DNA of 64,000 bases from positions 1,550,001 to 1,614,000 of the forward strand of contig NZ_CP032101.1 of assembly GCF_003544855.1 (NCBI RefSeq), written 5' to 3'. A model generated the notes under the pieces. That model made no database searches, was not told the DNA's origin, and was given only the letters and a program-made list of their open reading frames with translations. This DNA is from Malaciobacter marinus. Its GTDB lineage: Bacteria; Campylobacterota; Campylobacteria; Campylobacterales; Arcobacteraceae. Of the stretch, positions 1-64,000 are shown one piece after another (position 1 is the stretch's first letter; each line of letters starts with the position of its first letter). A program made the translations under genes and the position numbers.

Positions 1-1
1 T

Positions 2-1285
2 TCTAAAAGCATATCTTGCACTTTTAAGTGTTTCATTTCCTAAAGAGATAAAAGAACCACCTTTCATAAGAGCATGTCTATCATCAAAAGTTGGTGTTGT
101 AAAATCATCATATATAGGGTGTGCTTGAAAATCATCAAAAGGGTAAGTAGGTGTTATACTCCATTGCCAAACATTTCCTATTACATCATAAAACTCACCA
201 AATTTGTATTTATCAACTGGTGTTTGATTAAAGTATTTCAAGCCTATATTTGCTTTTTTATTACCTGCATTTACATAATCATACAATCTATAATATTCAT
301 CTTCAGTAGGAAGTCTAACTTCAAAACCTAATTTTTCACTTTTATATTTACAAAAAGCTTCTGCTTCATATATATTTATATCCACAGGATAATTTAAAGG
401 AAGAGAAACAATATTATTTATTTGTCTTAGAAAATATTTTTCATCTTTTTTTATCCAAAATATTGGCATTTTTGTTTGTGTAAAATCCAACCATCTTAAA
501 CCATCTTCTGAAAAGTATTTTAATTTTGAATATCCACCATCTTTTACAAACTCTAAGAACTCACCGTTTGATACTAAGTATTTACTTGCTTTAAAATCTT
601 TAATATTTGCCTTATGATAAGAAAATTCATTATCCCATCCATAATAAATAGGATTTTTTCTATCTTTTTGTAAAACTATTTCTCCTGCACTTACATCAAG
701 AAGTTCATTTTTTAAATAATCATCTTTATACTCTTTACAATATAAAAAAGATTCCTCATTTTTAAAGTGAGATATTTCTAATTCTCTTAAAAGTACAGAA
801 GAAGTCTCGATATGAATATTTTCATGCTCAATTCCCATCAAAATAATCCACATTGGACTATCCCAATTTATTGGCATTGTAAACTCAATAGTATCAATCA
901 AATCTAAAACAATTTTTTTTACTTCATCTCTATATGCCTTAACTTCTTCAAAAGCTGGCCAAGCATAGTTTTTACTATTTAAATCATCCCAACTCATTTC
1001 ATCAACACCAATTGCAAATATTGATTCAAAGTATTTGTTTACTCTTTTATTTATAATTTTACTAACCATTAGTTTATTTATAAAAAATGTTGAAGTATGC
1101 CCATAATAAAAAATCAAAGGATGTCTTAATCTATTTGGTTGTTCATAGATTGATTTTTTATCTTTTAGTAGGTCAAACAGCTTTTCATCTAATTCATAAG
1201 CTTGAAGAAAATACTCTTTAATCTCTTCTCTTTTTTCTTCAATTGTACCCTCTTGTAAATTTATAGTGCCTGTTTTATATTCCAT
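2..1285 (-). CDS. ovoA: 5-histidylcysteine sulfoxide synthase (OvoA-type), C-terminal part beyond left edge
   Basis: The 5' end is complete (ATG at 1285) and the frame stays open to the window edge, giving 428 residues. The family is a non-haem iron enzyme that couples cysteine to histidine with O2 in ovothiol synthesis. Seen: an N-terminal DinB-like helical part with the iron-ligand pattern HxxxHxE (in GIEHENIHIE) and an earlier His in RHPLIFYYGHTSTFF, both typical of OvoA/EgtB. A sulfatase-modifying-factor (FGE-like) domain follows, with NVWQW and KGGSF-type motifs near the left edge. Full OvoA is about 700 residues and ends in a SAM methyltransferase domain, which would lie outside the window. 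It is preceded by two minus-strand genes that read into it with a 13-base gap, so it is probably the third gene of an operon. EgtB or a SenA-like relative is the main alternative. Confidence 0.85.
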   Translation of the reverse strand, partial: MEYKTGTINLQEGTIEEKREEIKEYFLQAYELDEKLFDLLKDKKSIYEQPNRLRHPLIFYYGHTSTFFINKLMVSKIINKRVNKYFESIFAIGVDEMSWDDLNSKNYAWPAFEEVKAYRDEVKKIVLDLIDTIEFTMPINWDSPMWIILMGIEHENIHIETSSVLLRELEISHFKNEESFLYCKEYKDDYLKNELLDVSAGEIVLQKDRKNPIYYGWDNEFSYHKANIKDFKASKYLVSNGEFLEFVKDGGYSKLKYFSEDGLRWLDFTQTKMPIFWIKKDEKYFLRQINNIVSLPLNYPVDINIYEAEAFCKYKSEKLGFEVRLPTEDEYYRLYDYVNAGNKKANIGLKYFNQTPVDKYKFGEFYDVIGNVWQWSITPTYPFDDFQAHPIYDDFTTPTFDDRHALMKGGSFISLGNETLKSARYAFR

Positions 1286-1298
1286 TGTCTCACCTTTA

Positions 1299-3509
1299 TT
1301 AACTTAAATTATCTAAAAAATTTAAACTTGTAATATTATGATTATTTTTAAATAGTTTGTAGATATTTAATATCTGTTCATGTTCATTATTATCCATGTT
1401 TTGCCAGTGTTGTTTTAGTAATTGTTCTATTTCTTCACAAGGAAGCAACAACATACTTTTTGCTAAATAATTTTCAACTAATAACATTCCTAATCTTTTA
1501 ATAGAGTTTGTTCTATTTAATGTTTCAATTCCTGTATCTGTCATAGTTATAATTGTATTTAATTCTTCTTTTGATAATTGCATTTTATTTAATATATTTA
1601 ATGCTTGATTGTGTAGAACAACTGGCATTTCATCTCTATCTCCAACTGAATCTTTTAAAGCTACTCCAATTGAACCAAGATTAATACATTTTGTGATTAA
1701 ATCTTCATCTTTGTTTTGTTTATTAAGATAGATAAATCTATAAGCAATTGACATATTTAAAAAAGTCGCACCATATTCAAAAGCACCAAGTGCTGGTATT
1801 GATAAACATTTTTTATAATAACTCACTGCTTTTTCATAATCACAATCCCACTCTGCATAATTTGCTTTTATATTATAAAAATGCCATAGCCATAAAGGTT
1901 CATTATCTTCATTGTGTGCAAATAATAACTCTTTTAGTTTAAATATCAAATCTAAACCTTCTTGTTTTTTCTGCTCTTTTCTTTGACTTACAATAATCCA
2001 AGCTTTTCTTTGAAAAAATCTAACTTGTGTATCTAAAGGTTTGCTTGCATTTTTTATCTCTAGCGTTTTAGGTAAACTATCATATGCTTTATCAAACTGC
2101 CCCATTCTTTCATATAAAGAACAAATACTTACAGAGTATCTATTTGGATTTATTTCATATAAATAATTTGCCAAAAGTAATGCTTGATTAAAATGTCCAT
2201 TTCTTTCAAAAAGAAAAATTAACTTATCTAAAGATTCAATTGAAAGTTTTCTATATAAAGAGTCATTTGTAAGTTCAAAGTTATCTAATTTTGACGAATC
2301 AAACATTTTATTGGCTATTTTAAACCAATATTCATCTATTAACTCATAGTGTTGCTTTTTAAATACAGCATCTATAAATTTTTCTAAAATGATTAAATAT
2401 CGTTTTTCATCTAAAACTATATCTTTTACATAATAGTATAAAATCAAAAGGGATATTGGATTATCAAAAATCTCAACACACTCTTCTATATGATTTCTCA
2501 AATGATAAGACAATCTTCTTTGTTCATCTTCTAATTTTTTTATTTTTGCATTTTGTGTAAAATAAATTTGCATTGATTTTTCTTGTTTTAAAAAGAAAAA
2601 ATCATCAAAAGCCCTATTTATAAAGTTTTGAAAACCAGAAATTATTTGTGTTGATTTCTCTTTTGTATCTTCTAAAAAGTTTCTTCCACAATACTCAAAC
2701 ATTTCCAATGAAATAAAATTATTGTCGTTTTTTTCAATAATTAAAGAAGAACTTAGTTGCAATAAAGAATAAAGTTTTTGTTCTTTAACTGATAAAAGCG
2801 TATCAACATTGCATTTTTTAAAACCTTCAAAATCTTTTTTTATTTGAATATTTAAAATACCAAAACTTTTCAATCTTTTATACATATTTTTACTTTGATC
2901 ATTTCTTATATAAAAGTTTACATTATTAAATCTTTTTAAAATAGCTACTACAATAACTTTCCAAAGCCAATGTTCTTCATCAACTAAATCAAAATTATAA
3001 AGATTAATTTGTGTTTTTTTATCAAGAAAATCAAGAGCAACATTTAGTTTTTTAAGTCTTCTTGTTTCTTTATTAAACCATGATTGAAGAAGATTTCTAA
3101 ATTGAGAACTTTCACCATCTAAAATTGATGGCATCATAACTAAGCCAATGAAAAAGAAGCTTACAAAAAGTATTGCAACTGTATCATTAAGCTGCCATTG
3201 AAAAGGAAATTCAAAAATTATCTTTTTAAAAATATCTTCATATATAGATGCAGAAATAAGTGCAAACATAATAACAAATACGGAGATTATAGAAAAAATA
3301 TATGAAGATACTTTTTTTCTTAAACTATAAAAATTTGAAGAATTTCCACATATAGAGTAAATACTTGATTCAAATGACTCTAAAGTATCACTATGAATAT
3401 AAGTAATATCTATTATATTATCTTGTTTTAAAACAATATCATCATTTTTTGTTTTTCTATTTGTTTTACAAAGTTGTGAAGCAATAATATCACAATTATT
3501 TTGATTCAT
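1299..3509 (-). CDS. Two-TM membrane protein with C-terminal TPR-like helical repeats, unknown function
   Basis: 736 residues, family not recognised. Seen: a polar N-terminus of about 65 residues, two hydrophobic segments at roughly 68-90 and 105-130, then a long soluble region. From about residue 430 to 640 this contains helix pairs that look like degenerate TPRs (FNQALLLANYLYEINPN, YEKAVSYYKKCLSI). It starts inside the end of the upstream cyclotransferase-like gene (14-base overlap) and ends 13 bases before ovoA, so the three are probably translated as one unit. This suggests, as inference only, a membrane-attached helical scaffold or sensor linked to thiol metabolism. The length and arrangement do not match any enzyme I know. 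Confidence 0.75.
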   Translation of the reverse strand: MNQNNCDIIASQLCKTNRKTKNDDIVLKQDNIIDITYIHSDTLESFESSIYSICGNSSNFYSLRKKVSSYIFSIISVFVIMFALISASIYEDIFKKIIFEFPFQWQLNDTVAILFVSFFFIGLVMMPSILDGESSQFRNLLQSWFNKETRRLKKLNVALDFLDKKTQINLYNFDLVDEEHWLWKVIVVAILKRFNNVNFYIRNDQSKNMYKRLKSFGILNIQIKKDFEGFKKCNVDTLLSVKEQKLYSLLQLSSSLIIEKNDNNFISLEMFEYCGRNFLEDTKEKSTQIISGFQNFINRAFDDFFFLKQEKSMQIYFTQNAKIKKLEDEQRRLSYHLRNHIEECVEIFDNPISLLILYYYVKDIVLDEKRYLIILEKFIDAVFKKQHYELIDEYWFKIANKMFDSSKLDNFELTNDSLYRKLSIESLDKLIFLFERNGHFNQALLLANYLYEINPNRYSVSICSLYERMGQFDKAYDSLPKTLEIKNASKPLDTQVRFFQRKAWIIVSQRKEQKKQEGLDLIFKLKELLFAHNEDNEPLWLWHFYNIKANYAEWDCDYEKAVSYYKKCLSIPALGAFEYGATFLNMSIAYRFIYLNKQNKDEDLITKCINLGSIGVALKDSVGDRDEMPVVLHNQALNILNKMQLSKEELNTIITMTDTGIETLNRTNSIKRLGMLLVENYLAKSMLLLPCEEIEQLLKQHWQNMDNNEHEQILNIYKLFKNNHNITSLNFLDNLS

Positions 3510-4068
3510 TCACACCTTCTTTTGCCAATTTATTTTGCAATGGATCAGAAAATTTATAACTGCCCTCTTTTAGTTCAAAAGGGAAATCTTTTAATGTTTC
3601 TTCTTTATACTTTTCTACAAAAGCATCATCATAAAACTTAAAACTTTGTGTTAACAAATCCAAATATTTTGAGGGAATATAACAGTTTTCATCTCCTTGC
3701 TTTGCTATTTTACTATCATTTGTAGTCATAAAAGCAATAACATCATCATCTAAATTGCAGCCTATAATATTCTGTTTTTTTATAATAACACTAGAGTAGT
3801 TTTTCTCTCTTAATTTTAATAGTTCAAACTCTTCATCACTTACTTTTACAACAACCCCATTTGCACTTGAACTTTCATCTATTTCAAGATTTAAAAAAAC
3901 CCCATTTACATTTGCTTTGTCTTCAAAATCAATAAACTCTATTGAGTTCCAAACTTTCTTTACACCTTTAGCAGTTACAGGTATTAAATCTTCTTGTTTT
4001 AAAACTCTTTTAAACGATTTTTGTGCACTTTTTATATTTATTAAAGAACCAAAACCAAATAAATACAT
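3496..4068 (-). CDS. Gamma-glutamylcyclotransferase-fold protein
   Basis: 190 residues. The N-terminus holds the family signature for binding a gamma-glutamyl group, FGFGSLIN (residues 5-11 region; family form YGSLxx). A later Glu in LREKNY (Glu88) sits where the catalytic acid of this fold is expected. Known members cleave gamma-glutamyl amino acids or glutathione-derived peptides to 5-oxoproline. It is the first gene of a minus-strand unit: it overlaps the membrane TPR protein, which abuts ovoA. A link to gamma-glutamyl thiols is plausible because both enzymes handle cysteine-derived small molecules, but the true substrate cannot be read from the sequence. The upstream region is shared with the divergent mutase operon. 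Confidence 0.75.
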   Translation of the reverse strand: MYLFGFGSLINIKSAQKSFKRVLKQEDLIPVTAKGVKKVWNSIEFIDFEDKANVNGVFLNLEIDESSSANGVVVKVSDEEFELLKLREKNYSSVIIKKQNIIGCNLDDDVIAFMTTNDSKIAKQGDENCYIPSKYLDLLTQSFKFYDDAFVEKYKEETLKDFPFELKEGSYKFSDPLQNKLAKEGVNESK

Positions 4069-4151
4069 AAAAAAAACTCCTTGAATAACTAATTATATTC
4101 ATTATATTTTACTTATCTTAAATTTACCAAAAATAAGCTAATATATTTTCT

Positions 4152-4157
4152 TATAAT
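4152..4157 (+). promoter_or_regulatory. Candidate -10 box of the mutase-ligase operon
   Basis: A perfect TATAAT lies 36 bases upstream of the first mutase ATG, inside a very AT-rich divergent intergenic region (4069-4193). No clear -35 is seen, as is usual for Campylobacterota housekeeping promoters. Position only; not tested. Confidence 0.45.
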
Positions 4158-4193
4158 AATAATTACACATGAAAAAAAAGAATAGGTTTATAT

Positions 4194-4601
4194 ATGAAAG
4201 TAGTAACAGGAGTAGTAGGCAATGATATTCATGTAGTAGCAAACAGACTTATTGAAATATCACTACAAGCAAGAGGTTTTGAAGTATTTAATTTGGGAGT
4301 TAATACTTATCTTGAAGAGTTTATAGATGCAGTTATAGAAACAGATGCTAATATATTACTAATCTCATCACTAAATGGTGAAGCTGAGGGTTGGTGTAGA
4401 GAACTAAATATTCTAAAATCTAAATATAAGCAATTAAAAGATGTTGTTTTTATGCTAGGTGGAAACTTAGCAGTTGGAGAAGGAACAACACAAGAGATTG
4501 TGCCAAAGTTTAAAGATTATGGATTTGATTTAGTTTTTCACCAAGTTGATTTAAATACAGGCTTAGATGAATTAGAAAAATATATTAAGGCAAATAGATG
4601 A
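4194..4601 (+). CDS. glmS: Glutamate (methylaspartate) mutase sigma subunit, B12-binding
   Basis: 135 residues, the usual length of the small subunit. It binds adenosylcobalamin base-off and works with the epsilon subunit to interconvert L-glutamate and L-threo-3-methylaspartate. Seen: the cobalamin motif begins GNDIHVVAN, with Asp11 and the cobalt-ligand His13. The glycine that ends the DxHxxG signature is Ala16 here. The second and third motifs (ISSLNGEAEG and GGNLAVGEG) are intact. The stop overlaps the start of the next gene by 4 bases, so translation is coupled. It lies downstream of a good -10 box at 4152. It resembles stand-alone glutamate mutase subunits more than methylmalonyl-CoA mutase domains. 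Confidence 0.85.
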   Translation: MKVVTGVVGNDIHVVANRLIEISLQARGFEVFNLGVNTYLEEFIDAVIETDANILLISSLNGEAEGWCRELNILKSKYKQLKDVVFMLGGNLAVGEGTTQEIVPKFKDYGFDLVFHQVDLNTGLDELEKYIKANR

Positions 4602-5962
4602 GTTTACTGCAAGAAGAGAGAGAAATAATAGTTCAAAATGAGTATGCAGATAGCTTTGATTTTCAAGAGATTGAAGAGTTTGTAAAAAATGCTAGCAAAA
4701 ATCTATTTATTTCCCACAACTTTAAAAATAAAAATAAAATGCTAGTACAACCAAGAGGTGGTTTTCCAACTTATGAAAAACAGTTTGCATTAAATGAATT
4801 TTTTGTTAAAGCAAATGTTGATGTTTTACCTTTAACAATTGATTCAAATACAAGACTTAATGACTATGCAATGGCAAAAAAAATGTTAAGATTAAGTGAA
4901 GAAAATGAAGTTGATATGCTAAATGGCTATCCCCTTGTAAATCATGGATATAGAACTACAAGAAAAATGATTACTCATTTTGATAAACCAGTTAGTTTAA
5001 GACATGGAACACCAGATGCAAGGTTGTTAATTGAAACAGCTATTGCTTCAGGAATTTTTGAGATAGAAGGTGGTCCAATTACTTACCTTTTACCTTATTC
5101 AAAGAACTTTCCTTTAGATAAGGCTTTTTTATATTGGAAATATGTAGAAAGAGTATGTGCGAACTACTCAAAACTAAATGAACCAATAAATAGAGAATCT
5201 TTTGGTCCTTTAACAGCAACTTTAGTTCCACCATGTATTACTATTGTTATTCAACTTTTAGAGATGTTATTATCTTTAGAAGAAGGTGTTAAATCATTTT
5301 CAGTCTCTTTTTCTCAAACAGGTTCAGTAAATCAAGATATTGTAACAAGTGCTGTTTTGAAAAAAATGGCTAAATATTATGCAAAAGAAATTGATTGTGA
5401 AGATGCACAAATCAACCTTGTATATCATCAATGGATGGGAGCATTTCCATCAAATAAAGATTATTCAGAGTCACTTATAAATACATCAACTGTAATTGCA
5501 GCTTTAGTAAAAGCAGATAAAATCATCACAAAAACAAGAGATGAAGCTTTTGGTATTCCTACAAAAGAAGCAAATGCAAAAACTGTTGCAAATACACAAT
5601 ATACACTTAGAATACTACAAGGTTTACCAAATATTATAAATGAACAAGAAGAAGAGATTTTAACACAAGAAGTAAAAAGTATAATGGAAGCTGTTTTCAA
5701 TGATAGTGCTGATACTTTATGGAGAAAAGTTTTTAACTCAATCAAAAATGGAACAATAGATGTACCCTTCTCTCCTCATATTATAAATAACAACGAAGTA
5801 GTAACAGTAAGAGATAAAGATAAAAACATAAGAATTATAAAAAGAGGTAATCTTCCTATTAGTGATAAGTGTTTTGAATATGAAAAATCAAAATGCAATT
5901 TAAATAAAGATGCTACATCAATAGTAAACGATATTATACATGATATAGGGATTATGCAATGA
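4598..5962 (+). CDS. glmE: Glutamate (methylaspartate) mutase epsilon subunit
   Basis: 454 residues, close to the known catalytic subunit (about 480). It forms the TIM barrel that binds glutamate and carries out the radical carbon-skeleton rearrangement. Family motifs are clear throughout: VQPRGGFPTYEKQ, TIDSNTRLNDY, LNGYPLVNHGYRTTRK, RHGTPDARLL, NREPFGPLT-like (NRESFGPLTATLVPP), YHQWMGAFP and GIPTKEANAKT. It overlaps glmS by 4 bases and glmL by 4 bases, as expected for a stoichiometric complex. No methylaspartate ammonia-lyase or citramalate lyase genes are nearby, so the glutamate fermentation role of the clostridial enzyme is not supported here. Confidence 0.9.
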   Translation: MSLLQEEREIIVQNEYADSFDFQEIEEFVKNASKNLFISHNFKNKNKMLVQPRGGFPTYEKQFALNEFFVKANVDVLPLTIDSNTRLNDYAMAKKMLRLSEENEVDMLNGYPLVNHGYRTTRKMITHFDKPVSLRHGTPDARLLIETAIASGIFEIEGGPITYLLPYSKNFPLDKAFLYWKYVERVCANYSKLNEPINRESFGPLTATLVPPCITIVIQLLEMLLSLEEGVKSFSVSFSQTGSVNQDIVTSAVLKKMAKYYAKEIDCEDAQINLVYHQWMGAFPSNKDYSESLINTSTVIAALVKADKIITKTRDEAFGIPTKEANAKTVANTQYTLRILQGLPNIINEQEEEILTQEVKSIMEAVFNDSADTLWRKVFNSIKNGTIDVPFSPHIINNNEVVTVRDKDKNIRIIKRGNLPISDKCFEYEKSKCNLNKDATSIVNDIIHDIGIMQ

Positions 5963-7140
5963 AAAATAAGTTATTAATAGATATAGGAAGTACCTATTTT
6001 AAAGTTAGTGATAACGAAAACTTACAACAACACTTTAGAGATTTCAACAAAGATATATTTGATGATTTAAAGTATAAATGTAATGAAATTTTAGAAAAAT
6101 ATAAAAAAGAGGATATTTATATTTGTTCTTCTGCAAATGGTGGTTTAAGTACACTTATTATTGGTACAAGTAATTCATTTTCATTGAAGTTTGCTACAAA
6201 TATTGCATTTAATTCTGGTATTAATATAATAGATACAGTTTTATATCAAGATATAAAAACAACTTCAATTCCTAGTGATTTAATTGATGTAGTTATAATA
6301 GCAGGTGGTATTGATAGTGTTAGCAAGCTTTTTGATGAAGAGTTATTTAACTATTTAGAACAGATAAACTACTCTAATATTGTCTATGTAGGAAATAAAA
6401 ATGACAGTGAAGAATTATCTAAAAAAATTGAAAACTTGGTTGTTTTACCAAATATTATCAATAATAAACTTCAAGTAAATGAAGATGAATTAAAAGAGTA
6501 TTTAACAAACCTTTATCAAGCTGATATTATGGGAAAAGAGGATATCAAACACTTATATGATATTACATCAAATCAAATCTATCCAACTCCATATATTGTA
6601 AATAAAACTTTGCCAGTTATAAATAATATGTTAAAAGTTGCAGATCCTTTTATTTTAGTTGATATTGGAGGTGCGACAACAGATATTCATTATAGTACTA
6701 CTTTAGTAAATGACAATATGATAAAAAATAACGAATATGATAGATTAGTGTTTAAAAAATTAGGTGTTTTTAAATCAAAAGAGTCTTTAATATTTGCAGC
6801 AAAAAACAATGAGTTTGTTTACGAACTATTAGCCAATATGAATGTTACAGAAAATATTTTTGAAGAACAAAGTGATAAAGCTATAAAAGTATTAATGAAA
6901 TTAGCAATATTTTTAGTTTTATATAAAGTTTCAGAAGCCCATCCTCAATATGTTCATCTAAAACTAAATCTACTAAAATCAATCGTACTAACAGGTGGTA
7001 TTACAAAAGTTTTAAAAGATGAAGAGGTTGAAGATATTGTAGGATTTTTTTATAAAAAAATCTTAAACTCACAAATAAAGCCAAATATTGTATTAGATAG
7101 CAATTATGAAATTTGGACTTTAGGTATAACACAAAAATAA
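5959..7140 (+). CDS. glmL: Mutase-reactivating ATPase of the MutL/GlmL family
   Basis: 393 residues with an actin/Hsp70-type ATPase fold. Seen: phosphate-1 loop LIDIGSTYFKV at the N-terminus, phosphate-2 loop LVDIGGATTDIHYS at about 230-245, and an adenosine-type loop VLTGGITKVL near 345. MutL/GlmL proteins sit beside glutamate mutases and are thought to release damaged cobalamin from the inactivated enzyme. Here the gene overlaps glmE by 4 bases and is followed after 9 bases by the ligase. It is somewhat shorter than clostridial GlmL (about 460), so parts of the family may be trimmed. Its presence argues that the mutase is active, since an idle mutase would not need a reactivase. Confidence 0.85.
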   Translation: MKNKLLIDIGSTYFKVSDNENLQQHFRDFNKDIFDDLKYKCNEILEKYKKEDIYICSSANGGLSTLIIGTSNSFSLKFATNIAFNSGINIIDTVLYQDIKTTSIPSDLIDVVIIAGGIDSVSKLFDEELFNYLEQINYSNIVYVGNKNDSEELSKKIENLVVLPNIINNKLQVNEDELKEYLTNLYQADIMGKEDIKHLYDITSNQIYPTPYIVNKTLPVINNMLKVADPFILVDIGGATTDIHYSTTLVNDNMIKNNEYDRLVFKKLGVFKSKESLIFAAKNNEFVYELLANMNVTENIFEEQSDKAIKVLMKLAIFLVLYKVSEAHPQYVHLKLNLLKSIVLTGGITKVLKDEEVEDIVGFFYKKILNSQIKPNIVLDSNYEIWTLGITQK

Positions 7141-7149
7141 GGAGATAAA

Positions 7150-8724
7150 ATGTCTATAAATTGTATAAGAACACTTCTAGAAGATGCCAATATTTCTCAT
7201 AAAGATAAAATTGCATTAGTACATAATGATAAAAAAATAACTTACGAAGAGTTGTTTAAAAGAGTGAATCAAGTAGCATTTTATCTAAAAGAGCTTGATT
7301 TACCTAAAGATAGTAGAATTGGTATTTATTCAACAAAATCGATTGATCAAGTAATAGCAATACTTGCAATTCTTTCAACTGATTATATTCTAGTTCCATT
7401 AACTAGACTTCTTCAACCTGAACAAGTTGAATATATAATAGATGATTGTGATATAAAATGTATTATTACAGATAAAGTAAAAATTGAAAAGATTCAAGAG
7501 AGTAACTTTAATGGACAAATCATCTCTTATGAAAGGACTGAGCACAATTTAGCTTCATTTGAAGAGATTTATAAATATTATAACAAACCTTATACTTGTG
7601 ATGTAAATGGACATGATAACGCAGTTATTACTTACTCTTTTGGACTTACTGGAAAACCAAAAGGTATAGTAATTTCTCATAGAAATTTAATAGACTCAGC
7701 AAGAGTTGTATCTCAATATTTAAAATTAAAAGAAGAAGATGTAATCTCTGGAACTCTTATTTTTAATCTTGACTATGGATTAAATCAAATCTTTTGTTCT
7801 TTATATAAAAGAGCTACTCTAGCACTACATAGATTTATTTTAGCGGGTGATTTTTTCAATCACATCATAAAAGATAAAGTTACAGTATTACCTATAATGC
7901 CAATAAATATAACACAAATGTTTGATGAAGATGAATACAAACTTCCAAGTGCAGAATTACTTTCAAATATTAGAGTTATTACTTCATCAGGAGGAAATGT
8001 AACTGCTAAGATGTTAAAAGATTTAGATAAATACTTTCCTGATGCAAAGTTTTATTCAATGCATGGATTAACAGAAGCTTTTAGATCAACTTATTTAGAA
8101 CCAGCACAGATTTGGATTCGACCAGATTCAATAGGAAAAGCAATTCCAGATGTTGAGTTATATGTTATAAATGAAGAAGGATATGAGTGCAAAACAAGAG
8201 AAATAGGAGAGCTTATTCATAGAGGTGGATATATCTATAAAGGATATTGGAATGCTCCTGTTGAGACAAAAGAGAGATTTAAATCAATTGATATTTTAAA
8301 AAATGTAATCAATCTTGAAGGACAGCTTTGTGATGAGATTGTTGTTGCAAGTGGTGATTATGTATATAAAGATGAAGAGGGTTACTTATACTTTGTTTCA
8401 AGACGAGATGATATGATAAAAACAAGAGGTTTTAGAGTAAGTCCATATGAAATAGAATCAGTTGTATCAAAAAATATTCCTCAAATTGAACAATGTGCAG
8501 TTTTTTCTATTGAAAATCAAGAGATTGAAGAAGAGATTGTATTAGTTTATTCAAGTAAAAATGAAATCCCAGTAAATGAGATTTTATTTGAGTTAAAAAA
8601 TCATCTAGCATCATATATGATACCTAATAAAATTATTTATAATAGATCATTACCATTAGTTCCAAGTGATAAAAATAAGATAAATAAAGAGATATTAAAA
8701 GAAAATATTATGAATAATATTTAA
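7150..8724 (+). CDS. AMP-forming acyl/aminoacyl ligase, exosortase-associated-like family
   Basis: 524 residues, ANL superfamily. It adenylates a carboxylic acid and passes it to CoA or a carrier protein. Seen: the A3 phosphate loop (residues 161-172) reads TYSFGLTGKPKG instead of the common TSGSTGKPKG. A5 is HGLTEAFRSTYLEP, A7/A8 are ASGDYVY and KTRGFRVSPYEIES, and A10 is PSDKNKINKE with the expected Lys. LIFNLDYGLNQIF and HGLTEAFRSTY strongly recall the ligase family described next to exosortase A systems, but no exosortase or carrier protein is visible here. AGGAG lies 5 bases before the ATG. As the last gene after glmS-glmE-glmL, it may activate the mutase product (3-methylaspartate or similar). 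That is inference. Confidence 0.8.
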   Translation: MSINCIRTLLEDANISHKDKIALVHNDKKITYEELFKRVNQVAFYLKELDLPKDSRIGIYSTKSIDQVIAILAILSTDYILVPLTRLLQPEQVEYIIDDCDIKCIITDKVKIEKIQESNFNGQIISYERTEHNLASFEEIYKYYNKPYTCDVNGHDNAVITYSFGLTGKPKGIVISHRNLIDSARVVSQYLKLKEEDVISGTLIFNLDYGLNQIFCSLYKRATLALHRFILAGDFFNHIIKDKVTVLPIMPINITQMFDEDEYKLPSAELLSNIRVITSSGGNVTAKMLKDLDKYFPDAKFYSMHGLTEAFRSTYLEPAQIWIRPDSIGKAIPDVELYVINEEGYECKTREIGELIHRGGYIYKGYWNAPVETKERFKSIDILKNVINLEGQLCDEIVVASGDYVYKDEEGYLYFVSRRDDMIKTRGFRVSPYEIESVVSKNIPQIEQCAVFSIENQEIEEEIVLVYSSKNEIPVNEILFELKNHLASYMIPNKIIYNRSLPLVPSDKNKINKEILKENIMNNI

Positions 8725-8801
8725 ATGAGTATAAAATACGCTTGTTTTCTTAAATTTGGTTTAATTTTTGATATAAATCAAAGCTTTAAAAGAATTGTTT
8801 A

Positions 8802-8809
8802 TATAAAAT
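8802..8809 (+). promoter_or_regulatory. Candidate -10 box of the cytochrome c gene
   Basis: TATAAAAT lies about 30 bases before the ATG at 8840, in the 115-base gap after the ligase stop. A good spacing and an AT-rich upstream block support it. No -35 is evident. Confidence 0.4.
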
Positions 8810-8839
8810 ACTTTAATTAAACAAAAAAGGATTGTAGAA

Positions 8840-9127
8840 ATGAAAAAGATTTTGATTGCAACTTCGCTTTTCGCATGTGCATTATTTGCTTCTGATGGAG
8901 CAGCATTATATAAAAAGTGTGCAACTTGCCATGGGGCAAATGGTGAAAAAGTAGCTTTAGGTAAAAGTAAAGTAATTAAAGATATGTCTAAAGCAAATTT
9001 TATTGCAGCAATGAAAGGTTACAAAGATGGATCTTATGGTGGACCAATGAAAGGTCTAATGAAAGGTCAAGTGGCTTCTTTAAGTGATGCTGATATTGAA
9101 GCATTAGCTAATCATATCATAAAATAA
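8840..9127 (+). CDS. Periplasmic class I cytochrome c (c553-like)
   Basis: 95 residues: signal peptide of about 18 residues ending in ALFAS, one haem motif CATCH (residues 27-31), and a Met-containing stretch (GPMKGLMKGQ) that supplies the sixth iron ligand. This is the usual size of small soluble electron carriers between the bc1 complex and terminal oxidases in Campylobacterota. It is monocistronic by layout, with its own -10 box and a hairpin after the stop. A close paralogue with the same motifs is encoded at 29847-30152. Confidence 0.88.
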   Translation: MKKILIATSLFACALFASDGAALYKKCATCHGANGEKVALGKSKVIKDMSKANFIAAMKGYKDGSYGGPMKGLMKGQVASLSDADIEALANHIIK

Positions 9128-9134
9128 TTCTTTT

Positions 9135-9164
9135 ATAAGGTAATAGCTTTTGCTATTATCTTAT
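9135..9164. terminator. Hairpin between convergent genes, probable terminator
   Basis: A 13-bp stem with one G-U pair (arms 9135-9147 and 9152-9164) and a TTTT loop sits between the converging cytochrome c gene and GGDEF gene, and includes the stop codon of the latter. The trailing T tract is weak on both strands, so efficiency is uncertain. Confidence 0.5.
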
Positions 9165-10004
9165 GAACTCAATTCTATCTCTCCCATTATTTTTTGCCAA
9201 TAAAACACCCTCTTTTGCTTTTTGTATAAACCTATTTTTATCTATACAATTATCAAAAAATGAAACTCCCATACTTACAGTTACATCAATAGGTCTATTT
9301 GGATGAAAAACTCTTTGAAATTTTATTTCAGCTTGTAAAGATTTGAGATTTTCTAGTAAAAACTCTTTTTTACAAAAACAAAGTATTAAAAACTCTTTTG
9401 AATCATATCTATAAACTTCTCCATTTAAAATAGTTGCGTAATTTAATAGTTTTGTACCTAAATACTCTAATACTTTATCTGCATACTCATATCCAAATGT
9501 ATCATTTATATTTTTAAATTTATCTATATTTATTAAAACTGCATTTAATAAATATGAATTTTCTTGTTCTTGAAATTTTGATAAGTCTTCTTGCATTTTT
9601 TTTATATTATATGTTTTTGTTAAAGCATCTTTATTTATACTCTCTTCTAAAATAGCTTTTTCTTTTAACAGTTGCTCAATTAAGGTGTCTTTATAATCAT
9701 CTTCAATTTCAATATTTTTTTGTTCATAAATTTTGCCTAAGTCAAATATAAATTGATTAGATTTTGCACTATAATCAACTCTTTTACACTCTATTGCAAT
9801 TGAGGGTTTATCTTCACCTAAGCCATTAGTTAATATAAGTTTATCAACTTGTTTAATAGTATAAGATATCTTATCATCTTTAATTATTGGTTCTATTAAC
9901 TCTTTTTTCCAGTATTTTGATGCATCTTTTTTTAGTATTTTATCTTTTTTTAATAATATATCTTCAAATAAATTTTTATCTATAGAAATTTTAAACATAA
10001 TCAA
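9156..10004 (-). CDS. Degenerate GGDEF-domain protein
   Basis: 282 residues, no membrane segment. The N-terminal 120 residues are unrecognised. From about residue 125 there is a GGDEF fold: DALTKTYN (family DxLTgLxN), the metal-binding Asp in INIDKFKNIND, and VTVSMGVS. The active-site loop, which should read GGDEF, is DSKEF (201-205), so the two glycines and the first Asp are lost. Cyclase activity is unlikely; a nucleotide-sensing or scaffolding role is possible. The N-terminal region may be a small ligand or partner module. The gene stands alone and converges with the cytochrome gene. Confidence 0.75.
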   Translation of the reverse strand: MIMFKISIDKNLFEDILLKKDKILKKDASKYWKKELIEPIIKDDKISYTIKQVDKLILTNGLGEDKPSIAIECKRVDYSAKSNQFIFDLGKIYEQKNIEIEDDYKDTLIEQLLKEKAILEESINKDALTKTYNIKKMQEDLSKFQEQENSYLLNAVLINIDKFKNINDTFGYEYADKVLEYLGTKLLNYATILNGEVYRYDSKEFLILCFCKKEFLLENLKSLQAEIKFQRVFHPNRPIDVTVSMGVSFFDNCIDKNRFIQKAKEGVLLAKNNGRDRIEFIR

Positions 10005-10086
10005 ATCTTAGCAATAAAATACTTAATAAGTAAAATAAAGAAAATTAATCATAAGAAAAACAAATATTAAATTTTATCGTATTTTA

Positions 10087-10105
10087 ATATTAGTTTTACT
10101 AATAT
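10087..10105. promoter_or_regulatory. 19-bp palindrome upstream of the multi-TM gene
   Basis: ATATTAGT-TTT-ACTAATAT, a perfect 8-bp inverted repeat with a 3-base centre, lies 30 bases before the ATG at 10135. It could be a repressor operator or a weak hairpin. There is no U tract that would make it a terminator. Confidence 0.35.
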
Positions 10106-10134
10106 ACTAAAAATTAATTATAAGGAGTTCTTAT

Positions 10135-11295
10135 ATGAACTTAAGGGAAAAATTTACTCCAATGTGTTTTTTAGGAGCACTTGGCGCAGGTGGATTATCT
10201 GTATCATTTTTTATGTATTTAATGTTTCTAGTGCCGCACAAAGAGACTCCAATGCCTATTTTTGAACAAATTTTTCCAAAATTAATGGAAGGTTCATGGC
10301 TATCTTTTGTTATTGCTTTTTCTTTGGTATTTATCATAACTTTTGCTTTTTTACACTTTAAATTTCTTATTTGGAATACAAAACAGTTTTTAGAGTTTAA
10401 AAAAACAGATAAATATAAAAGTTTAATTTCATCAAATGGCGAAGTTTCTTTAATGACTATACCTTTAACATATGCAATGACTATTAATGTATGTTTTGTT
10501 TTAGGTGCTGTTTTTGTACCAAATTTATGGAGTATAGTTGAATATATGTTCCCATTTGCTTTGATTGGCTTTACAGTTGCTGGATATTTTGCTCTAAAAA
10601 TATTTATTGATTATTTTAGTAGAATTATTACAAATGGTGATTTTGACTTTACAAAAAACAATAACTTATCACAAATGATTTCTATTTTTGCATTTGCAAT
10701 GGTATCTGTAGGTTATGCAGCTCCTGGGGCTATGAGTAGTAACCTTACAATAAATGCAATTGGTATTTTTGGTTCACTGTTTTTTGCAGCTATTTCAATT
10801 TTATTATTAATATTAAAATTAACAATGGGATTTAAAAATATGTTTGAACAAGGTATTTCAGTTGAAGCATCTCCATCACTTTGGATAATTCTTCCAATTC
10901 TTACACTACTTGGTATTGCTATGATTAGAATTAGCTTTGGATTAGACCATCACTTTAATTCGCCACTTGCTAAATCTTCACTTTTTACATTAACAGCTGT
11001 AATAGTATCACTTCAAATTATTTTTGGTCTTTTAGGTTATAAAGTAATGAAACAAATTGGTTATTTTGAAAAATATATTGAAAGTGAAGACCGTTCACCT
11101 GTATCTTTTGCTCTTATTTGTCCAGGTGTTGCTTTTTTTGTATTTGGTATGTTTTTTATAAATTTTGGATTAACATTTAATGAAGTAGTTGATAAATACT
11201 CTATTGCATATTTTGTATTAATGTTGCCATTTATGTTTATACAATATAGAACTATAATATATTTCTTTAAACTAAAAAGAAAATTCAACTTTTAA
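10135..11295 (+). CDS. Polytopic inner-membrane protein (about ten TM), TsoY-like or SLAC1/TDT-like
   Basis: 386 residues, largely hydrophobic, with about ten predicted membrane spans and short loops. The N-terminus (GALGAGGLSVSFFMYL) and the regular pairs of helices recall the TDT/SLAC1 anion-channel fold. From memory, it also resembles a membrane protein family named TsoY, in which some members carry selenocysteine. The cysteines seen here are Cys11, one in MTINVCFVLG and one in ICPGVAF. No in-frame TGA is involved. RBS AAGGAG sits 9 bases before the ATG. The transported substrate is unknown. It is followed by the lipoprotein gene after 52 bases. Confidence 0.6.
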   Translation: MNLREKFTPMCFLGALGAGGLSVSFFMYLMFLVPHKETPMPIFEQIFPKLMEGSWLSFVIAFSLVFIITFAFLHFKFLIWNTKQFLEFKKTDKYKSLISSNGEVSLMTIPLTYAMTINVCFVLGAVFVPNLWSIVEYMFPFALIGFTVAGYFALKIFIDYFSRIITNGDFDFTKNNNLSQMISIFAFAMVSVGYAAPGAMSSNLTINAIGIFGSLFFAAISILLLILKLTMGFKNMFEQGISVEASPSLWIILPILTLLGIAMIRISFGLDHHFNSPLAKSSLFTLTAVIVSLQIIFGLLGYKVMKQIGYFEKYIESEDRSPVSFALICPGVAFFVFGMFFINFGLTFNEVVDKYSIAYFVLMLPFMFIQYRTIIYFFKLKRKFNF

Positions 11296-11307
11296 AAACA
11301 TAGCTTG

Positions 11308-11345
11308 TGTTACAATCTGCTAAATTATATTAGGAGATTGTAACA
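11308..11345 (+). promoter_or_regulatory. Long inverted repeat over the RBS of the NlpC/P60 gene
   Basis: Arms TGTTACAATCT (11308-11318) and AGATTGTAACA (11335-11345) are perfect 11-bp inverted repeats around a 16-base centre that contains TATATT and the start of the AGGAG ribosome site. The right arm ends 2 bases before the ATG at 11348. As RNA it could mask the ribosome site; as DNA it could be an operator around a -10 box. Confidence 0.5.
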
Positions 11346-11347
11346 GC

Positions 11348-12637
11348 ATGAATAAACTATTTAAAGCTATTTTTTTTCTACTTATTATTTTATTTTTTAC
11401 AGCTTGCTCTAATAAAAATATAGAAATCCAAGATTTAAAAACTTACTCTCAAAATCCAAATGAGTATTTAAAAAATGAATCGTTTACATTTAAAAATCAA
11501 AGCTCTTATAATAAAAGGTTTTATAAAAACTATTTTTTAGTTTGGGATAATCCAAAAATTGAAATAAGTAAAAAAGATGCTTCATGGGGCTTTTTATACA
11601 AAAACAAACAAATATATTTACAAAATTATTCAAAAGCATCAAAACAGTGGTTTAATAATCAAATACAAAACTCTAACTTTAAAGAGTTTAAATCAAAGCT
11701 TCAAAAAGCAATTACTATAAAAAATAGTAATATAAGAGTATTTCCAACAAAACAAATGATGTTTTATAATCCATACAATGCAGGACAAGGCTTTCCTTTT
11801 GACTATAATCAAAACTCTTTTATCAAAATAAATACTCCAATTTTAGTATCTCACTTATCAAAAGACAAAGCATGGGCTTTTATAAAAACCTCTTCATATT
11901 TTGGTTGGATAGATATAAGAAATATTGCTTTTGTTGATGAATACTTTATTAAAAAGTTTAAAACAAACAATTATGCAGTTGCAATAAAAGATAAATTTAA
12001 TATCTATAAAGACCATTTTATAGAAAATATACAATTAGGAACTATTTTTCCATATAAAAAAAATAAATTCTTCATTGCAGTAAAGGACAAAAACCAAAAA
12101 GCTTTTATAAAAACTATTAAAATAAATAAAAACTATATCTCTTTAAAACCTCTACAATTTAATAGCAAAAACCTTAGGAAAATTGCACAAGAACTTATCA
12201 AAGAGCAGTATGGTTGGGGTGGAATTTTGGGCTTTAGAGATTGTTCAAGTTTTACTCAAGATTTTTTCTCAAGTTTTGGAATATATCTTGATAGAAACTC
12301 AAAACAACAAATAAAAAATGGGAAATATTATAAAATAAAAAACTTTACCAGTGAAAATAAGAAAAAGTTTATTATAAAGCATGGAAAAGCTTTTAAAAGT
12401 TTAATATATCTAAAAGGACATATAATGCTTTATATTGGAAATATAAAAGGTGAACCTTTAGTAATGCATAATGTTTGGGGAGTCAAAACAAGAGTTTTTT
12501 TAAACAAAGAAGGAAGAAATATAATTGGAAAAAATATAATTAGTAGTTTAGAGTTTGGAAAAGAATTAGAGACTTATGAAAATATGAATACTGTTTTAGA
12601 TAAAATAGAGGGTATTATTATTTTAGATGAAAGGTAA
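11348..12637 (+). CDS. SH3 and NlpC/P60 domain lipoprotein, probable peptidoglycan hydrolase
   Basis: 429 residues. A lipoprotein signal ends at Cys20 (FFTAC). The middle (about 120-265) contains SH3-like beta-rich segments, including TPILVSHLSKDKAWAFIKT and a following FGWIDIRN. The C-terminus is an NlpC/P60 cysteine peptidase: catalytic Cys299 in FRDCSSFT, His358 in GHIMLYIG and a third polar residue His374 in MHNVWG. Members cut stem peptides of peptidoglycan. It is anchored to a membrane by its lipid and is followed after 3 bases by a D-amino-acid transaminase gene, which makes D-Ala/D-Glu for the wall. Both probably share one transcript and a cell-wall role. Confidence 0.85.
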   Translation: MNKLFKAIFFLLIILFFTACSNKNIEIQDLKTYSQNPNEYLKNESFTFKNQSSYNKRFYKNYFLVWDNPKIEISKKDASWGFLYKNKQIYLQNYSKASKQWFNNQIQNSNFKEFKSKLQKAITIKNSNIRVFPTKQMMFYNPYNAGQGFPFDYNQNSFIKINTPILVSHLSKDKAWAFIKTSSYFGWIDIRNIAFVDEYFIKKFKTNNYAVAIKDKFNIYKDHFIENIQLGTIFPYKKNKFFIAVKDKNQKAFIKTIKINKNYISLKPLQFNSKNLRKIAQELIKEQYGWGGILGFRDCSSFTQDFFSSFGIYLDRNSKQQIKNGKYYKIKNFTSENKKKFIIKHGKAFKSLIYLKGHIMLYIGNIKGEPLVMHNVWGVKTRVFLNKEGRNIIGKNIISSLEFGKELETYENMNTVLDKIEGIIILDER

Positions 12638-12640
12638 AAA

Positions 12641-13501
12641 ATGATTGTATTTGTAAATGGAAAATATTTAAAAGATAATGAAGCAAATATAAATGTAAAT
12701 GACAGAGGCTATCTTCTTGCAGATGGTGTATATGAAGGTTTTAGAGTATATAATGGAAAGATTTTTAAATTAAAAGAGCATAAACAAAGATTTCAAAGAA
12801 GTCTAAATGAATTAAAAATTTCACATACATTAACAGATGAAATAGAAACAATTTTTGAGAAGTTATTTGAAAAAAACTCTTACAAAAATAGTGATGAACT
12901 ATTTTATTATATTCAAATTACAAGAGGCGTAGCTTTAAGAGACCATGCGTTTCCAAAAGAAAAAACAGAAATAGGAATTTATGCTTTTGTATCAAAAAAA
13001 GATTTAAATGAAAAAGCTTATAATGAAGGTTTAAAAGTTTGTACAGCACCTGATAATAGATGGGCAAGATGTGACATAAAATGTATCTCATTAACTGCAA
13101 ACTGTCTTGCAAAACAAAATGCTATTGATGAGGGTTTTGATGATGCTTTGTTTGTTCATGATGGAGTAATAACTGAAGCTACTGCTTCTAATGTTTTTTT
13201 TGTAAAAGATAATATTATATATACTCATGCAGCAACAAATAGAATTTTAAGTGGTATAACAAGAAATTTTGTTATTGATTTATGCAATGAAAATGGTTTT
13301 AAACTTAAAGAGTTTCCTTTAACTATAGACAAACTAAAAAGTATTGATGAAGCTTTTTTAACAGGAACAACCCTTGAAGTTACACCAATAGTAAAAATCA
13401 ATGATATCTCAATCAATAATCAAAAAATTGGAGAGATAACTAAAAAACTTCAATCGCTATTTAAAAACTATCTTCAAGAAAATTTTTACAAAAAGAGTTA
13501 A
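12641..13501 (+). CDS. dat: D-amino-acid transaminase, class IV PLP enzyme
   Basis: 286 residues, the usual length. It is a PLP-dependent transaminase that interconverts D-alanine and D-glutamate. Seen: VNDRGYLLADGVYEG at the N-terminus, the PLP Lys147 in WARCDIK, Glu in VITEATASNVFFV, and the TGTTLEVTPI phosphate-binding loop. The RCDIK and SNVFFV patterns fit D-alanine transaminase better than branched-chain transaminase (IlvE). 4-amino-4-deoxychorismate lyase is less likely. It sits 3 bases after the NlpC/P60 gene and ends in a hairpin shared with the converging RND gene. Confidence 0.85.
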   Translation: MIVFVNGKYLKDNEANINVNDRGYLLADGVYEGFRVYNGKIFKLKEHKQRFQRSLNELKISHTLTDEIETIFEKLFEKNSYKNSDELFYYIQITRGVALRDHAFPKEKTEIGIYAFVSKKDLNEKAYNEGLKVCTAPDNRWARCDIKCISLTANCLAKQNAIDEGFDDALFVHDGVITEATASNVFFVKDNIIYTHAATNRILSGITRNFVIDLCNENGFKLKEFPLTIDKLKSIDEAFLTGTTLEVTPIVKINDISINNQKIGEITKKLQSLFKNYLQENFYKKS

Positions 13502-13513
13502 TCTCTTTTTGTA
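13487..13513. terminator. Bidirectional terminator
   Basis: A perfect 11-bp stem (arms 13487-13497 and 13503-13513) with a 5-base loop contains T5/A5 runs and the dat stop codon. It ends at the base before the converging RND gene stop and can serve both strands. Confidence 0.7.
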
Positions 13514-16500
13514 CTATTTTTCACACTTTCTTAAATAAATTAATCTATATACCATTGGAACATAATATAAATTTAATATTGTAGCCCATAAAATACCAAA
13601 ACCTAATGCAACAGCCATTGGTTGAAGAATTAAAGCTTGTCCTGAAGCAAAGAAAATAAGAGAACTCAAACCTAAAACTGTAGTAATTGAAGTAAGTAAA
13701 ATTGGTCTTAATCTTAATAAAGCTTGTTCTTCCATTTGTTTTAATGTTTTTGCTTTTTTAATAAAATCCATCATAATAATCCCATCATTTACAATAACTC
13801 CAGCAAGTCCCACTATACCTATAAGTCCTGGCATTGTAAGGTTTATTCCCATTATTACATGCCCTACTAATACACCTAAAATAGAAAGTGGAATAGTACT
13901 TATAATTATTAGTGGTTTAACCATAGAATCAAACATCCAAACAAGAGCTATAAAAATAAGAATAATCGCTATTAAAGCAGCTTCTGCCATCTCTTTTTGA
14001 ACCTTTGAATTCTCTTCTTGTTCACCTTTTATATCTAGTTTTACTACACCTTTTAAACTATTTAAAACAGGTGTTAACTCTTCATATACATCAGAAGATG
14101 TAGTATCAGTAATAGAAGCTGTTACACTTGTAATTCTTTCATTATTTTCTTTAAATATTTGAGAGTATGCAGGTATTTTAACAAAACTTGCTACATCTTT
14201 TAAAAGTACCCTCTTCCCATCATTTAATACTATTTCAAAGCCATCTAAACTAGTTAATAAATCTTTATTTTTACTTTCAAAGACAACTTCAACAATACCT
14301 TTTTTATCAAACATTTTTGAGTATGCTGCTTTTGAATAAAAAGGTCTTAATTGATTAAGAATAGTCTCTTCATCAACTCCTATTTGCTGCCCATATCTAT
14401 TTACCTTAAATTTTAATTCAAAATTTCCCAAAAGTGCATCATCTGCTATATTTGAGACTCCTTTTATTAAAGACAGCTTCTTTTTTAACTTATCTACTGC
14501 TTCATGAACTTTTTTATTTTCTCCTGATATTGCTATTTCAATATCATTTTTAACAATACCTGCTTTTGGAGTAAATATTTTTAACTCATCAAACTTTGAG
14601 GTATCTATATTTTTATCTATGATACTTTTAATCTTTTTTTCTAATCCTTGTGCGCTTGATTGTCTAATCATATTTGAATCATCATATTTTGGTGATAAAT
14701 ATGGATTTATATATTTATCAAAAAAGTTTTGTGGTGCTCTTTCATTTAAGTTTACAAAAAGTTGAAAATAAAACTCTTCATTTTGAGGTTGATTTTTTCC
14801 ATCTAGTTTCATTCCAATAACAGAACTAATAGAACTTACTTCTGTGTCAAAATCTATACTATTAAGTAATAATTTCTCTATTTTTAAAACAGACTTTTCT
14901 GTTTGTTCTATTTTGTTTCCTACACCTACAGAACCACTTATATATACTTGTGTAGTATCAAATGATGGCATAAACTGGAATTTTAAGCTTTTAAATAAAA
15001 TAAATGTTATTGAAAATATTACACTTATCATAATAACTAAAGTAAGATATTTACCTTTTAATAAAAAATCTAAAACTTTTGAATAGAGTTTTTTATTAAA
15101 ATCCCATACTTTATGTGATCTCCTACTTTCATTGCTTACTTTTAAAATCTGCATAGAATGCAATGGTAAAAAGAAAAATGCTTCAAGTAAAGAAGACAAT
15201 AATAGTATTGTTATCATAATAGGAAGTATTTGCATAAACTTTCCCGTCTCTCCACTCATAATAAGTATAGGTAAAAATGCAAAAATTGTAGTTGCAGTTG
15301 CAGTTAAAACAGCAGGAAACATCTCTAAAGCTCCATCTCGTGCAGCAGTAAATCTATCTTTACCCATTTCCATATGTCTATATATATTTTCTGCAACAAC
15401 AATTGCTTCATCTACAAGCATTCCAAGGGCAATTAAAGCACCCAAAAGTGAAAGCATATTTAAGCTATAACCTAAATAATCTGCTCCAATTAAAGCAATC
15501 ATAAAAGAAGTTGGAATACCAATTGCAATAACTATTGCAATTCTTACATTAATAAATAAAAGTAAAGCAATAAAAAGCAAAATCAAACCAAATAGTATAT
15601 TAGAAACTACAGTATTAAGTCTATTTTTAATCCAAATAGAAGTATCAATGTAAGTATCAAACTCAATATCAGAATAAACTTCTTCATAATTTTTAGTAAT
15701 TTGCTTTATCTTTTTTACTAATTCAATTGAGTCACCCTCAAAACCTTTATTTATTCCTATTGCAACATTTCTTTTGGCATTAAAATGAGATATATCATCT
15801 ACGTCTGCAAGTTGAAACTCAACATTTGCAATATCTTTTAAATATAATTTTTTATTGCTTACTTTTAAAATAGTATTTTTTATATCTTTTATATCTTTTT
15901 GACCATTGAAAGTACTTAGATAATAGTGTCTTGAAGTATCTTTTATAATTCCAACTGGAAAAATAGAGCTTATCTTTTGTACAGCATTTATTACTTCCAC
16001 TTTATTTAAGCCCAATGCTTCAATTTTATTCTCATCAAAACTAATAAGTAATTCTTTATCTGTTTTACTAAATACAGTAACTTCAGATAAATCTTTTAGT
16101 TGCATAATCGTTGATTTTACATCATCTGCTATTTCTAATAATTGATTTTTATTTTTTGAACCATCTTTTGAGTATAAAGAAACTGTAATTAAAGGAAAAG
16201 TATGTTCAATCGTTTTAACAGTTGGCTCATCCATATCTGTTGGAAGATTTGTTTTAACTTGCGCAATAATATCTTTTACATCATCAACAACTAAATTTGG
16301 ATCTTCACCATCTTTTAAATCAACTTTTATAGTAAAAAAACCATTTTTAATTACAGAAGTAATTTTTTTTGCTTCACTAATACCTAAAAGTTCATCTTCA
16401 ATATCTTCAACAGCAATTTTATCAAGTAAATCAGAACTAGCTCCACTATATGAGCCAGTTATTGCAACTGCATCAAGGGAAGAAGGAGGAAAAATTTCTT

Positions 16501-16606
16501 TTGGAATATTATTATACGAAAAAATTGATATGATAAGCAAAAAGACCAATAACATATGATTTAATACTGGTTTTCTTAATGCAAACTCTATCAAGTTTTG
16601 TATCAT
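13514..16606 (-). CDS. RND-family efflux permease
   Basis: 1030 residues, full length for AcrB/HAE1-like pumps, with twelve predicted TM helices and two large periplasmic porter domains. Seen: N-terminal RKPVLNHMLL, TM4 GMLVDEAIVVAEN (the AcrB Asp-Asp relay is Asp-Glu here) and a second-half repeat GLAGVIVNDGIIMMDF. It uses the proton gradient to expel drugs, lipids or metals; the substrate cannot be read. It lacks a neighbouring membrane-fusion protein or TolC gene, which is unusual for a tripartite pump. Partners may be elsewhere in the genome. The start ATG overlaps the ftsL-like stop by 4 bases, so it forms the end of an rsmH-ftsL-RND unit. Confidence 0.88.
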   Translation of the reverse strand: MIQNLIEFALRKPVLNHMLLVFLLIISIFSYNNIPKEIFPPSSLDAVAITGSYSGASSDLLDKIAVEDIEDELLGISEAKKITSVIKNGFFTIKVDLKDGEDPNLVVDDVKDIIAQVKTNLPTDMDEPTVKTIEHTFPLITVSLYSKDGSKNKNQLLEIADDVKSTIMQLKDLSEVTVFSKTDKELLISFDENKIEALGLNKVEVINAVQKISSIFPVGIIKDTSRHYYLSTFNGQKDIKDIKNTILKVSNKKLYLKDIANVEFQLADVDDISHFNAKRNVAIGINKGFEGDSIELVKKIKQITKNYEEVYSDIEFDTYIDTSIWIKNRLNTVVSNILFGLILLFIALLLFINVRIAIVIAIGIPTSFMIALIGADYLGYSLNMLSLLGALIALGMLVDEAIVVAENIYRHMEMGKDRFTAARDGALEMFPAVLTATATTIFAFLPILIMSGETGKFMQILPIMITILLLSSLLEAFFFLPLHSMQILKVSNESRRSHKVWDFNKKLYSKVLDFLLKGKYLTLVIMISVIFSITFILFKSLKFQFMPSFDTTQVYISGSVGVGNKIEQTEKSVLKIEKLLLNSIDFDTEVSSISSVIGMKLDGKNQPQNEEFYFQLFVNLNERAPQNFFDKYINPYLSPKYDDSNMIRQSSAQGLEKKIKSIIDKNIDTSKFDELKIFTPKAGIVKNDIEIAISGENKKVHEAVDKLKKKLSLIKGVSNIADDALLGNFELKFKVNRYGQQIGVDEETILNQLRPFYSKAAYSKMFDKKGIVEVVFESKNKDLLTSLDGFEIVLNDGKRVLLKDVASFVKIPAYSQIFKENNERITSVTASITDTTSSDVYEELTPVLNSLKGVVKLDIKGEQEENSKVQKEMAEAALIAIILIFIALVWMFDSMVKPLIIISTIPLSILGVLVGHVIMGINLTMPGLIGIVGLAGVIVNDGIIMMDFIKKAKTLKQMEEQALLRLRPILLTSITTVLGLSSLIFFASGQALILQPMAVALGFGILWATILNLYYVPMVYRLIYLRKCEK

Positions 16607-16857
16607 TTTTTCTCTTCTAGTGATTTTATTATAATTGAATCAACAATTTGATTTTTAAATTTCATATCTTCAAGTTGCTGTGCTAGAAATCGATTTTCTT
16701 CTTTTAAAGATATATAATGAGCATAAAGTTTATTTACGTCTTTACTTACATAATATATATTATTTGTTAGATAAATCTTTGGTATATATAATAACAAAGC
16801 AATCGTTAATAAACTAAAAGCAATCGTTAATGAATTTCTAGCATTAAGCTTAATCAA
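16603..16857 (-). CDS. ftsL: FtsL-like cell-division membrane protein
   Basis: 84 residues: a short cytoplasmic N-terminus, one TM helix (about 11-31) and a periplasmic coiled coil (LYAHYISLKEENRFLAQQLEDMK). Size, topology and position directly after rsmH are those of FtsL, which joins FtsB and FtsQ in the divisome. Primary sequence of FtsL is poorly conserved, so the call rests mainly on architecture and synteny. It overlaps rsmH by 8 bases and the RND gene by 4 bases. Confidence 0.65.
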   Translation of the reverse strand: MIKLNARNSLTIAFSLLTIALLLYIPKIYLTNNIYYVSKDVNKLYAHYISLKEENRFLAQQLEDMKFKNQIVDSIIIKSLEEKK

Positions 16858-17752
16858 ATTTAAAAACCCTTAATTTTGAACTTCTACTTCTTGGATTTTG
16901 CTTTATTTCAGCTTTTGTTGGGGTGATTGGTTTTTTAGTAAGAATCTTACCTAAAGCATTATCATTTCCACAAGTACATCTAAAAGCTTCTGGTGGGCAT
17001 ACACAAGATTTTGTCCATTTTTTAAAATAATTTTTTACAATTCTATCTTCTAGTGAATGAAAAGAGATTATTGCGATGATACAATTTTTTGGTTTTATTA
17101 ACTCAATTGATTCAAATAATCTTTTTAAAACTCCCAATTCATCATTAACTTCTATTCTTATTCCTTGAAAAGGAAGTGTTGCTGGGTGTATTTTACCTTT
17201 ATGCATATTTTTATATAAAAACTCTGCAAGCTCTTTTGCTGAGCTAAAAGGTCTGTTATTTACTATTAATGAAGCAACTTTTTTGTACTCTCTTACTTCA
17301 CCATACTCTTTAAATATATTTTCTAATTCTACTTGAGAGTAGCTATTTACAACGATATTTGCATCTAATTCTTGTGTTTGATCCATTCTCATATCTAAAG
17401 TATCACTTTCAAAACCAAAACCTCTTTGAAGTTTATCAAGTTGCAAAGAAGAAACACCAATATCAGCTAAAATACCTTTTATATTATAATCTTTAAACTT
17501 GTCTAAAACATGTTCAAAGTTACCTTTATTGAAAATAACTCTATTTTCATAATCTTTTAATCTATTTTTTGAAAAAGCTAAAGCTTCATCATCTTGGTCA
17601 TTACATATTAGTTTTATATTTTCATTTTGAGAAATAATTCCTAAGCTGTGTCCAGCATAGCCTGTTGTACAATCAATTATATATCCATCTTCAATATCAG
17701 CGAACGCTTCTAAGGTCTCTTGATATAAGACGGGAACATGTGGAATATCCAT
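16850..17752 (-). CDS. rsmH: 16S rRNA (cytosine(1402)-N4)-methyltransferase
   Basis: 300 residues, standard size. It methylates N4 of C1402 in the ribosomal P site using SAM. Seen: HVPVLYQETLEAF at the N-terminus, the SAM loop DCTTGYAGHS, ADIGVSSLQLD, RGFGFESDTLDMRMDQ, FQGIRIEVNDEL, SFHSLEDRIVK, and the C-terminal KPITPTKAEIKQNPRSRSSKLRVF. These are diagnostic for MraW/RsmH. It is the first gene of the rsmH-ftsL-RND unit and is divergent from the aldolase-like gene. Confidence 0.95.
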   Translation of the reverse strand: MDIPHVPVLYQETLEAFADIEDGYIIDCTTGYAGHSLGIISQNENIKLICNDQDDEALAFSKNRLKDYENRVIFNKGNFEHVLDKFKDYNIKGILADIGVSSLQLDKLQRGFGFESDTLDMRMDQTQELDANIVVNSYSQVELENIFKEYGEVREYKKVASLIVNNRPFSSAKELAEFLYKNMHKGKIHPATLPFQGIRIEVNDELGVLKRLFESIELIKPKNCIIAIISFHSLEDRIVKNYFKKWTKSCVCPPEAFRCTCGNDNALGKILTKKPITPTKAEIKQNPRSRSSKLRVFKFD

Positions 17753-17815
17753 ATTAAAAAGGTCCTTATTAAATTTTATATATAATACCTAAATTTTGAT
17801 TTAAGGCATTTTAAA

Positions 17816-18394
17816 ATGATTAATACAAAAATAGTTAAATTATTAAGTAATTTATCTCTAACAATGTTTAGGAAAAACTTTTTTGGAATATACCATGGGG
17901 CTATATCTGCAAAAGTTGATCATAACTCATTTATAATAAATACATCAGATGCAATTTTTGATGAAATGAGCGAAAATTCATTTTGTCATTTAAGCACAAC
18001 CAAACAAGATTACCGTTGGAATATTGCAAGTATTGAATCACATATACATGCAACTATATACAATAATATACATGAAGCAAAATATATTGCATTTGGAGTA
18101 CCAATTTTTACAACAGCATATACTTTAGATCATGACTCAATTGTTTTTGATGATTATTTTGGGAAAACAACTTTTGGCGAAGTTCCTATAATTAAACCAG
18201 GTAATTATGATACATGGTATGATAGAAACGCGCTTGAAATTACAAAGTATTTAAAAGAATCTCACTCAAATGTAATGATAATAAAAGGTGTTGGTATGTA
18301 TATATATGATAGAGATATAAATGAACTTGTAAGGAAAATTGCTATCATGGAAAATAGTTGTAGATTGTTAAGTATTAGGTCATCTTACCAGTAA
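17816..18394 (+). CDS. Class II aldolase/adducin-fold protein, incomplete metal site
   Basis: 192 residues. The fold is recognised from the GAISAKV region (residues 28-34; family GNxSxR), the His-x-His pair His76/His78 in ESHIHATIY, and IIKGVGMYIYDRD near 155-166. Zn-dependent members (fuculose-phosphate aldolase, MtnB) use three His ligands. The third should sit in an HG pair, but reads Val159-Gly160. This argues for a lost or altered catalytic function. It stands alone between divergent rsmH and the HU gene. Proteins of this small type are seen in Campylobacterota, with no role known to me. Confidence 0.65.
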   Translation: MINTKIVKLLSNLSLTMFRKNFFGIYHGAISAKVDHNSFIINTSDAIFDEMSENSFCHLSTTKQDYRWNIASIESHIHATIYNNIHEAKYIAFGVPIFTTAYTLDHDSIVFDDYFGKTTFGEVPIIKPGNYDTWYDRNALEITKYLKESHSNVMIIKGVGMYIYDRDINELVRKIAIMENSCRLLSIRSSYQ

Positions 18395-18471
18395 AATATT
18401 AATTTTTTCTAAAATATTATCCATAAAAGCCCAATATACGCATACTTTTAGCTTTTTTAAAGGTTAAATAC

Positions 18472-18477
18472 TATAAA
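18472..18477 (+). promoter_or_regulatory. Candidate -10 box of the HU gene
   Basis: TATAAA lies 37 bases before the HU ATG in an intergenic region free of other genes (18395-18514). AAGGAG follows with good spacing to the start. Confidence 0.4.
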
Positions 18478-18514
18478 GTTTGATAACATTTTAATTTAAA
18501 CAAGGAGTTCTTCT

Positions 18515-18793
18515 ATGAACAAGGCTGAATTTATCGATGCAGTAGCTGCAAAAGCTGGTTTATCAAAAAAAGACGCAAAAAATTCTGTTGACGCAGTATT
18601 AGATACTATTACAGAGACTTTAGTTAAAAGAGACACAGTAAGTTTCATTGGTTTTGGAACATTCTCAACTTCAGATAGAGCTGAAAGAACAGCAAAAGTT
18701 CCTGGAACAGATAGAACTGTAACAGTACCTGCTACTACAGTTGCAAAATTTAAAGTTGGTAAAGCTTTAAAAGAAGCAGTAGCTAACAAATAG
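18515..18793 (+). CDS. hup: HU-family nucleoid DNA-binding protein
   Basis: 92 residues, typical for HU. It binds and bends DNA as a dimer. Seen: N-terminal MNKAEFIDAVA, the dimer helix pair, VSFIGFGTFSTSDRAER (HU signature) and the beta-arm region TAKVPGTDRTVTVPATTVAKFKVGKALKEAV. The arm carries a nonstandard TDRTVTVPAT in place of the common NPxTGE(x)IxIPA, but the intercalating Pro is kept. It has a strong RBS (AAGGAG) and its own terminator, fitting a highly expressed single gene. The exact paralogue (HupA/HupB/IHF-like) cannot be told. Confidence 0.93.
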   Translation: MNKAEFIDAVAAKAGLSKKDAKNSVDAVLDTITETLVKRDTVSFIGFGTFSTSDRAERTAKVPGTDRTVTVPATTVAKFKVGKALKEAVANK

Positions 18794-18810
18794 TTATCGC
18801 ATCGTTTGAA

Positions 18811-18842
18811 AGTCTATCCATTTACTTGGATAGGCTTTTTTT
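18811..18842 (+). terminator. Rho-independent terminator after HU
   Basis: A 10-bp stem (arms 18811-18820 and 18827-18836, one G-U pair) with a 6-base loop is followed by seven T residues, 17 bases after the HU stop. It isolates HU from the tRNA gene downstream. Confidence 0.88.
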
Positions 18843-18852
18843 AATGTATCAA

Positions 18853-18937
18853 GCCTGTGTGGTGAAACTGGTAAACACGTCGGATTCAAAATCCGATGAC
18901 TTAGGTCTTGAGGGTTCGAGTCCCTCCACAGGTACCA
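18853..18937 (+). tRNA. tRNA-Leu (anticodon CAA)
   Basis: 85 bases with an encoded CCA. The acceptor stem GCCTGTG/CACAGGT closes with one G-U pair. The anticodon stem TCGGA/TCCGA flanks the loop TTCAAAA (anticodon CAA, reading UUG). The T arm is GAGGG-TTCGAGT-CCCTC. A long variable arm between the anticodon stem and T arm is the class II form expected for leucine. Confidence 0.95.
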
Positions 18938-19129
18938 TCTTATCTTACAATAATAAATCAACACTTAAAAATATATTTTATATTCCAAATAAGATTAATA
19001 GCAAATTTATTGACACTAATTTTTCAAGTTCATTACATAACTTTAAACAATACTTTATTTATCAATAGTTTCATAACTCTAAGTAATATAAAAGTCGCCA
19101 CCTTATAAAATCTACCAATAGGAGTAATT
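18938..19129. other. Intergenic stretch without a supported gene
   Basis: 192 very AT-rich bases between the tRNA and a small ORF. Short open frames that run through the tRNA have no RBS and are rejected. Nothing else is recognised. Confidence 0.5.
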
Positions 19130-19291
19130 ATGTTAGAAAAAATTAAATCAATATTTAAAAAGAAAACTTATCCTTGTATTATTTGGGATGGCAAGGCAAT
19201 GAAATATTTAGATTTAAATCAAAAAGAAATTGATGATATAAAAACAAATCCAAAATACAAAAACTGGTCAGTAACAATAAATCAAGAATAA
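19130..19291 (+). CDS. Small 53-residue protein, unknown
   Basis: A short frame starting ATG, 5 bases after a clear AGGAG. It encodes 53 residues: a basic N-terminus (MLEKIKSIFKKK), one Cys, then a short acidic part (LDLNQKEIDDIKTNPKY) and NWSVTINQE at the end. The central TYPCIIWDGKAMKYLDL looks like a small beta unit. No TM segment. The good RBS, lack of rare codons and stop well before the next gene support it as real. Function is unknown. Confidence 0.55.
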   Translation: MLEKIKSIFKKKTYPCIIWDGKAMKYLDLNQKEIDDIKTNPKYKNWSVTINQE

Positions 19292-19435
19292 TCAAATCTT
19301 CAAAAAATAAAATCAAACAAAAACAAATATTATTATATTGAAATACCTTTTATTTATTTTATTTTTTGTTTTATTTTGTTAAAATAATAGTATTATTTGT
19401 TTTAAAATAGTTTTATTTATAAGAAAGGCTTTTAT

Positions 19436-20395
19436 ATGGAAAAAGAAATTTATAATTTATGTGATTTTTTAAATCAAGAAGAAATTGATTTTTTAAAAGA
19501 TAGAGATAGGATTTTATTAACAAATAAAGATAAAATCACGATGTATCTAAAATCAAACAATAGTTTAAAACAGCAAGTTACTAAAATTAAAAAAGAGTTA
19601 GATATTGATATTTCAGTTTTTACATATAGAAATTTTCTATTAAAATATTTTAAAAAAGCTTATGAAGAACACAATATAAATAAAGTTTTTTTAAACTCAC
19701 AATATACTATCTTGAGATTGATTTTAAATGAAGGCTTTGATGATTCTAAAAAAATTTATAATTTTTTATTAAATAATGGTTCATTAAAGATAGTTAAAAA
19801 TGATGAAAACAGTGTCATAAAATATATTGATTTTTACAAGAAATTAGAAGAGTTTATAAGTACAAAAAAATTATCACTAAAAATTATTCCAGAAGATGAA
19901 GATAATTTAAATGAAGTTGATATAAAAAATGAGATACACGATAGTGAAATTGTAGAGATAATTGACAATACCAAAAGAATTGATATTGAACTTATTGATG
20001 GTAGTACAGAAACACATAATATATCTTTTTTAAAAAATTACTATATTGTAGAAGAGTTTAGTGGAAAAAAGTTTGACTTTGTAGAAAAAAATTTATATTT
20101 AGTACCAAATACAAATGAAGGTAAAGTTTTTGATTTTGCTATGATAAAAGAGTTAATAAAAGATGTAAAACTAATGCCTGAATACTCACTAGTATTATAT
20201 GACAACTCTAATATTGATGCAAAAATTTATATTTATAGATATATAAATGGCGATTTAGTTTTTCTTGATAGCTTTAGTTCTTTATTAATAGTTGATATTT
20301 TAGATTTGATTAATTTAGCATTAAAAAAATTCTTAACTCTTTACAAAATTTATTTTGAAAAAGAGAATAAATACGTTAAATATGAGAACTCTTAG
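19436..20395 (+). CDS. Hypothetical protein, 319 residues
   Basis: No family recognised. It is soluble, rich in Lys, Glu, Ile and Asn, with no signal peptide or TM. The first 150 residues look mainly alpha-helical (FRNFLLKYFKKAYEEHN type segments). After an acidic linker around 160-170 the rest looks beta-rich (IDIELIDGSTETHNISFLK, YYIVEEFSGKKFDFVEKN). A two-domain arrangement is likely. The gene has an AAGAAAGG ribosome site and AT-rich flanks on both sides (19292-19435 and 20396-20539), where nothing else is seen. It has no operon partner. Confidence 0.6.
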   Translation: MEKEIYNLCDFLNQEEIDFLKDRDRILLTNKDKITMYLKSNNSLKQQVTKIKKELDIDISVFTYRNFLLKYFKKAYEEHNINKVFLNSQYTILRLILNEGFDDSKKIYNFLLNNGSLKIVKNDENSVIKYIDFYKKLEEFISTKKLSLKIIPEDEDNLNEVDIKNEIHDSEIVEIIDNTKRIDIELIDGSTETHNISFLKNYYIVEEFSGKKFDFVEKNLYLVPNTNEGKVFDFAMIKELIKDVKLMPEYSLVLYDNSNIDAKIYIYRYINGDLVFLDSFSSLLIVDILDLINLALKKFLTLYKIYFEKENKYVKYENS

Positions 20396-20489
20396 ATTAT
20401 TACCCAAAAGTTTGTATACAAAGAGTTCAATTTTGAATTTACTTCTAAAGAGTATAAAAAAATATACTTTATTAAAAAGTTAATACTTG

Positions 20490-20497
20490 TATAAAAT
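20490..20497 (+). promoter_or_regulatory. Candidate -10 box of the NifX-like/HTH pair
   Basis: TATAAAAT lies 43 bases before the ATG at 20540. No clear -35 is present. Confidence 0.35.
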
Positions 20498-20539
20498 TAA
20501 AGCGATAAAATAGTAAAAAGAAAATTTCAAGGAAAAAAA

Positions 20540-20932
20540 ATGAAAATAGCAATACCAGTAAAAGATGAGAATTTAAACTTTTTCCCAAATGCGGGGCATA
20601 CTCCAAAGTTTGCTGTATATACAATGACTGGTTCAGGAATGTTTAAATCATTTAACCTAGATGAAATAAAGCAAAACCCAAGAAATGATATAGACCATAC
20701 TAATCCAGAAGCAGAACATGCTTGTAATCATTCACACGATGATGCTGAGCATATTGAACAACACAATAAAATGGGAAGAGTTTTAAAAGAATGTGATTAT
20801 ATAGTAGTAGAAAAAGCTTGTAAAAACACTGCAAGATCATTCACTAGTGAAGGTATTAAACTTGTAAAATATAATGGTGATTCTTTTGAGTCAACAAAAA
20901 TTTTAAATGAATTATCTTCAAAGTTTGTATAA
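20540..20932 (+). CDS. NifX/NifB-C-terminal-like (dinitrogenase Fe-Mo cofactor) family protein with His-rich insert
   Basis: 130 residues. The ends match the NifX/NafY/VnfX-type cofactor-binding fold (MKIAIPVKDENLNFFPNAGHTPKFAVY; CDYIVVEKACKNTARSFTSEGIKLVKYNG). The middle (about 52-80) carries a cluster of His, Asp and one Cys (HTNPEAEHACNHSHDDAEH), able to bind metal. Family members carry Fe-S or Fe-Mo cluster fragments. No nif genes are in the window, so nitrogenase work is not supported here; many such proteins have other metal roles. A GTG-start HTH gene follows after 26 bases and is probably co-transcribed. Confidence 0.75.
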   Translation: MKIAIPVKDENLNFFPNAGHTPKFAVYTMTGSGMFKSFNLDEIKQNPRNDIDHTNPEAEHACNHSHDDAEHIEQHNKMGRVLKECDYIVVEKACKNTARSFTSEGIKLVKYNGDSFESTKILNELSSKFV

Positions 20933-20958
20933 ATAACAAATCATTAAAGAAGAAAATT

Positions 20959-21306
20959 GTGAAGATTTCATATCATCGTAGACGTAAAATTAAAACTAGA
21001 AGAATAGCTTTACGTGAACTATTAAATAGAGGAATTGATAATCCAAAAGAGTTAGCAAAAGAGCTAAAAGTTACTATTCCTACTATAAAAAGAGATTTAG
21101 AGGCTCTTCTTTATATGAGTGAAGAAGAGTTTACCTTTAAAACAAAACAAACATCTAAAGAGATACTAGAGAAAAAAGATATGATATTAAAAATGTTAGA
21201 TGATGAAGAATATTACACAGAAAATGGAGACATTAATATTATTAAAATCACTAAAGAATTAAAAACTAGTAGGTCAACGGTTCTTTCTGTTTTAAATGGA
21301 GAGTAA
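20959..21306 (+). CDS. Small DNA-binding protein with two helix-turn-helix motifs
   Basis: 115 residues from a GTG start, chosen because there is no in-frame ATG before the first HTH. The N-terminus is strongly basic (HRRRKIKTRR). HTH 1 is at about 24-50 (NPKELAKELKVTIPTIKRDLEAL; DeoR/HTH_11-like). A second, weaker one is near 92-113 (IIKITKELKTSRSTVLSVLNG). No ligand domain is seen. It follows the NifX-like gene by 26 bases, so it may regulate that gene or respond to the same metal state. This is inference. Confidence 0.6.
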   Translation: MKISYHRRRKIKTRRIALRELLNRGIDNPKELAKELKVTIPTIKRDLEALLYMSEEEFTFKTKQTSKEILEKKDMILKMLDDEEYYTENGDINIIKITKELKTSRSTVLSVLNGE

Positions 21307-21356
21307 ATTCTTTCATATAGTACGAATATAAGTTCTATTAAACTAACAAAAAAATT

Positions 21357-22034
21357 TCAACCCTTCTTTTTATTACATGCTTTAACAAAATCATTAAAAA
21401 GTTCTCTATGTTCTTTTATATAAAAAAGATATTCAGGATGCCATTGCACAGCAAGCATAAAGGGATAATTTCTTTTTTCTATTGCTTGAATTAAGCCCTC
21501 ATGTTCAGCAGTAACTTTCAAAGACTCCCCTACTTTGTTTATTGCTTGATTATGGATACTATTTGCTTTAATTTTATCCTTTTTTAAAATATCAAAAAGT
21601 TTAGTCTTCTTTTTTACATATACATCTTTTATAGGGAATATAGAGTTTTGATGGATAATATATTCATCAAAATCTAATATAGTTGGATATAAATCTCCCT
21701 CAAAAAATATGTTCAAAAGTTGGGCTCCACGACATATTCCAAAAATTGGTATTTTTCTTTTTACAGCATATGAAATCATATCAAGCTCAAAAGCATCTCT
21801 TTTTTTATCTAGTTTTGTATTATGTGCATCTTTTCTTCCACCATATAAAACAGGGTTTATATCACTTCCTCCACTTAATATCATACCATCAATTTTATCT
21901 TTTGATATATGATTATTAGCTCTTAAACTTACGCTTTTAGCTCCAGATAAATATAGATTCAGCCTTATAAACAACTCTGCAAAAAAGTTGCCTTTATTAG
22001 GTAAGCATATACCAATTAATGGTTTTTTAGCCAT
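21357..22034 (-). CDS. Class I glutamine amidotransferase / gamma-glutamyl peptide hydrolase (PuuD-like)
   Basis: 225 residues. The catalytic triad of the peptidase C26/GATase class I fold is visible: nucleophile Cys101 in FGICRGAQLLN, His199 and Glu201 in VQWHPEYL. LSGGSDINPVLYGG fits the PuuD subgroup, which hydrolyses gamma-glutamyl amides. It overlaps the amidoligase gene upstream by 19 bases. Such hydrolase-amidoligase pairs have been noted in comparative work on amidoligases, where one makes and the other cuts an isopeptide or amide bond. The substrate is unknown. Confidence 0.82.
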   Translation of the reverse strand: MAKKPLIGICLPNKGNFFAELFIRLNLYLSGAKSVSLRANNHISKDKIDGMILSGGSDINPVLYGGRKDAHNTKLDKKRDAFELDMISYAVKRKIPIFGICRGAQLLNIFFEGDLYPTILDFDEYIIHQNSIFPIKDVYVKKKTKLFDILKKDKIKANSIHNQAINKVGESLKVTAEHEGLIQAIEKRNYPFMLAVQWHPEYLFYIKEHRELFNDFVKACNKKKG

Positions 22035-23014
22035 TTTTCTACTCTTTCAACCCATCTATTTAAATTTATTGGTTTATTTAAATACTCAATATATTCATTG
22101 CTTAGTAGTTTTAGATTTTTTTCATTATTTGCAAGGCTTTCTACCAATAACCATCTATTCCATTCATCTGATATTTTCCAATCATTCTCATCAACAAGTG
22201 AGTTTGATAAACGATAGTGAAATGCAGGTCTTGGTTTAATTTTTTCTTTTGGTAGTTTTTCTCTAACTCTTTTTTCATCAATATATGCAAAAACTGGCAA
22301 CATATCTAAAGATCTATTTCGTGTTGGATTAAAATATAAATAATCATCAATTAAATCATCCATATTTGGATCATATTTACTATTTAAAATCTTTAAAATA
22401 TACTCTTTTGGAAAATTATCTATATATGGAGTGATTTTTCTTGCAATATCAACCTTTGCATCTTTGTTCAAAAAATCTTGTAATATAACATATGCTCTTA
22501 AATAATTTAAAATTGATTTTGCTTTTAAAGAAATCAATTCTACATTTATATGTAAACCAAAAGCATTATAGACTCTTTTTTTAGTTCCATGAGCACCTGC
22601 ATTTGTTAGTTTTGTACTTAAGTCATCAACTAATTGCATTTTACTCAAAGGTATTGGTGGAGTACTTATTTCATAAGGAACTAAATCCTTAGATATTGTT
22701 CCTAGAATATTTTCAACTTCATCAAGTCTTTTTTCATCAATTTGTATTCCAACTTTTTCAAAAAAATCGATTGCATTTGTTTTTATCTTTTGCTTTGTTA
22801 AAAGTTCAAAGTCAAGTTCTAAAACAAAATCACCATATTCTGATTCCAATTTATAAAAAAAACTGTTTATTTTTTTTTCTTTTAATGAATATGTTTCTTT
22901 TAATAAAGATAATATTTCATTCATATTTATATTTGAAAACTCTAGTTCATATCCTACTTTTCTTTCTTTACCATTATAATTATTTATATTTTCTGGCATT
23001 ATAAAGTTACCCAT
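22016..23014 (-). CDS. Putative amidoligase (Amidoligase_2 family)
   Basis: 332 residues. It resembles the glutamine-synthetase-like amidoligase family (PF12224): VGYELEF near the N-terminus (residues 20-26; family GxExE), PYEISTPPIP and a conserved AFGLHINVEL segment at 151-160. These proteins are predicted to use ATP to form an amide between a carboxylate and an amine on a peptide or small molecule. The start at 23014 is preferred because AAGGA lies 8 bases upstream; a second Met is at residue 6. It overlaps the amidotransferase-like gene by 19 bases. What the pair modifies is unknown. Confidence 0.72.
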   Translation of the reverse strand: MGNFIMPENINNYNGKERKVGYELEFSNINMNEILSLLKETYSLKEKKINSFFYKLESEYGDFVLELDFELLTKQKIKTNAIDFFEKVGIQIDEKRLDEVENILGTISKDLVPYEISTPPIPLSKMQLVDDLSTKLTNAGAHGTKKRVYNAFGLHINVELISLKAKSILNYLRAYVILQDFLNKDAKVDIARKITPYIDNFPKEYILKILNSKYDPNMDDLIDDYLYFNPTRNRSLDMLPVFAYIDEKRVREKLPKEKIKPRPAFHYRLSNSLVDENDWKISDEWNRWLLVESLANNEKNLKLLSNEYIEYLNKPINLNRWVERVEKWLKNH

Positions 23015-23169
23015 TTGTAATCCTTGTATATTATTATAACATCATGCTTTATTAATAAATTATAGCAAGGTGTACTTAAAAAAAAATTACTATTTTGAAG
23101 TTATCTTTTAAATAAATTGTTTAAATTTAACATTATGAATTAATATTTCTATAAGTTTATTATGCTAAA

Positions 23170-23188
23170 TTTACACCCAAGATGTAAA
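23170..23188 (+). promoter_or_regulatory. Candidate operator 1 of the ectoine operon
   Basis: TTTACA-N7-TGTAAA, a 19-bp palindrome. Upstream a TATGCTAAATT stretch may be an extended -10, which would place the transcription start inside this site. Confidence 0.5.
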
Positions 23189-23213
23189 TAATTAACAATT
23201 ATCTTGTTTTTAT

Positions 23214-23232
23214 TTTACATTCAATATGTAAA
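23214..23232 (+). promoter_or_regulatory. Candidate operator 2 of the ectoine operon
   Basis: The same 19-bp architecture, TTTACA-N7-TGTAAA, centred 44 bases downstream of operator 1 and ending just before the ribosome site of ectA (AAAAGGAT). Two identical half-site pairs in one short leader suggest a dimeric repressor. Confidence 0.5.
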
Positions 23233-23242
23233 AGGATAAAGA

Positions 23243-23740
23243 ATGGAAACGGAAATTAAATTAAGAGAACCGGTAAAAAGTGACGGAAAGAATATCTTTA
23301 ATTTAATTAATAGATGTAAACCGCTAGATGTAAATTCTGAATACTTATATTTACTACAAAGTACATACTTCAAAGATACTTGTAGTGTTGCAACATTAGA
23401 CAATGATGCTATAGGATTTATATCTGGTTATTTAGCACCAAATGAAAAAAATGTACTTTTTATTTGGCAGGTTGCAGTTGATGAAAGAGCTAGAGGTAAA
23501 TCTGTAGCTAAAAGATTACTTCAAGAGATACTTGACAGAGATTTTTGTAAAGACGTTGAGTATATTCATACAACTATATCACCAGATAACGAGTCATCAA
23601 AAAGATTTTTTGAAAAATTTGCAAAAAACTTAGATGCAAATATTGAAACTTCAGTATTATTTGATAATGAAGATTTCAGTGAAGGTCATGAAAAAGAGGT
23701 ACTATTTAAAATAGGCCCATTTAATAAAGGAAAAAAATAA
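23243..23740 (+). CDS. ectA: L-2,4-diaminobutyrate N-gamma-acetyltransferase
   Basis: 165 residues. It acetylates diaminobutyrate with acetyl-CoA, the second ectoine-specific step. A GNAT fold is seen: substrate region CKPLDVNSEYLYLL, core strand NVLFIWQVAVDERARGKSVAKRLL with the acetyl-CoA loop RARGKS, and ETTI-like IHTTISPDNESSKRFFEKF. All are close to known EctA. It is the first gene; its stop overlaps the ectB ATG by one base. Two matching palindromes lie in its leader. Confidence 0.93.
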   Translation: METEIKLREPVKSDGKNIFNLINRCKPLDVNSEYLYLLQSTYFKDTCSVATLDNDAIGFISGYLAPNEKNVLFIWQVAVDERARGKSVAKRLLQEILDRDFCKDVEYIHTTISPDNESSKRFFEKFAKNLDANIETSVLFDNEDFSEGHEKEVLFKIGPFNKGKK

Positions 23741-25020
23741 TGAGAATATTTGAAAATTTAGAGTCAGAAGTTAGAGGTTATATTAGGAGTTTCCCAACAA
23801 TATTTGAAACATCAAAGGGAGCTATTTTAACAAATGAACAAGGTGAAGATCATATTGATTTCTTTGCTGGTGCTGGAACATTAAATTATGGACATAATAA
23901 TGAATTAATTAGTAAAGCATTAATTGAATATATTCAAAAAGATGGTGTTATTCATGGACTTGACATGGCAACAAGTGCTAAAAAAGATTTTTTACAAACA
24001 TTTAACGACACAATATTAGTTCCAAGAAACTTAGATTATAAAATTCAATTCACAGGGCCTACAGGAACAAATGCAGTTGAAACTGCACTTAAACTTGCAA
24101 GATTAGTAAAAGGTAGAAGTAATGTTGTTTCTTTTACAAATGGTTTCCATGGACTTACTCAAGGTTCATCATCAGTTACAGGAAATGATGATTACAGAGA
24201 TGAAAGTTATATTAGTAGATCAAATGTATCATTTATGCCTTTTGATGGTTATTTTGGTGACATGAATACTATGGCTATTTTTAGAAAATTTCTAGAAGAT
24301 AGTAGTAGTGGACTTGATATTCCAGCAGCTGTAATAATTGAAACTATTCAAGGTGAAGGTGGAATTAATGTAGCTTCTAAAGAGTGGTTACAAGAGTTAG
24401 AATCAATTTGTAGAGAGTATGATATTTTATTAATTATTGATGATATTCAAGTTGGTAATGGTAGAACTGGTGAATTTTTCTCATTTGAATTTGCAGGAAT
24501 TAATCCAGATATTGTAACTGTTTCAAAATCAATTGGTGGTGGTTTACCAATGGCAATTGTATTACTAAAACCAGATTTAGACCAATGGAAGCCAGGTGAG
24601 CATACAGGTACATTTAGAGGAAACAACTTAGCTTTCGTTGCAGCAAAAGTTGCTATTGAGCATTATTGGCAAAATGATGATTTATCAAATGCAGTTAGAT
24701 ATAAAGAGAAACTATTAAAAGATACATTAGAAAAAATTGCTGAAAAATATAAAGATACTTTTGAAGTAGAAATTAGAGGTAGAGGATTAGCTTATGGATT
24801 TGAAATTAAAGGTGACAATTCAGTTGCTGGTGAAATTTCAAAATATGCATTTGAAGAAAAATTAATCGTTGAGACTTGTGGTAGTGAAGATCAAGTAGTA
24901 AAATTTTTACCACCATTAATTATTGATGAAGAAACATTAATAGAAGGTCTTAATCGTCTTGATACTGCAATTGGAAAACTAGTTGCAGACAAAAAAGAAA
25001 AATTAACGGAGGAATTTTAA
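23740..25020 (+). CDS. ectB: Diaminobutyrate-2-oxoglutarate transaminase
   Basis: 426 residues, full length. It is a PLP class III transaminase that converts aspartate semialdehyde and glutamate to L-2,4-diaminobutyrate. Seen: FAGAGTLNYGHNN, QFTGPTGTNAVETALKLAR, IIDDIQVGNGRTGEFFSFE, PLP Lys in VTVSKSIGGGLPMA and GTFRGNNLAF. These match EctB rather than GabT. It has a one-base overlap with ectA and a short gap to ectC, in the canonical ectABC order. Confidence 0.95.
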   Translation: MRIFENLESEVRGYIRSFPTIFETSKGAILTNEQGEDHIDFFAGAGTLNYGHNNELISKALIEYIQKDGVIHGLDMATSAKKDFLQTFNDTILVPRNLDYKIQFTGPTGTNAVETALKLARLVKGRSNVVSFTNGFHGLTQGSSSVTGNDDYRDESYISRSNVSFMPFDGYFGDMNTMAIFRKFLEDSSSGLDIPAAVIIETIQGEGGINVASKEWLQELESICREYDILLIIDDIQVGNGRTGEFFSFEFAGINPDIVTVSKSIGGGLPMAIVLLKPDLDQWKPGEHTGTFRGNNLAFVAAKVAIEHYWQNDDLSNAVRYKEKLLKDTLEKIAEKYKDTFEVEIRGRGLAYGFEIKGDNSVAGEISKYAFEEKLIVETCGSEDQVVKFLPPLIIDEETLIEGLNRLDTAIGKLVADKKEKLTEEF

Positions 25021-25023
25021 TAT

Positions 25024-25419
25024 ATGATTATTAGAGATATAAACAAAGATATTATAGGAACTGAAAAAGAAGTTCATGCTAAAGAAGGTCAGTGGACAAG
25101 TAGAAGAATGCTTTTAAAAGATGATAATATGGGATTTTCTTTTCATGAAACAATCATTAAAGCAAATACAAAAACACATATTCACTACCAAAACCATTTA
25201 GAAGCTGTTTATTGTGTAGCTGGGAATGGAAAAATTGAAGATTTAAAAACAGGTGAAACTCATGAAATTTATGATGGTGTAATGTATGCATTAAATGAGC
25301 ATGATGACCATAACTTGTATGGTGGAAGTGAAGATATGAGATTAATATGCGTATTCAACCCTCCAATTAAAGGAACTGAAAACCATGATGAGAATGGAGT
25401 TTATCCTTTAGAGGATTAA
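25024..25419 (+). CDS. ectC: L-ectoine synthase
   Basis: 131 residues, standard size of this cupin. It closes N-gamma-acetyl-diaminobutyrate to ectoine, with iron. Seen: GQWTSRRMLLKDDNMGFSFHETIIK, HYQNHLEAVYCVAGNGKIED and the metal region YALNEHDDHNLYGG with late FNPP. It is 3 bases after ectB. No ectD (hydroxylase) or ectR gene lies next to it, so the product is likely ectoine, not hydroxyectoine. Confidence 0.95.
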   Translation: MIIRDINKDIIGTEKEVHAKEGQWTSRRMLLKDDNMGFSFHETIIKANTKTHIHYQNHLEAVYCVAGNGKIEDLKTGETHEIYDGVMYALNEHDDHNLYGGSEDMRLICVFNPPIKGTENHDENGVYPLED

Positions 25420-25421
25420 TA

Positions 25422-25724
25422 ATGTATTTTCTTTATATTGAAAACTATTTAAATCAAACAACAAAAGAACAAAAAAAAGATTTTTTCAATTTTTTAATTG
25501 AAAAATCTTTTGTTCCCTCAAACCAAAAAATTATTTTAAGTGATAAATCACTTATTCTTGAATTTAGTAAAAATCAAAACTTTGAAACTATAAAAGAAGT
25601 GATAAAATCTTATTTTAAACAAAATCAAAAAATAAGAATAACTCAAATTTCAAAAATACTTAAAAATGAAAAAAAACTTATTTTAATTTTTGCAAATAAA
25701 AATAAAAAAGAGATAATACTTTAA
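25422..25724 (+). CDS. Unknown 100-residue protein in the ectoine operon
   Basis: 100 residues, rich in Lys, Ile, Phe and Asn, with no TM, signal or Cys. A helix is likely in the first 30 residues (TTKEQKKDFFNFLIEK), then alternating strands and helices (KIILSDKSLILEF, FETIKEVIKSYF, KKLILIFANKNKK). It starts 2 bases after the ectC stop and ends 2 bases before the next small gene, so it is certainly within the ectoine transcript. I do not recognise the family. Confidence 0.7.
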   Translation: MYFLYIENYLNQTTKEQKKDFFNFLIEKSFVPSNQKIILSDKSLILEFSKNQNFETIKEVIKSYFKQNQKIRITQISKILKNEKKLILIFANKNKKEIIL

Positions 25725-25726
25725 GT

Positions 25727-26020
25727 ATGAAAAAAATTATTGATTTTTATCTATTTTGTATAAAAGAAAAGATTATAAATAGTATAAATAACATAGGTTT
25801 TAGTAAAAAAAATATAGATACATGCTCAATAAATGAAAAAAAGTTAAAGAATCATAAAGAAATATCTTTTATGGTTCTTGAAAACCTTTTTTCAAAAGAA
25901 GAAGTATTAAATTTAAAAAGAGATTACTTTCCATTGAGAAAACCTCTTTTTTTGATAAAAGGAAGTCATGAAAATAAATCTTTAAAAGATATATTTATTG
26001 ACAACTATAAAGCATATTGA
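25727..26020 (+). CDS. Unknown 97-residue protein in the ectoine operon
   Basis: 97 residues, basic and partly helical, with two Cys (Cys11 and Cys34). The first 20 residues (MKKIIDFYLFCIKEKIINS) are amphipathic, not a classical signal. The C-terminal half has YFPLRKPLFLIKGSHENKSLKDIF. Two bases separate it from the preceding unknown gene; 63 AT-rich bases follow before the aspartokinase. No family recognised. Its position suggests a role linked to ectoine synthesis or its control, but nothing in the sequence shows one. Confidence 0.65.
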   Translation: MKKIIDFYLFCIKEKIINSINNIGFSKKNIDTCSINEKKLKNHKEISFMVLENLFSKEEVLNLKRDYFPLRKPLFLIKGSHENKSLKDIFIDNYKAY

Positions 26021-26083
26021 GAAATAAAATGTAAAATGTATCTAGAACAAATAAAATAAAAAATTACACTAAGGGAAAAAATA

Positions 26084-27463
26084 ATGAAAGTATGCAAATT
26101 TGGTGGTAGTTCAGTTAAAAATTCCACACAAATAAAAAAAATAGTAGATATAGTAAAAAGAGATGAAAAAAGACAAGTTATTGTAGTTTCTGCACCAGGA
26201 AGAGATGATGATTTTGATGAAAAAATAACAGATCACCTTTTAAATTTAGCAACAGAGGGGAATCACTTTTTAGAACAAAAAATTGAAATTTCAAAAGATG
26301 ATAGTTTTAATGCAATAATCAAAAAATATACAAAACTTTGTGATGATTTAGGTATTGCAAAAAAGAAAATTTTAGACTCTCTTGAAAATGAATTAAATAA
26401 TTGTGATTTTAAAGATGATAAAAAAACGGCATTCTTTTTATCAAGAGGTGAACACTACAATGCAAAAATAATCTCAGATTACATGAAAAAATCAGGTCTA
26501 AATGTAAAACTAATGCTACCAGAAGAGTTTGGATTTATTTTAGATGATACATATACAGATGGAAAAGTTCAAGCAAAAACATATGACAATGTTAAAAAAC
26601 ATTTTGTTTTAAAAGATAATGAAAAAGTTGTGGTTCCAGGATTTTATGGAGTAACAGAAAAAAATGAAATTGCAGTTATGAGTAGAGGTGGTTCAGATTT
26701 AACTGGTGGTGAATTAGCCTATGCATTAGATGCAAGTATGTACGAAAATTGGACAGATACAAATGGTGTATATGAAGTTGACCCAAGAGTAATTCCTGAT
26801 GCAAAAGTAATTCCAAGATTAACATTTAAAGAGTTAAGACTACTTAGTTCAAAAGGTTTTAATGTATTTCACTTTAATGCAATGTTAAATTGTAAAAAAA
26901 GTAAAATACCAATTAGAGTAAGAAATACTAATAACCCAACAAACAAAGGAACTTTAATCTTAAGTGAAAGAGTTCCTATGGAAAAATTAGTGGGAGTTGC
27001 AAAACTTGATAATATGGCATCTATTCATATTCAAAAAGATATGCTTGGAGAAGAGATTGGATTTACTGCTGAATTATTGAAAATTTTTGGAGAATTCCAT
27101 ATAAATACTTATCATTATCCAACAGATAAGGATGATTTAGCTATATTAGTAGAGCAAGAAGATTTAAAAGGAAATATTAATAACTTAAGAAGAGAAATAG
27201 ATAAAAGATTAAAGCCAGATAATATTATTGTAACTTATTCTTTATCTGTAATCACTCTTGTTGGAATTGGATTAAAAGAAGACTCATTTACTATTGTAGA
27301 TGCAATCACTGCTTTAAAAGAGAATAATATCGCATTTGAGATGTTTGATATGAGTCCTTCTAAAATTTCATTTCACATAGGAGTATCTCAAAATATCTCT
27401 GATATTGCATTGGAGACATTATATGAAAAGTTATTAACAAAAGATAATAATTGTATTTGTTAA
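26084..27463 (+). CDS. ask_ect: Aspartate kinase, ectoine-associated type
   Basis: 459 residues. It phosphorylates aspartate, the first step to aspartate semialdehyde and ectoine. Seen: VCKFGGSSVKN at the N-terminus, VVSAPGRDD, FFLSRGEHYNAK, VMSRGGSDLTGGELAYALDA, TDTNGVYEVDPR, and two C-terminal ACT domains from about 300. The close link to ectABC is that of the specialised Ask_ect form, which avoids feedback control by lysine and threonine. A 63-base gap before the ATG, with AAGGG as RBS, could hold a second promoter. Confidence 0.9.
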   Translation: MKVCKFGGSSVKNSTQIKKIVDIVKRDEKRQVIVVSAPGRDDDFDEKITDHLLNLATEGNHFLEQKIEISKDDSFNAIIKKYTKLCDDLGIAKKKILDSLENELNNCDFKDDKKTAFFLSRGEHYNAKIISDYMKKSGLNVKLMLPEEFGFILDDTYTDGKVQAKTYDNVKKHFVLKDNEKVVVPGFYGVTEKNEIAVMSRGGSDLTGGELAYALDASMYENWTDTNGVYEVDPRVIPDAKVIPRLTFKELRLLSSKGFNVFHFNAMLNCKKSKIPIRVRNTNNPTNKGTLILSERVPMEKLVGVAKLDNMASIHIQKDMLGEEIGFTAELLKIFGEFHINTYHYPTDKDDLAILVEQEDLKGNINNLRREIDKRLKPDNIIVTYSLSVITLVGIGLKEDSFTIVDAITALKENNIAFEMFDMSPSKISFHIGVSQNISDIALETLYEKLLTKDNNCIC

Positions 27464-27474
27464 TAGGAGATTAA

Positions 27475-28371
27475 ATGATAAGATTGCTACTACTTTTAGT
27501 GCCAATTATCTTGTTGTCAACTCTAAATGCTAAAGAGTTGACACAAGAAGAAAAAAAAGAAGTTAAACAAAGATTAGATAAATTAGAAAAACCTCTATAT
27601 ACACCCTTTGTAGAAAATTATATTCTAAATGACTTAAGAAAATTAAGAGAAGAGAATAAAAAACTAAAAGTAGAGCTTTATAAAAGATTGGCTGAAAAAG
27701 AAGTAGAAATATCTTCAAATGCCATAAGTTATGCTACTTCAACAATCAATAATATTTTCTATATTATTGCTGCTGCTACATCACTTTTAGTAGTTATTGG
27801 ACTTAACTCAATAAGAGATATAAACCAAAAGATTAGAAATATTGTAGACGAAAAAGTATCTAAAGTAATTGATGATTATGAAACAAGAATGAGTTTAATT
27901 GAAAAAGATTTAGATAAACGTTCAAAACAAGTATTAGAAAACCAAAAAGAGATTGAAAAAACTAATATAATACAATCATTATGGATAAGAGCAGCTCAAG
28001 AAACAACACCTAGTGGTAAAATTGAAATATATGATGATGTTTTAAATTTAAGACCAAATGATCCAGAAGCATTAACATATAAAGCAGAAGCAGCACTTGA
28101 ATTAAGTGAAGCAAACTGGGCACTACATCTTGCAAATCAAGCATTGAAAATTGATGATGATTATCCAAATGCCTTTTATCAAAGAGCAAAAGCACATGCA
28201 GTTTTAGGATATAATGACTTTTCAATCAATGACTTAGAAAAAGCACTTAAATTAAACGAACAATATATTGAAGAAATAGAAAATGAAGAAGAGTTTGATA
28301 GTTTAAATGACAATAAAAAATTTGTGAATCTATTAAAAAAATATCGTCAAGAAACAACAGAAACTACATAA
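27475..28371 (+). CDS. Membrane-anchored TPR protein
   Basis: 298 residues: signal-like helix at 1-19, an extracytoplasmic charged segment with coiled coil (RKLREENKKLKVELYKRLAEK), one strong TM at about 91-113 (FYIIAAATSLLVVIGL), a second coiled coil, and two to three TPR units from about 165 to 255 (IYDDVLNLRPNDPEALTYKAEAALEL, ANWALHLANQALKIDDDYPNAF). It follows the aspartokinase by 11 bases, so it may be co-transcribed, but its role in ectoine metabolism is not evident. It could be a scaffold with its TPRs in the cytoplasm. Confidence 0.7.
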   Translation: MIRLLLLLVPIILLSTLNAKELTQEEKKEVKQRLDKLEKPLYTPFVENYILNDLRKLREENKKLKVELYKRLAEKEVEISSNAISYATSTINNIFYIIAAATSLLVVIGLNSIRDINQKIRNIVDEKVSKVIDDYETRMSLIEKDLDKRSKQVLENQKEIEKTNIIQSLWIRAAQETTPSGKIEIYDDVLNLRPNDPEALTYKAEAALELSEANWALHLANQALKIDDDYPNAFYQRAKAHAVLGYNDFSINDLEKALKLNEQYIEEIENEEEFDSLNDNKKFVNLLKKYRQETTETT

Positions 28372-28401
28372 ATAACTTAAATTTACTTTAATCCTTTTTG
28401 C

Positions 28402-28416
28402 TATACAATTTGTATA
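28402..28416 (+). promoter_or_regulatory. 15-bp palindrome before the short flagellin gene
   Basis: TATACAA-T-TTGTATA is a perfect inverted repeat 20 bases upstream of the start. It contains -10-like TACAAT. It may be an operator or part of a promoter. Confidence 0.35.
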
Positions 28417-28436
28417 TACGCAAAAAGGAGTTTGTT

Positions 28437-29264
28437 ATGGAAATTAACAATAATATTTCACAGTATCAAAGCCCCTATATAGACCAAAACAAAACATTAG
28501 AAAAAATTGCAACTGGTCTAGAACTAAATAAAGCTTCAAATAATGCTTCTGCACTCTCTATTGCAGACAATCTAAGAACTCAAGCAAATGGATATGTGCA
28601 AGCACTACAAAATACAAACAGTGCTATTGCTTCTACACAAATAGCAGATTCTGCTATAAAAGAGCAATCAAATATGTTAGATAATGTAAAAGAAAAATTA
28701 CTACAAGCTTCAACAGATACAACTTCTCAAGAAGCAAGAGAGGCTATTTTTAAAGATATACAAAATACACTTAAAGGTTTTGATGCAATAGCTAGTGCAA
28801 CAAAGTATAATGATCAAACACTACTTCAAGCATCTCAATCAAGTCAAGCACCATCAAGTTCACAAACTTTTCAAGTGGGTACACAAGAGTCTGATACATC
28901 AAACTCTACATCAATTCAATCAAATACTTTAGGAGTTGGATTAAATGATTTAGTAACTAATTCACCTGATAGTTTTACAGCAGAAGATGCAAGTGATTAT
29001 CTATCAAAAGTTGATGATGCAATTGGAGTGTTAAATAATTATAGAGCAGAACTTGGCTCAACACAAAATGAGTTAGCAAGTACAGGTAGAAATACAATAT
29101 CTCAAGAGATTCAAACAAGAGCTGCACAATCTGAATTAAGTGGTGCAAATATGGCACAAGAGATTGCAACTTTTGATAAACAAAATGTATTATCACAAGT
29201 TGGAGCTTATACTCAATCTCAATTTAATATAACGCAACAATCTGTTATGAGACTTTTGACATAA
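28437..29264 (+). CDS. Short flagellin-family protein
   Basis: 275 residues. The start at 28437 is preferred because AAAGGAG lies 6 bases upstream; an earlier in-frame ATG at 28398 lacks one. The D0/D1 helices are clear: LNKASNNASALSIADNLRTQANGY at the N-terminal end and FDKQNVLSQVGAYTQSQFNITQQSVMRLLT at the C-terminal end. The variable middle is only about 60 residues (Ser/Thr/Gln-rich), so this is among the shortest flagellins. The N-terminus lacks the usual Asn-rich start. It may be a minor filament, a secreted flagellin like Campylobacter FlaC, or a divergent main flagellin. A strong terminator follows. No other flagellar gene is near. Confidence 0.8.
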   Translation: MEINNNISQYQSPYIDQNKTLEKIATGLELNKASNNASALSIADNLRTQANGYVQALQNTNSAIASTQIADSAIKEQSNMLDNVKEKLLQASTDTTSQEAREAIFKDIQNTLKGFDAIASATKYNDQTLLQASQSSQAPSSSQTFQVGTQESDTSNSTSIQSNTLGVGLNDLVTNSPDSFTAEDASDYLSKVDDAIGVLNNYRAELGSTQNELASTGRNTISQEIQTRAAQSELSGANMAQEIATFDKQNVLSQVGAYTQSQFNITQQSVMRLLT

Positions 29265-29289
29265 ACACTTGAGAAAACTCAAGTGTTTT
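29263..29289. terminator. Bidirectional terminator after flagellin
   Basis: A perfect 11-bp stem (29263-29273 and 29278-29288), loop AAAA, flanked by T and A runs. It lies at the convergent end of the flagellin and glycine-zipper genes and covers both stop codon regions. Confidence 0.8.
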
Positions 29290-29812
29290 AATAACTTATG
29301 ATTTTAGTAACTTTTATTTGTTCTTGAGGTTTTTTTGTAACTTTTACATATTTAATTCCATCATATGTAAAATGATTTTTATACCCTTGAATAATCTTTT
29401 TTTTAGTAGCATTTATATATTTTGTAACACATTTTGTTCTTGTTTTTGTTTCATAATAGTAATCATCAGAGTTTGAACCTCTTATTTCATTTGCTATTTT
29501 TCCACCAAGTAAACCACCCACAATTTTAGCAGCTGTATTGCCATTTCCTTTACCTATTTGATTACCAATAACAACACCAGCAGTTGCTCCTATTATAGTA
29601 TCTAAACCTATTGAGTTATTATCATAGCTAGAATTAATATCAACTCTTTGTTTATACTCTTGTTCATAGCACTCTTGTATTGGCTCTTTAACAGTTATAT
29701 ATTTATAAATTGCTTCGCTATAATCAACATCAATAAAATCATATAAATTTTGAGTTTTATTTGCAAATAATAAGCTAGTAAATAAAACAATTAAAATAAT
29801 TAGCTTTTTCAT
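29288..29812 (-). CDS. Periplasmic glycine-zipper (2TM) protein
   Basis: 174 residues: signal peptide 1-17 (ending LLFAN), then a soluble part and a glycine zipper at about 73-112 (IIGATAGVVIGNQIGKGNGNTAAKIVGGLLGGKIANEI). This is the SlyB/YmgG type that inserts in or lies under the outer membrane. Two Cys (one before and one after the zipper) could form a disulfide. The C-terminal YVKVTKK is basic. Such proteins support envelope integrity; the specific role is not known. Confidence 0.75.
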   Translation of the reverse strand: MKKLIILIVLFTSLLFANKTQNLYDFIDVDYSEAIYKYITVKEPIQECYEQEYKQRVDINSSYDNNSIGLDTIIGATAGVVIGNQIGKGNGNTAAKIVGGLLGGKIANEIRGSNSDDYYYETKTRTKCVTKYINATKKKIIQGYKNHFTYDGIKYVKVTKKPQEQIKVTKIISY

Positions 29813-29846
29813 AATTTTTCCTTAAAAGTAGAGTTTTAAACTCTAC

Positions 29847-30152
29847 TTATTTAAATGTAGCAATATAATCACCTAAAGCTTTGATATCCTCATCGCTAAG
29901 TCTTGCAACTTGACCTTTCATTACACCTTTCATCACTTTGCCATATGTTCCATCTTTATAGCCATGCAATGCGTTTTGAACCTTTTTAGAGTCCCAACCT
30001 TTAATAACTTCACTTTTCCCAAGTGCAGCTTTTTCTCCATTTGCTCCATGGCAAGATGCACAAGCTTTATATAAAGATTCACCACTATTTGCAAAAAGTG
30101 TTATTGAACCTAAAATAGCAATTGAAACTAAGATTTTTTTTGTAGTAGTCAT
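29847..30152 (-). CDS. Class I cytochrome c (c553-like), paralogue
   Basis: 101 residues with a signal peptide (about 1-21), a haem motif CASCH at 31-35 and a Met-rich segment (KVMKGVMKGQ) for the axial ligand. It is very similar in motif order to the cytochrome at 8840-9127, including GANGEK, GYKDG.YG and MKGQV..LSD. It is probably a periplasmic electron carrier. A second small cytochrome gene lies 68 bases upstream on the same strand. Confidence 0.88.
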   Translation of the reverse strand: MTTTKKILVSIAILGSITLFANSGESLYKACASCHGANGEKAALGKSEVIKGWDSKKVQNALHGYKDGTYGKVMKGVMKGQVARLSDEDIKALGDYIATFK

Positions 30153-30220
30153 TTTATACTCCTTAATTTTTATATTGAAAGTATAAAATCTAATTGTGGA
30201 TAGATTGTGAAAAGATTAAA

Positions 30221-30553
30221 CTATTTTAATTTTCCAAAAACTTTATATTCATTCCAGTAAATATCTAAAGCCTCTTTTAACTGTTTATTTGAAAGATTTG
30301 AAGGTTTTTTTATACCAAAACGCAAAATAAATGCTTCTGGCATTATAGTTTTATCTTTTGTAGGACTTTTCATATATTCAAGCATTGCATTTTTTACATT
30401 AGATTCTGAACTATATTTTAGCAAATATCTATAAAAATATTTATCTATAGTAACAGGAAGTTTTTTATGACAACTAACACAATTTGATTCATATATATTT
30501 GCATTTAAACTAACAAAAAATATCAAAATAGAAAAGATTATTTTTTTTACCAT
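30221..30553 (-). CDS. Small monohaem cytochrome c-like protein
   Basis: 110 residues: signal peptide at about 1-18, a single CVSCH motif (25-29), then helices with IMPEAFILRFG, where a Met could be the sixth ligand. It is not close to the c553 type in layout. It overlaps the end of the histidine kinase gene by 7 bases, so it is translated with the two-component pair. It may therefore be a target of, or a redox partner for, that system, but this is only a neighbourhood argument. Confidence 0.72.
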   Translation of the reverse strand: MVKKIIFSILIFFVSLNANIYESNCVSCHKKLPVTIDKYFYRYLLKYSSESNVKNAMLEYMKSPTKDKTIMPEAFILRFGIKKPSNLSNKQLKEALDIYWNEYKVFGKLK

Positions 30554-31734
30554 GTAATTATCACCTTTGTTCCCTTATCAAGTTTTGAAGTAAACTTAAT
30601 ATCTAACTCATACTCTTTTGCAATTAAAGAGACAATACTAAGCCCAATACCAAATCCCCCTACACTACTATCAAATCTTTTATATCTAATAAAAAGATTT
30701 TCAAGTTCATGTTTACTCATACCTTTTCCACTATCTTGAATGCTTAAATGCTTTTCATTTAATGTAACTTTTATTACTCCTGATAATTTATTGTATTTGA
30801 TTGCATTGGAAAGTAGATTATCTAATAATTTTGATAATTTTTTTTCATCAATAAAAAGATATACATCATTTTTGATATTTACTACAAAATCGATTCTTTT
30901 TGCATTTGCTAAGGTGTGAAAATACTCTACTCTTTGTTCTATTAATCTTGATAAGTTTACATTTTTATTATTTGAAATAATTTTATTATTTAAAGTTAAA
31001 TATGTTAAATCATCATAAATATTTGAAATAGTTTTTGCACCAATATCAATTCTGTTTATTTTTTTACTTAGCTTTTCATCTAAACTAGCTTTTTTAATCA
31101 TCTCAATATTTGTAACAATAGTACTAACAGGAGTATTTAATTCATGAGTAGTGTCTTTTATAAATCTATCAAGTAAATACAAGGCATCTTTCATAGGTTT
31201 TAAAAATAGTTTCAATAAAAAATATCCTAAAATAAGCATAAAAAATAAAGCAATAAATACAAAATAGAATAAAAAGCTATACACATTTTCTAGCCATGCT
31301 TTATCTTCTGGTATCTCTATTATTATATATTTTGTTCCAAGATAATATGATTCAGGTTGAGTAATAAAATGTATTTTATCATCAGTGATATAAATTACTT
31401 TATCAAAATTTATCTCATTTGATTTTAAAGTAGAAAAAATTCTTTTTTTTGAGCTATCATAAATTGCTGATTTAAATTTTTCATCTCGTGGATAATATTT
31501 GTATTTATCAAAATTTATATGTAAATCTTTTAATCTAAAGACAAAATCACTTGAATACTCTTGAAGTTTTACCCTTTGCTCTTGTAGCATTAAATCTTTT
31601 TGAAAAGAGTAATAAAGATATGAAATAAATATTAAAATAACTATACAAAGTATAGTATAAAGTGAAAAAAAACCTAAAAGAGTCTTTTTTTCACTACGAA
31701 ATAAATCTATATCCAAGTTTTTTAAGACTAACAA
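30547..31734 (-). CDS. Sensor histidine kinase
   Basis: 395 residues. Two TM segments (about 20-42 and 151-175) flank a periplasmic sensor of about 110 residues. The H box is TTHELNTPVS with phospho-acceptor His197. The N box is LDNLLSNAIKYN, the G1 box DSGKGMS, and the G2 box GFGIGLSIV. The set is complete, so an active kinase is expected. Its 5' end overlaps the response regulator gene by 41 bases, since no later good start exists before TM1. The periplasmic ligand is unknown. The upstream DUF1104 protein could be a target or accessory. Confidence 0.88.
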   Translation of the reverse strand: MLVLKNLDIDLFRSEKKTLLGFFSLYTILCIVILIFISYLYYSFQKDLMLQEQRVKLQEYSSDFVFRLKDLHINFDKYKYYPRDEKFKSAIYDSSKKRIFSTLKSNEINFDKVIYITDDKIHFITQPESYYLGTKYIIIEIPEDKAWLENVYSFLFYFVFIALFFMLILGYFLLKLFLKPMKDALYLLDRFIKDTTHELNTPVSTIVTNIEMIKKASLDEKLSKKINRIDIGAKTISNIYDDLTYLTLNNKIISNNKNVNLSRLIEQRVEYFHTLANAKRIDFVVNIKNDVYLFIDEKKLSKLLDNLLSNAIKYNKLSGVIKVTLNEKHLSIQDSGKGMSKHELENLFIRYKRFDSSVGGFGIGLSIVSLIAKEYELDIKFTSKLDKGTKVIITW

Positions 31735-32359
31735 TTCTTTCTTTCCCTATAATTTTTCTAAGATTTTTAATATATGTTCTAAGTGAGTTATCACTAGGTT
31801 CTTCATCATAATCCCAAACATAATCATATATTCTTTCATGATCTAAAAGTTCATTTTGATTTAATAAAAATAGTTTCAATAACTTTAACTCTTTATTGTT
31901 TAAATTTAGTTTTTCTTCACCATTTTTTAATTCATATGAAGTCATATTAAAAGTTAGCTCAGTTCCTATTTTTAAAACCTCTTCTTTATTAAAGTACTCT
32001 CTTTTTAATATGGTTTTTACTCTTAATAAAAGCTCTTTTAATTCAAATGGTTTTTTTATATAATCATCACAACCACTATTAAAACCCTCTTCTAAAGAGT
32101 CCATAGAATTCAATGATGTAATAAATATAGCAGGTGTTTTATCTTGCTTTTCTCTTATTTGTTTTAAAAGCTCAAAACCATTTAATAAAGGAACATTTAC
32201 ATCAAGTAAAAGTAAATCATATTTTGTTTCATATACATAACTTAAAGCCTCTTCCCCATCAAAAGATTGCTCTACTTCAAAGCCCTCATCTTCAAAATAC
32301 TCTACTATAGTTTCACTAAGTGTAATGTCATCTTCTAATAAAAGTAATTTCTGTTTCAT
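31694..32359 (-). CDS. OmpR/PhoB-family response regulator
   Basis: 221 residues. Receiver domain at 1-120 with the acidic pair near 10-11, phospho-acceptor Asp53 in LLLLDVNVPLLNG, Thr/Ser in FITSL and Lys in YIKKPF. The winged-helix DNA-binding domain covers about 130-221 and ends in LRKIIGKERIVSLKKLGYRF. It pairs with the overlapping kinase. Its own gene starts 1 base after the DUF1104 gene stop. Confidence 0.9.
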   Translation of the reverse strand: MKQKLLLLEDDITLSETIVEYFEDEGFEVEQSFDGEEALSYVYETKYDLLLLDVNVPLLNGFELLKQIREKQDKTPAIFITSLNSMDSLEEGFNSGCDDYIKKPFELKELLLRVKTILKREYFNKEEVLKIGTELTFNMTSYELKNGEEKLNLNNKELKLLKLFLLNQNELLDHERIYDYVWDYDEEPSDNSLRTYIKNLRKIIGKERIVSLKKLGYRFIS

Positions 32360-32360
32360 G

Positions 32361-32576
32361 TTATTTGTTTTGCTTCTTTTTATTTTTTAAATACTCTTTT
32401 TTCTCTTTTTCATTCATAGTAGGAATTCTACTTCTTAGCTCATTATTAAATTTATTTTCTTCACTTTTTTTTACATATCCCATAATAGCTATTAACTCTT
32501 GTGTACTCATCTCAGAATAATCAGTTTTTGCAAAACTTATTGTACAGGCTAATAAAAAGGCAATAATTATTTTCAT
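32361..32576 (-). CDS. Small periplasmic DUF1104-like protein
   Basis: 71 residues from the ATG at 32576; an upstream in-frame ATG at 32615 would add a non-signal basic stretch. Signal peptide MKIIIAFLLACTISFA is followed by a helical, charged part with MSTQELIAIMGYV and RSRIPTMNEKEKKEYL, as in DUF1104. Its size and helical, Met- and charge-rich make-up resemble CpxP/Spy periplasmic chaperones, which are often linked to two-component systems. That likeness is inference. It is the first gene of a unit with the response regulator and kinase. Confidence 0.7.
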   Translation of the reverse strand: MKIIIAFLLACTISFAKTDYSEMSTQELIAIMGYVKKSEENKFNNELRSRIPTMNEKEKKEYLKNKKKQNK

Positions 32577-32701
32577 CTTTTCTCTCTTTTTTGTTTTAAA
32601 AAGTAATACTAACATAATAATTGTAGAATAATAGTAAAGTAAAGTAGTTGATTTAATAGTTTTTATAATAAAATAATTTAACTAAATTAAAAAGAGAGAG
32701 T

Positions 32702-32986
32702 ATGATAAAAAATCTAATTGTTTTAGCTTCTTTAGTATTTTTATTAAATGCATGTTCAAATGAGACAAAAAAAGAAGAGTGGACATCATGGGTATATCCT
32801 GATAAAAGCAATACAAAAAGAAGCATGAAAAATGGTGTTTATAAAAGCTTAGAAGAGTGTAAACAAGCTTCAATAAATAAAATTGAAGAACTTAATTTAA
32901 CAAAAAAAGCCTCTTATAAATGTGGCTTAAATTGTACTTATCATGAAAATATGAAAACAGATGTATGCAAAAAAATAGCTAAGTAA
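32702..32986 (+). CDS. Small lipoprotein, unknown
   Basis: 94 residues. Lipobox FLLNAC puts the lipidated Cys at 18. Mature part has four more Cys (LEECKQAS, YKCGLNCTYH, DVCKK), enough for two disulfides, and WTSWVYPDKSN near the N-terminus. AGAGAG is the RBS. The gene diverges from the DUF1104 gene. Function unknown. Confidence 0.65.
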   Translation: MIKNLIVLASLVFLLNACSNETKKEEWTSWVYPDKSNTKRSMKNGVYKSLEECKQASINKIEELNLTKKASYKCGLNCTYHENMKTDVCKKIAK

Positions 32987-33005
32987 AATTATTACTTAGT
33001 TATTT
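32977..33005. terminator. Bidirectional hairpin terminator
   Basis: An 8-bp stem (CTAAGTAA at 32979-32986 and TTACTTAG at 32992-32999), extendable by two weak pairs, with T-rich sequence after it on the plus strand. It lies between the converging lipoprotein and Sel1 genes. Confidence 0.55.
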
Positions 33006-33937
33006 ATTTTATGAATTTTTAAAAAGTTCTTTGAACGTTCATGCCCTTTTGAAGCTGCTTTTTTTATCCAATATTCACCTTGTTTTTTATCTTTATTTAC
33101 TCCTAATCCATTATAATAAAAATATCCTAGATAATACATAGATTTTAAATTATCATATTTTTCAACTGCAATGTTATACCAATAAAATGCTTTTTCATAA
33201 TCTTGATTTATTTTTGAATCTTTTCTATATAAATCAGCTAGTTTAATAATTGCTGTTTTATTTCCTTGTTTAGCACTTTTTTCAAACCATACTCTTGCTT
33301 TTTCATAATCTCTACTTACATAATCACCACTATAATACATCATAGCTAGATTAATTTGTGCTAAGGCATTTCCACTTAAAGCACTTTTTTCAAACCAATA
33401 AAAAGCTTCTTTTAAATCCTTTTTTGTTCCTTGACCAAAATAATACATTCTACCAAGATTATTTTGTGCAAAAATCACTCCATTTAATGCAGCTTCCTTA
33501 TACCACTTAAAAGATTTTTTTAAACTAGGTTTTGTATGATTTCTTTCATATATCATTCCTAAATTTAACTGAGCTAAAGCATAATTTTGTTTAGCACTTT
33601 TTTTATACCAATATATAGCTTTTTCTTTATCTTTTTTTACAACATTTCCCAAATAATACATATGCGCAAGATTATTTTGTGCTTGCATATTACCATTTTG
33701 TGCAGCCATTTCATACCATTGAAAAGCGAGTTGTTTATTTACAGGAATTCCTAAACCTTTATAGTTCATCAATGCAATATTATATTGTGCAATAGGATTA
33801 TCTTGTGATAAGGCCACTTTACTAAACTTATCATAAGCGCTTAAATATTTTTTATTATTTAAATCCTTAACCGCCTCATCAAAAAGTGATGCATATAAAA
33901 AAACAGTTGTTATAAAAAGTAAAATAAAAGCTTTCAT
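32996..33937 (-). CDS. Periplasmic Sel1-repeat protein
   Basis: 313 residues: signal peptide (about 1-17), then about seven Sel1-like repeats of 36 residues with A.YNLG.MY..G..V..D...A..WY.KAA..G pattern, e.g. AQNNLAHMYYLGNVVKKDKEKAIYW. The repeats make an alpha-solenoid for protein contacts. It follows the lipoprotein gene by 10 bases and may be the last gene of the adhesin-secretion unit; that is uncertain. Sel1 proteins often serve in signalling or in outer-membrane export systems. Confidence 0.82.
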   Translation of the reverse strand: MKAFILLFITTVFLYASLFDEAVKDLNNKKYLSAYDKFSKVALSQDNPIAQYNIALMNYKGLGIPVNKQLAFQWYEMAAQNGNMQAQNNLAHMYYLGNVVKKDKEKAIYWYKKSAKQNYALAQLNLGMIYERNHTKPSLKKSFKWYKEAALNGVIFAQNNLGRMYYFGQGTKKDLKEAFYWFEKSALSGNALAQINLAMMYYSGDYVSRDYEKARVWFEKSAKQGNKTAIIKLADLYRKDSKINQDYEKAFYWYNIAVEKYDNLKSMYYLGYFYYNGLGVNKDKKQGEYWIKKAASKGHERSKNFLKIHKINN

Positions 33938-33947
33938 ATTTCCTCTA

Positions 33948-34745
33948 TTAATTTGTATTTATTTTCTCTAATTTAGTATCTATTTTATCAACTTGTCTGT
34001 CTTTTTTCAAACTTTTTTTATCTTTTAATAAAAGTAAATCATCAAACTCTTCTTTAATTTTGATTGATTGAGGATCTTGTTTTTTCTTTTCTTGCTCTTT
34101 TTCTTCAAAATCCAAATATGCTTCATACTCTTTTAGAATCTCTTCTTGTATTTTTTTCTTTTTCTCTTCAATCTTTGCATTTAAAATAGCTTGTAATTTA
34201 GCTTTTCTTTGAGATATAAGCACATCTTTTATATAATCTTTATCTAAAGGCTTATTTGAAGAAAAAACTGAGCATATGTAGCCTTTGCAATTTATCCACT
34301 TGTTATCTAAGCCTAATAAGTGCTCTATTCTATTCCAAATTAGTTCATGATAATTACTAGAATAATATCTTTTTATTTTATCATCAAACTTATTTTCATC
34401 AAAAATAGATAAGGTTACATAAGTTTTATTATCTTTTTGTTCAAGTTCAAATAACCAATTTTCAACCTTTACATTAGAAGCAAAAATCAAATAATCAAAA
34501 TTTATTCGTTGAACTAATATATAATTTCTATATGAATTTATTTGGAACTGTTTAGTTTTATTACTTAATGCAAAACTCTTTTTAATTGCTTCTAGTACAG
34601 CATCCTTTGAAATCTTATCAAACTCTCTTTTTGAAGATTTTATAATCTTTGCATTAATTAAATCAGCACTATCTAAACTGCTATTTTTTAAACTGCAGCC
34701 ACTAAAAAAGATAAAAAAGGCTAATATCAAAAAGTAAATTCTCAT
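33948..34745 (-). CDS. Lipoprotein with charged coiled C-terminus, unknown
   Basis: 265 residues. Lipobox FFSGC gives lipidated Cys17. The middle (60-170) looks like a mixed alpha/beta domain with one Cys pair (INCKGYICSV). The last 90 residues are a highly charged coiled coil (KLQAILNAKIEEKKKKIQEEILKEYEAY). It is placed 9 bases after the LapD-like gene, so its role may be in adhesin control or export. No family recognised. Confidence 0.65.
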   Translation of the reverse strand: MRIYFLILAFFIFFSGCSLKNSSLDSADLINAKIIKSSKREFDKISKDAVLEAIKKSFALSNKTKQFQINSYRNYILVQRINFDYLIFASNVKVENWLFELEQKDNKTYVTLSIFDENKFDDKIKRYYSSNYHELIWNRIEHLLGLDNKWINCKGYICSVFSSNKPLDKDYIKDVLISQRKAKLQAILNAKIEEKKKKIQEEILKEYEAYLDFEEKEQEKKKQDPQSIKIKEEFDDLLLLKDKKSLKKDRQVDKIDTKLEKINTN

Positions 34746-34754
34746 AAATATTCC

Positions 34755-36950
34755 TTACTTACTTGTAGCATAAACCCCAAGCCTTTCTAAAAATGCATAA
34801 TCATTATCTGATTTTACATTTTCTGTTAAAATTTCCATATTATTTAATTGCGCAAATATCAAAATATTTTTAACTTTATGTCTTTTTATTTTATCATTTG
34901 CAAGATTATTTGTATACTCTTTATCTATTCTTAGATAATCAACTTTAATATCTTCTAACTCTTCTAATGGATAATCATTTGTATTATATCTTTTCAATAA
35001 AACTTTCGCTTCTAATTGATTTATATGTTTTACAAATTTTTTAAATTTATGCTTATGCAATGATGCTGTATAAGAAGTAATACTAAAAACTATTTTTTTC
35101 TTTAAGTTTACATTTGCATTTAAAATATCTTCAAGCCATTTATTAAAATCTTTATTTGAAATAGTATCAACAGCTAAATTTATAGCAATTTCATGGCTAG
35201 CTTTAGAGTATTTTAAATACTCAATAACTTTTTGAATAACAAGTTTATCAAAAGTAATTATTTCATTTATCTTTTCTGCAATTGAAACAAAAGAACCAAT
35301 AGGAAGCTTTTGTTGATTATTATCATAAATCAAGGGAGAAACTTCTTGCATAACAAGCTTTTCATCATCAAAACTATAACTATTTGAAGCATAATCAACA
35401 TCAAAATTTGCATCATGAATAACTGTTGAAACAACTTTTTCTAATGTTGTGTAATTATGTTCAATTTGTTCTTCTGTTATCAAATGATAACTATTTGTTT
35501 TTTGTTTTGCAACAGTATAAGCTTCATTTGCAGACTTTAAAATTGAATTTAATGTTCCATATAAATCAAAAGGAGTTCCACCTATAGTTAAAAAATTTTC
35601 AGGAAGATTGTATTTTTGTGATAATTTATTAATAGAAGTATGAATTATGGCTTCACATAATTGATTCGCTTTTATACTATCAAACCTTTTTGCAATAATT
35701 GCAAATTCTGAACCATAAAATCTATACATAGTAATATCAATTTTACTAAATCTATACACTATATTTTTTATTATATTTACAAAATTTTCAATAAAAGTAT
35801 CTGTAGTATTACTTCCATTTAATTCTGAGAACTCTTTTAGTGAAGGAAGTCTCAATATTATTACATATCCAGAAATTGAAGATACAAACATTGATTTGAT
35901 ATCTTGCTCAAAAATCTTTTGATTTTCTAATCCTGTTAAAGTATCTGTTGATTTTTTTCTTTTAATTGTTTCTTTACTAATATTAAGTTCATTTACATTA
36001 GAAGCTAATTTACTTGATAACGCTGATACTTTTTCAATCATATCTTTCAACTCTTGTGTTCCATCAAACTCTTTTGTTCTTATTTTATGAAACTTATTTT
36101 CTAAAATATCATCAAGTAAAGTATTTAATTTATGAATAGGTTTTGTAACATATTTTTTAAATATATAGTAATTATAAAATCTAAAAAATATCAAAACAGG
36201 GAAAAACATAAAAAATGCATAAAAGAATAGACTTCTTGTAAATGAATATACTTCGTATTTAATATTATACATATCAAGAATATAATCAATAGTTGCAATT
36301 TTTTTATCTTTGTAGTAAAGCTGTTTTTGTATATTTTCAAACTTTTCATCAAAAATCAGATCTAACCAAAATGGAAATTTGATTCTATTTTCTATATTAG
36401 GTTCATTTATTTGTAAGTTTTTAAAATCAAAACTTGCAAATAAATTTTTAACTTCATTGTCTTTATATGCTTGGTATCTAATACTTATATAATCTTGTTT
36501 GTTAAAAGCTAATGAGGGTGTAAAGTAAAAATAGTTATCACTTAATTTTTCAATTTTTCCATATCTAATATCTATTACAACATCACTTATTGAACTACTT
36601 ATATCACTAAAATTTGGAGTATTATTTATTAGTGCTTCTTTTGTAAAAATCAACTCATTAAACTTTAATCTAATTGATTTAAAATCATTAGTCAAAATAG
36701 TTTTTTCAATTTGTTCATTTAACAATTTTATATTATGATTTAATACATATGGTTTTATAATTAAGGAGTGACTTTTTGTTTGTAAATCATATTTTATTTT
36801 TGTCTCTTTAATTAGTTTATCTTTAAAATCAATAAATATAATAAAAAAAGTCAGAGAAAAAAGTATTGCAAAACTAATTATAACTATTGTTATATTTTTA
36901 GCAATAATATATGAATCTTTATTTAATACTTTTTTCTTTAGGTTTATCAT
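34755..36950 (-). CDS. LapD-like membrane c-di-GMP receptor with degenerate GGDEF and EAL domains
   Basis: 731 residues. TM1 (about 20-41), a periplasmic domain of about 200 residues, TM2 (241-264), a HAMP-like linker, a GGDEF domain (about 335-490) and an EAL domain (500-731). The GGDEF loop is YGSEF (412-416) and the EAL motif is EVS (536-538). The EAL metal segment DDFG is missing and the KID Lys reads Arg (YLRIDKEY). Neither activity is expected, but such a pair can bind c-di-GMP as LapD does. LapD passes the signal to the periplasm to guard an adhesin. It sits in the adhesin export locus, after tolC, with a 4-base overlap. No lapG gene is seen. Confidence 0.78.
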   Translation of the reverse strand: MINLKKKVLNKDSYIIAKNITIVIISFAILFSLTFFIIFIDFKDKLIKETKIKYDLQTKSHSLIIKPYVLNHNIKLLNEQIEKTILTNDFKSIRLKFNELIFTKEALINNTPNFSDISSSISDVVIDIRYGKIEKLSDNYFYFTPSLAFNKQDYISIRYQAYKDNEVKNLFASFDFKNLQINEPNIENRIKFPFWLDLIFDEKFENIQKQLYYKDKKIATIDYILDMYNIKYEVYSFTRSLFFYAFFMFFPVLIFFRFYNYYIFKKYVTKPIHKLNTLLDDILENKFHKIRTKEFDGTQELKDMIEKVSALSSKLASNVNELNISKETIKRKKSTDTLTGLENQKIFEQDIKSMFVSSISGYVIILRLPSLKEFSELNGSNTTDTFIENFVNIIKNIVYRFSKIDITMYRFYGSEFAIIAKRFDSIKANQLCEAIIHTSINKLSQKYNLPENFLTIGGTPFDLYGTLNSILKSANEAYTVAKQKTNSYHLITEEQIEHNYTTLEKVVSTVIHDANFDVDYASNSYSFDDEKLVMQEVSPLIYDNNQQKLPIGSFVSIAEKINEIITFDKLVIQKVIEYLKYSKASHEIAINLAVDTISNKDFNKWLEDILNANVNLKKKIVFSITSYTASLHKHKFKKFVKHINQLEAKVLLKRYNTNDYPLEELEDIKVDYLRIDKEYTNNLANDKIKRHKVKNILIFAQLNNMEILTENVKSDNDYAFLERLGVYATSK

Positions 36951-39697
36951 TTTTCTTTTCCTAAAGAGTGATATTTATTATATAAATCCTGTTTTTTACC
37001 TATTTTTTCTATATATGGTGAATTTTTTCTTAAGTTTAAAGGTAGCTCATCTAAAGCTTTTTTTGCTTGTTCATAGTTTTCAAAAACTCCATACATTACC
37101 TTTGCTAGGTTTTTATCTCCAAATGAAAAAACAAAGCTAGTATCTTCAATACCATGTTTCAAAGTAAACTCTTTTGCTTCTTCTTTTGTATTAATTGTTG
37201 CTAAATTAATAGTATAATAGTTTTTAGGAACATCTAAAAATAAAGCTTCAAAATCATTTAGGCTCTTTGTTTTATTCTCTTTTAAATCATTTTTTTTATC
37301 TTCTGTTGAGTCAACTATTTTTGATTTAGTAACTATTTCATACTCTTGAGTTTTATTTTCTTTTTCATTCAACTTTTTATTTTGTTTATATAGTTTTTGT
37401 TTAGTCTGTATTTTTTCTATTACTGGATAATATTTTTGTTTTATGTCATCAAGGATATCAAGAGATATTACTGCATCTTGATAGTTTTCAAAAACTCCAT
37501 ACATTACTTTAACTAACTCTTTTCCTTCAATATATTTAAAAACAAAAGAGTTATCATAAATTTGTTCTTTTTTCACAAAAGAGATTGCCTCTTTCATTGA
37601 AGTAAAAGTTGCTATATTTATAGTATAGTTCTCTTTATTTGCTTCTAAAAATTTCTTTTTAAAATCTTCATTGGTTTTAAAAGATTGTTGTTTTTTTAAC
37701 ATTTGTATTTTTTCTACTATCTTAACTTTTGGCTTAGGTTCTTTAACTTTTACTTCTAAGCCTTCTAAATACTTAATATACAACTCTTTTATATCTTTTA
37801 TAGTTTTTAACTCCAAGCTTTTATTGGTAGTTTTAGACATTTTTTCCATTTCTTGTTTTGCATCTAATTCATTATCAAATATTTTTCTTGCAATTATAGT
37901 TTTTATTTTATACTTTTTTAAAATATCAAAAGCAAATGCCTCTTTTGATATTTTTTGTTCTTTTATAAAATCAAAAGCATCATATACATTATCAAACTCT
38001 TTAATAATAATCATAAAAGAGTTTTCATCAGCTTGTAAAAAGCTTTTTATAAAAAGATCAATATTCTCATTTAATGAAGGCTCTTTTTCTATCTCTTTTT
38101 GTTTTTGTTCTTTTTTCTCTTTTTTATCTACTGTTTTTTCTTTTACCTCTTCATCAAAAAGAAGTTTTTTATCTTTTAAATCATCATATAATTTTTTATT
38201 ATAAGTACTTGTAGAAAAATTTACAAACTTGTTATTTTCAGGATCAATATTAAAATATGCTAATAAATCCCCTGTATAGCCAAGTAATAAGAAAAAGTCT
38301 TGTATATTACTTCTTTCAAATTTGATTAATTCAAGCTCTGCACTATTTAATTGCCTTTGACCTTGTAATAAAACATTTAAATCTTGTTCTCCAAGTTTAA
38401 AAGCTTCCCAATAAGCTTCAACAGCTTCTTGTGAAGATGACACTTCACTTTTTGTACTTTTTAAAGCATCTTTTACACTATTTATTGATGTGTGAAGTTT
38501 TGATAAATTCCATTTTAACTTTTTTATTTCTTCATTTAATCTAAATTTTAAATCCCTTAAAATACTATAACTTCTAAGGACTTTATTTTTGTCCTTGCCA
38601 CCATTAAAAAGATTATATGTAAGTTTTACTCGTCCAGTAAAATCATTTTCATCACCTTCATAATCTTCTTGGTCTTGAATATCATTATATGTAACTTCTA
38701 AATCAACTTTAGGACTAAATTTTGATTGAGCATTTTGAACTTTATACTTTTCAGCTTCTATATTTAAATAGTAGTTTTTTAAATTTGGATTTTGTGAAAC
38801 AGCTCTTTGAAAAAGTTTATCAAACTGTGCTATTTTTATATTGAAATCTCTTTCATAAGGTAATGTTTTAGAAAACTTTTTACCAACTATATACTCATAA
38901 TATCTCAATGCTTCTTCTAGTTTTGATTTATCTTTTATAAGTTTTGTTTGTGCATTTGAAACATTTGCTTTTATAGAAGTCAAATCACCAATTGAACTAG
39001 CTCCATTATCATACTTTATTGTTACAATATCAAGTATTTTTTGAAGTTTAATCATATGTTTTTTATTTGTTTCAACTGCTTTTTTACTAAAAACAACTCC
39101 AAAATAAGCTTTAATAGCTTTATTAAGTTCTTCTTGAACTGTCAATTTATACATATTTCTTTGAACAAGTAATGACTCTCTTAAACTCTTTACATTATAA
39201 TAAGTAGCACCACCTGCAAAAAGGTTTTGAGCCATCACAAATCTATAATTTCTATCATTATAAAATTTATATTGACTTTTATCATCTTCTCCTGGATAAT
39301 GTCTTGTTTTGCTATATGTATATTCAAAATTTAAAGTAGGATAATAATCAGCCAAACCATCATCTAGTTTTAATTGTGATTGTATAACTTTTTCACGAGC
39401 AGATCTTATCATATCACTATTTGATAATGTTTCTAAAACGACATCATTTAAAGATACTTTTTTTAACTTCCCCAATGCAGTTTCATTTGAAAAATTAATA
39501 TTTGAGTTTCTTAATCTTTCAACTTTTTTAACCACCGTACCTTTATATTCTAGCTTATTTTGAACTCTTTTTATTGGCTTTTCTTCTACTTTAGGTTCAT
39601 CACTAATTTGAATATTATTTTTTTGCTCATCTAAAATAATATCATCATTTGAAAATAGTTGCGAAATAAATATTAGACTCAGACAAATTTTTCTCAT
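36947..39697 (-). CDS. TolC-family outer-membrane channel fused to three SPOR-like repeats
   Basis: 916 residues; ordinary TolC proteins are about 450-500. After a signal peptide and a charged 60-residue lead comes the TolC domain (about 78-500; ALGKLKKVSLNDVVLETL, NLFNGG, DLNVLLQGQRQL). Then a Lys/Glu linker and three repeats of about 95 residues at 549-645, 679-772 and 816-916. The last two have clear SPOR features (YTINLAT, KVMYGVFENYEQAKKALDELP). SPOR domains bind denuded peptidoglycan. The repeats would lie in the periplasm and could tether the channel to the wall. It follows the MotB-like gene by 4 bases. Confidence 0.82.
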   Translation of the reverse strand: MRKICLSLIFISQLFSNDDIILDEQKNNIQISDEPKVEEKPIKRVQNKLEYKGTVVKKVERLRNSNINFSNETALGKLKKVSLNDVVLETLSNSDMIRSAREKVIQSQLKLDDGLADYYPTLNFEYTYSKTRHYPGEDDKSQYKFYNDRNYRFVMAQNLFAGGATYYNVKSLRESLLVQRNMYKLTVQEELNKAIKAYFGVVFSKKAVETNKKHMIKLQKILDIVTIKYDNGASSIGDLTSIKANVSNAQTKLIKDKSKLEEALRYYEYIVGKKFSKTLPYERDFNIKIAQFDKLFQRAVSQNPNLKNYYLNIEAEKYKVQNAQSKFSPKVDLEVTYNDIQDQEDYEGDENDFTGRVKLTYNLFNGGKDKNKVLRSYSILRDLKFRLNEEIKKLKWNLSKLHTSINSVKDALKSTKSEVSSSQEAVEAYWEAFKLGEQDLNVLLQGQRQLNSAELELIKFERSNIQDFFLLLGYTGDLLAYFNIDPENNKFVNFSTSTYNKKLYDDLKDKKLLFDEEVKEKTVDKKEKKEQKQKEIEKEPSLNENIDLFIKSFLQADENSFMIIIKEFDNVYDAFDFIKEQKISKEAFAFDILKKYKIKTIIARKIFDNELDAKQEMEKMSKTTNKSLELKTIKDIKELYIKYLEGLEVKVKEPKPKVKIVEKIQMLKKQQSFKTNEDFKKKFLEANKENYTINIATFTSMKEAISFVKKEQIYDNSFVFKYIEGKELVKVMYGVFENYQDAVISLDILDDIKQKYYPVIEKIQTKQKLYKQNKKLNEKENKTQEYEIVTKSKIVDSTEDKKNDLKENKTKSLNDFEALFLDVPKNYYTINLATINTKEEAKEFTLKHGIEDTSFVFSFGDKNLAKVMYGVFENYEQAKKALDELPLNLRKNSPYIEKIGKKQDLYNKYHSLGKEK

Positions 39698-39701
39698 ATA
39701 T

Positions 39702-40433
39702 CTACTTTTTAACTCTAATTACGATATAACCGTTTTTATCATCTATTTTTTCTTTTATTTGTACAGTTGAAAGCAAATCAACTCTTACATCTTTTTTTTC
39801 ATATCCGAATTTTCTAATCAAATTTCTTGTACTTATTGTTCTACCTAATGATATCTGTTTTGATATTGTTGCACTAACATGATTTTTGGGGTCAACTGCT
39901 GTAATATAAATTTTATGTTCTCCTATTTTTTCTTTTATCTCTTTTGTAAAAGCTTTTATCTTTTTATTTGTTGCATCATCAACAAATACCTCATTACCTT
40001 TAAAAGTAACTATCATGTATTTGTCATTTTTAAAAGTCTTTTGAGCAGACTCTTTTTGATCATCAATTTTTTCAGCATAATCAATTCCTGGAGATTCAAG
40101 ATTTTTTGTATTTGCTGCTGTTGATTTAGTTTGCTTTAATTCTTTTTCTAAAACAACAATCTTTTTTTGCAACTTATTAACTACATCTTGAACCTCTTGT
40201 TTTGAACGCAAAACTTTTTCATTTACAGGGTCTTTTTCTTGACTTGGATTACTATTAAGTATTAAGTCATCTGTTGCAATAGAGCCTGTATATGAAACTT
40301 TAAATTTAAATTGAGCATAATAACCTAGATTTACTAGTGTAACCAATAAAAAAAGCAACATAACTAAAATTACAGATGAAAAGATATCTACAAATGAGGG
40401 CCAAGGATTAAAATCATCTTCACATCTTGCCAT
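39702..40433 (-). CDS. MotB/OmpA-like protein of the secretion locus
   Basis: 243 residues: one TM at about 15-38, with Asp16 in PSFVDIFSSVILVMLLFLL at the place of the proton-carrying Asp in MotB/ExbD/TolR. Then a coiled coil (about 85-115), and an OmpA-like C-terminal region (HKIYITAVDPKN, SLGRTISTRNLIRKFGY). It is shorter than MotB. With the preceding MotA-like gene it makes a likely ion-driven stator pair, but in the adhesin locus and not with flagellar genes. Confidence 0.72.
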   Translation of the reverse strand: MARCEDDFNPWPSFVDIFSSVILVMLLFLLVTLVNLGYYAQFKFKVSYTGSIATDDLILNSNPSQEKDPVNEKVLRSKQEVQDVVNKLQKKIVVLEKELKQTKSTAANTKNLESPGIDYAEKIDDQKESAQKTFKNDKYMIVTFKGNEVFVDDATNKKIKAFTKEIKEKIGEHKIYITAVDPKNHVSATISKQISLGRTISTRNLIRKFGYEKKDVRVDLLSTVQIKEKIDDKNGYIVIRVKK

Positions 40434-40439
40434 ACAAAC

Positions 40440-41597
40440 CTACTTAACTTTTTCTTCCAAAGTTTCAATCTTTTGATTTAAAGATTCAACTAATTGAACT
40501 AATAGTTTATTGTTTTCTTCTTGTAAAGCTAAACTCTTTTTGATTGTTTTATGTTCTGCTAAAATTACATTTGAAATTTCTTGAAGAGAGTCTTCCATCA
40601 TACCAGCATTTGAAAATTGATTTACATTTAACTCTTTTAATGAATTATCAACACTTTCTAAAATCAATGATTCATGTTCACTAGCTTTTGTATTTTCACT
40701 TAAATTTGATGTAATAATTTCATATAACTCTTGTGATGATTTATTTGACTTTTCAAGTTTTTCTGTAAAACTACCCATTGTATCAATAAAAATATCAATA
40801 AATCCAGAGGGTAAACCACCTGCACCTTGTGTTGGAGCTTGTGAGATAACCTTTCCTTCTTTTGAAAAAGCAGTACCAATCTCTTCTAAAACATCAGAAG
40901 ATTGAGACTCGATTATTTTACCTTTTAACCAATCCTCAACATCTTCTAAAAAAGCTGCTTGATTTCTTGTTAAAATATATTGCATTACATTTAAAATAAT
41001 TGCAGAAGCAACTCCAAAAAGTGAAGAAGCAAAACCAATAGCCATACCACCTAAGGGTCCTGAAAAGCCTGTCATAATTTCAGCTATATCAATATCATCG
41101 CCACCTAAAGATAAAATTATTGAACCCATTTCATCAATAGCAACAAGTAAACCTGTAAAAGTACCAAAAAGCCCTAACATAAGTGAAGTTCCAACAAAGA
41201 AACTAGTATAACTTTTTTGATTAAAAAATTGATCAGATAACCAAACAGTTACATCTTTTGCTTCATTTTCAGTAAAATATAAAACTCCTTTTTGAGCTCT
41301 TCTATTAAACATATGAGCAATTGTTGCTGGCATCAATTCTGTTATACCTTGCAAATAAAACTCTAAATCTTTTCCTTTTTTATAAGCTAATATACCAAAG
41401 GTACCTGCAAGCATTGTAAGTCTTATGGCAGATTGATATACAACTAAAAGACCAATTAAAAACACCGTTAAAATAGCTATATTAAAATTTAATGTAGCCA
41501 TAAAAAATGATGATATCAAAGAAAAGTTTGAATATATCAAAAAGACCAAAAAAAGCAGAAATATAACAAATATTTTTAATATCTTAATTCTTCGCAT
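40440..41597 (-). CDS. MotA/TolQ/ExbB-like membrane protein
   Basis: 385 residues. Two N-terminal TM segments (about 8-29 and 34-60), a cytoplasmic loop, and two more (about 136-160 and 180-210), where VGTSLMLGLFGTFTGLLVAI and GMAIGFASSLFGVASAIIL match the MotA/TolQ channel core. A helical cytoplasmic tail of about 150 residues with coiled coil at the C-terminus (KSLALQEENNKLLVQLVES) is extra. It pairs with the MotB/OmpA-like protein 6 bases downstream. Confidence 0.78.
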   Translation of the reverse strand: MRRIKILKIFVIFLLFLVFLIYSNFSLISSFFMATLNFNIAILTVFLIGLLVVYQSAIRLTMLAGTFGILAYKKGKDLEFYLQGITELMPATIAHMFNRRAQKGVLYFTENEAKDVTVWLSDQFFNQKSYTSFFVGTSLMLGLFGTFTGLLVAIDEMGSIILSLGGDDIDIAEIMTGFSGPLGGMAIGFASSLFGVASAIILNVMQYILTRNQAAFLEDVEDWLKGKIIESQSSDVLEEIGTAFSKEGKVISQAPTQGAGGLPSGFIDIFIDTMGSFTEKLEKSNKSSQELYEIITSNLSENTKASEHESLILESVDNSLKELNVNQFSNAGMMEDSLQEISNVILAEHKTIKKSLALQEENNKLLVQLVESLNQKIETLEEKVK

Positions 41598-41606
41598 ACA
41601 CTGCCT

Positions 41607-42560
41607 TTAAAACATAAATAATAAAATAGAGATAACTAAACCAAGAGCAACTGTAGTTACTGTTTTAGTCATTTTATCTACAATATTTACAAAGGCACCA
41701 CTTCCCTCAACCTGCTCTCCTAAAATTGCAAGTCCTATTGTAGCTCCATTTATGTCTGAGATTTTTTTATATGTTTTATAATAAGTATCATCAACCAAAT
41801 AACCTTTATCTTCTAACTTTTTAAAACCTTCTTTGCCATTTGATATTAGTTTTCCAAAAAAGTTTCCATCATACTTTTTCTCTTCTACTTTGTACTCATT
41901 TACAACATCTCTATATTTGCCAGTTTTTGCTTTTAAAGATAGTTTTCCCATCATTTTTTCATCAAGCAAAAAAACAAAAATAGAATTATCTTTTTCAAAT
42001 TCTGCTTTTAAAGTATGGATTGATTCTTTTATTTCTACTACACCTATTAAATTATCATCTTTTAAAATTGGTTCAACTAAAATTACAAAAATTCCATCAT
42101 TTAAAACTTCAACTCCGAAAACTTTAGTTTTGTTTGTTATTACTGAATTTATACTATTTCTATATTGATTAATTTGATTTGAGGAAGGATAAAACTTCAT
42201 TGACAATTCATTGAAGCCTGCTTTTAAAAAATTCTCATTGTAAGTATTTACTATACTTTCCACAGCATTTATATTATTTTGTTCCATTGCTGTTAATATA
42301 TTATTATTTGCATATATTGAAGCTACAAGTTTTTTAAAGTTTTCTTCTTTTTTATTTATTCTATTTTTTAAACTAGTTTCATATGTTTCTGACATAGTAA
42401 TATAGACTTCTTTTGACACATTTTGAGTCATAGTCATCAAAATATACATAGAAAATGATATTCCTAAGATAGATATTACAGAAAGGGTTGTAAACCAAAG
42501 TCCCTTATTCTTTTTTAAATTTCTCAAAAAATTTTGAAGCATTTTAATAAAACTAAACAT
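41607..42560 (-). CDS. Cache-like membrane sensor without an output domain
   Basis: 317 residues: TM1 at about 22-42, a large periplasmic part (about 43-295) that looks like a double Cache sensor domain (KTKVFGVEVLNDGIFVILVEPIL; NLIGVVEIKESIHTLKAEF), and TM2 at the very C-terminus (297-316). The protein ends at the second TM, so HAMP, kinase or chemoreceptor parts are lacking. It may act through membrane partners. It lies 9 bases upstream of the MotA-like gene, suggesting that it senses a ligand for that channel. Confidence 0.72.
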   Translation of the reverse strand: MFSFIKMLQNFLRNLKKNKGLWFTTLSVISILGISFSMYILMTMTQNVSKEVYITMSETYETSLKNRINKKEENFKKLVASIYANNNILTAMEQNNINAVESIVNTYNENFLKAGFNELSMKFYPSSNQINQYRNSINSVITNKTKVFGVEVLNDGIFVILVEPILKDDNLIGVVEIKESIHTLKAEFEKDNSIFVFLLDEKMMGKLSLKAKTGKYRDVVNEYKVEEKKYDGNFFGKLISNGKEGFKKLEDKGYLVDDTYYKTYKKISDINGATIGLAILGEQVEGSGAFVNIVDKMTKTVTTVALGLVISILLFMF

Positions 42561-42666
42561 TTATATATTTCCCATCCTTATAATAACTATAATATGTTAT
42601 AACAGTTTATCTTATTATATTATTAAATAATTATTATTTTATTTTAAGTTTTAAATTACTTGTAAT

Positions 42667-43938
42667 TTATTGTTCACTTAAAGCATTTCTTTTTATATTT
42701 TTTAGTGGCTTTAAAATATACTCAATAATTGTCTTTTTTCCAGTCAAAATATTCACATTAGCAACCATTCCTGGAAGTATTGGAAGATCTGGCGCAAATT
42801 CATAATCATTGGCTTTTATTTTAGCTATATAAAAAACATTTCCACTTCTATCTTCAAAACTATCAGGTGAAATTGAAACTAATTTTCCTTTTAATAATCC
42901 ATATTTTGAAAAATCATATGCTGTTATTTCAATTGATACATCTTGTCCACTCCAAACTAATGCTCTATCTGAAGTTTTAATTTTAGCTTCAATAGTTAAA
43001 GTGTCATCAATTGGTGTAATTTCTGCCATTTTATCACCTGGCTTTACAATTCCTCCAATAGTATGAAAATATAGTTTATTTATTACCCCATTTACAGGTG
43101 AGACAACAGATTTTCTTAAATCTCTATCTTTATTTGCTCTATTTTTTTCAATAAGTTTATTTATTTCTATTTTTAAAGAAGAGTATTGTTTTAAAAGTTT
43201 ACTTCTTATTTGTGATTTTACACTTTCAACTCTTTTTTTTGCTTCTTCTATTTCTTCTTTTAAAATAGGCAATCTATTTCTTGTTTCATCAAGTCTTGTA
43301 ACAATACTTTGTTTTTTTGATAGTTCAGATAAATACTCTTTTCTTGAAACTACTTTCTTTTTGTATAAGTTTTCTAAAATACTCATATTTGATTGAGCTA
43401 AATTAAGCTCCAAACTTAAATTATCAAACTTATTTTCAGCCTCTTTTAAAGCTAATTTCTTTTGAGAGACTTTATCTTTTTCTATCTCTATTTTTCTTAT
43501 TCTATTATCCAAGTCTTCAATAAAAATTCTTTTTTCATTTTCAATAATATCTGGAATTTTATCTTTCATTTCTTGTGGAAACTCTATACTCTTTTTATTT
43601 GCAATAGAAGATTTTAATCTAATAGCACTTGCTTCAAAAGATAGAAGTTCAATCTCTTTTGTTTTTAAATCTGCTTTAAAAAAAGCATTTGAGAGATTAT
43701 AAATTATATCACCTTTTTTTACTTTATCACCCTCAGTTAATAAAATTTTTGAAATAATTCCACCCTCAAAGTTTTGTAAAACTTTTGTTTGCCCAGAAGG
43801 AACTACTTTCCCCTCACCTCTTACAACTTCATCAACCTCACTAAAACTAGCCCAAATTAGAAAAATAATAAAAAATATCATTATAGGAATAACAGATACA
43901 TAGTAATTCCATTTTTGTTCTTCAAATAATCTATTCAT
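42667..43938 (-). CDS. Type I secretion periplasmic adaptor (HlyD family)
   Basis: 423 residues: a TM near the N-terminus (about 15-33), lipoyl/beta-barrel halves (VVPSGQTKVLQNFEGGIISKIL and RDLRKSVVSPVNGVINKLYF), a long coiled-coil hairpin in between (150-260), and the C-terminal beta domain with DLPILPGMVANVNILTGKKT, the RTX-adaptor signature. It joins the ABC exporter to TolC. It lies 2 bases after the ABC gene. The next gene starts 106 bases later. Confidence 0.92.
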   Translation of the reverse strand: MNRLFEEQKWNYYVSVIPIMIFFIIFLIWASFSEVDEVVRGEGKVVPSGQTKVLQNFEGGIISKILLTEGDKVKKGDIIYNLSNAFFKADLKTKEIELLSFEASAIRLKSSIANKKSIEFPQEMKDKIPDIIENEKRIFIEDLDNRIRKIEIEKDKVSQKKLALKEAENKFDNLSLELNLAQSNMSILENLYKKKVVSRKEYLSELSKKQSIVTRLDETRNRLPILKEEIEEAKKRVESVKSQIRSKLLKQYSSLKIEINKLIEKNRANKDRDLRKSVVSPVNGVINKLYFHTIGGIVKPGDKMAEITPIDDTLTIEAKIKTSDRALVWSGQDVSIEITAYDFSKYGLLKGKLVSISPDSFEDRSGNVFYIAKIKANDYEFAPDLPILPGMVANVNILTGKKTIIEYILKPLKNIKRNALSEQ

Positions 43939-43940
43939 AA

Positions 43941-46061
43941 TTAAATCTTCTTTTGTGATAATGCATTTAAAATCTTATCTTTAGGTCCATCAGCAACAAT
44001 TTTCCCATTATTTAAAACTATTACTCTATCAACCATTTCTAAAGCTGCAAATCTATGAGTAATTACTATCAAGGTTTTATCTTGTGCGATTTTATTTACA
44101 TGGTTTACCAAACTCTTTTCTAAGCCAACATCAAGACCTGTTGTTGGTTCATCTAAAACTAAAATTGGAGGATTATTTAAAATTGCCCTTGCCAGTGCAA
44201 CTAAATGTCTTTGTCCAACAGATAAGTTAGACCCTCTTTCACCAACTTGTAAACCATCACCTTGACCGCTTTTTTTAACAAGCTCTTCTAAACCTATAAT
44301 TTTAATAAGTTGCATCATTCTTTCTTTACTTATAGGATGAGATAATTCAATATTCTCTTTTAAAGTTCCAGAAAATAAAAAAGGTTCTTGAGGCATAACT
44401 CCTATATTTTGTCTTAATTCAACAGGATGCATAGTTGAAATCTCATGTCCATCTAAATAAATACTTCCTTTAGTAGGAGCTTCTAATCCTGTAAGCATTC
44501 TTAAAAATGTACTTTTACCAGCTCCTGTTTGTCCAATAATACCTACTCTATCCCCTGCTTTTATTGTCAAATTAAATTCATCAATTGATGCATATTTACT
44601 ATCTTTGTAATAAAAACTTATATCTTTAAATTCAATATCTCCCTTAAGTTCTCCAACACCAACTTCAAGATTTTTTTCATTTTCAACTGGTAAATGCCAA
44701 AACTCATTGATATTGTTTAAAGACTCTTTTACCTCTTTAAATCTAATCACCATCATTGAAGTTTGTATTACAGGAACCATTGCACGGCTTGAAAGAATTG
44801 TAACAGCAATAAGTCCACCAATTGTTAGGTTTTTATTTGCTATTTCAAAAACTCCTACTACAATTACAAGCATTGTTACAAACTGAATTACTGTTTGTGA
44901 TAAGTTCATTGAAAATACATTTAAAGACTGTATCTTTTGAGAAATAGAATCAGTAACTGCAACAATATTTCTCCAATTAAATAACTTTGTTGAAGTTGCA
45001 TTTGAAAGTTTAATTATTTCACTTCCTTGAATAGTCTCAACTAAATAACTATGCTTAGCTTGTGTATTTTGAACATTTTTTTTACTCAAATTAGAGATTG
45101 GAATTTGCATAATTACATTAAATATTAGTATTAAAATAGCAATTGTAAAAGGAACAGCTGCAACAGCTGGTGATATAAGAAAAATTACAATAATAGCAAT
45201 AAAGAAAAATGGCAAGTCAATTACTTGTAAAACAGATTTTGTTGCAAAAAAATCTCTTATTTGATTTAATTCTTTAAATAAATTTGCTTTAGAACCAACC
45301 AATAAAGTATCATATTGAGATTTTAAAGTTAACATTCTTTTCATTAACTCTTCTTCTAAATAAACCCCTAATTTTTTACCAACATTTTCTATTATATGAT
45401 TTCTAACACTTTTAAAATAAACATCAAAAATCAAAATTATCACAACTCCGCTTGCAAGTACAAATAAAGTCTCAATTGCATTATTTGGAACAACTCTATC
45501 ATAAACACTCATAGTAAATAAAGGAACTGCCAAAGCAAAAATATTAATAAATAAAGTTAAAATCCCAATTTCAATATATGAACGCCAAAAACTCTTTACT
45601 GGTTGCCAAAACCAATTACCTGTTTTTGTACTATCTATCAATTCACTTTTATTTTTATCTCTAAAAATCAAAATTGCTTTTTTATACTCTTTTAGTTTTG
45701 AAGAATCAATAGTAATAGTTTCATTTGTACTAATATCCAGTAAAGATGCCTCTTTTGCTTTATTTGTAAGAATAAAAGGTTTATTCTCTTTATCAAATAT
45801 AATGCAAGGCAAGAAGTGTTTAGGAATATTCAAAGCACTTATATCTTTATAAACTGCATAAAGTCCGACTTCATGAGCAACATCAATTGCAGTTTGATTT
45901 GTAAAACCTTTTTCACTATTTGCACTAAGTGTTAATATGGTTTCTAAAGAGATATCTCCAAAATAAAAATCTAATATATATTTAAATGAAAATAGTAAAG
46001 GATACTCTTTAGGGCTTATTTTTTCATCTATATCTTCTACGTTATCTTCTATTTTTTCCAA
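43941..46061 (-). CDS. Type I secretion ABC transporter, LapB-like
   Basis: 706 residues. N-terminal C39-like domain (about 1-140) without the catalytic Cys/His, as in LapB/HlyB types. TM domain about 160-440. ATPase domain with Walker A GQTGAGKS (510-517), signature LSVGQRH (613-619), Walker B ILVLDEPT and switch His669 (ITHR). It exports the giant RTX protein through HlyD and TolC. It overlaps no gene but starts 1 base after the glycosyltransferase stop. Confidence 0.94.
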   Translation of the reverse strand: MEKIEDNVEDIDEKISPKEYPLLFSFKYILDFYFGDISLETILTLSANSEKGFTNQTAIDVAHEVGLYAVYKDISALNIPKHFLPCIIFDKENKPFILTNKAKEASLLDISTNETITIDSSKLKEYKKAILIFRDKNKSELIDSTKTGNWFWQPVKSFWRSYIEIGILTLFINIFALAVPLFTMSVYDRVVPNNAIETLFVLASGVVIILIFDVYFKSVRNHIIENVGKKLGVYLEEELMKRMLTLKSQYDTLLVGSKANLFKELNQIRDFFATKSVLQVIDLPFFFIAIIVIFLISPAVAAVPFTIAILILIFNVIMQIPISNLSKKNVQNTQAKHSYLVETIQGSEIIKLSNATSTKLFNWRNIVAVTDSISQKIQSLNVFSMNLSQTVIQFVTMLVIVVGVFEIANKNLTIGGLIAVTILSSRAMVPVIQTSMMVIRFKEVKESLNNINEFWHLPVENEKNLEVGVGELKGDIEFKDISFYYKDSKYASIDEFNLTIKAGDRVGIIGQTGAGKSTFLRMLTGLEAPTKGSIYLDGHEISTMHPVELRQNIGVMPQEPFLFSGTLKENIELSHPISKERMMQLIKIIGLEELVKKSGQGDGLQVGERGSNLSVGQRHLVALARAILNNPPILVLDEPTTGLDVGLEKSLVNHVNKIAQDKTLIVITHRFAALEMVDRVIVLNNGKIVADGPKDKILNALSQKKI

Positions 46062-47855
46062 TTAAAACCTTATATCTTTTATCTTAAATTGTTTAGATAG
46101 TTTAGCGTAAAGAGACTGAAATACACTATCCCAAGCTCTATTGCTTTTTTGTCTAAATAATTTAGCACTTGGATACCACTTTGTAGACTCTCCTTTGTTT
46201 GTCCATCTCCAATCTGGATACTTTTGTAAAGGAATCCAAACAGGTGCATTAATAGCACCACAAAGATGTGCAACTGAAGTATCTGATGAGATAACTAAAT
46301 CAAGTTGTTTTATTAAACTTGCAGTTTTTGAAAAATCTGTTAATTTATCTGTTAAATCAATAATTTCATTTTCATATCCATACTTTTTTATATGTTCATT
46401 CTCTTTCCCAACTTGTAAAGAGTATAGATTTATTTTAGGATGATTTATCAAAGGTTCTAAATATTTTAAATCAAAAACTTTACCATCATAACTCTCACCT
46501 GTTATTGAAGCTGACCAACAAATTCCTATATCAATCTTCTTTTTATCTTTTTTGATTTTTAAAGATTCATCATCTAAAGCTTTTAAATATGGCATTTGTT
46601 TTGGTAAATCATTTAAAGATTTCATATTCAAAATAAAAGGCATACTCATAATAGGAAGATGATAGTCAAAAATAGGAGTATCTTCACTTCTATTTACTAA
46701 AATATCAATTTCTTCTATTGTTTTAAAAAGCTCTTTTAACTCATCTCTACACTTTACTGCTATTTTACACTTGAATTTATCTTTTAATAAAGGCAAAAAT
46801 CTAATAAACTGTATAGAATCACCAAAGCCTTGCTCAGAGTGTAAAAGTAAAATTTTACCTTCTATATTATCATCTTTTTTTAACATAGGTTTTGAAAATA
46901 TATCTTTATTATTTACAATGTGAGATAACATCTCCTCTTTTTTGAATCTCCACTCATATTCGCTCCAGCCATTTTTAAAGTCATTTTTTGAAAGATAAAT
47001 TGTAGCTAAATCAAAGTGTGCATTTTCAAAGTTTGAATCTAATTGTATTGCTTTTTTATAACTTTGTATTGCTTTATTTGTATATCCTAAGTTTTTATAA
47101 GAGGTTCCTAGATTACTATGTGCATTTACTCCATTTGGCTCTAAAACTATAGATTTTTCATGTAAAGATGCAGCTTTTTTATAATCATGTATTTTATTAT
47201 ATACATTTCCTAAATTTGTATATGCCCCTGCATTATTTGGGTTTAATTCTATTGCTTTATTCAAATTTTCTATTGCATATTCATACTGTTTTAGTTTATT
47301 ATAACAAGCTCCAATATTACTATAAAGTTCGTTATATTCAGGATCAATTTTAAGAGCTATTTTAAAAATTTCAATTGCTTCTTTATACTTTTTTTGCTTA
47401 TATAGAACAACACCTATATTATTAACAGCTTTTGAATAATTTGGTTTAATTTTAACTGCTTGTTTGTATGCAACAATTGCTTTGTCATAATCATTTATAG
47501 CTTCATAAACTATACCTAAATTATTATAAGCATTGAAATCTTTTGGATTTAATCTAATAGCATCACTAAAAGCTCTTATAGCCTTTTTATAATCTTTTAT
47601 CTCTTTAAATAAGTTTCCAAGATTATTTAAAACCAATTGATTTTTATTATTAAGTTTTAAAGCTTTTATATAAACATTGTAAGCTTCTTGATATTTTTTT
47701 AAAGCTTTTAAAACAACACCTAAATTACAATAGTTTTCTGAAGTATTTGGTTCTTTTTTTATCAACTCTTCATACTTTTCTTGTGCTGTTTTTAAATCTT
47801 TTTTATTATATGCTTCTAATGCTTGTTTATTTAAACTCTCAATTATTTTAGTCAC
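46062..47855 (-). CDS. TPR-glycosyltransferase fusion
   Basis: 597 residues. About eight TPR units occupy residues 8-290 (e.g. AYNNLGIVYEAINDYDKAIVAYKQAVKIKPN). A GT-B domain follows (about 310-597) with ILLLHSEQGFGDSIQFIRFLP, GICWSAS and VISSDTSVAHLCGAINAPVW, as in heptosyltransferase/OGT-like GTs. Proteins of this shape can glycosylate other proteins or make glycans. It overlaps the FkbM gene by 8 bases and is followed by the exporter after 0 bases. Glycosylation of the RTX protein before secretion is a reasonable idea but not shown. Confidence 0.85.
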   Translation of the reverse strand: MTKIIESLNKQALEAYNKKDLKTAQEKYEELIKKEPNTSENYCNLGVVLKALKKYQEAYNVYIKALKLNNKNQLVLNNLGNLFKEIKDYKKAIRAFSDAIRLNPKDFNAYNNLGIVYEAINDYDKAIVAYKQAVKIKPNYSKAVNNIGVVLYKQKKYKEAIEIFKIALKIDPEYNELYSNIGACYNKLKQYEYAIENLNKAIELNPNNAGAYTNLGNVYNKIHDYKKAASLHEKSIVLEPNGVNAHSNLGTSYKNLGYTNKAIQSYKKAIQLDSNFENAHFDLATIYLSKNDFKNGWSEYEWRFKKEEMLSHIVNNKDIFSKPMLKKDDNIEGKILLLHSEQGFGDSIQFIRFLPLLKDKFKCKIAVKCRDELKELFKTIEEIDILVNRSEDTPIFDYHLPIMSMPFILNMKSLNDLPKQMPYLKALDDESLKIKKDKKKIDIGICWSASITGESYDGKVFDLKYLEPLINHPKINLYSLQVGKENEHIKKYGYENEIIDLTDKLTDFSKTASLIKQLDLVISSDTSVAHLCGAINAPVWIPLQKYPDWRWTNKGESTKWYPSAKLFRQKSNRAWDSVFQSLYAKLSKQFKIKDIRF

Positions 47856-48681
47856 TTTTTTCCCTTTTTAATGGATGAAAATTAGAATCCTTAACCTCAA
47901 TCATTTTTTCAACATTTATATTAAAACTTTTATGAATACAAACCATATTTACAGATACTATATTATTAAAAATATTTTTTTCATTATTGGCAAAATTTTG
48001 TCTATTATATAAAGTTGGTAAATGCCAATAAAGTCTATAATCATATGATTTTATTAAGTCAATTAACTCTTTTGAGTGTTTTTGCCTATCATTTTCTACG
48101 TAAATAATAGGCTTAAATTTTTGTATTATATTTTTTGCGCCCTTTAAAACTTCAATCTCCATACCCTCAACATCAATTTTTAAAAACTTTAATCTTGATA
48201 TTTTATCTTTATAATCATCAAGTTTCTCTTTTCTTACAGGTGTACCTTTTTTAAATCCATCTACACTCACACCTCCAAAATTACCCTGCTTTGAATAATC
48301 AATATCAGGCATAGCAACATAACCTTGTTCATTTGAAAGTGCCGTTTGAAAAGTATGTACATTAGTAATACTATTTAAAGCTAGGTTTGCACATAATGTT
48401 TGAAAAACCACTCTTTGAGGTTCAAAAGCTAAAACTACACCACTTTGTTTTACTAATTTTGATAATGCAATTGTATGAGCTCCTATATTTGCTCCTACTT
48501 CAATTACAACATCTCCTTCTTTACAAATTTGTTCAAATAAAGCTGCCTCATGGTAAGAAAACTCTCCATACTCCTCAATTGATTTTCCAATATAAACATC
48601 ATTTTTATTATAAAGCACATATCCATCTTTTGCTTTTACTAATCTATTAAATTCATCATTTTCAAGTAAATTTTTTAACAT
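47848..48681 (-). CDS. FkbM-family SAM methyltransferase
   Basis: 277 residues. SAM motif VIEVGANIGAHT (59-70), VLAFEPQRVVFQTL, LKIDVEGMEIEVLKGA and the C-terminal segment IIYVENDRQ define the FkbM family, often acting on sugars or O-methyl groups of glycans. It lies 40 bases after the giant gene and overlaps the glycosyltransferase gene by 8 bases. So a shared glycan target for the two is likely. Confidence 0.87.
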   Translation of the reverse strand: MLKNLLENDEFNRLVKAKDGYVLYNKNDVYIGKSIEEYGEFSYHEAALFEQICKEGDVVIEVGANIGAHTIALSKLVKQSGVVLAFEPQRVVFQTLCANLALNSITNVHTFQTALSNEQGYVAMPDIDYSKQGNFGGVSVDGFKKGTPVRKEKLDDYKDKISRLKFLKIDVEGMEIEVLKGAKNIIQKFKPIIYVENDRQKHSKELIDLIKSYDYRLYWHLPTLYNRQNFANNEKNIFNNIVSVNMVCIHKSFNINVEKMIEVKDSNFHPLKREKSD

Positions 48682-48698
48682 ATATTATTCCCATTTTT

Positions 48699-48717
48699 TA
48701 TTTTAGCTTCTAAAATA
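48699..48717 (-). other. Small hairpin between the giant gene and FkbM gene
   Basis: An 8-bp stem (48699-48706 and 48710-48717) with a 3-base loop, just after the giant gene stop. No U tract follows on the minus strand, so it is not a good terminator. It could slow RNA decay or mark a processing site. Confidence 0.35.
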
Positions 48718-48721
48718 GAGG

Positions 48722-51700
48722 CTAAGGTACATCTATTAAATCTATCGTTAAAGTAGTGTCACCATCTAAATTATAAACTCCACCATCATCAATAGAGTTA
48801 GCACTTCCTGAAACAGAACTATTATGCTCTTGTGAATCTGAAGTTGTGAAGCTTAAATTTTCAGCTTGTTCTTTAGTTAATGAAAGTTTTAAATCACCAC
48901 TTGAATTTCCTAACCAATCTTCAACCATACTATTTGTAAGCTCAAACTCTTTATCTAAATCACTACTAAAGCCTGCTCCACCATTAAGTGATGAAATATC
49001 AATATTCTCAATACCATTAAAGTTTTCCAAGTTTCCAAATAATTTATCTAAATCATTAGTTACTTCAATTCCATTACCACTTAATGAAATAGTATCACTA
49101 TTAGCTCCACCTTCAATATTAAAGTTACCAATATTACTAAAATCTAAAGAGAAGTTATCATCTCCAGCTTTTCCATCAATATTACTTGGTTCATCCAAGT
49201 CTAAAACAATATTATCTGAAGCACTAGAAAGATTTAGATTTTCAAAACTACTTAGATTTGAAAAGTCTAAATTTCCATTAACTGAACTATTATCAAACTC
49301 AATAGTATCACTTCCACCATTTGCATCTATACTATTAAAGTTTGTATTAAAATCATTAAACTGTGTTGTATCATCAAATAAAATAATATCATTGCCATTT
49401 GATAGATTTAAATTCTCAAAACCACTTACATTTGTTAAAACATCAGAATCAATTGTTCCTGAACTAGTTATATTTAAACTATCATTCCCACCTTGTGCAT
49501 TTATAGTATCATTTAATGTAAGATTATTTATACCTACATTTACAGTATCATCTCCAGCACCTAAATTTGCTACATCATCACCACTACTTAAATTTAAAAT
49601 ATCATTATTACTACTTCCTTGAATAGTAACATTTGATGCACTATCATTTATAGTAACAGTTCCTAAAGTACTACTTACATTACTTAAGTCTAAACTAGAA
49701 TCATCTGCATTTACTATTAAATTTCCATTTCCTGTTACAGATGTATTGCCTAAAATAGAATCATCTAAACTCATTGTTCCAGAACTAATATTTATACTAT
49801 CAACATTAGTTAAGTTTCCACTATAAGTTGCAGTTCCCAACCAGTTTACATTTATAGTATCAACTGTTAAATCACTAAAGTCCATAGATAAAGCATCTTG
49901 TAAATTATTTACTGTTAATACTCCATTTCCACTTATTGTAGAAGCATCTATTTTACTAGCATTTACAATTAGTTGTGAATCTACTATGATTGAGTTCGCA
50001 CTATTTATAGTTGCACCATCAGAAATAGTCATTACTCCATTGCTAATTGTTAAATTTGAACTACCTAAATTTCCTGTAAATGTTCCTGTACCTGACCAAT
50101 CTACATTTGCATTATTTCCACTTATTTTTGTTAAATCCATTGAAGTAGCTAACTCTAAATTATTTATATTTAAAATTGAATTATTTGTAATTGTTGTAGC
50201 ACTATTTAAAATATTTGCATCTACCTTCATAGTTCCTGAACTAATTGTCAATTTATCTACATTAGTTAAATTACCAATATATACACCAGTTCCTGACCAA
50301 TCTACATTTAATGTATCTGGATTTATATTTGTAAAGTTAGTATTTAGCATCTCATCAAGATTTGTAACACTTAAAGTTCCAGCACCATTTACAATTTTTG
50401 CACTTATAACTGAAGCATCTGTTGTAAATGTTGTACCATTTGCTATTGTTAAAATATCTACATTTTCTAAATTGCCAGTATAAACAACATTAGCATTTGA
50501 GAAAGCATTTACATTTAAACTTCCTAAAACAGATGAAAAATCTGCATCTGGTGTTGCATGAAGATTTGTAATATTTAAAGAACCTTCTCCTATAAACTCT
50601 TTATTAGTTACTTTTGATGCATCTATATTTAATACTGCATTATTTACTACTTTTACTTTTGAATCACCTAAGTTTCCTGTAAAAGTAGTAGTTGAACTAA
50701 ACTCTATTATTTCATTAATACTATTATCTAAGTTTAATATTGAACTGAAATCTGTTGAACTATTAGAATCAACTTCAATAACTGCACTTCCTGAACCATT
50801 TATAACTTTTGAAACTGCTTGTGCCTCACTTAATATTAATGTAACAGCTGCACTTACAGCAAAAACATCAAATAGGTTATTATTTCCTAGGTTTCTTGAA
50901 CTTAAATCAACATCTTGTTTTACATCAAGAGTTACAGTTCCAGTTCCTTTTGTAATTGAAATATTTGCAAAATCATGCTCACTTGGATTTGATGTTGCTT
51001 CAACTATTAAGTTTGCATCACCTTGAAGTTCTATTTGCATATCTTTATTATCTAAATCTCTTGCACTTAAAGTTAAAGTATCCCCATCTTGTACTACAAT
51101 TTTTTCAAAATTCAATAACGTAACATTTGATAAGTCTAAATCTTTACTTAAGGTTAAAGTATCAGTTCCTTCTTGAGCATCTAAAATATCAAGATTTTGT
51201 GTTGAACTTAAAATAAAATTGTCATCACCATTTGAAGTTTTTATACTCTCAATATTTTTTAATATATCACTATTTGTACCATTTGTAACAGTAGTAGGAT
51301 TTATTCCATCAATTGTTACAGTTAGGTTTTGATTTATTGCAGTTGAATAATCAACTAAATCATTTGAGTTTCCACCATCAATTTCAAGATTATCTATAGA
51401 ATCATTTATAAATGTATCTTCTTGATTTGAACCAATATAGTTCTCAAAGTTTGCAAAAGTATCATTTCCATCTCCTGTTGAAGTACCATTTGTTATATCA
51501 ACTCTAACAGAAGAAGCAGCACCACTATAACTTAAGGTATCGTTATTAGAGTTTCCTGCTATAAGTGAATTGTTTAAAGAGTTCCCTTCAACAGTATTTG
51601 TACCATTTCCTACTTTTACATGCTCAACTTGTGAAATAACATCATTTCCATTATCTCCACTTGCTGTTTGTGTTCTTAAATTTACATTTGATGAAGTATT

Positions 51701-54700
51701 TGCACCTAAATCACTAATAGAGTAATCAATCCAATCCTCTCCTGTACCACCAATAATTTTATCATTTCCACTTCCTGAATAAATAGTATCATTTCCAGAG
51801 CCACCATCAATAGTATCATCTCCACCATTTCCAGTTAAAATATCAGCTCCATCTCTTCCTTCAAATACATTTTTATCATCATTTCCTGTAATACTATCAT
51901 TTGCTAAAGTTCCATAAAAACCTTCAATACTTGTTAAAGTATCATTTCCTGCAAGATTTATATTTGCATTTCCCAAAGCATCTAAAGTTACATTTAAAGA
52001 TGAAGAAAAAGAGCTATAATCAACAATATCTGTATTGTTCCCACCATTTATTTCATCATCTCCATCTCCAGATTTTGCAATGAAAATATCATTTCCATCG
52101 CCACCATTTAATACATCATTATCAACTCCACCATCTAATATATCAGCTCCACCATCTCCATTTAAAGTATCAACTCCTGACATACCATAAAGTTTATCAT
52201 CACTTGCATTACCACTTAAGGTATTACTATTTGCATTTCCATAAATAGTATCATTTGAATTACTTCCAATTACATTCTCAATTGAACTTAAACTATCAGT
52301 TCCCTCACCTGTTGCTTGATTTGCAGATAATCCACCTTGAGTTATATTATCTATGTTTACTTTTACTCCAGCATTTGAAGCTGTATAATCAATAGTATCA
52401 TTTCCCTCTCCACCAATTAGTCTATCATTTCCATTTCCACCAATTAGTGTATCATTATCATCTCCACCATCTAAAGTATCATCTCCATCAAGTCCATATA
52501 TTTCATCATTACCAGCATTCCCTTTTAATGTATTACCATTTGAACTTGAATCTGTACCTGTTATCTTATCATCTTTAGAAGAACCTATAACATTCTCAAT
52601 ACTTACTAAGGCTTGATTATATTGTGTTCCTGCGTTTGTAAATACTGCATTATCTTGTGTTTGCAAATCAACAGCAACACCATCTACTGTATCAATAATT
52701 GAAAAATCAAGAGTATCTTCATCTCCTAAACCACCTATAATTTGGTCATTTCCTAATGAAACATAAAAATAATCATCTCCACTTCCACCAGTGATTTTAT
52801 TTATATCAACACTACCAGCAAAAGTATCATTATATGAAGTACCTTCAATATTCTCTATATTTACTACACTCTCTTCATTAGAAAAAGAATCAATTAATCT
52901 ATTTGAATTTAATACCCCACCATCATAAGAGATTGAAGTATCACTTATATTTACAACAACTCCTTGTGTTCCTTCTTTAAATTGTAGTGTATCAACATCT
53001 AAACCATCTGCATTTGAACCACCATTTATTAAATCAACACCTTCATCACTAATTAAAGTATCACTGTCTAAGCCTCCATATAAACTATCATTTCCTGTTC
53101 CACCAATTAAAGTATCATTTCCAGTATCACCTCTTAAAATATCATCATTAGAACCACCATCTAAATAATCATTTCCAGAGCCACCATCTAAATCATCATT
53201 TCCTGATTCTGCATAGATTGTATCATTTCCATTTCCAGCATTAATATCATCATTTCCAGAGCCACCATTTAAGTAATCATTTCCATTATCTCCATAAATA
53301 GTATCATCTCCACCATTTGCATAGATTGTATCATTACCATTTTCTGCGTCAATAATATTTTTATTATCATCAGCACTCATAATGTCTTTATAATCAGTCA
53401 AATCAAAATTTTCAATATCAACTGTTCCATCACTATTTTTATATAAATAATCAGTTGCACCTCTACCATCTTTAACTTGATAAAAATCATAAGTGCCATC
53501 ACTTAAAGAATCAATTCCATTAATATTTATAGATGATGTTAAGATAGATTCATTACTATCATTTGTATCTCCATCACCATTTAAATCAATATTCTTTAAG
53601 ATTATTACTGAACCTTGATTTTCTCCTGAGTAGCCATTCTCTCCATCATAATCAAGTGTATCTATTCCATCTGCACCAATTATTGTATCATTTCCATAAT
53701 TTGCATAAATTCTATCATTACCCAAACCTGCATCATATAAGTCATTTCCATCTCTACCATCAAGAGTATCATTTCCACCATACATAATAAAAGTATTATC
53801 TATATTACTTCCTCTTACTACTTGGCTATTATTTGCACTATTATCAATTACATTTTCTATATCATAAATACGAGAATCATTAGCCCAAGCACTTTGTAAA
53901 TCAATATTACCGCTAGTATAATACTCTAAACTTAGCCAATCACCATTTACATGTGTTCCACCATTTAAAATATCTTCTCCAGCTGATAAGTAAAGTGTAT
54001 CATCTCCACCATTTGCAAAAATTGAGTTATCTTCACTATTCCCACCTAAAGTATCAGCATTATTTGAGCCATTAATATTCTCAATTTGTGTTATGTAATC
54101 TACTTGATTTGAATCATTACTATTTATAACTTTTGAATAAGTCTCTTCTAAAATTGCATCTAAAGCATTATCATTTGCTTCATCAATTGTTTCATCTAAA
54201 TTTACAATAATTCCATTATTAGATGAACTATAATCAATCCAATCTTCTTCTATATCTTCAATGGCATTTGCACCTATTAAAATATCTCCATCAAGTCCAC
54301 CTGTTAAAGTATCAACTCCTGCATCACCAAAAGCAATATCTTGAACTCCTGCACCAGTTGAGATTATGTCGTTATTATCTCCACCATAAATAGTATCAAC
54401 TCCACCTAAACCTGAAAGTTTATCTTCGCCTCCATATCCAAAAATCTTATTATTGTTATTATTTCCTGTTAAAGTATCCGCATAATTTAAAGTTCCACCA
54501 ATATTTTCAATATTTACAATAGAACTCTCTTCATTTCCATATCCATCATCAATTACTTTTGAGTTTGATAAATCAACAATAACTTTTGAAGTAGTATCAT
54601 AAAAATCGATTATATCTTCATCTTCTCCACCATCATATGAGTCAATTCCAGTTCCACCTCTTAAAGTATCATCTCCTGCTCCACCTTTTAAAGCATCATT

Positions 54701-57700
54701 TCCACCTGCACCAATGATAATATCATTACCTTCATATCCATCTAATGAGTTATTATGCTCATCACCTGTAATACTATCATCAAATTTTGAACCAAAAATA
54801 TTCTCAATATCCAAAATTGTTGTATTTCCTAATCCACCAGAAATAGTTCCATCTTGCATACTAACTGTTACACTAGAATCAATAGCTTTAAAACTTAACC
54901 AATCTCCTCCACCAGAAGTTGTACTGTTTGTTCCACCATCTATACTATCTCCACCATCTGTTGCAATGATAGTATCATCACCACTTCCAGCTTTAATATC
55001 ATTTGTTGAAGATGTTCCCATAATAGTATCATTATTATTTGAACCTATAATATTCTCAATATCAGTTACATCATCTTGTGTTCCAAATCCATCATCCATA
55101 ACTTCATGTGCAACTGTATTTTTATTGTCATCTATTTTTCCAAGATATACTTTTACACTACTATTTGCATCACTAAAATCAAGAGTATCTGTACCACTAC
55201 TTCCATCAATTACATCATTTCCTGCTTGACCATTAATAGTATCATTTCCTGCTCCACCATCAATACTATCATCTCCAATTCCACCATTTATAGTATCATT
55301 GTTACTTTCACCATAAAATGTATCATTATAATTTTCTCCTGCAAGAGCAGTTCCATTAAACCCTGAAATTACATCTGCATAGTTTGAACCTTTGATTATT
55401 TCTATATGATCATTTAAAGTATCTTCACCATCTGTAGTACTTGAAATAAGACCATAATCTCCATTACCCTCATTTAAAGTTACAGTAATTCCTGAATCTG
55501 AATTAGTATAACTTAAAGTATCTACATCACTTCCACCTTCAAAGGTATCATTTCCAGTACCTCCATAAAGTGTATCAGCTCCTGAGTCACCTTTTAAAGT
55601 ATCATTACCTTCATTACCATAAAGTGTATCATCATCACTTCCACCTGAAATTATATCTTTTCCAGTTCCACCTTTTAACTCATCATTTCCAGCTTCTCCA
55701 CTAATACTATCATCACCTTCTCTTGAGTTGATAATATCATTTCCTGCATTTCCTATTAGTGTATTACTATTGCTATCTCCATAAAGTTTATCATCACCTG
55801 TTGTTCCAATAACTCTTTCAATACTTTCTAATCTATCTTTTACAGCAACTCCAGCATTTTGATAACCATCATCTGTTGCTTCTTGTAAACCTAAATCAAC
55901 AATAACAGCATTTCCACCATTTGCTAAATCTACATTACTATAATCAACTGTATCAATACCTTCACCACCTAAAATAGTATCGCTACCTTTTGAAGAGATA
56001 AATGAGTCATCTGCTTTATATCCATCTAAAATATTTATACTATTTATATCATCATCACCTTTGATAATATCACTATTTTTTGTTCCTTTTACGTTTTCTA
56101 TACCATTTAAAGTATCACTTATAGTTGCATCTGTAACAAGCTGAACTTGGTCGTTTGCTCTTGATAAATTTACATTAATAGCATTATCATTTTTAATATA
56201 AGAGTAATCAACAGTATCATTTCCTGTATCTGTTGTTTCATCTCCACCATATATAGTATCAGAGTCTAAACCACCTAAAATAGTATCATTACCATCTTCT
56301 CCCATTAAAGTATCAGCACCACCTGCACCAATAATAGTATCGTTTGAAGCACCTGCTTTTATGATATTTGATTCACTATTTCCTGCTAAAATATCTTCTT
56401 GATTTGAACCATTTAAATCTTGTATATCATATAATCTATCAACTCCTTCTCCTGTAGAAGTTTGTGTTGCTAGATTAAGTATTGACTCCTCAAAAAAGTC
56501 TATATTTGAGTTTGTTTCAGATAGATTTACTTTTACACCAGTTGAAGAGTTACTATAATCAACTAAATCTCTACTTGAATCTTTACTTGAAATATTTTCA
56601 TTATTTCCATAAATAATATCATCACCTGTTCCACCTCTAAAAGTATCACTTCCATCTCCACCAATTAAAGTATCAGAACCAGCATTTCCATAAAGAGTAT
56701 CTTGCTCATCTCCACCTTCAAACTTATTATCACTTGAATCTCCAATAATTATATCTTTTGAATTTGTTCCAACTATATTCTCAATTCCAGAGATAAACTC
56801 TTGGTTTCCATATCCATCATCTTGAACTTTATAAGAAGATTGTGTTCCTAAAGTTTGAGAAGCAGTTAAATCAACTTTTATACCTTGTGTTCCATCAGAA
56901 AAATCAATAGTATCATCATTTCCTTCTCCACCATCAATATAATCACTTCCTTCTAAACCTTTAAAGCTATCATTTCCACCTAAGCCAATTAGTGTATTAT
57001 CTTTTTCATCTGCTATGATATTATCATTTGCTTCTGTACCTATTACATTTTCAATATTTCTTAAAGTATCTGTTTTGCTATTTGAAGTTGCTGTTCCTTC
57101 TGCACTATTTGAGCTATCATTATCTAAGTCTAAATCAACAGTTACACCAAAAGCTAAATCTGAGAAATCTGCTGTATCAATATCATCTCCACCATCTATA
57201 ACATCGGCACCTTCACCACCTCTAATAGTATCATTTCCACTTCCAGTTTTAATATCATTTGAAGCACTATCTGCATAAATAGTATCGTCTTTATCTCCAC
57301 TTATTATATTTTCAACACCATCTAAAAACTCTTTATTACCAAAGCCATCATTTTCAACTCTATAAGTGCCTTCACTTCCTTCAACTTGTGTCTTTGTCAT
57401 ATCAATAATTACATTTTCAGTACCTGCTTCAAAATTTGCTGTATCAATTCCAGCTCCACCTATTATTTTATCAGCACCTTGAAGACCAACTAAATAATCA
57501 TCTCCACTTCTTCCTTCTAAAGTATTATTATCACTATTACCTTTAATATAATCATTTTTATCAGAGCCTATAATATTTTCAATATTTGTAATAGTATCTA
57601 CTCCATATTCATTATGAACTCTTTGTGCAGATGAAACTGTTAAATCAACTTCTATACCACTGTATAAATCATTTGCTACCTCATCTCCTACATATCTATT

Positions 57701-60700
57701 ATCAGAAGTATCATCATTTATAGCAATAGTACTATAATCTAAAGTATCACTTGTTCCATTTTGTGTTGTATCATCATTATCATCACCATTTAAAATATCA
57801 TCTCCAGCCCCAGCAATTATATAGTCATTACCAGCTCCACCTTCAACAACATCTTCTCCTGCAAGTTCAGAAATAGTATCATCCCCAGCTAAACCTTTTA
57901 ATGTATTATTTAATGAATTACCAACTATTGTATCAGCATCAACAGCAAGATTAGTACCTGTAATATTTTCTATTGACTCAAAAGTATCAATACCAATACT
58001 TGCTCCAACAGCTATTGAGTTAGATATATTTGCATTTATTGATGAACTTTCATTACTATAATCAGCAGTATCACTTCCTTCACCACCTTTAAGCTTATCA
58101 TCATTTGCTCCACCAATTAGTGTATCATCTCCATAACCTCCAAATAGTGTATCTTCTCCTGCTCCACCACTTAAAGTATCATCATTTACTAAACTTGCGC
58201 TACTATTTTTATCATCTCCATAAATAATATCATTGTCATCTCCACCTTCAATATAATCAACTCCATCATCTCCATAAATAGTATCAAGTCCACTTCCACC
58301 AATTAAAGTCTCTGTTCCTGATATATTATCTCCACCATCAATTACATCATTTCCTAAACTTCCATCAATATAATCAGTACCTTGATTACCTTTTAATGTA
58401 TTATTTCCACTATCTCCTGTGATTATATCTGCTTTATTTGTTCCATAAATATTCTCTATATTTACTATTGTATGATTTGAAGTATCACTATTTACTGTAA
58501 CTGTTGATACTGTTGAATCATTTAATGTTACATTAACTCCTGTAGTCATTGATGTAGTATCTAATGAGCTATAATCTACTGTATCACTACCTCTTGTACT
58601 ATCATCTTCATTTCCACCATCAATAATATCTGCTGTAAAATCATTATCAATAAAAATATCATTTCCAGAACTTCCATAAAGTCTATCGCCAGAGCTTCCA
58701 CCTGTTATAGTATCATCACCTGCTCCACCATCTATATAATCTACTCCTGCTTTACCATCTAAAGAGTCATTTCCTGCCATTCCAAATAAAGTATTATTAT
58801 CAGCATTACCTAAAATAGTATCATTTCCTGCTGTTCCTGTAATATTTTCAATATCTTTTATCTTATCATTTGAAGAGTTTATTCCACTTACTGTTACAGT
58901 TGAGTAATCTTGCGTATCAATAGAGTCTAAATCAACTACTATTTTTGTTGCACCATTTGAACTATAATCAATAGTATCTCCTCTTGATTCAAGACCTTGA
59001 GAGTTTGTATTTGATTCTGAAGCATCAATAATATTTGTAGTATCTAATTTTGTAATAAAAGTATCATCAAAATCTGTTCCAACAACATTTTCTATTTGTG
59101 TGATTGTATCTGTTAAAATATTTCCATTAACTTCTTTAGTTGTTGTTTGTGCATCTAAGTTTGCAACAATTCCTGCTGTTAAAGCAGCATATGTATAAAG
59201 TACAGTATCAACTCCTGTTGAACCATTTAATGAGTTTACTCTATCATTTCCTCTAAAAGTATCATCTCCACTTGTTCCAATTGCATTCTCTATTGAAACA
59301 ATAGTATCACTTTTTACAATAGTGTTTGAATTATTAGAGTCATAGATATTTGCTGTTTGAGAAGTTAAATCAATATTAGCATAGTATTGAACATCAACTA
59401 TTGCACTATAATCAATAGTATCACTATCTTCTCCTCCATCTATTTTATCATTCCCATCAAAAATATCTGTTGTATATGTAGCTTTAAAAATATCATCTCC
59501 ACTTCCTCCAGTTAATGTATCATCTCCTTCTTGTCCATAAACTGTATCATTTCCTGTTTGACCATCAATACTATCATTACCTTCTCCACCATATAGTAAA
59601 TCATTATTATCTCCACCATAAATAGTGTCTTCACCCTCTTTTGCATATACAGTATCATCTGCACCCATACCTGAAATAATATTTTTCTCACTATTTCCAG
59701 TAATAGTATCTTTTCCTAGATTTGAACCAACAATATTTTCTATTCCATAAAGTTTATCTGTACCTTGGTCTTGAGAAGTTGCTGTTCCTTCTTCATTATC
59801 TTCTGCTAAATTTACAGTCATTCCTGTAATTGCTTGAGAGTAATCAACTGTATCAATACCACTATCATTAGATTCATCGCCTCCATAAACTATATCTTGT
59901 TTATTATCAGCTTGTTCAAAAGTAATAGTATCATTACCCAATCCTGCATAAATAGTATCTGCACCTAAACCACCATTTATTTCATCATCACCACTTCCAG
60001 CATAAACAGTATCATCGCCATTTTCGGCATTTATTTCATCTGCTCCTTCTTCAGCATATAAAATATCTTTACCATCTCCACCAAGAAGTTTGTCATCACC
60101 ATCTCCAGCATATATAGTATCATCACCCGCTTTTCCATCTAAAGTATCATTTCCTGAGTTTGTACTATTTGCAATATCAGCTCCACCATAAAGTTTATCA
60201 CTTCCAGCTTGTCCACTTATAGTATCATCACCACCCATACCTTGGATTTTATTTAGATTAAAATCACCAGTAATATCATCATTGTATTCAGTACCAATTA
60301 CATACTCAATTTGTGTTAAAGTATGAGTATTTCCAGCAATATCAACAGTTGCAGTTGTTACTCCATCAAGATTTACAGTAATACCTTGATCAACGCCTTG
60401 ATAATTTACAGTATCGTAATTATCTCCACCAATAATCTCATCACCAGTAGCATCAGCAGTATTATCAATAATAAACATATCATCGCCACTTCCACCAATA
60501 AGTTTATCAGCTCCACCAGCACCTTTTAAAGTATCAGAACCACCATTTCCTTCTAAAGTATTAGTCTCATCATTACCTGAAATTGTATCATTATTATTAG
60601 TACCATTAATATTTTCTATACCATATACTTTATCAGTATAATTAGGTGTAGTAAAATCCATATCAGAAGAGGAAGAGACTTTTATTTGTGAAGAGCCATC

Positions 60701-63700
60701 AGCTAAAGTTGTTCCTAAATCAACAAATATTTTATTATTATCATTTATTTCATTACTATAATCAATCGTATCTGAATTACTTGTATCAATATGAGAACCA
60801 TCAGTTTGTAGTTTTCCTCCATAAATAATATCATCTGATAAAGAACTAATAAAGCTATCATCTCCACTATTTCCTTGTAAAATATTTTTTACATCACTAC
60901 CAGCTATTTTATCATTTGAGTTACCACCAATTACATTCTCTATTGAATATAAATTATCTTTATCATTAGTATCTACAACAGCCGTTCCTGCTTGTAAATC
61001 AATATCAACTGATTTTGAAGTTAGATACTCATAACTTACAGTGTCATATTCAATTGTAGTTTCACTTTGGCCTTTTTTATATCCATAAATTTCATCATTT
61101 CCACCATTACCTGATAAGAAATCTGCACCTAAACTACCTTGAATCTCATTTGCTTTTGAGTTACCTATAATTGTATCATCAACACTAGAACCAATAATAT
61201 TTTCAACATCTTTTACAACATCATTGTCTCCATTAGAAACTGTAACTTCCCAAGAATCCTTAACAACTCCTCCATCAAAAGCAACACTTGCTGCACCACT
61301 TAAATCAAGATTTATACTCTCATTTAATTTACTATAATCAATAGTATCTACACCACTAGAACCATCAATATAATCAACCCCATCATTTGCATTAGTTGCA
61401 ACAATTGTATCATCACCACTTCCAGCATATACAGTATCATTCCCAGCTCTTGTTTCCACATAATCATCATAAGCCTTAGACTCAATAATATTAGCTTCAT
61501 CACTACCAAAAATTGTATCTGATGCAAAGTTTGAACCTATTACATTCTCTATTCCATATAATTCATCAATACCTTGACCTTGGTCTCCTATTGCACCATC
61601 AGAACGACCTTCTTCTGTACCATTTGCATCTAATCCACCAGTGGCATTTACATCTAAATCAATAGTTAAAGACTCTAAAGCATTTGTATAATCAACAGTA
61701 TCTACTCCATTTCCAGTATCAGTATGAGTTGAACTATTATCATCATATGTTCCACCATATATTTTATCACTTCCAACTCCACCTGTTAAAGTATCATTTC
61801 CATCTCCACCTTCTAAGATGTCATCTCCACTTCCACCAAGTAAGGTATCATCTCCTATTTCACCTTGTAGTCTATCAATTCCAGCTTCACCACTTAAAAT
61901 ATCATTACCTGCTTGTCCAACTAATGAGTTATTTTGAACATCACCTTTAATACTATCACTATCTTGAGTACCTTTTATATGTTCTACGTTTAATATAGTA
62001 TCACTACTTGTTTGTCCATTTACATTTACTTGAGCCTCATTTGCCCCATCTAAAGTTACTTCAATACCATTTGTAGAAGAGTTTAAATCATCTAATACTA
62101 CAGAATAATCTGCCCAATCTGATGTGCCAACTCCCCCATCAAAATAGTCAACTCCATCATCACCACTTTCTAAAATACCATCATTATTTGTATCAGTTCC
62201 AGCAATAAAAGTATCATTTCCACTTCCTAAAATAATAGAGTTATCTTCACTGCTTCCAATGACTTTATCATCTTTAGATGAACCTATAATATTTTGTATA
62301 TTTAAAATAGTATCAATATCAGTAGTTCCACTACTATCAACAACAGTTTGAGCTTGTGTTGTACTTAGATTTACAGTTACACCATTTGTAGTATAATATT
62401 CATAAGATACTGTATCTTCTTGAGCTGTATCTCCTCCATTTATGATATTAGTTTTATTATCTTCATTCATTTTAAAAGTATCAGAAGAACTACCACCAAT
62501 TGCATTTTCAATATCTATTAAAGTATCAGTTTCAGTTGAAGTTGTAGCCTTATTTGTTTTAAAATCTACCTCAACAGCTACATTTTTTTCAATAAATGAA
62601 GCTGTATCATTTCCAGCTCCTCCGTTTATTACATCATTCCCACCTTGTCCACTTAAAGTATCATCACCATCTAAGCCAACTAAGGTGTTTTTATCATCAT
62701 CACCTGTAATAGTATCATTTCCATTAGTTCCTGTGATATTCTCCATATTTTTCAAATAATCACTTGTAACTACTGCTCCATCTTGATAAATATCAGCTTT
62801 ATAATAACCTTGAGCATCTGCACTAGTTGACAAGTCAATTACTACTTTATCATCAGTACTATCAACATTTACTTCTTCATAACTAATACTATCTCCATTT
62901 ATCTCACCACTTTCATCATCTCCACCATCAAATCTATTTGATACAGTAAGTTTTGAGATAAATGTATCATCATATTTAGAACCTATGGCATTTTCAATAC
63001 CATACAATTCATCAGTTCCTTCACCTGTTGCTTTATTATTAACAAAATCAACTACTACAGAGTTTGTTGCATTTTCATAAGTTACAGTATCATTTGTTCC
63101 TGAATCTTCAGTTTGTGAAAAACCACCATAAATATAGTCATTATTTGCTCCACCACTTAAAGTATCATCTCCAAAACCACCATAAATATAATCTACACCA
63201 TCTTCTCCAAAAATAGTATCATTATCATTTGAAGTTTGAGTATCATTAGAGTCTATATTATCTCCATATATAGTATCACCTTCTGTTCCACCATATATCT
63301 CATCAGCTCCAAGTCCACCTCTTAATTCATCTACTCCAGCTTCTCCATTTATATAATCGTCATTATCTCCACCATCAATAAAGTCAACACCACTTCCACC
63401 TTTAATAATATCATTTCCTGCTTCTCCATAAAGTGAATCTTCTCCAACTCCTGTTCCACCTAAAATAGAGTCATTTCCTGCTCCACCATAAATAGTATCA
63501 TTATCTTCTCCACCATCTAAAAGTTCATAATCAGTAGAAGACAATGCATTATCTGTATTATCTGAACCATAAATAATATCATCACCAGCTTCACCTTTTA
63601 TAGTATCAGTTCCGCCCTCTCCTTTTAGGATATTTTTAGAACTATCTCCTATAATTTTATCTTCATTTTGAGTACCTGTAATATTCTCAATATTTAAAAC

Positions 63701-64000
63701 ATTATCATCTCTTACTACAACATTAGAAGAGTCTTTTAAAAGTAAATCTTGTGAACTTAAATTTACATCTACATAATAGTTTGTTACCTTACTAAAATCT
63801 ACTGTATCTCCAACACTTGTATTATTTCCACCATTAATAGTATCAATTTCATTACTTGATGAAGCATCTTTTACAAAGAAAGTATCATCTCCATCTCCAC
63901 CTTGAAGATTATTACTATCACTATTTCCAGTAAATGTATCATCTCCACTTGTACCAATAACATTTTCTATATTTATTAAAGTATCGCTACCTTGTGCTAC
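48722..64000 (-). CDS. Giant RTX adhesin/exoprotein, 5' end beyond right edge
   Basis: At least 5092 residues. The frame is open to base 64000, so the N-terminus lies outside; a TTG at 63544 is inside the repeats, not a start. Most of it is RTX: about 38 units of roughly 110 residues, each with a beta part (DTVDYS..., VxVDL...), a link xIENVIGSxxDDTI and one or more calcium-binding GGxGxD nonapeptide runs. Residues coded at about 49650-50760 form five other repeats. A second short RTX stretch lies at 49540-49620. The C-terminus (YNLDGDTTLTIDLIDVP) suits a type I secretion signal. No Cys was noticed. The exporter and LapD-like genes downstream suggest a LapA-type adhesin. Confidence 0.85.
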   Translation of the reverse strand, partial: VAQGSDTLINIENVIGTSGDDTFTGNSDSNNLQGGDGDDTFFVKDASSSNEIDTINGGNNTSVGDTVDFSKVTNYYVDVNLSSQDLLLKDSSNVVVRDDNVLNIENITGTQNEDKIIGDSSKNILKGEGGTDTIKGEAGDDIIYGSDNTDNALSSTDYELLDGGEDNDTIYGGAGNDSILGGTGVGEDSLYGEAGNDIIKGGSGVDFIDGGDNDDYINGEAGVDELRGGLGADEIYGGTEGDTIYGDNIDSNDTQTSNDNDTIFGEDGVDYIYGGFGDDTLSGGANNDYIYGGFSQTEDSGTNDTVTYENATNSVVVDFVNNKATGEGTDELYGIENAIGSKYDDTFISKLTVSNRFDGGDDESGEINGDSISYEEVNVDSTDDKVVIDLSTSADAQGYYKADIYQDGAVVTSDYLKNMENITGTNGNDTITGDDDKNTLVGLDGDDTLSGQGGNDVINGGAGNDTASFIEKNVAVEVDFKTNKATTSTETDTLIDIENAIGGSSSDTFKMNEDNKTNIINGGDTAQEDTVSYEYYTTNGVTVNLSTTQAQTVVDSSGTTDIDTILNIQNIIGSSKDDKVIGSSEDNSIILGSGNDTFIAGTDTNNDGILESGDDGVDYFDGGVGTSDWADYSVVLDDLNSSTNGIEVTLDGANEAQVNVNGQTSSDTILNVEHIKGTQDSDSIKGDVQNNSLVGQAGNDILSGEAGIDRLQGEIGDDTLLGGSGDDILEGGDGNDTLTGGVGSDKIYGGTYDDNSSTHTDTGNGVDTVDYTNALESLTIDLDVNATGGLDANGTEEGRSDGAIGDQGQGIDELYGIENVIGSNFASDTIFGSDEANIIESKAYDDYVETRAGNDTVYAGSGDDTIVATNANDGVDYIDGSSGVDTIDYSKLNESINLDLSGAASVAFDGGVVKDSWEVTVSNGDNDVVKDVENIIGSSVDDTIIGNSKANEIQGSLGADFLSGNGGNDEIYGYKKGQSETTIEYDTVSYEYLTSKSVDIDLQAGTAVVDTNDKDNLYSIENVIGGNSNDKIAGSDVKNILQGNSGDDSFISSLSDDIIYGGKLQTDGSHIDTSNSDTIDYSNEINDNNKIFVDLGTTLADGSSQIKVSSSSDMDFTTPNYTDKVYGIENINGTNNNDTISGNDETNTLEGNGGSDTLKGAGGADKLIGGSGDDMFIIDNTADATGDEIIGGDNYDTVNYQGVDQGITVNLDGVTTATVDIAGNTHTLTQIEYVIGTEYNDDITGDFNLNKIQGMGGDDTISGQAGSDKLYGGADIANSTNSGNDTLDGKAGDDTIYAGDGDDKLLGGDGKDILYAEEGADEINAENGDDTVYAGSGDDEINGGLGADTIYAGLGNDTITFEQADNKQDIVYGGDESNDSGIDTVDYSQAITGMTVNLAEDNEEGTATSQDQGTDKLYGIENIVGSNLGKDTITGNSEKNIISGMGADDTVYAKEGEDTIYGGDNNDLLYGGEGNDSIDGQTGNDTVYGQEGDDTLTGGSGDDIFKATYTTDIFDGNDKIDGGEDSDTIDYSAIVDVQYYANIDLTSQTANIYDSNNSNTIVKSDTIVSIENAIGTSGDDTFRGNDRVNSLNGSTGVDTVLYTYAALTAGIVANLDAQTTTKEVNGNILTDTITQIENVVGTDFDDTFITKLDTTNIIDASESNTNSQGLESRGDTIDYSSNGATKIVVDLDSIDTQDYSTVTVSGINSSNDKIKDIENITGTAGNDTILGNADNNTLFGMAGNDSLDGKAGVDYIDGGAGDDTITGGSSGDRLYGSSGNDIFIDNDFTADIIDGGNEDDSTRGSDTVDYSSLDTTSMTTGVNVTLNDSTVSTVTVNSDTSNHTIVNIENIYGTNKADIITGDSGNNTLKGNQGTDYIDGSLGNDVIDGGDNISGTETLIGGSGLDTIYGDDGVDYIEGGDDNDIIYGDDKNSSASLVNDDTLSGGAGEDTLFGGYGDDTLIGGANDDKLKGGEGSDTADYSNESSSINANISNSIAVGASIGIDTFESIENITGTNLAVDADTIVGNSLNNTLKGLAGDDTISELAGEDVVEGGAGNDYIIAGAGDDILNGDDNDDTTQNGTSDTLDYSTIAINDDTSDNRYVGDEVANDLYSGIEVDLTVSSAQRVHNEYGVDTITNIENIIGSDKNDYIKGNSDNNTLEGRSGDDYLVGLQGADKIIGGAGIDTANFEAGTENVIIDMTKTQVEGSEGTYRVENDGFGNKEFLDGVENIISGDKDDTIYADSASNDIKTGSGNDTIRGGEGADVIDGGDDIDTADFSDLAFGVTVDLDLDNDSSNSAEGTATSNSKTDTLRNIENVIGTEANDNIIADEKDNTLIGLGGNDSFKGLEGSDYIDGGEGNDDTIDFSDGTQGIKVDLTASQTLGTQSSYKVQDDGYGNQEFISGIENIVGTNSKDIIIGDSSDNKFEGGDEQDTLYGNAGSDTLIGGDGSDTFRGGTGDDIIYGNNENISSKDSSRDLVDYSNSSTGVKVNLSETNSNIDFFEESILNLATQTSTGEGVDRLYDIQDLNGSNQEDILAGNSESNIIKAGASNDTIIGAGGADTLMGEDGNDTILGGLDSDTIYGGDETTDTGNDTVDYSYIKNDNAINVNLSRANDQVQLVTDATISDTLNGIENVKGTKNSDIIKGDDDINSINILDGYKADDSFISSKGSDTILGGEGIDTVDYSNVDLANGGNAVIVDLGLQEATDDGYQNAGVAVKDRLESIERVIGTTGDDKLYGDSNSNTLIGNAGNDIINSREGDDSISGEAGNDELKGGTGKDIISGGSDDDTLYGNEGNDTLKGDSGADTLYGGTGNDTFEGGSDVDTLSYTNSDSGITVTLNEGNGDYGLISSTTDGEDTLNDHIEIIKGSNYADVISGFNGTALAGENYNDTFYGESNNDTINGGIGDDSIDGGAGNDTINGQAGNDVIDGSSGTDTLDFSDANSSVKVYLGKIDDNKNTVAHEVMDDGFGTQDDVTDIENIIGSNNNDTIMGTSSTNDIKAGSGDDTIIATDGGDSIDGGTNSTTSGGGDWLSFKAIDSSVTVSMQDGTISGGLGNTTILDIENIFGSKFDDSITGDEHNNSLDGYEGNDIIIGAGGNDALKGGAGDDTLRGGTGIDSYDGGEDEDIIDFYDTTSKVIVDLSNSKVIDDGYGNEESSIVNIENIGGTLNYADTLTGNNNNNKIFGYGGEDKLSGLGGVDTIYGGDNNDIISTGAGVQDIAFGDAGVDTLTGGLDGDILIGANAIEDIEEDWIDYSSSNNGIIVNLDETIDEANDNALDAILEETYSKVINSNDSNQVDYITQIENINGSNNADTLGGNSEDNSIFANGGDDTLYLSAGEDILNGGTHVNGDWLSLEYYTSGNIDLQSAWANDSRIYDIENVIDNSANNSQVVRGSNIDNTFIMYGGNDTLDGRDGNDLYDAGLGNDRIYANYGNDTIIGADGIDTLDYDGENGYSGENQGSVIILKNIDLNGDGDTNDSNESILTSSININGIDSLSDGTYDFYQVKDGRGATDYLYKNSDGTVDIENFDLTDYKDIMSADDNKNIIDAENGNDTIYANGGDDTIYGDNGNDYLNGGSGNDDINAGNGNDTIYAESGNDDLDGGSGNDYLDGGSNDDILRGDTGNDTLIGGTGNDSLYGGLDSDTLISDEGVDLINGGSNADGLDVDTLQFKEGTQGVVVNISDTSISYDGGVLNSNRLIDSFSNEESVVNIENIEGTSYNDTFAGSVDINKITGGSGDDYFYVSLGNDQIIGGLGDEDTLDFSIIDTVDGVAVDLQTQDNAVFTNAGTQYNQALVSIENVIGSSKDDKITGTDSSSNGNTLKGNAGNDEIYGLDGDDTLDGGDDNDTLIGGNGNDRLIGGEGNDTIDYTASNAGVKVNIDNITQGGLSANQATGEGTDSLSSIENVIGSNSNDTIYGNANSNTLSGNASDDKLYGMSGVDTLNGDGGADILDGGVDNDVLNGGDGNDIFIAKSGDGDDEINGGNNTDIVDYSSFSSSLNVTLDALGNANINLAGNDTLTSIEGFYGTLANDSITGNDDKNVFEGRDGADILTGNGGDDTIDGGSGNDTIYSGSGNDKIIGGTGEDWIDYSISDLGANTSSNVNLRTQTASGDNGNDVISQVEHVKVGNGTNTVEGNSLNNSLIAGNSNNDTLSYSGAASSVRVDITNGTSTGDGNDTFANFENYIGSNQEDTFINDSIDNLEIDGGNSNDLVDYSTAINQNLTVTIDGINPTTVTNGTNSDILKNIESIKTSNGDDNFILSSTQNLDILDAQEGTDTLTLSKDLDLSNVTLLNFEKIVVQDGDTLTLSARDLDNKDMQIELQGDANLIVEATSNPSEHDFANISITKGTGTVTLDVKQDVDLSSRNLGNNNLFDVFAVSAAVTLILSEAQAVSKVINGSGSAVIEVDSNSSTDFSSILNLDNSINEIIEFSSTTTFTGNLGDSKVKVVNNAVLNIDASKVTNKEFIGEGSLNITNLHATPDADFSSVLGSLNVNAFSNANVVYTGNLENVDILTIANGTTFTTDASVISAKIVNGAGTLSVTNLDEMLNTNFTNINPDTLNVDWSGTGVYIGNLTNVDKLTISSGTMKVDANILNSATTITNNSILNINNLELATSMDLTKISGNNANVDWSGTGTFTGNLGSSNLTISNGVMTISDGATINSANSIIVDSQLIVNASKIDASTISGNGVLTVNNLQDALSMDFSDLTVDTINVNWLGTATYSGNLTNVDSINISSGTMSLDDSILGNTSVTGNGNLIVNADDSSLDLSNVSSTLGTVTINDSASNVTIQGSSNNDILNLSSGDDVANLGAGDDTVNVGINNLTLNDTINAQGGNDSLNITSSGTIDSDVLTNVSGFENLNLSNGNDIILFDDTTQFNDFNTNFNSIDANGGSDTIEFDNSSVNGNLDFSNLSSFENLNLSSASDNIVLDLDEPSNIDGKAGDDNFSLDFSNIGNFNIEGGANSDTISLSGNGIEVTNDLDKLFGNLENFNGIENIDISSLNGGAGFSSDLDKEFELTNSMVEDWLGNSSGDLKLSLTKEQAENLSFTTSDSQEHNSSVSGSANSIDDGGVYNLDGDTTLTIDLIDVP
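49650..50760 (-). repeat. Five non-RTX repeats near the C-terminus of the giant protein
   Basis: Five units of about 63-84 residues share a pattern VDWSGTGxYxGNLTNVD-LTISSGTM-VDASIL-N-T-VNNL-SMDFS. Copies 3, 4 and 5 are the closest. They lack GGxGxD, so a beta-helix or solenoid between the RTX array and the C-terminus is likely. Confidence 0.6.
51200..64000 (-). repeat. RTX module array, about 110-residue period
   Basis: About 38 copies (by eye) of the link IEN(V/I)(I/x)GS/T..DD(T/K)(I/F), spaced about 330 bases, separate calcium-binding nonapeptide blocks. DNA copies are diverged, so this is an old array. A subgroup has DDGYGNxE before the link (four copies). Confidence 0.75.

Follow-up and report, generated by a model that had tools for sequence, protein, structure and literature searches.

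Known roles of glutamate mutase lie in fermentation, in the haloarchaeal acetate cycle and in the making of macrolactam starters. What the enzyme does when it is encoded beside a homologue of AMP-forming ligases, in a genome that lacks methylaspartase, is the question raised by a locus of Malaciobacter marinus. The source genome (Arcobacteraceae, Malaciobacter-like) is closed and 2.9 Mb in size; the window, meaning the whole stretch of DNA that was analysed, covers 64,000 nucleotides of it. Four open reading frames on the + strand within positions 4194–8724 form one tight operon:

glmS, 4194–4601, + strand: B12-binding sigma subunit of glutamate mutase, 135 amino acids (NF002612)
glmE, 4598–5962, + strand: catalytic epsilon subunit of glutamate mutase, 454 amino acids (PF06368)
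glmL, 5959–7140, + strand: MutL-type reactivase of the mutase, shortened, 393 amino acids (PF13941)
ANL-fold (AMP-ligase) homologue, 7150–8724, + strand: 524 amino acids (PF00501, TIGR03098)
intergenic gap upstream of glmS, 4069–4193, no strand: the place of a divergent RraA-family gene in most relatives, with none here

The tight coupling of glmS, glmE, glmL and an AMP-forming ligase, read from the bare letters in an earlier note, holds: glmS and glmE overlap by 4 bases, as do glmE and glmL, the ligase frame follows after a 9-base gap, and all four match their families. Apart from one tRNA, no Rfam match was found in the window or in eight loci, and a promoter scan gave a result no better than that from shuffled sequences.

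A conserved glutamate mutase module

GlmS passes the cut-off of the methylaspartate mutase S family NF002612 (161.5 bits against 110). GlmE matches PF06368 (Met_asp_mut_E) at 399.7 bits and PDB entries 6h9e/1ccw with an E value of 8.6e-81, and GlmL matches PF13941 (MutL) at 114.6 bits but reaches only 94.7 of 475 bits against the curated family NF040745, below its cut-off. In GlmS, Asp14, the cobalamin histidine His16 and the GG motif are kept in 117 relatives, and the DxHxxG motif has become DxHxxA (G19 to A) in all 117 sequences. Seven GlmE positions (R66, R100, R149, E171, Y177, Y181 and K326), active-site residues in the Clostridium cochlearium structure, are invariant in 121 relatives. 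Because all catalytic residues of GlmE are kept in these 121 sequences, the operon very likely encodes a working mutase that converts glutamate to 3-methylaspartate; by the same alignments, GlmS and GlmE of the operon type are a distinct subfamily of glutamate mutase. Fold, subunits, R66, R100, R149, E171, K326 and the cobalamin histidine are shared with the C. cochlearium enzyme (PDB 1CCW, 6H9E). Malaciobacter differs from it in a GlmE that scores just below the cut-off of the curated equivalog TIGR01503 (379.8 against 390.1 bits), in the DxHxxA motif, in the short GlmL and in the missing methylaspartase.

That the fermentation partner methylaspartase is absent, as the earlier note had it, was borne out: PF07476 has no match anywhere in the closed source genome, and none was found in the other Arcobacteraceae examined. 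Although GlmS, GlmE and GlmL belong to families of the methylaspartate pathway, glutamate fermentation along that pathway, be it a relic or a present-day form, is thus contradicted. The genes of the operon are moreover intact and under purifying selection, and their partners differ from those of the fermentation, so we give this explanation hardly any credence.

A GTDB genome scan returned 217 stretches with relatives of GlmE. The best 80 of the 217, at about 80–96% identity, come from Campylobacterota (Arcobacteraceae, Sulfurimonas), from Colwelliaceae, Oceanospirillaceae, Cellvibrionales and Granulosicoccaceae, along with a handful of draft genomes of betaproteobacteria and a single one of Rhodothermales; the best match outside the source genome is that of Malaciobacter halophilus (96% identical). 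Other contexts of glmE, on plasmids of Roseibium (with an adenylation-domain protein), Methylobacter, Prevotella and Streptomyces, hold only distant relatives, below 60% identity. The mutase is patchy in a sample of the phylum (58 of 397 genomes). Wherever a locus had enough sequence to be testable, the ligase adjoins glmSEL (71/71), typically with 4-base overlaps. Because this gene order recurs, the set is not a chance assembly, and the neighbourhood comparison identifies glmSEL plus ligase as a module that is conserved in both Campylobacterota and Gammaproteobacteria. Malaciobacter GlmE shares 84% identity with the protein of an alteromonad and 75% with one from its own order, and in the GlmE tree, the deep forks of which are poorly resolved, one Arcobacteraceae genus groups with another family. 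These relationships suggest, but do not prove, lateral transfer of the module. A search of the literature on the operon in Arcobacter or Colwellia yielded nothing useful.

The ligase-like fourth protein

The fourth protein matches PF00501 (AMP-binding) at 210.7 bits. Its closest family is the exosortase-A ligase family TIGR03098, so the kinship with an exosortase-linked family noticed earlier is real, although the score (444 bits) lies below the cut-off of 592. We compared the motifs of glm-type ligases with those of three paralogues from the source genome and three true TIGR03098 ligases, the latter encoded by genes of their own in genomes that have the glm operon too. Motifs like FDYGL(N/S)Q and GLTEAFRSTYL are shared between the two types. 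Whereas the true members retain both TSGSTGxPKG and NGK, the A3 ATP loop of the glm type reads YSFGLTGxPKG in place of TSGSTGxPKG, with F164 invariant. The A10 lysine, present in all three TIGR03098 ligases and all three paralogues, is kept at position 510 in 38 of 82 glm-type ligases and replaced by Q, R, L, E, S or I in 43, and the loop has no other invariant lysine nearby. The A8 lysine K424, D403, R418 and E309 are invariant. The A10 lysine serves adenylation and the A8 lysine thiolation (PMC11253843).

The protein is nonetheless under strong purifying selection (dN/dS 0.05–0.15, like glmE), and its contacts to AMP and adenosine are retained while the phosphate loop and A10 lysine are altered. 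Pocket residues were mapped by motif, using the corresponding motif positions of GrsA. D208, Y209, S279 and R312 are invariant in 38/38 sequences, and D208, Y209, S279 and R312-S313 align with D230, F231, S299 and K330-R331, the pocket of VinN (PMC11253843). An Asp/aromatic/Ser/basic pocket for 3-methylaspartate, known from VinN, is thereby predicted for the ligase as well. VinN (3wv4/3wv5) is also among the tied best structural matches of the ligase model (Z 44.2, rmsd 2.2 over 378–383 residues). Over its whole length the model resembles thiolation-state structures more closely (TM-score 0.81–0.83 versus 0.66–0.69), but modelling of the true TIGR03098 ligases as a control did not succeed (mean pLDDT 49.5 for three sequences), and we therefore draw nothing from the conformation. 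As its pocket and its conservation indicate, the ligase-like protein is functional, and its ligand is probably 3-methylaspartate or glutamate; its ability to adenylate is in doubt, because the ATP loop is altered and the A10 lysine is not conserved across the family.

The earlier note had proposed that glutamate is converted to 3-methylaspartate, which is then activated in an AMP-, CoA- or carrier-bound form, and had not recognized the combination from described pathways. The pairing in itself is not new, since mutase and adenylation enzyme are both described in the vicenistatin pathway of Streptomyces halstedii (VinH/VinI and VinN, with VinL and VinO; PMC11284099, PMC11253843). As for the proposal, the mutase and the VinN-like pocket stand, whereas conventional activation is not supported, given the altered ATP loop, the unconserved A10 lysine and the lack of a dedicated carrier and of a VinO-type decarboxylase. 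The carrier proteins that the note had suggested seeking elsewhere in the genome amount to a single PP-binding gene, presumably that of the fatty-acid ACP, and no dedicated carrier was found in the source genome. Nor was a VinO-type decarboxylase found in it: its TIGR03099 matches, shared by mutase-negative genomes, appear from their lengths and distribution to be only LysA- and SpeA-like. A vicenistatin-like scheme with counterparts of VinN, VinL and VinO is unsupported for these reasons. The Malaciobacter operon differs from the vicenistatin system further in having no polyketide synthase, and the glm module differs in its degenerate A3 and A10 motifs and in its reactivase and RraA partner.

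The ligase might still adenylate the beta-carboxylate of 3-methylaspartate as VinN does and hand the product over, with CoA or the fatty-acid ACP as acceptor, for use in some biosynthesis. The invariant pocket and K424, D403, R418 and E309, the structural likeness to VinN, the vicenistatin precedent and the presence of K510 in the M. marinus protein (which carries K508, K510 and K513) all speak for this. Against it stand the substitutions at position 510 and the altered ATP loop, the lone carrier gene, the missing decarboxylase and a linkage to RraA that such activation leaves unexplained, and we regard it as rather unlikely.

A different role for the protein is suggested by its being the constant operon partner of an adenosylcobalamin (AdoCbl) enzyme. 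Cobalamin adenosyltransferases of the PF01923 (PduO/EutT-type) and PF02572 (CobA-type) families were found neither in the source genome nor in 16 of the 17 mutase-positive Campylobacterota tested, which, having no known adenosyltransferase, must import AdoCbl or use something else. Together with GlmL, the ligase-like protein could bind the adenosine of AdoCbl, or a breakdown product, and load or reactivate the cofactor of the mutase, consistent with adenosine and AMP contacts that outlasted the phosphate loop and A10 lysine. This explanation is decidedly improbable: the pocket of the protein suits an amino acid, the required chemistry resembles that of no known adenosyltransferase, and AdoCbl may simply be imported. 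Replacement of a missing adenosyltransferase by the ligase would fit the Campylobacterota but is weakened by the gammaproteobacterial carriers, 16/16 of which have CobA among those tested and retain the ligase all the same.

RraA-family and aminotransferase partners

Clustering of the neighbours of the loci brought out two partner genes that are absent from the earlier note; the company that the mutase keeps is an unusual one. An RraA-family gene lies adjacent to and divergent from glmS in 53 of 73 testable loci, and within about 10 kb in 61 of the 73. Among Campylobacterota, it occurs in 17/17 mutase-positive and 1/12 mutase-negative genomes (Fisher p 3.5e-7, a value that ignores the kinship of the genomes). 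The sole exception among the negatives has RraA and glmS and has lost exactly glmE, glmL and the ligase. The second partner, which matches PRK09257 at about 570 bits, is an aspartate/aromatic aminotransferase of gammaproteobacterial loci; of 63 loci that could be tested, 28 have it close by.

In M. marinus itself the place of RraA is empty, and the nearest relative, 52% identical to a glm-linked RraA, is encoded about 0.5 Mb away. This distant copy sits near genes that we named, from their sequences and not by family search, as biotin carboxylase and carbonic anhydrase.

The RraA family also includes non-enzymatic regulators of RNase E. The motif [DE]-x20-R-D, with which HMG/CHA aldolase binds its metal and carries out catalysis, is present in all 84 of the 84 RraA sequences, and is presumably lacking in RraA of Escherichia coli. 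A class II pyruvate aldolase of the RraA fold can decarboxylate oxaloacetate as well, and homologues that bear the motifs are for the most part regarded as enzymes of this class (PMC5065237). RraA could instead be an unrelated regulator that happens to lie nearby, as its family name, its divergent position outside the operon and its absence from the M. marinus locus would allow; the locus would then make 3-methylaspartate for export, storage or some other product. We consider this unlikely in view of the intact aldolase motif, the co-occurrence with the mutase and an adjacency that is conserved in two phyla.

A possible route from glutamate to 2-oxobutyrate

RraA and the aminotransferase together indicate a keto-acid route. 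GlmS and GlmE would carry out the AdoCbl-dependent conversion of L-glutamate to (2S,3S)-3-methylaspartate, with GlmL as reactivase, a step that the sequences strongly support. For 3-methylaspartate, linkage and active-site motifs suggest as the likeliest fate that an aspartate-type aminotransferase transaminates it to 3-methyloxaloacetate and that the RraA-family protein, which has a metal-dependent pyruvate-aldolase/oxaloacetate-decarboxylase fold, decarboxylates this to 2-oxobutyrate and CO2. The 2-oxobutyrate would lead to isoleucine or propionyl-CoA. As a dedicated partner, the ligase-like protein may bind the mutase product and act as a sensor, a chaperone or a channel, or catalyse the second half-reaction only.

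Compared with the activation step of the earlier note, such a route through keto acids, partnered by a non-canonical ligase, agrees somewhat better with the comparative data. We favour the whole scheme tentatively, at something short of even chances. Its boldest form, in which the ligase has lost normal adenylation, kept the pocket for 3-methylaspartate and taken on a new role in a widespread route from glutamate to 2-oxobutyrate, seems to us rather doubtful.

Several observations count against the scheme. With no adjacent RraA in M. marinus, the distant copy would have to serve, and the family to which it belongs includes regulators that are not enzymes. The ligase, although linked as tightly as the mutase, is given no clear job, and the M. 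marinus protein keeps all three of its lysines at 508, 510 and 513. In one draft genome, glmSEL and RraA are present and the ligase was not found. A homologue of threonine deaminase, present in the source genome and in nearly all relatives, removes the need for a further source of 2-oxobutyrate. It also rules out an obligate replacement of isoleucine supply, so the route from glutamate would be only supplementary.

A glutamate mutase route to 2-ketobutyrate and isoleucine was reportedly described by Abramsky in 1962, with the first step and the end product as proposed here. To our knowledge, no gene set has been assigned to such a route; here RraA and the aminotransferase would supply its later steps. 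PMC7476758 cites that work and lists a route to 2-ketobutyrate by way of glutamate mutase.

If the scheme is true, B12-dependent glutamate mutase would have a further role in Arcobacter relatives, Sulfurimonas, Colwellia and other marine bacteria, and the old proposal of isoleucine synthesis from glutamate would gain its genes. It would also give an RraA homologue an enzymatic job, and add a strongly conserved ANL protein in which the adenylation lysine is not conserved.

Loss and possible variants of the module

A genome of the same genus (G207) retains glmS and the RraA-family gene at locus L129 (G207:C1:1598000-1614000, 7869-8880), whereas exactly glmE, glmL and the AMP-ligase homologue are missing, which amounts to a natural loss of the module. 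The draft genome G356 has glmS, glmE, glmL and RraA at locus L143 (G356:C32), but the ligase was not found anywhere in this draft; its absence may reflect either an assembly gap or a natural form without the ligase. A further glm context occurs on a Roseibium aggregatum plasmid (L171, 639-8069), where a distant glmE adjoins genes for a protein with an amino acid adenylation domain, an aromatic amino acid lyase and an amino acid racemase.

Other genes of the window

8840-9127, small c-type cytochrome, immediately 3' of the ligase
23243-25419, genes of ectoine biosynthesis, encoding a GNAT acetyltransferase, a class III aminotransferase and ectoine synthase
26084-27463, aspartokinase, read from the sequence and apparently following the ectoine genes
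48722-63544, minus strand, single ORF of 4,940 amino acids, likely encoding a giant surface protein

The cytochrome gene downstream of the ligase is retained at many Arcobacteraceae loci but not in Gammaproteobacteria.

Cofactor supply and a second RraA gene

No known cobalamin adenosyltransferase was found in the M. marinus genome or in 16 of the 17 mutase-positive Campylobacterota, although an AdoCbl-dependent mutase is encoded. Elsewhere in the M. marinus genome (L130, G000:C1:1052000-1066000, 4668-7294), a second RraA gene lies close to biotin carboxylase and carbonic anhydrase genes, and this proximity suggests a role for this copy in oxaloacetate metabolism.
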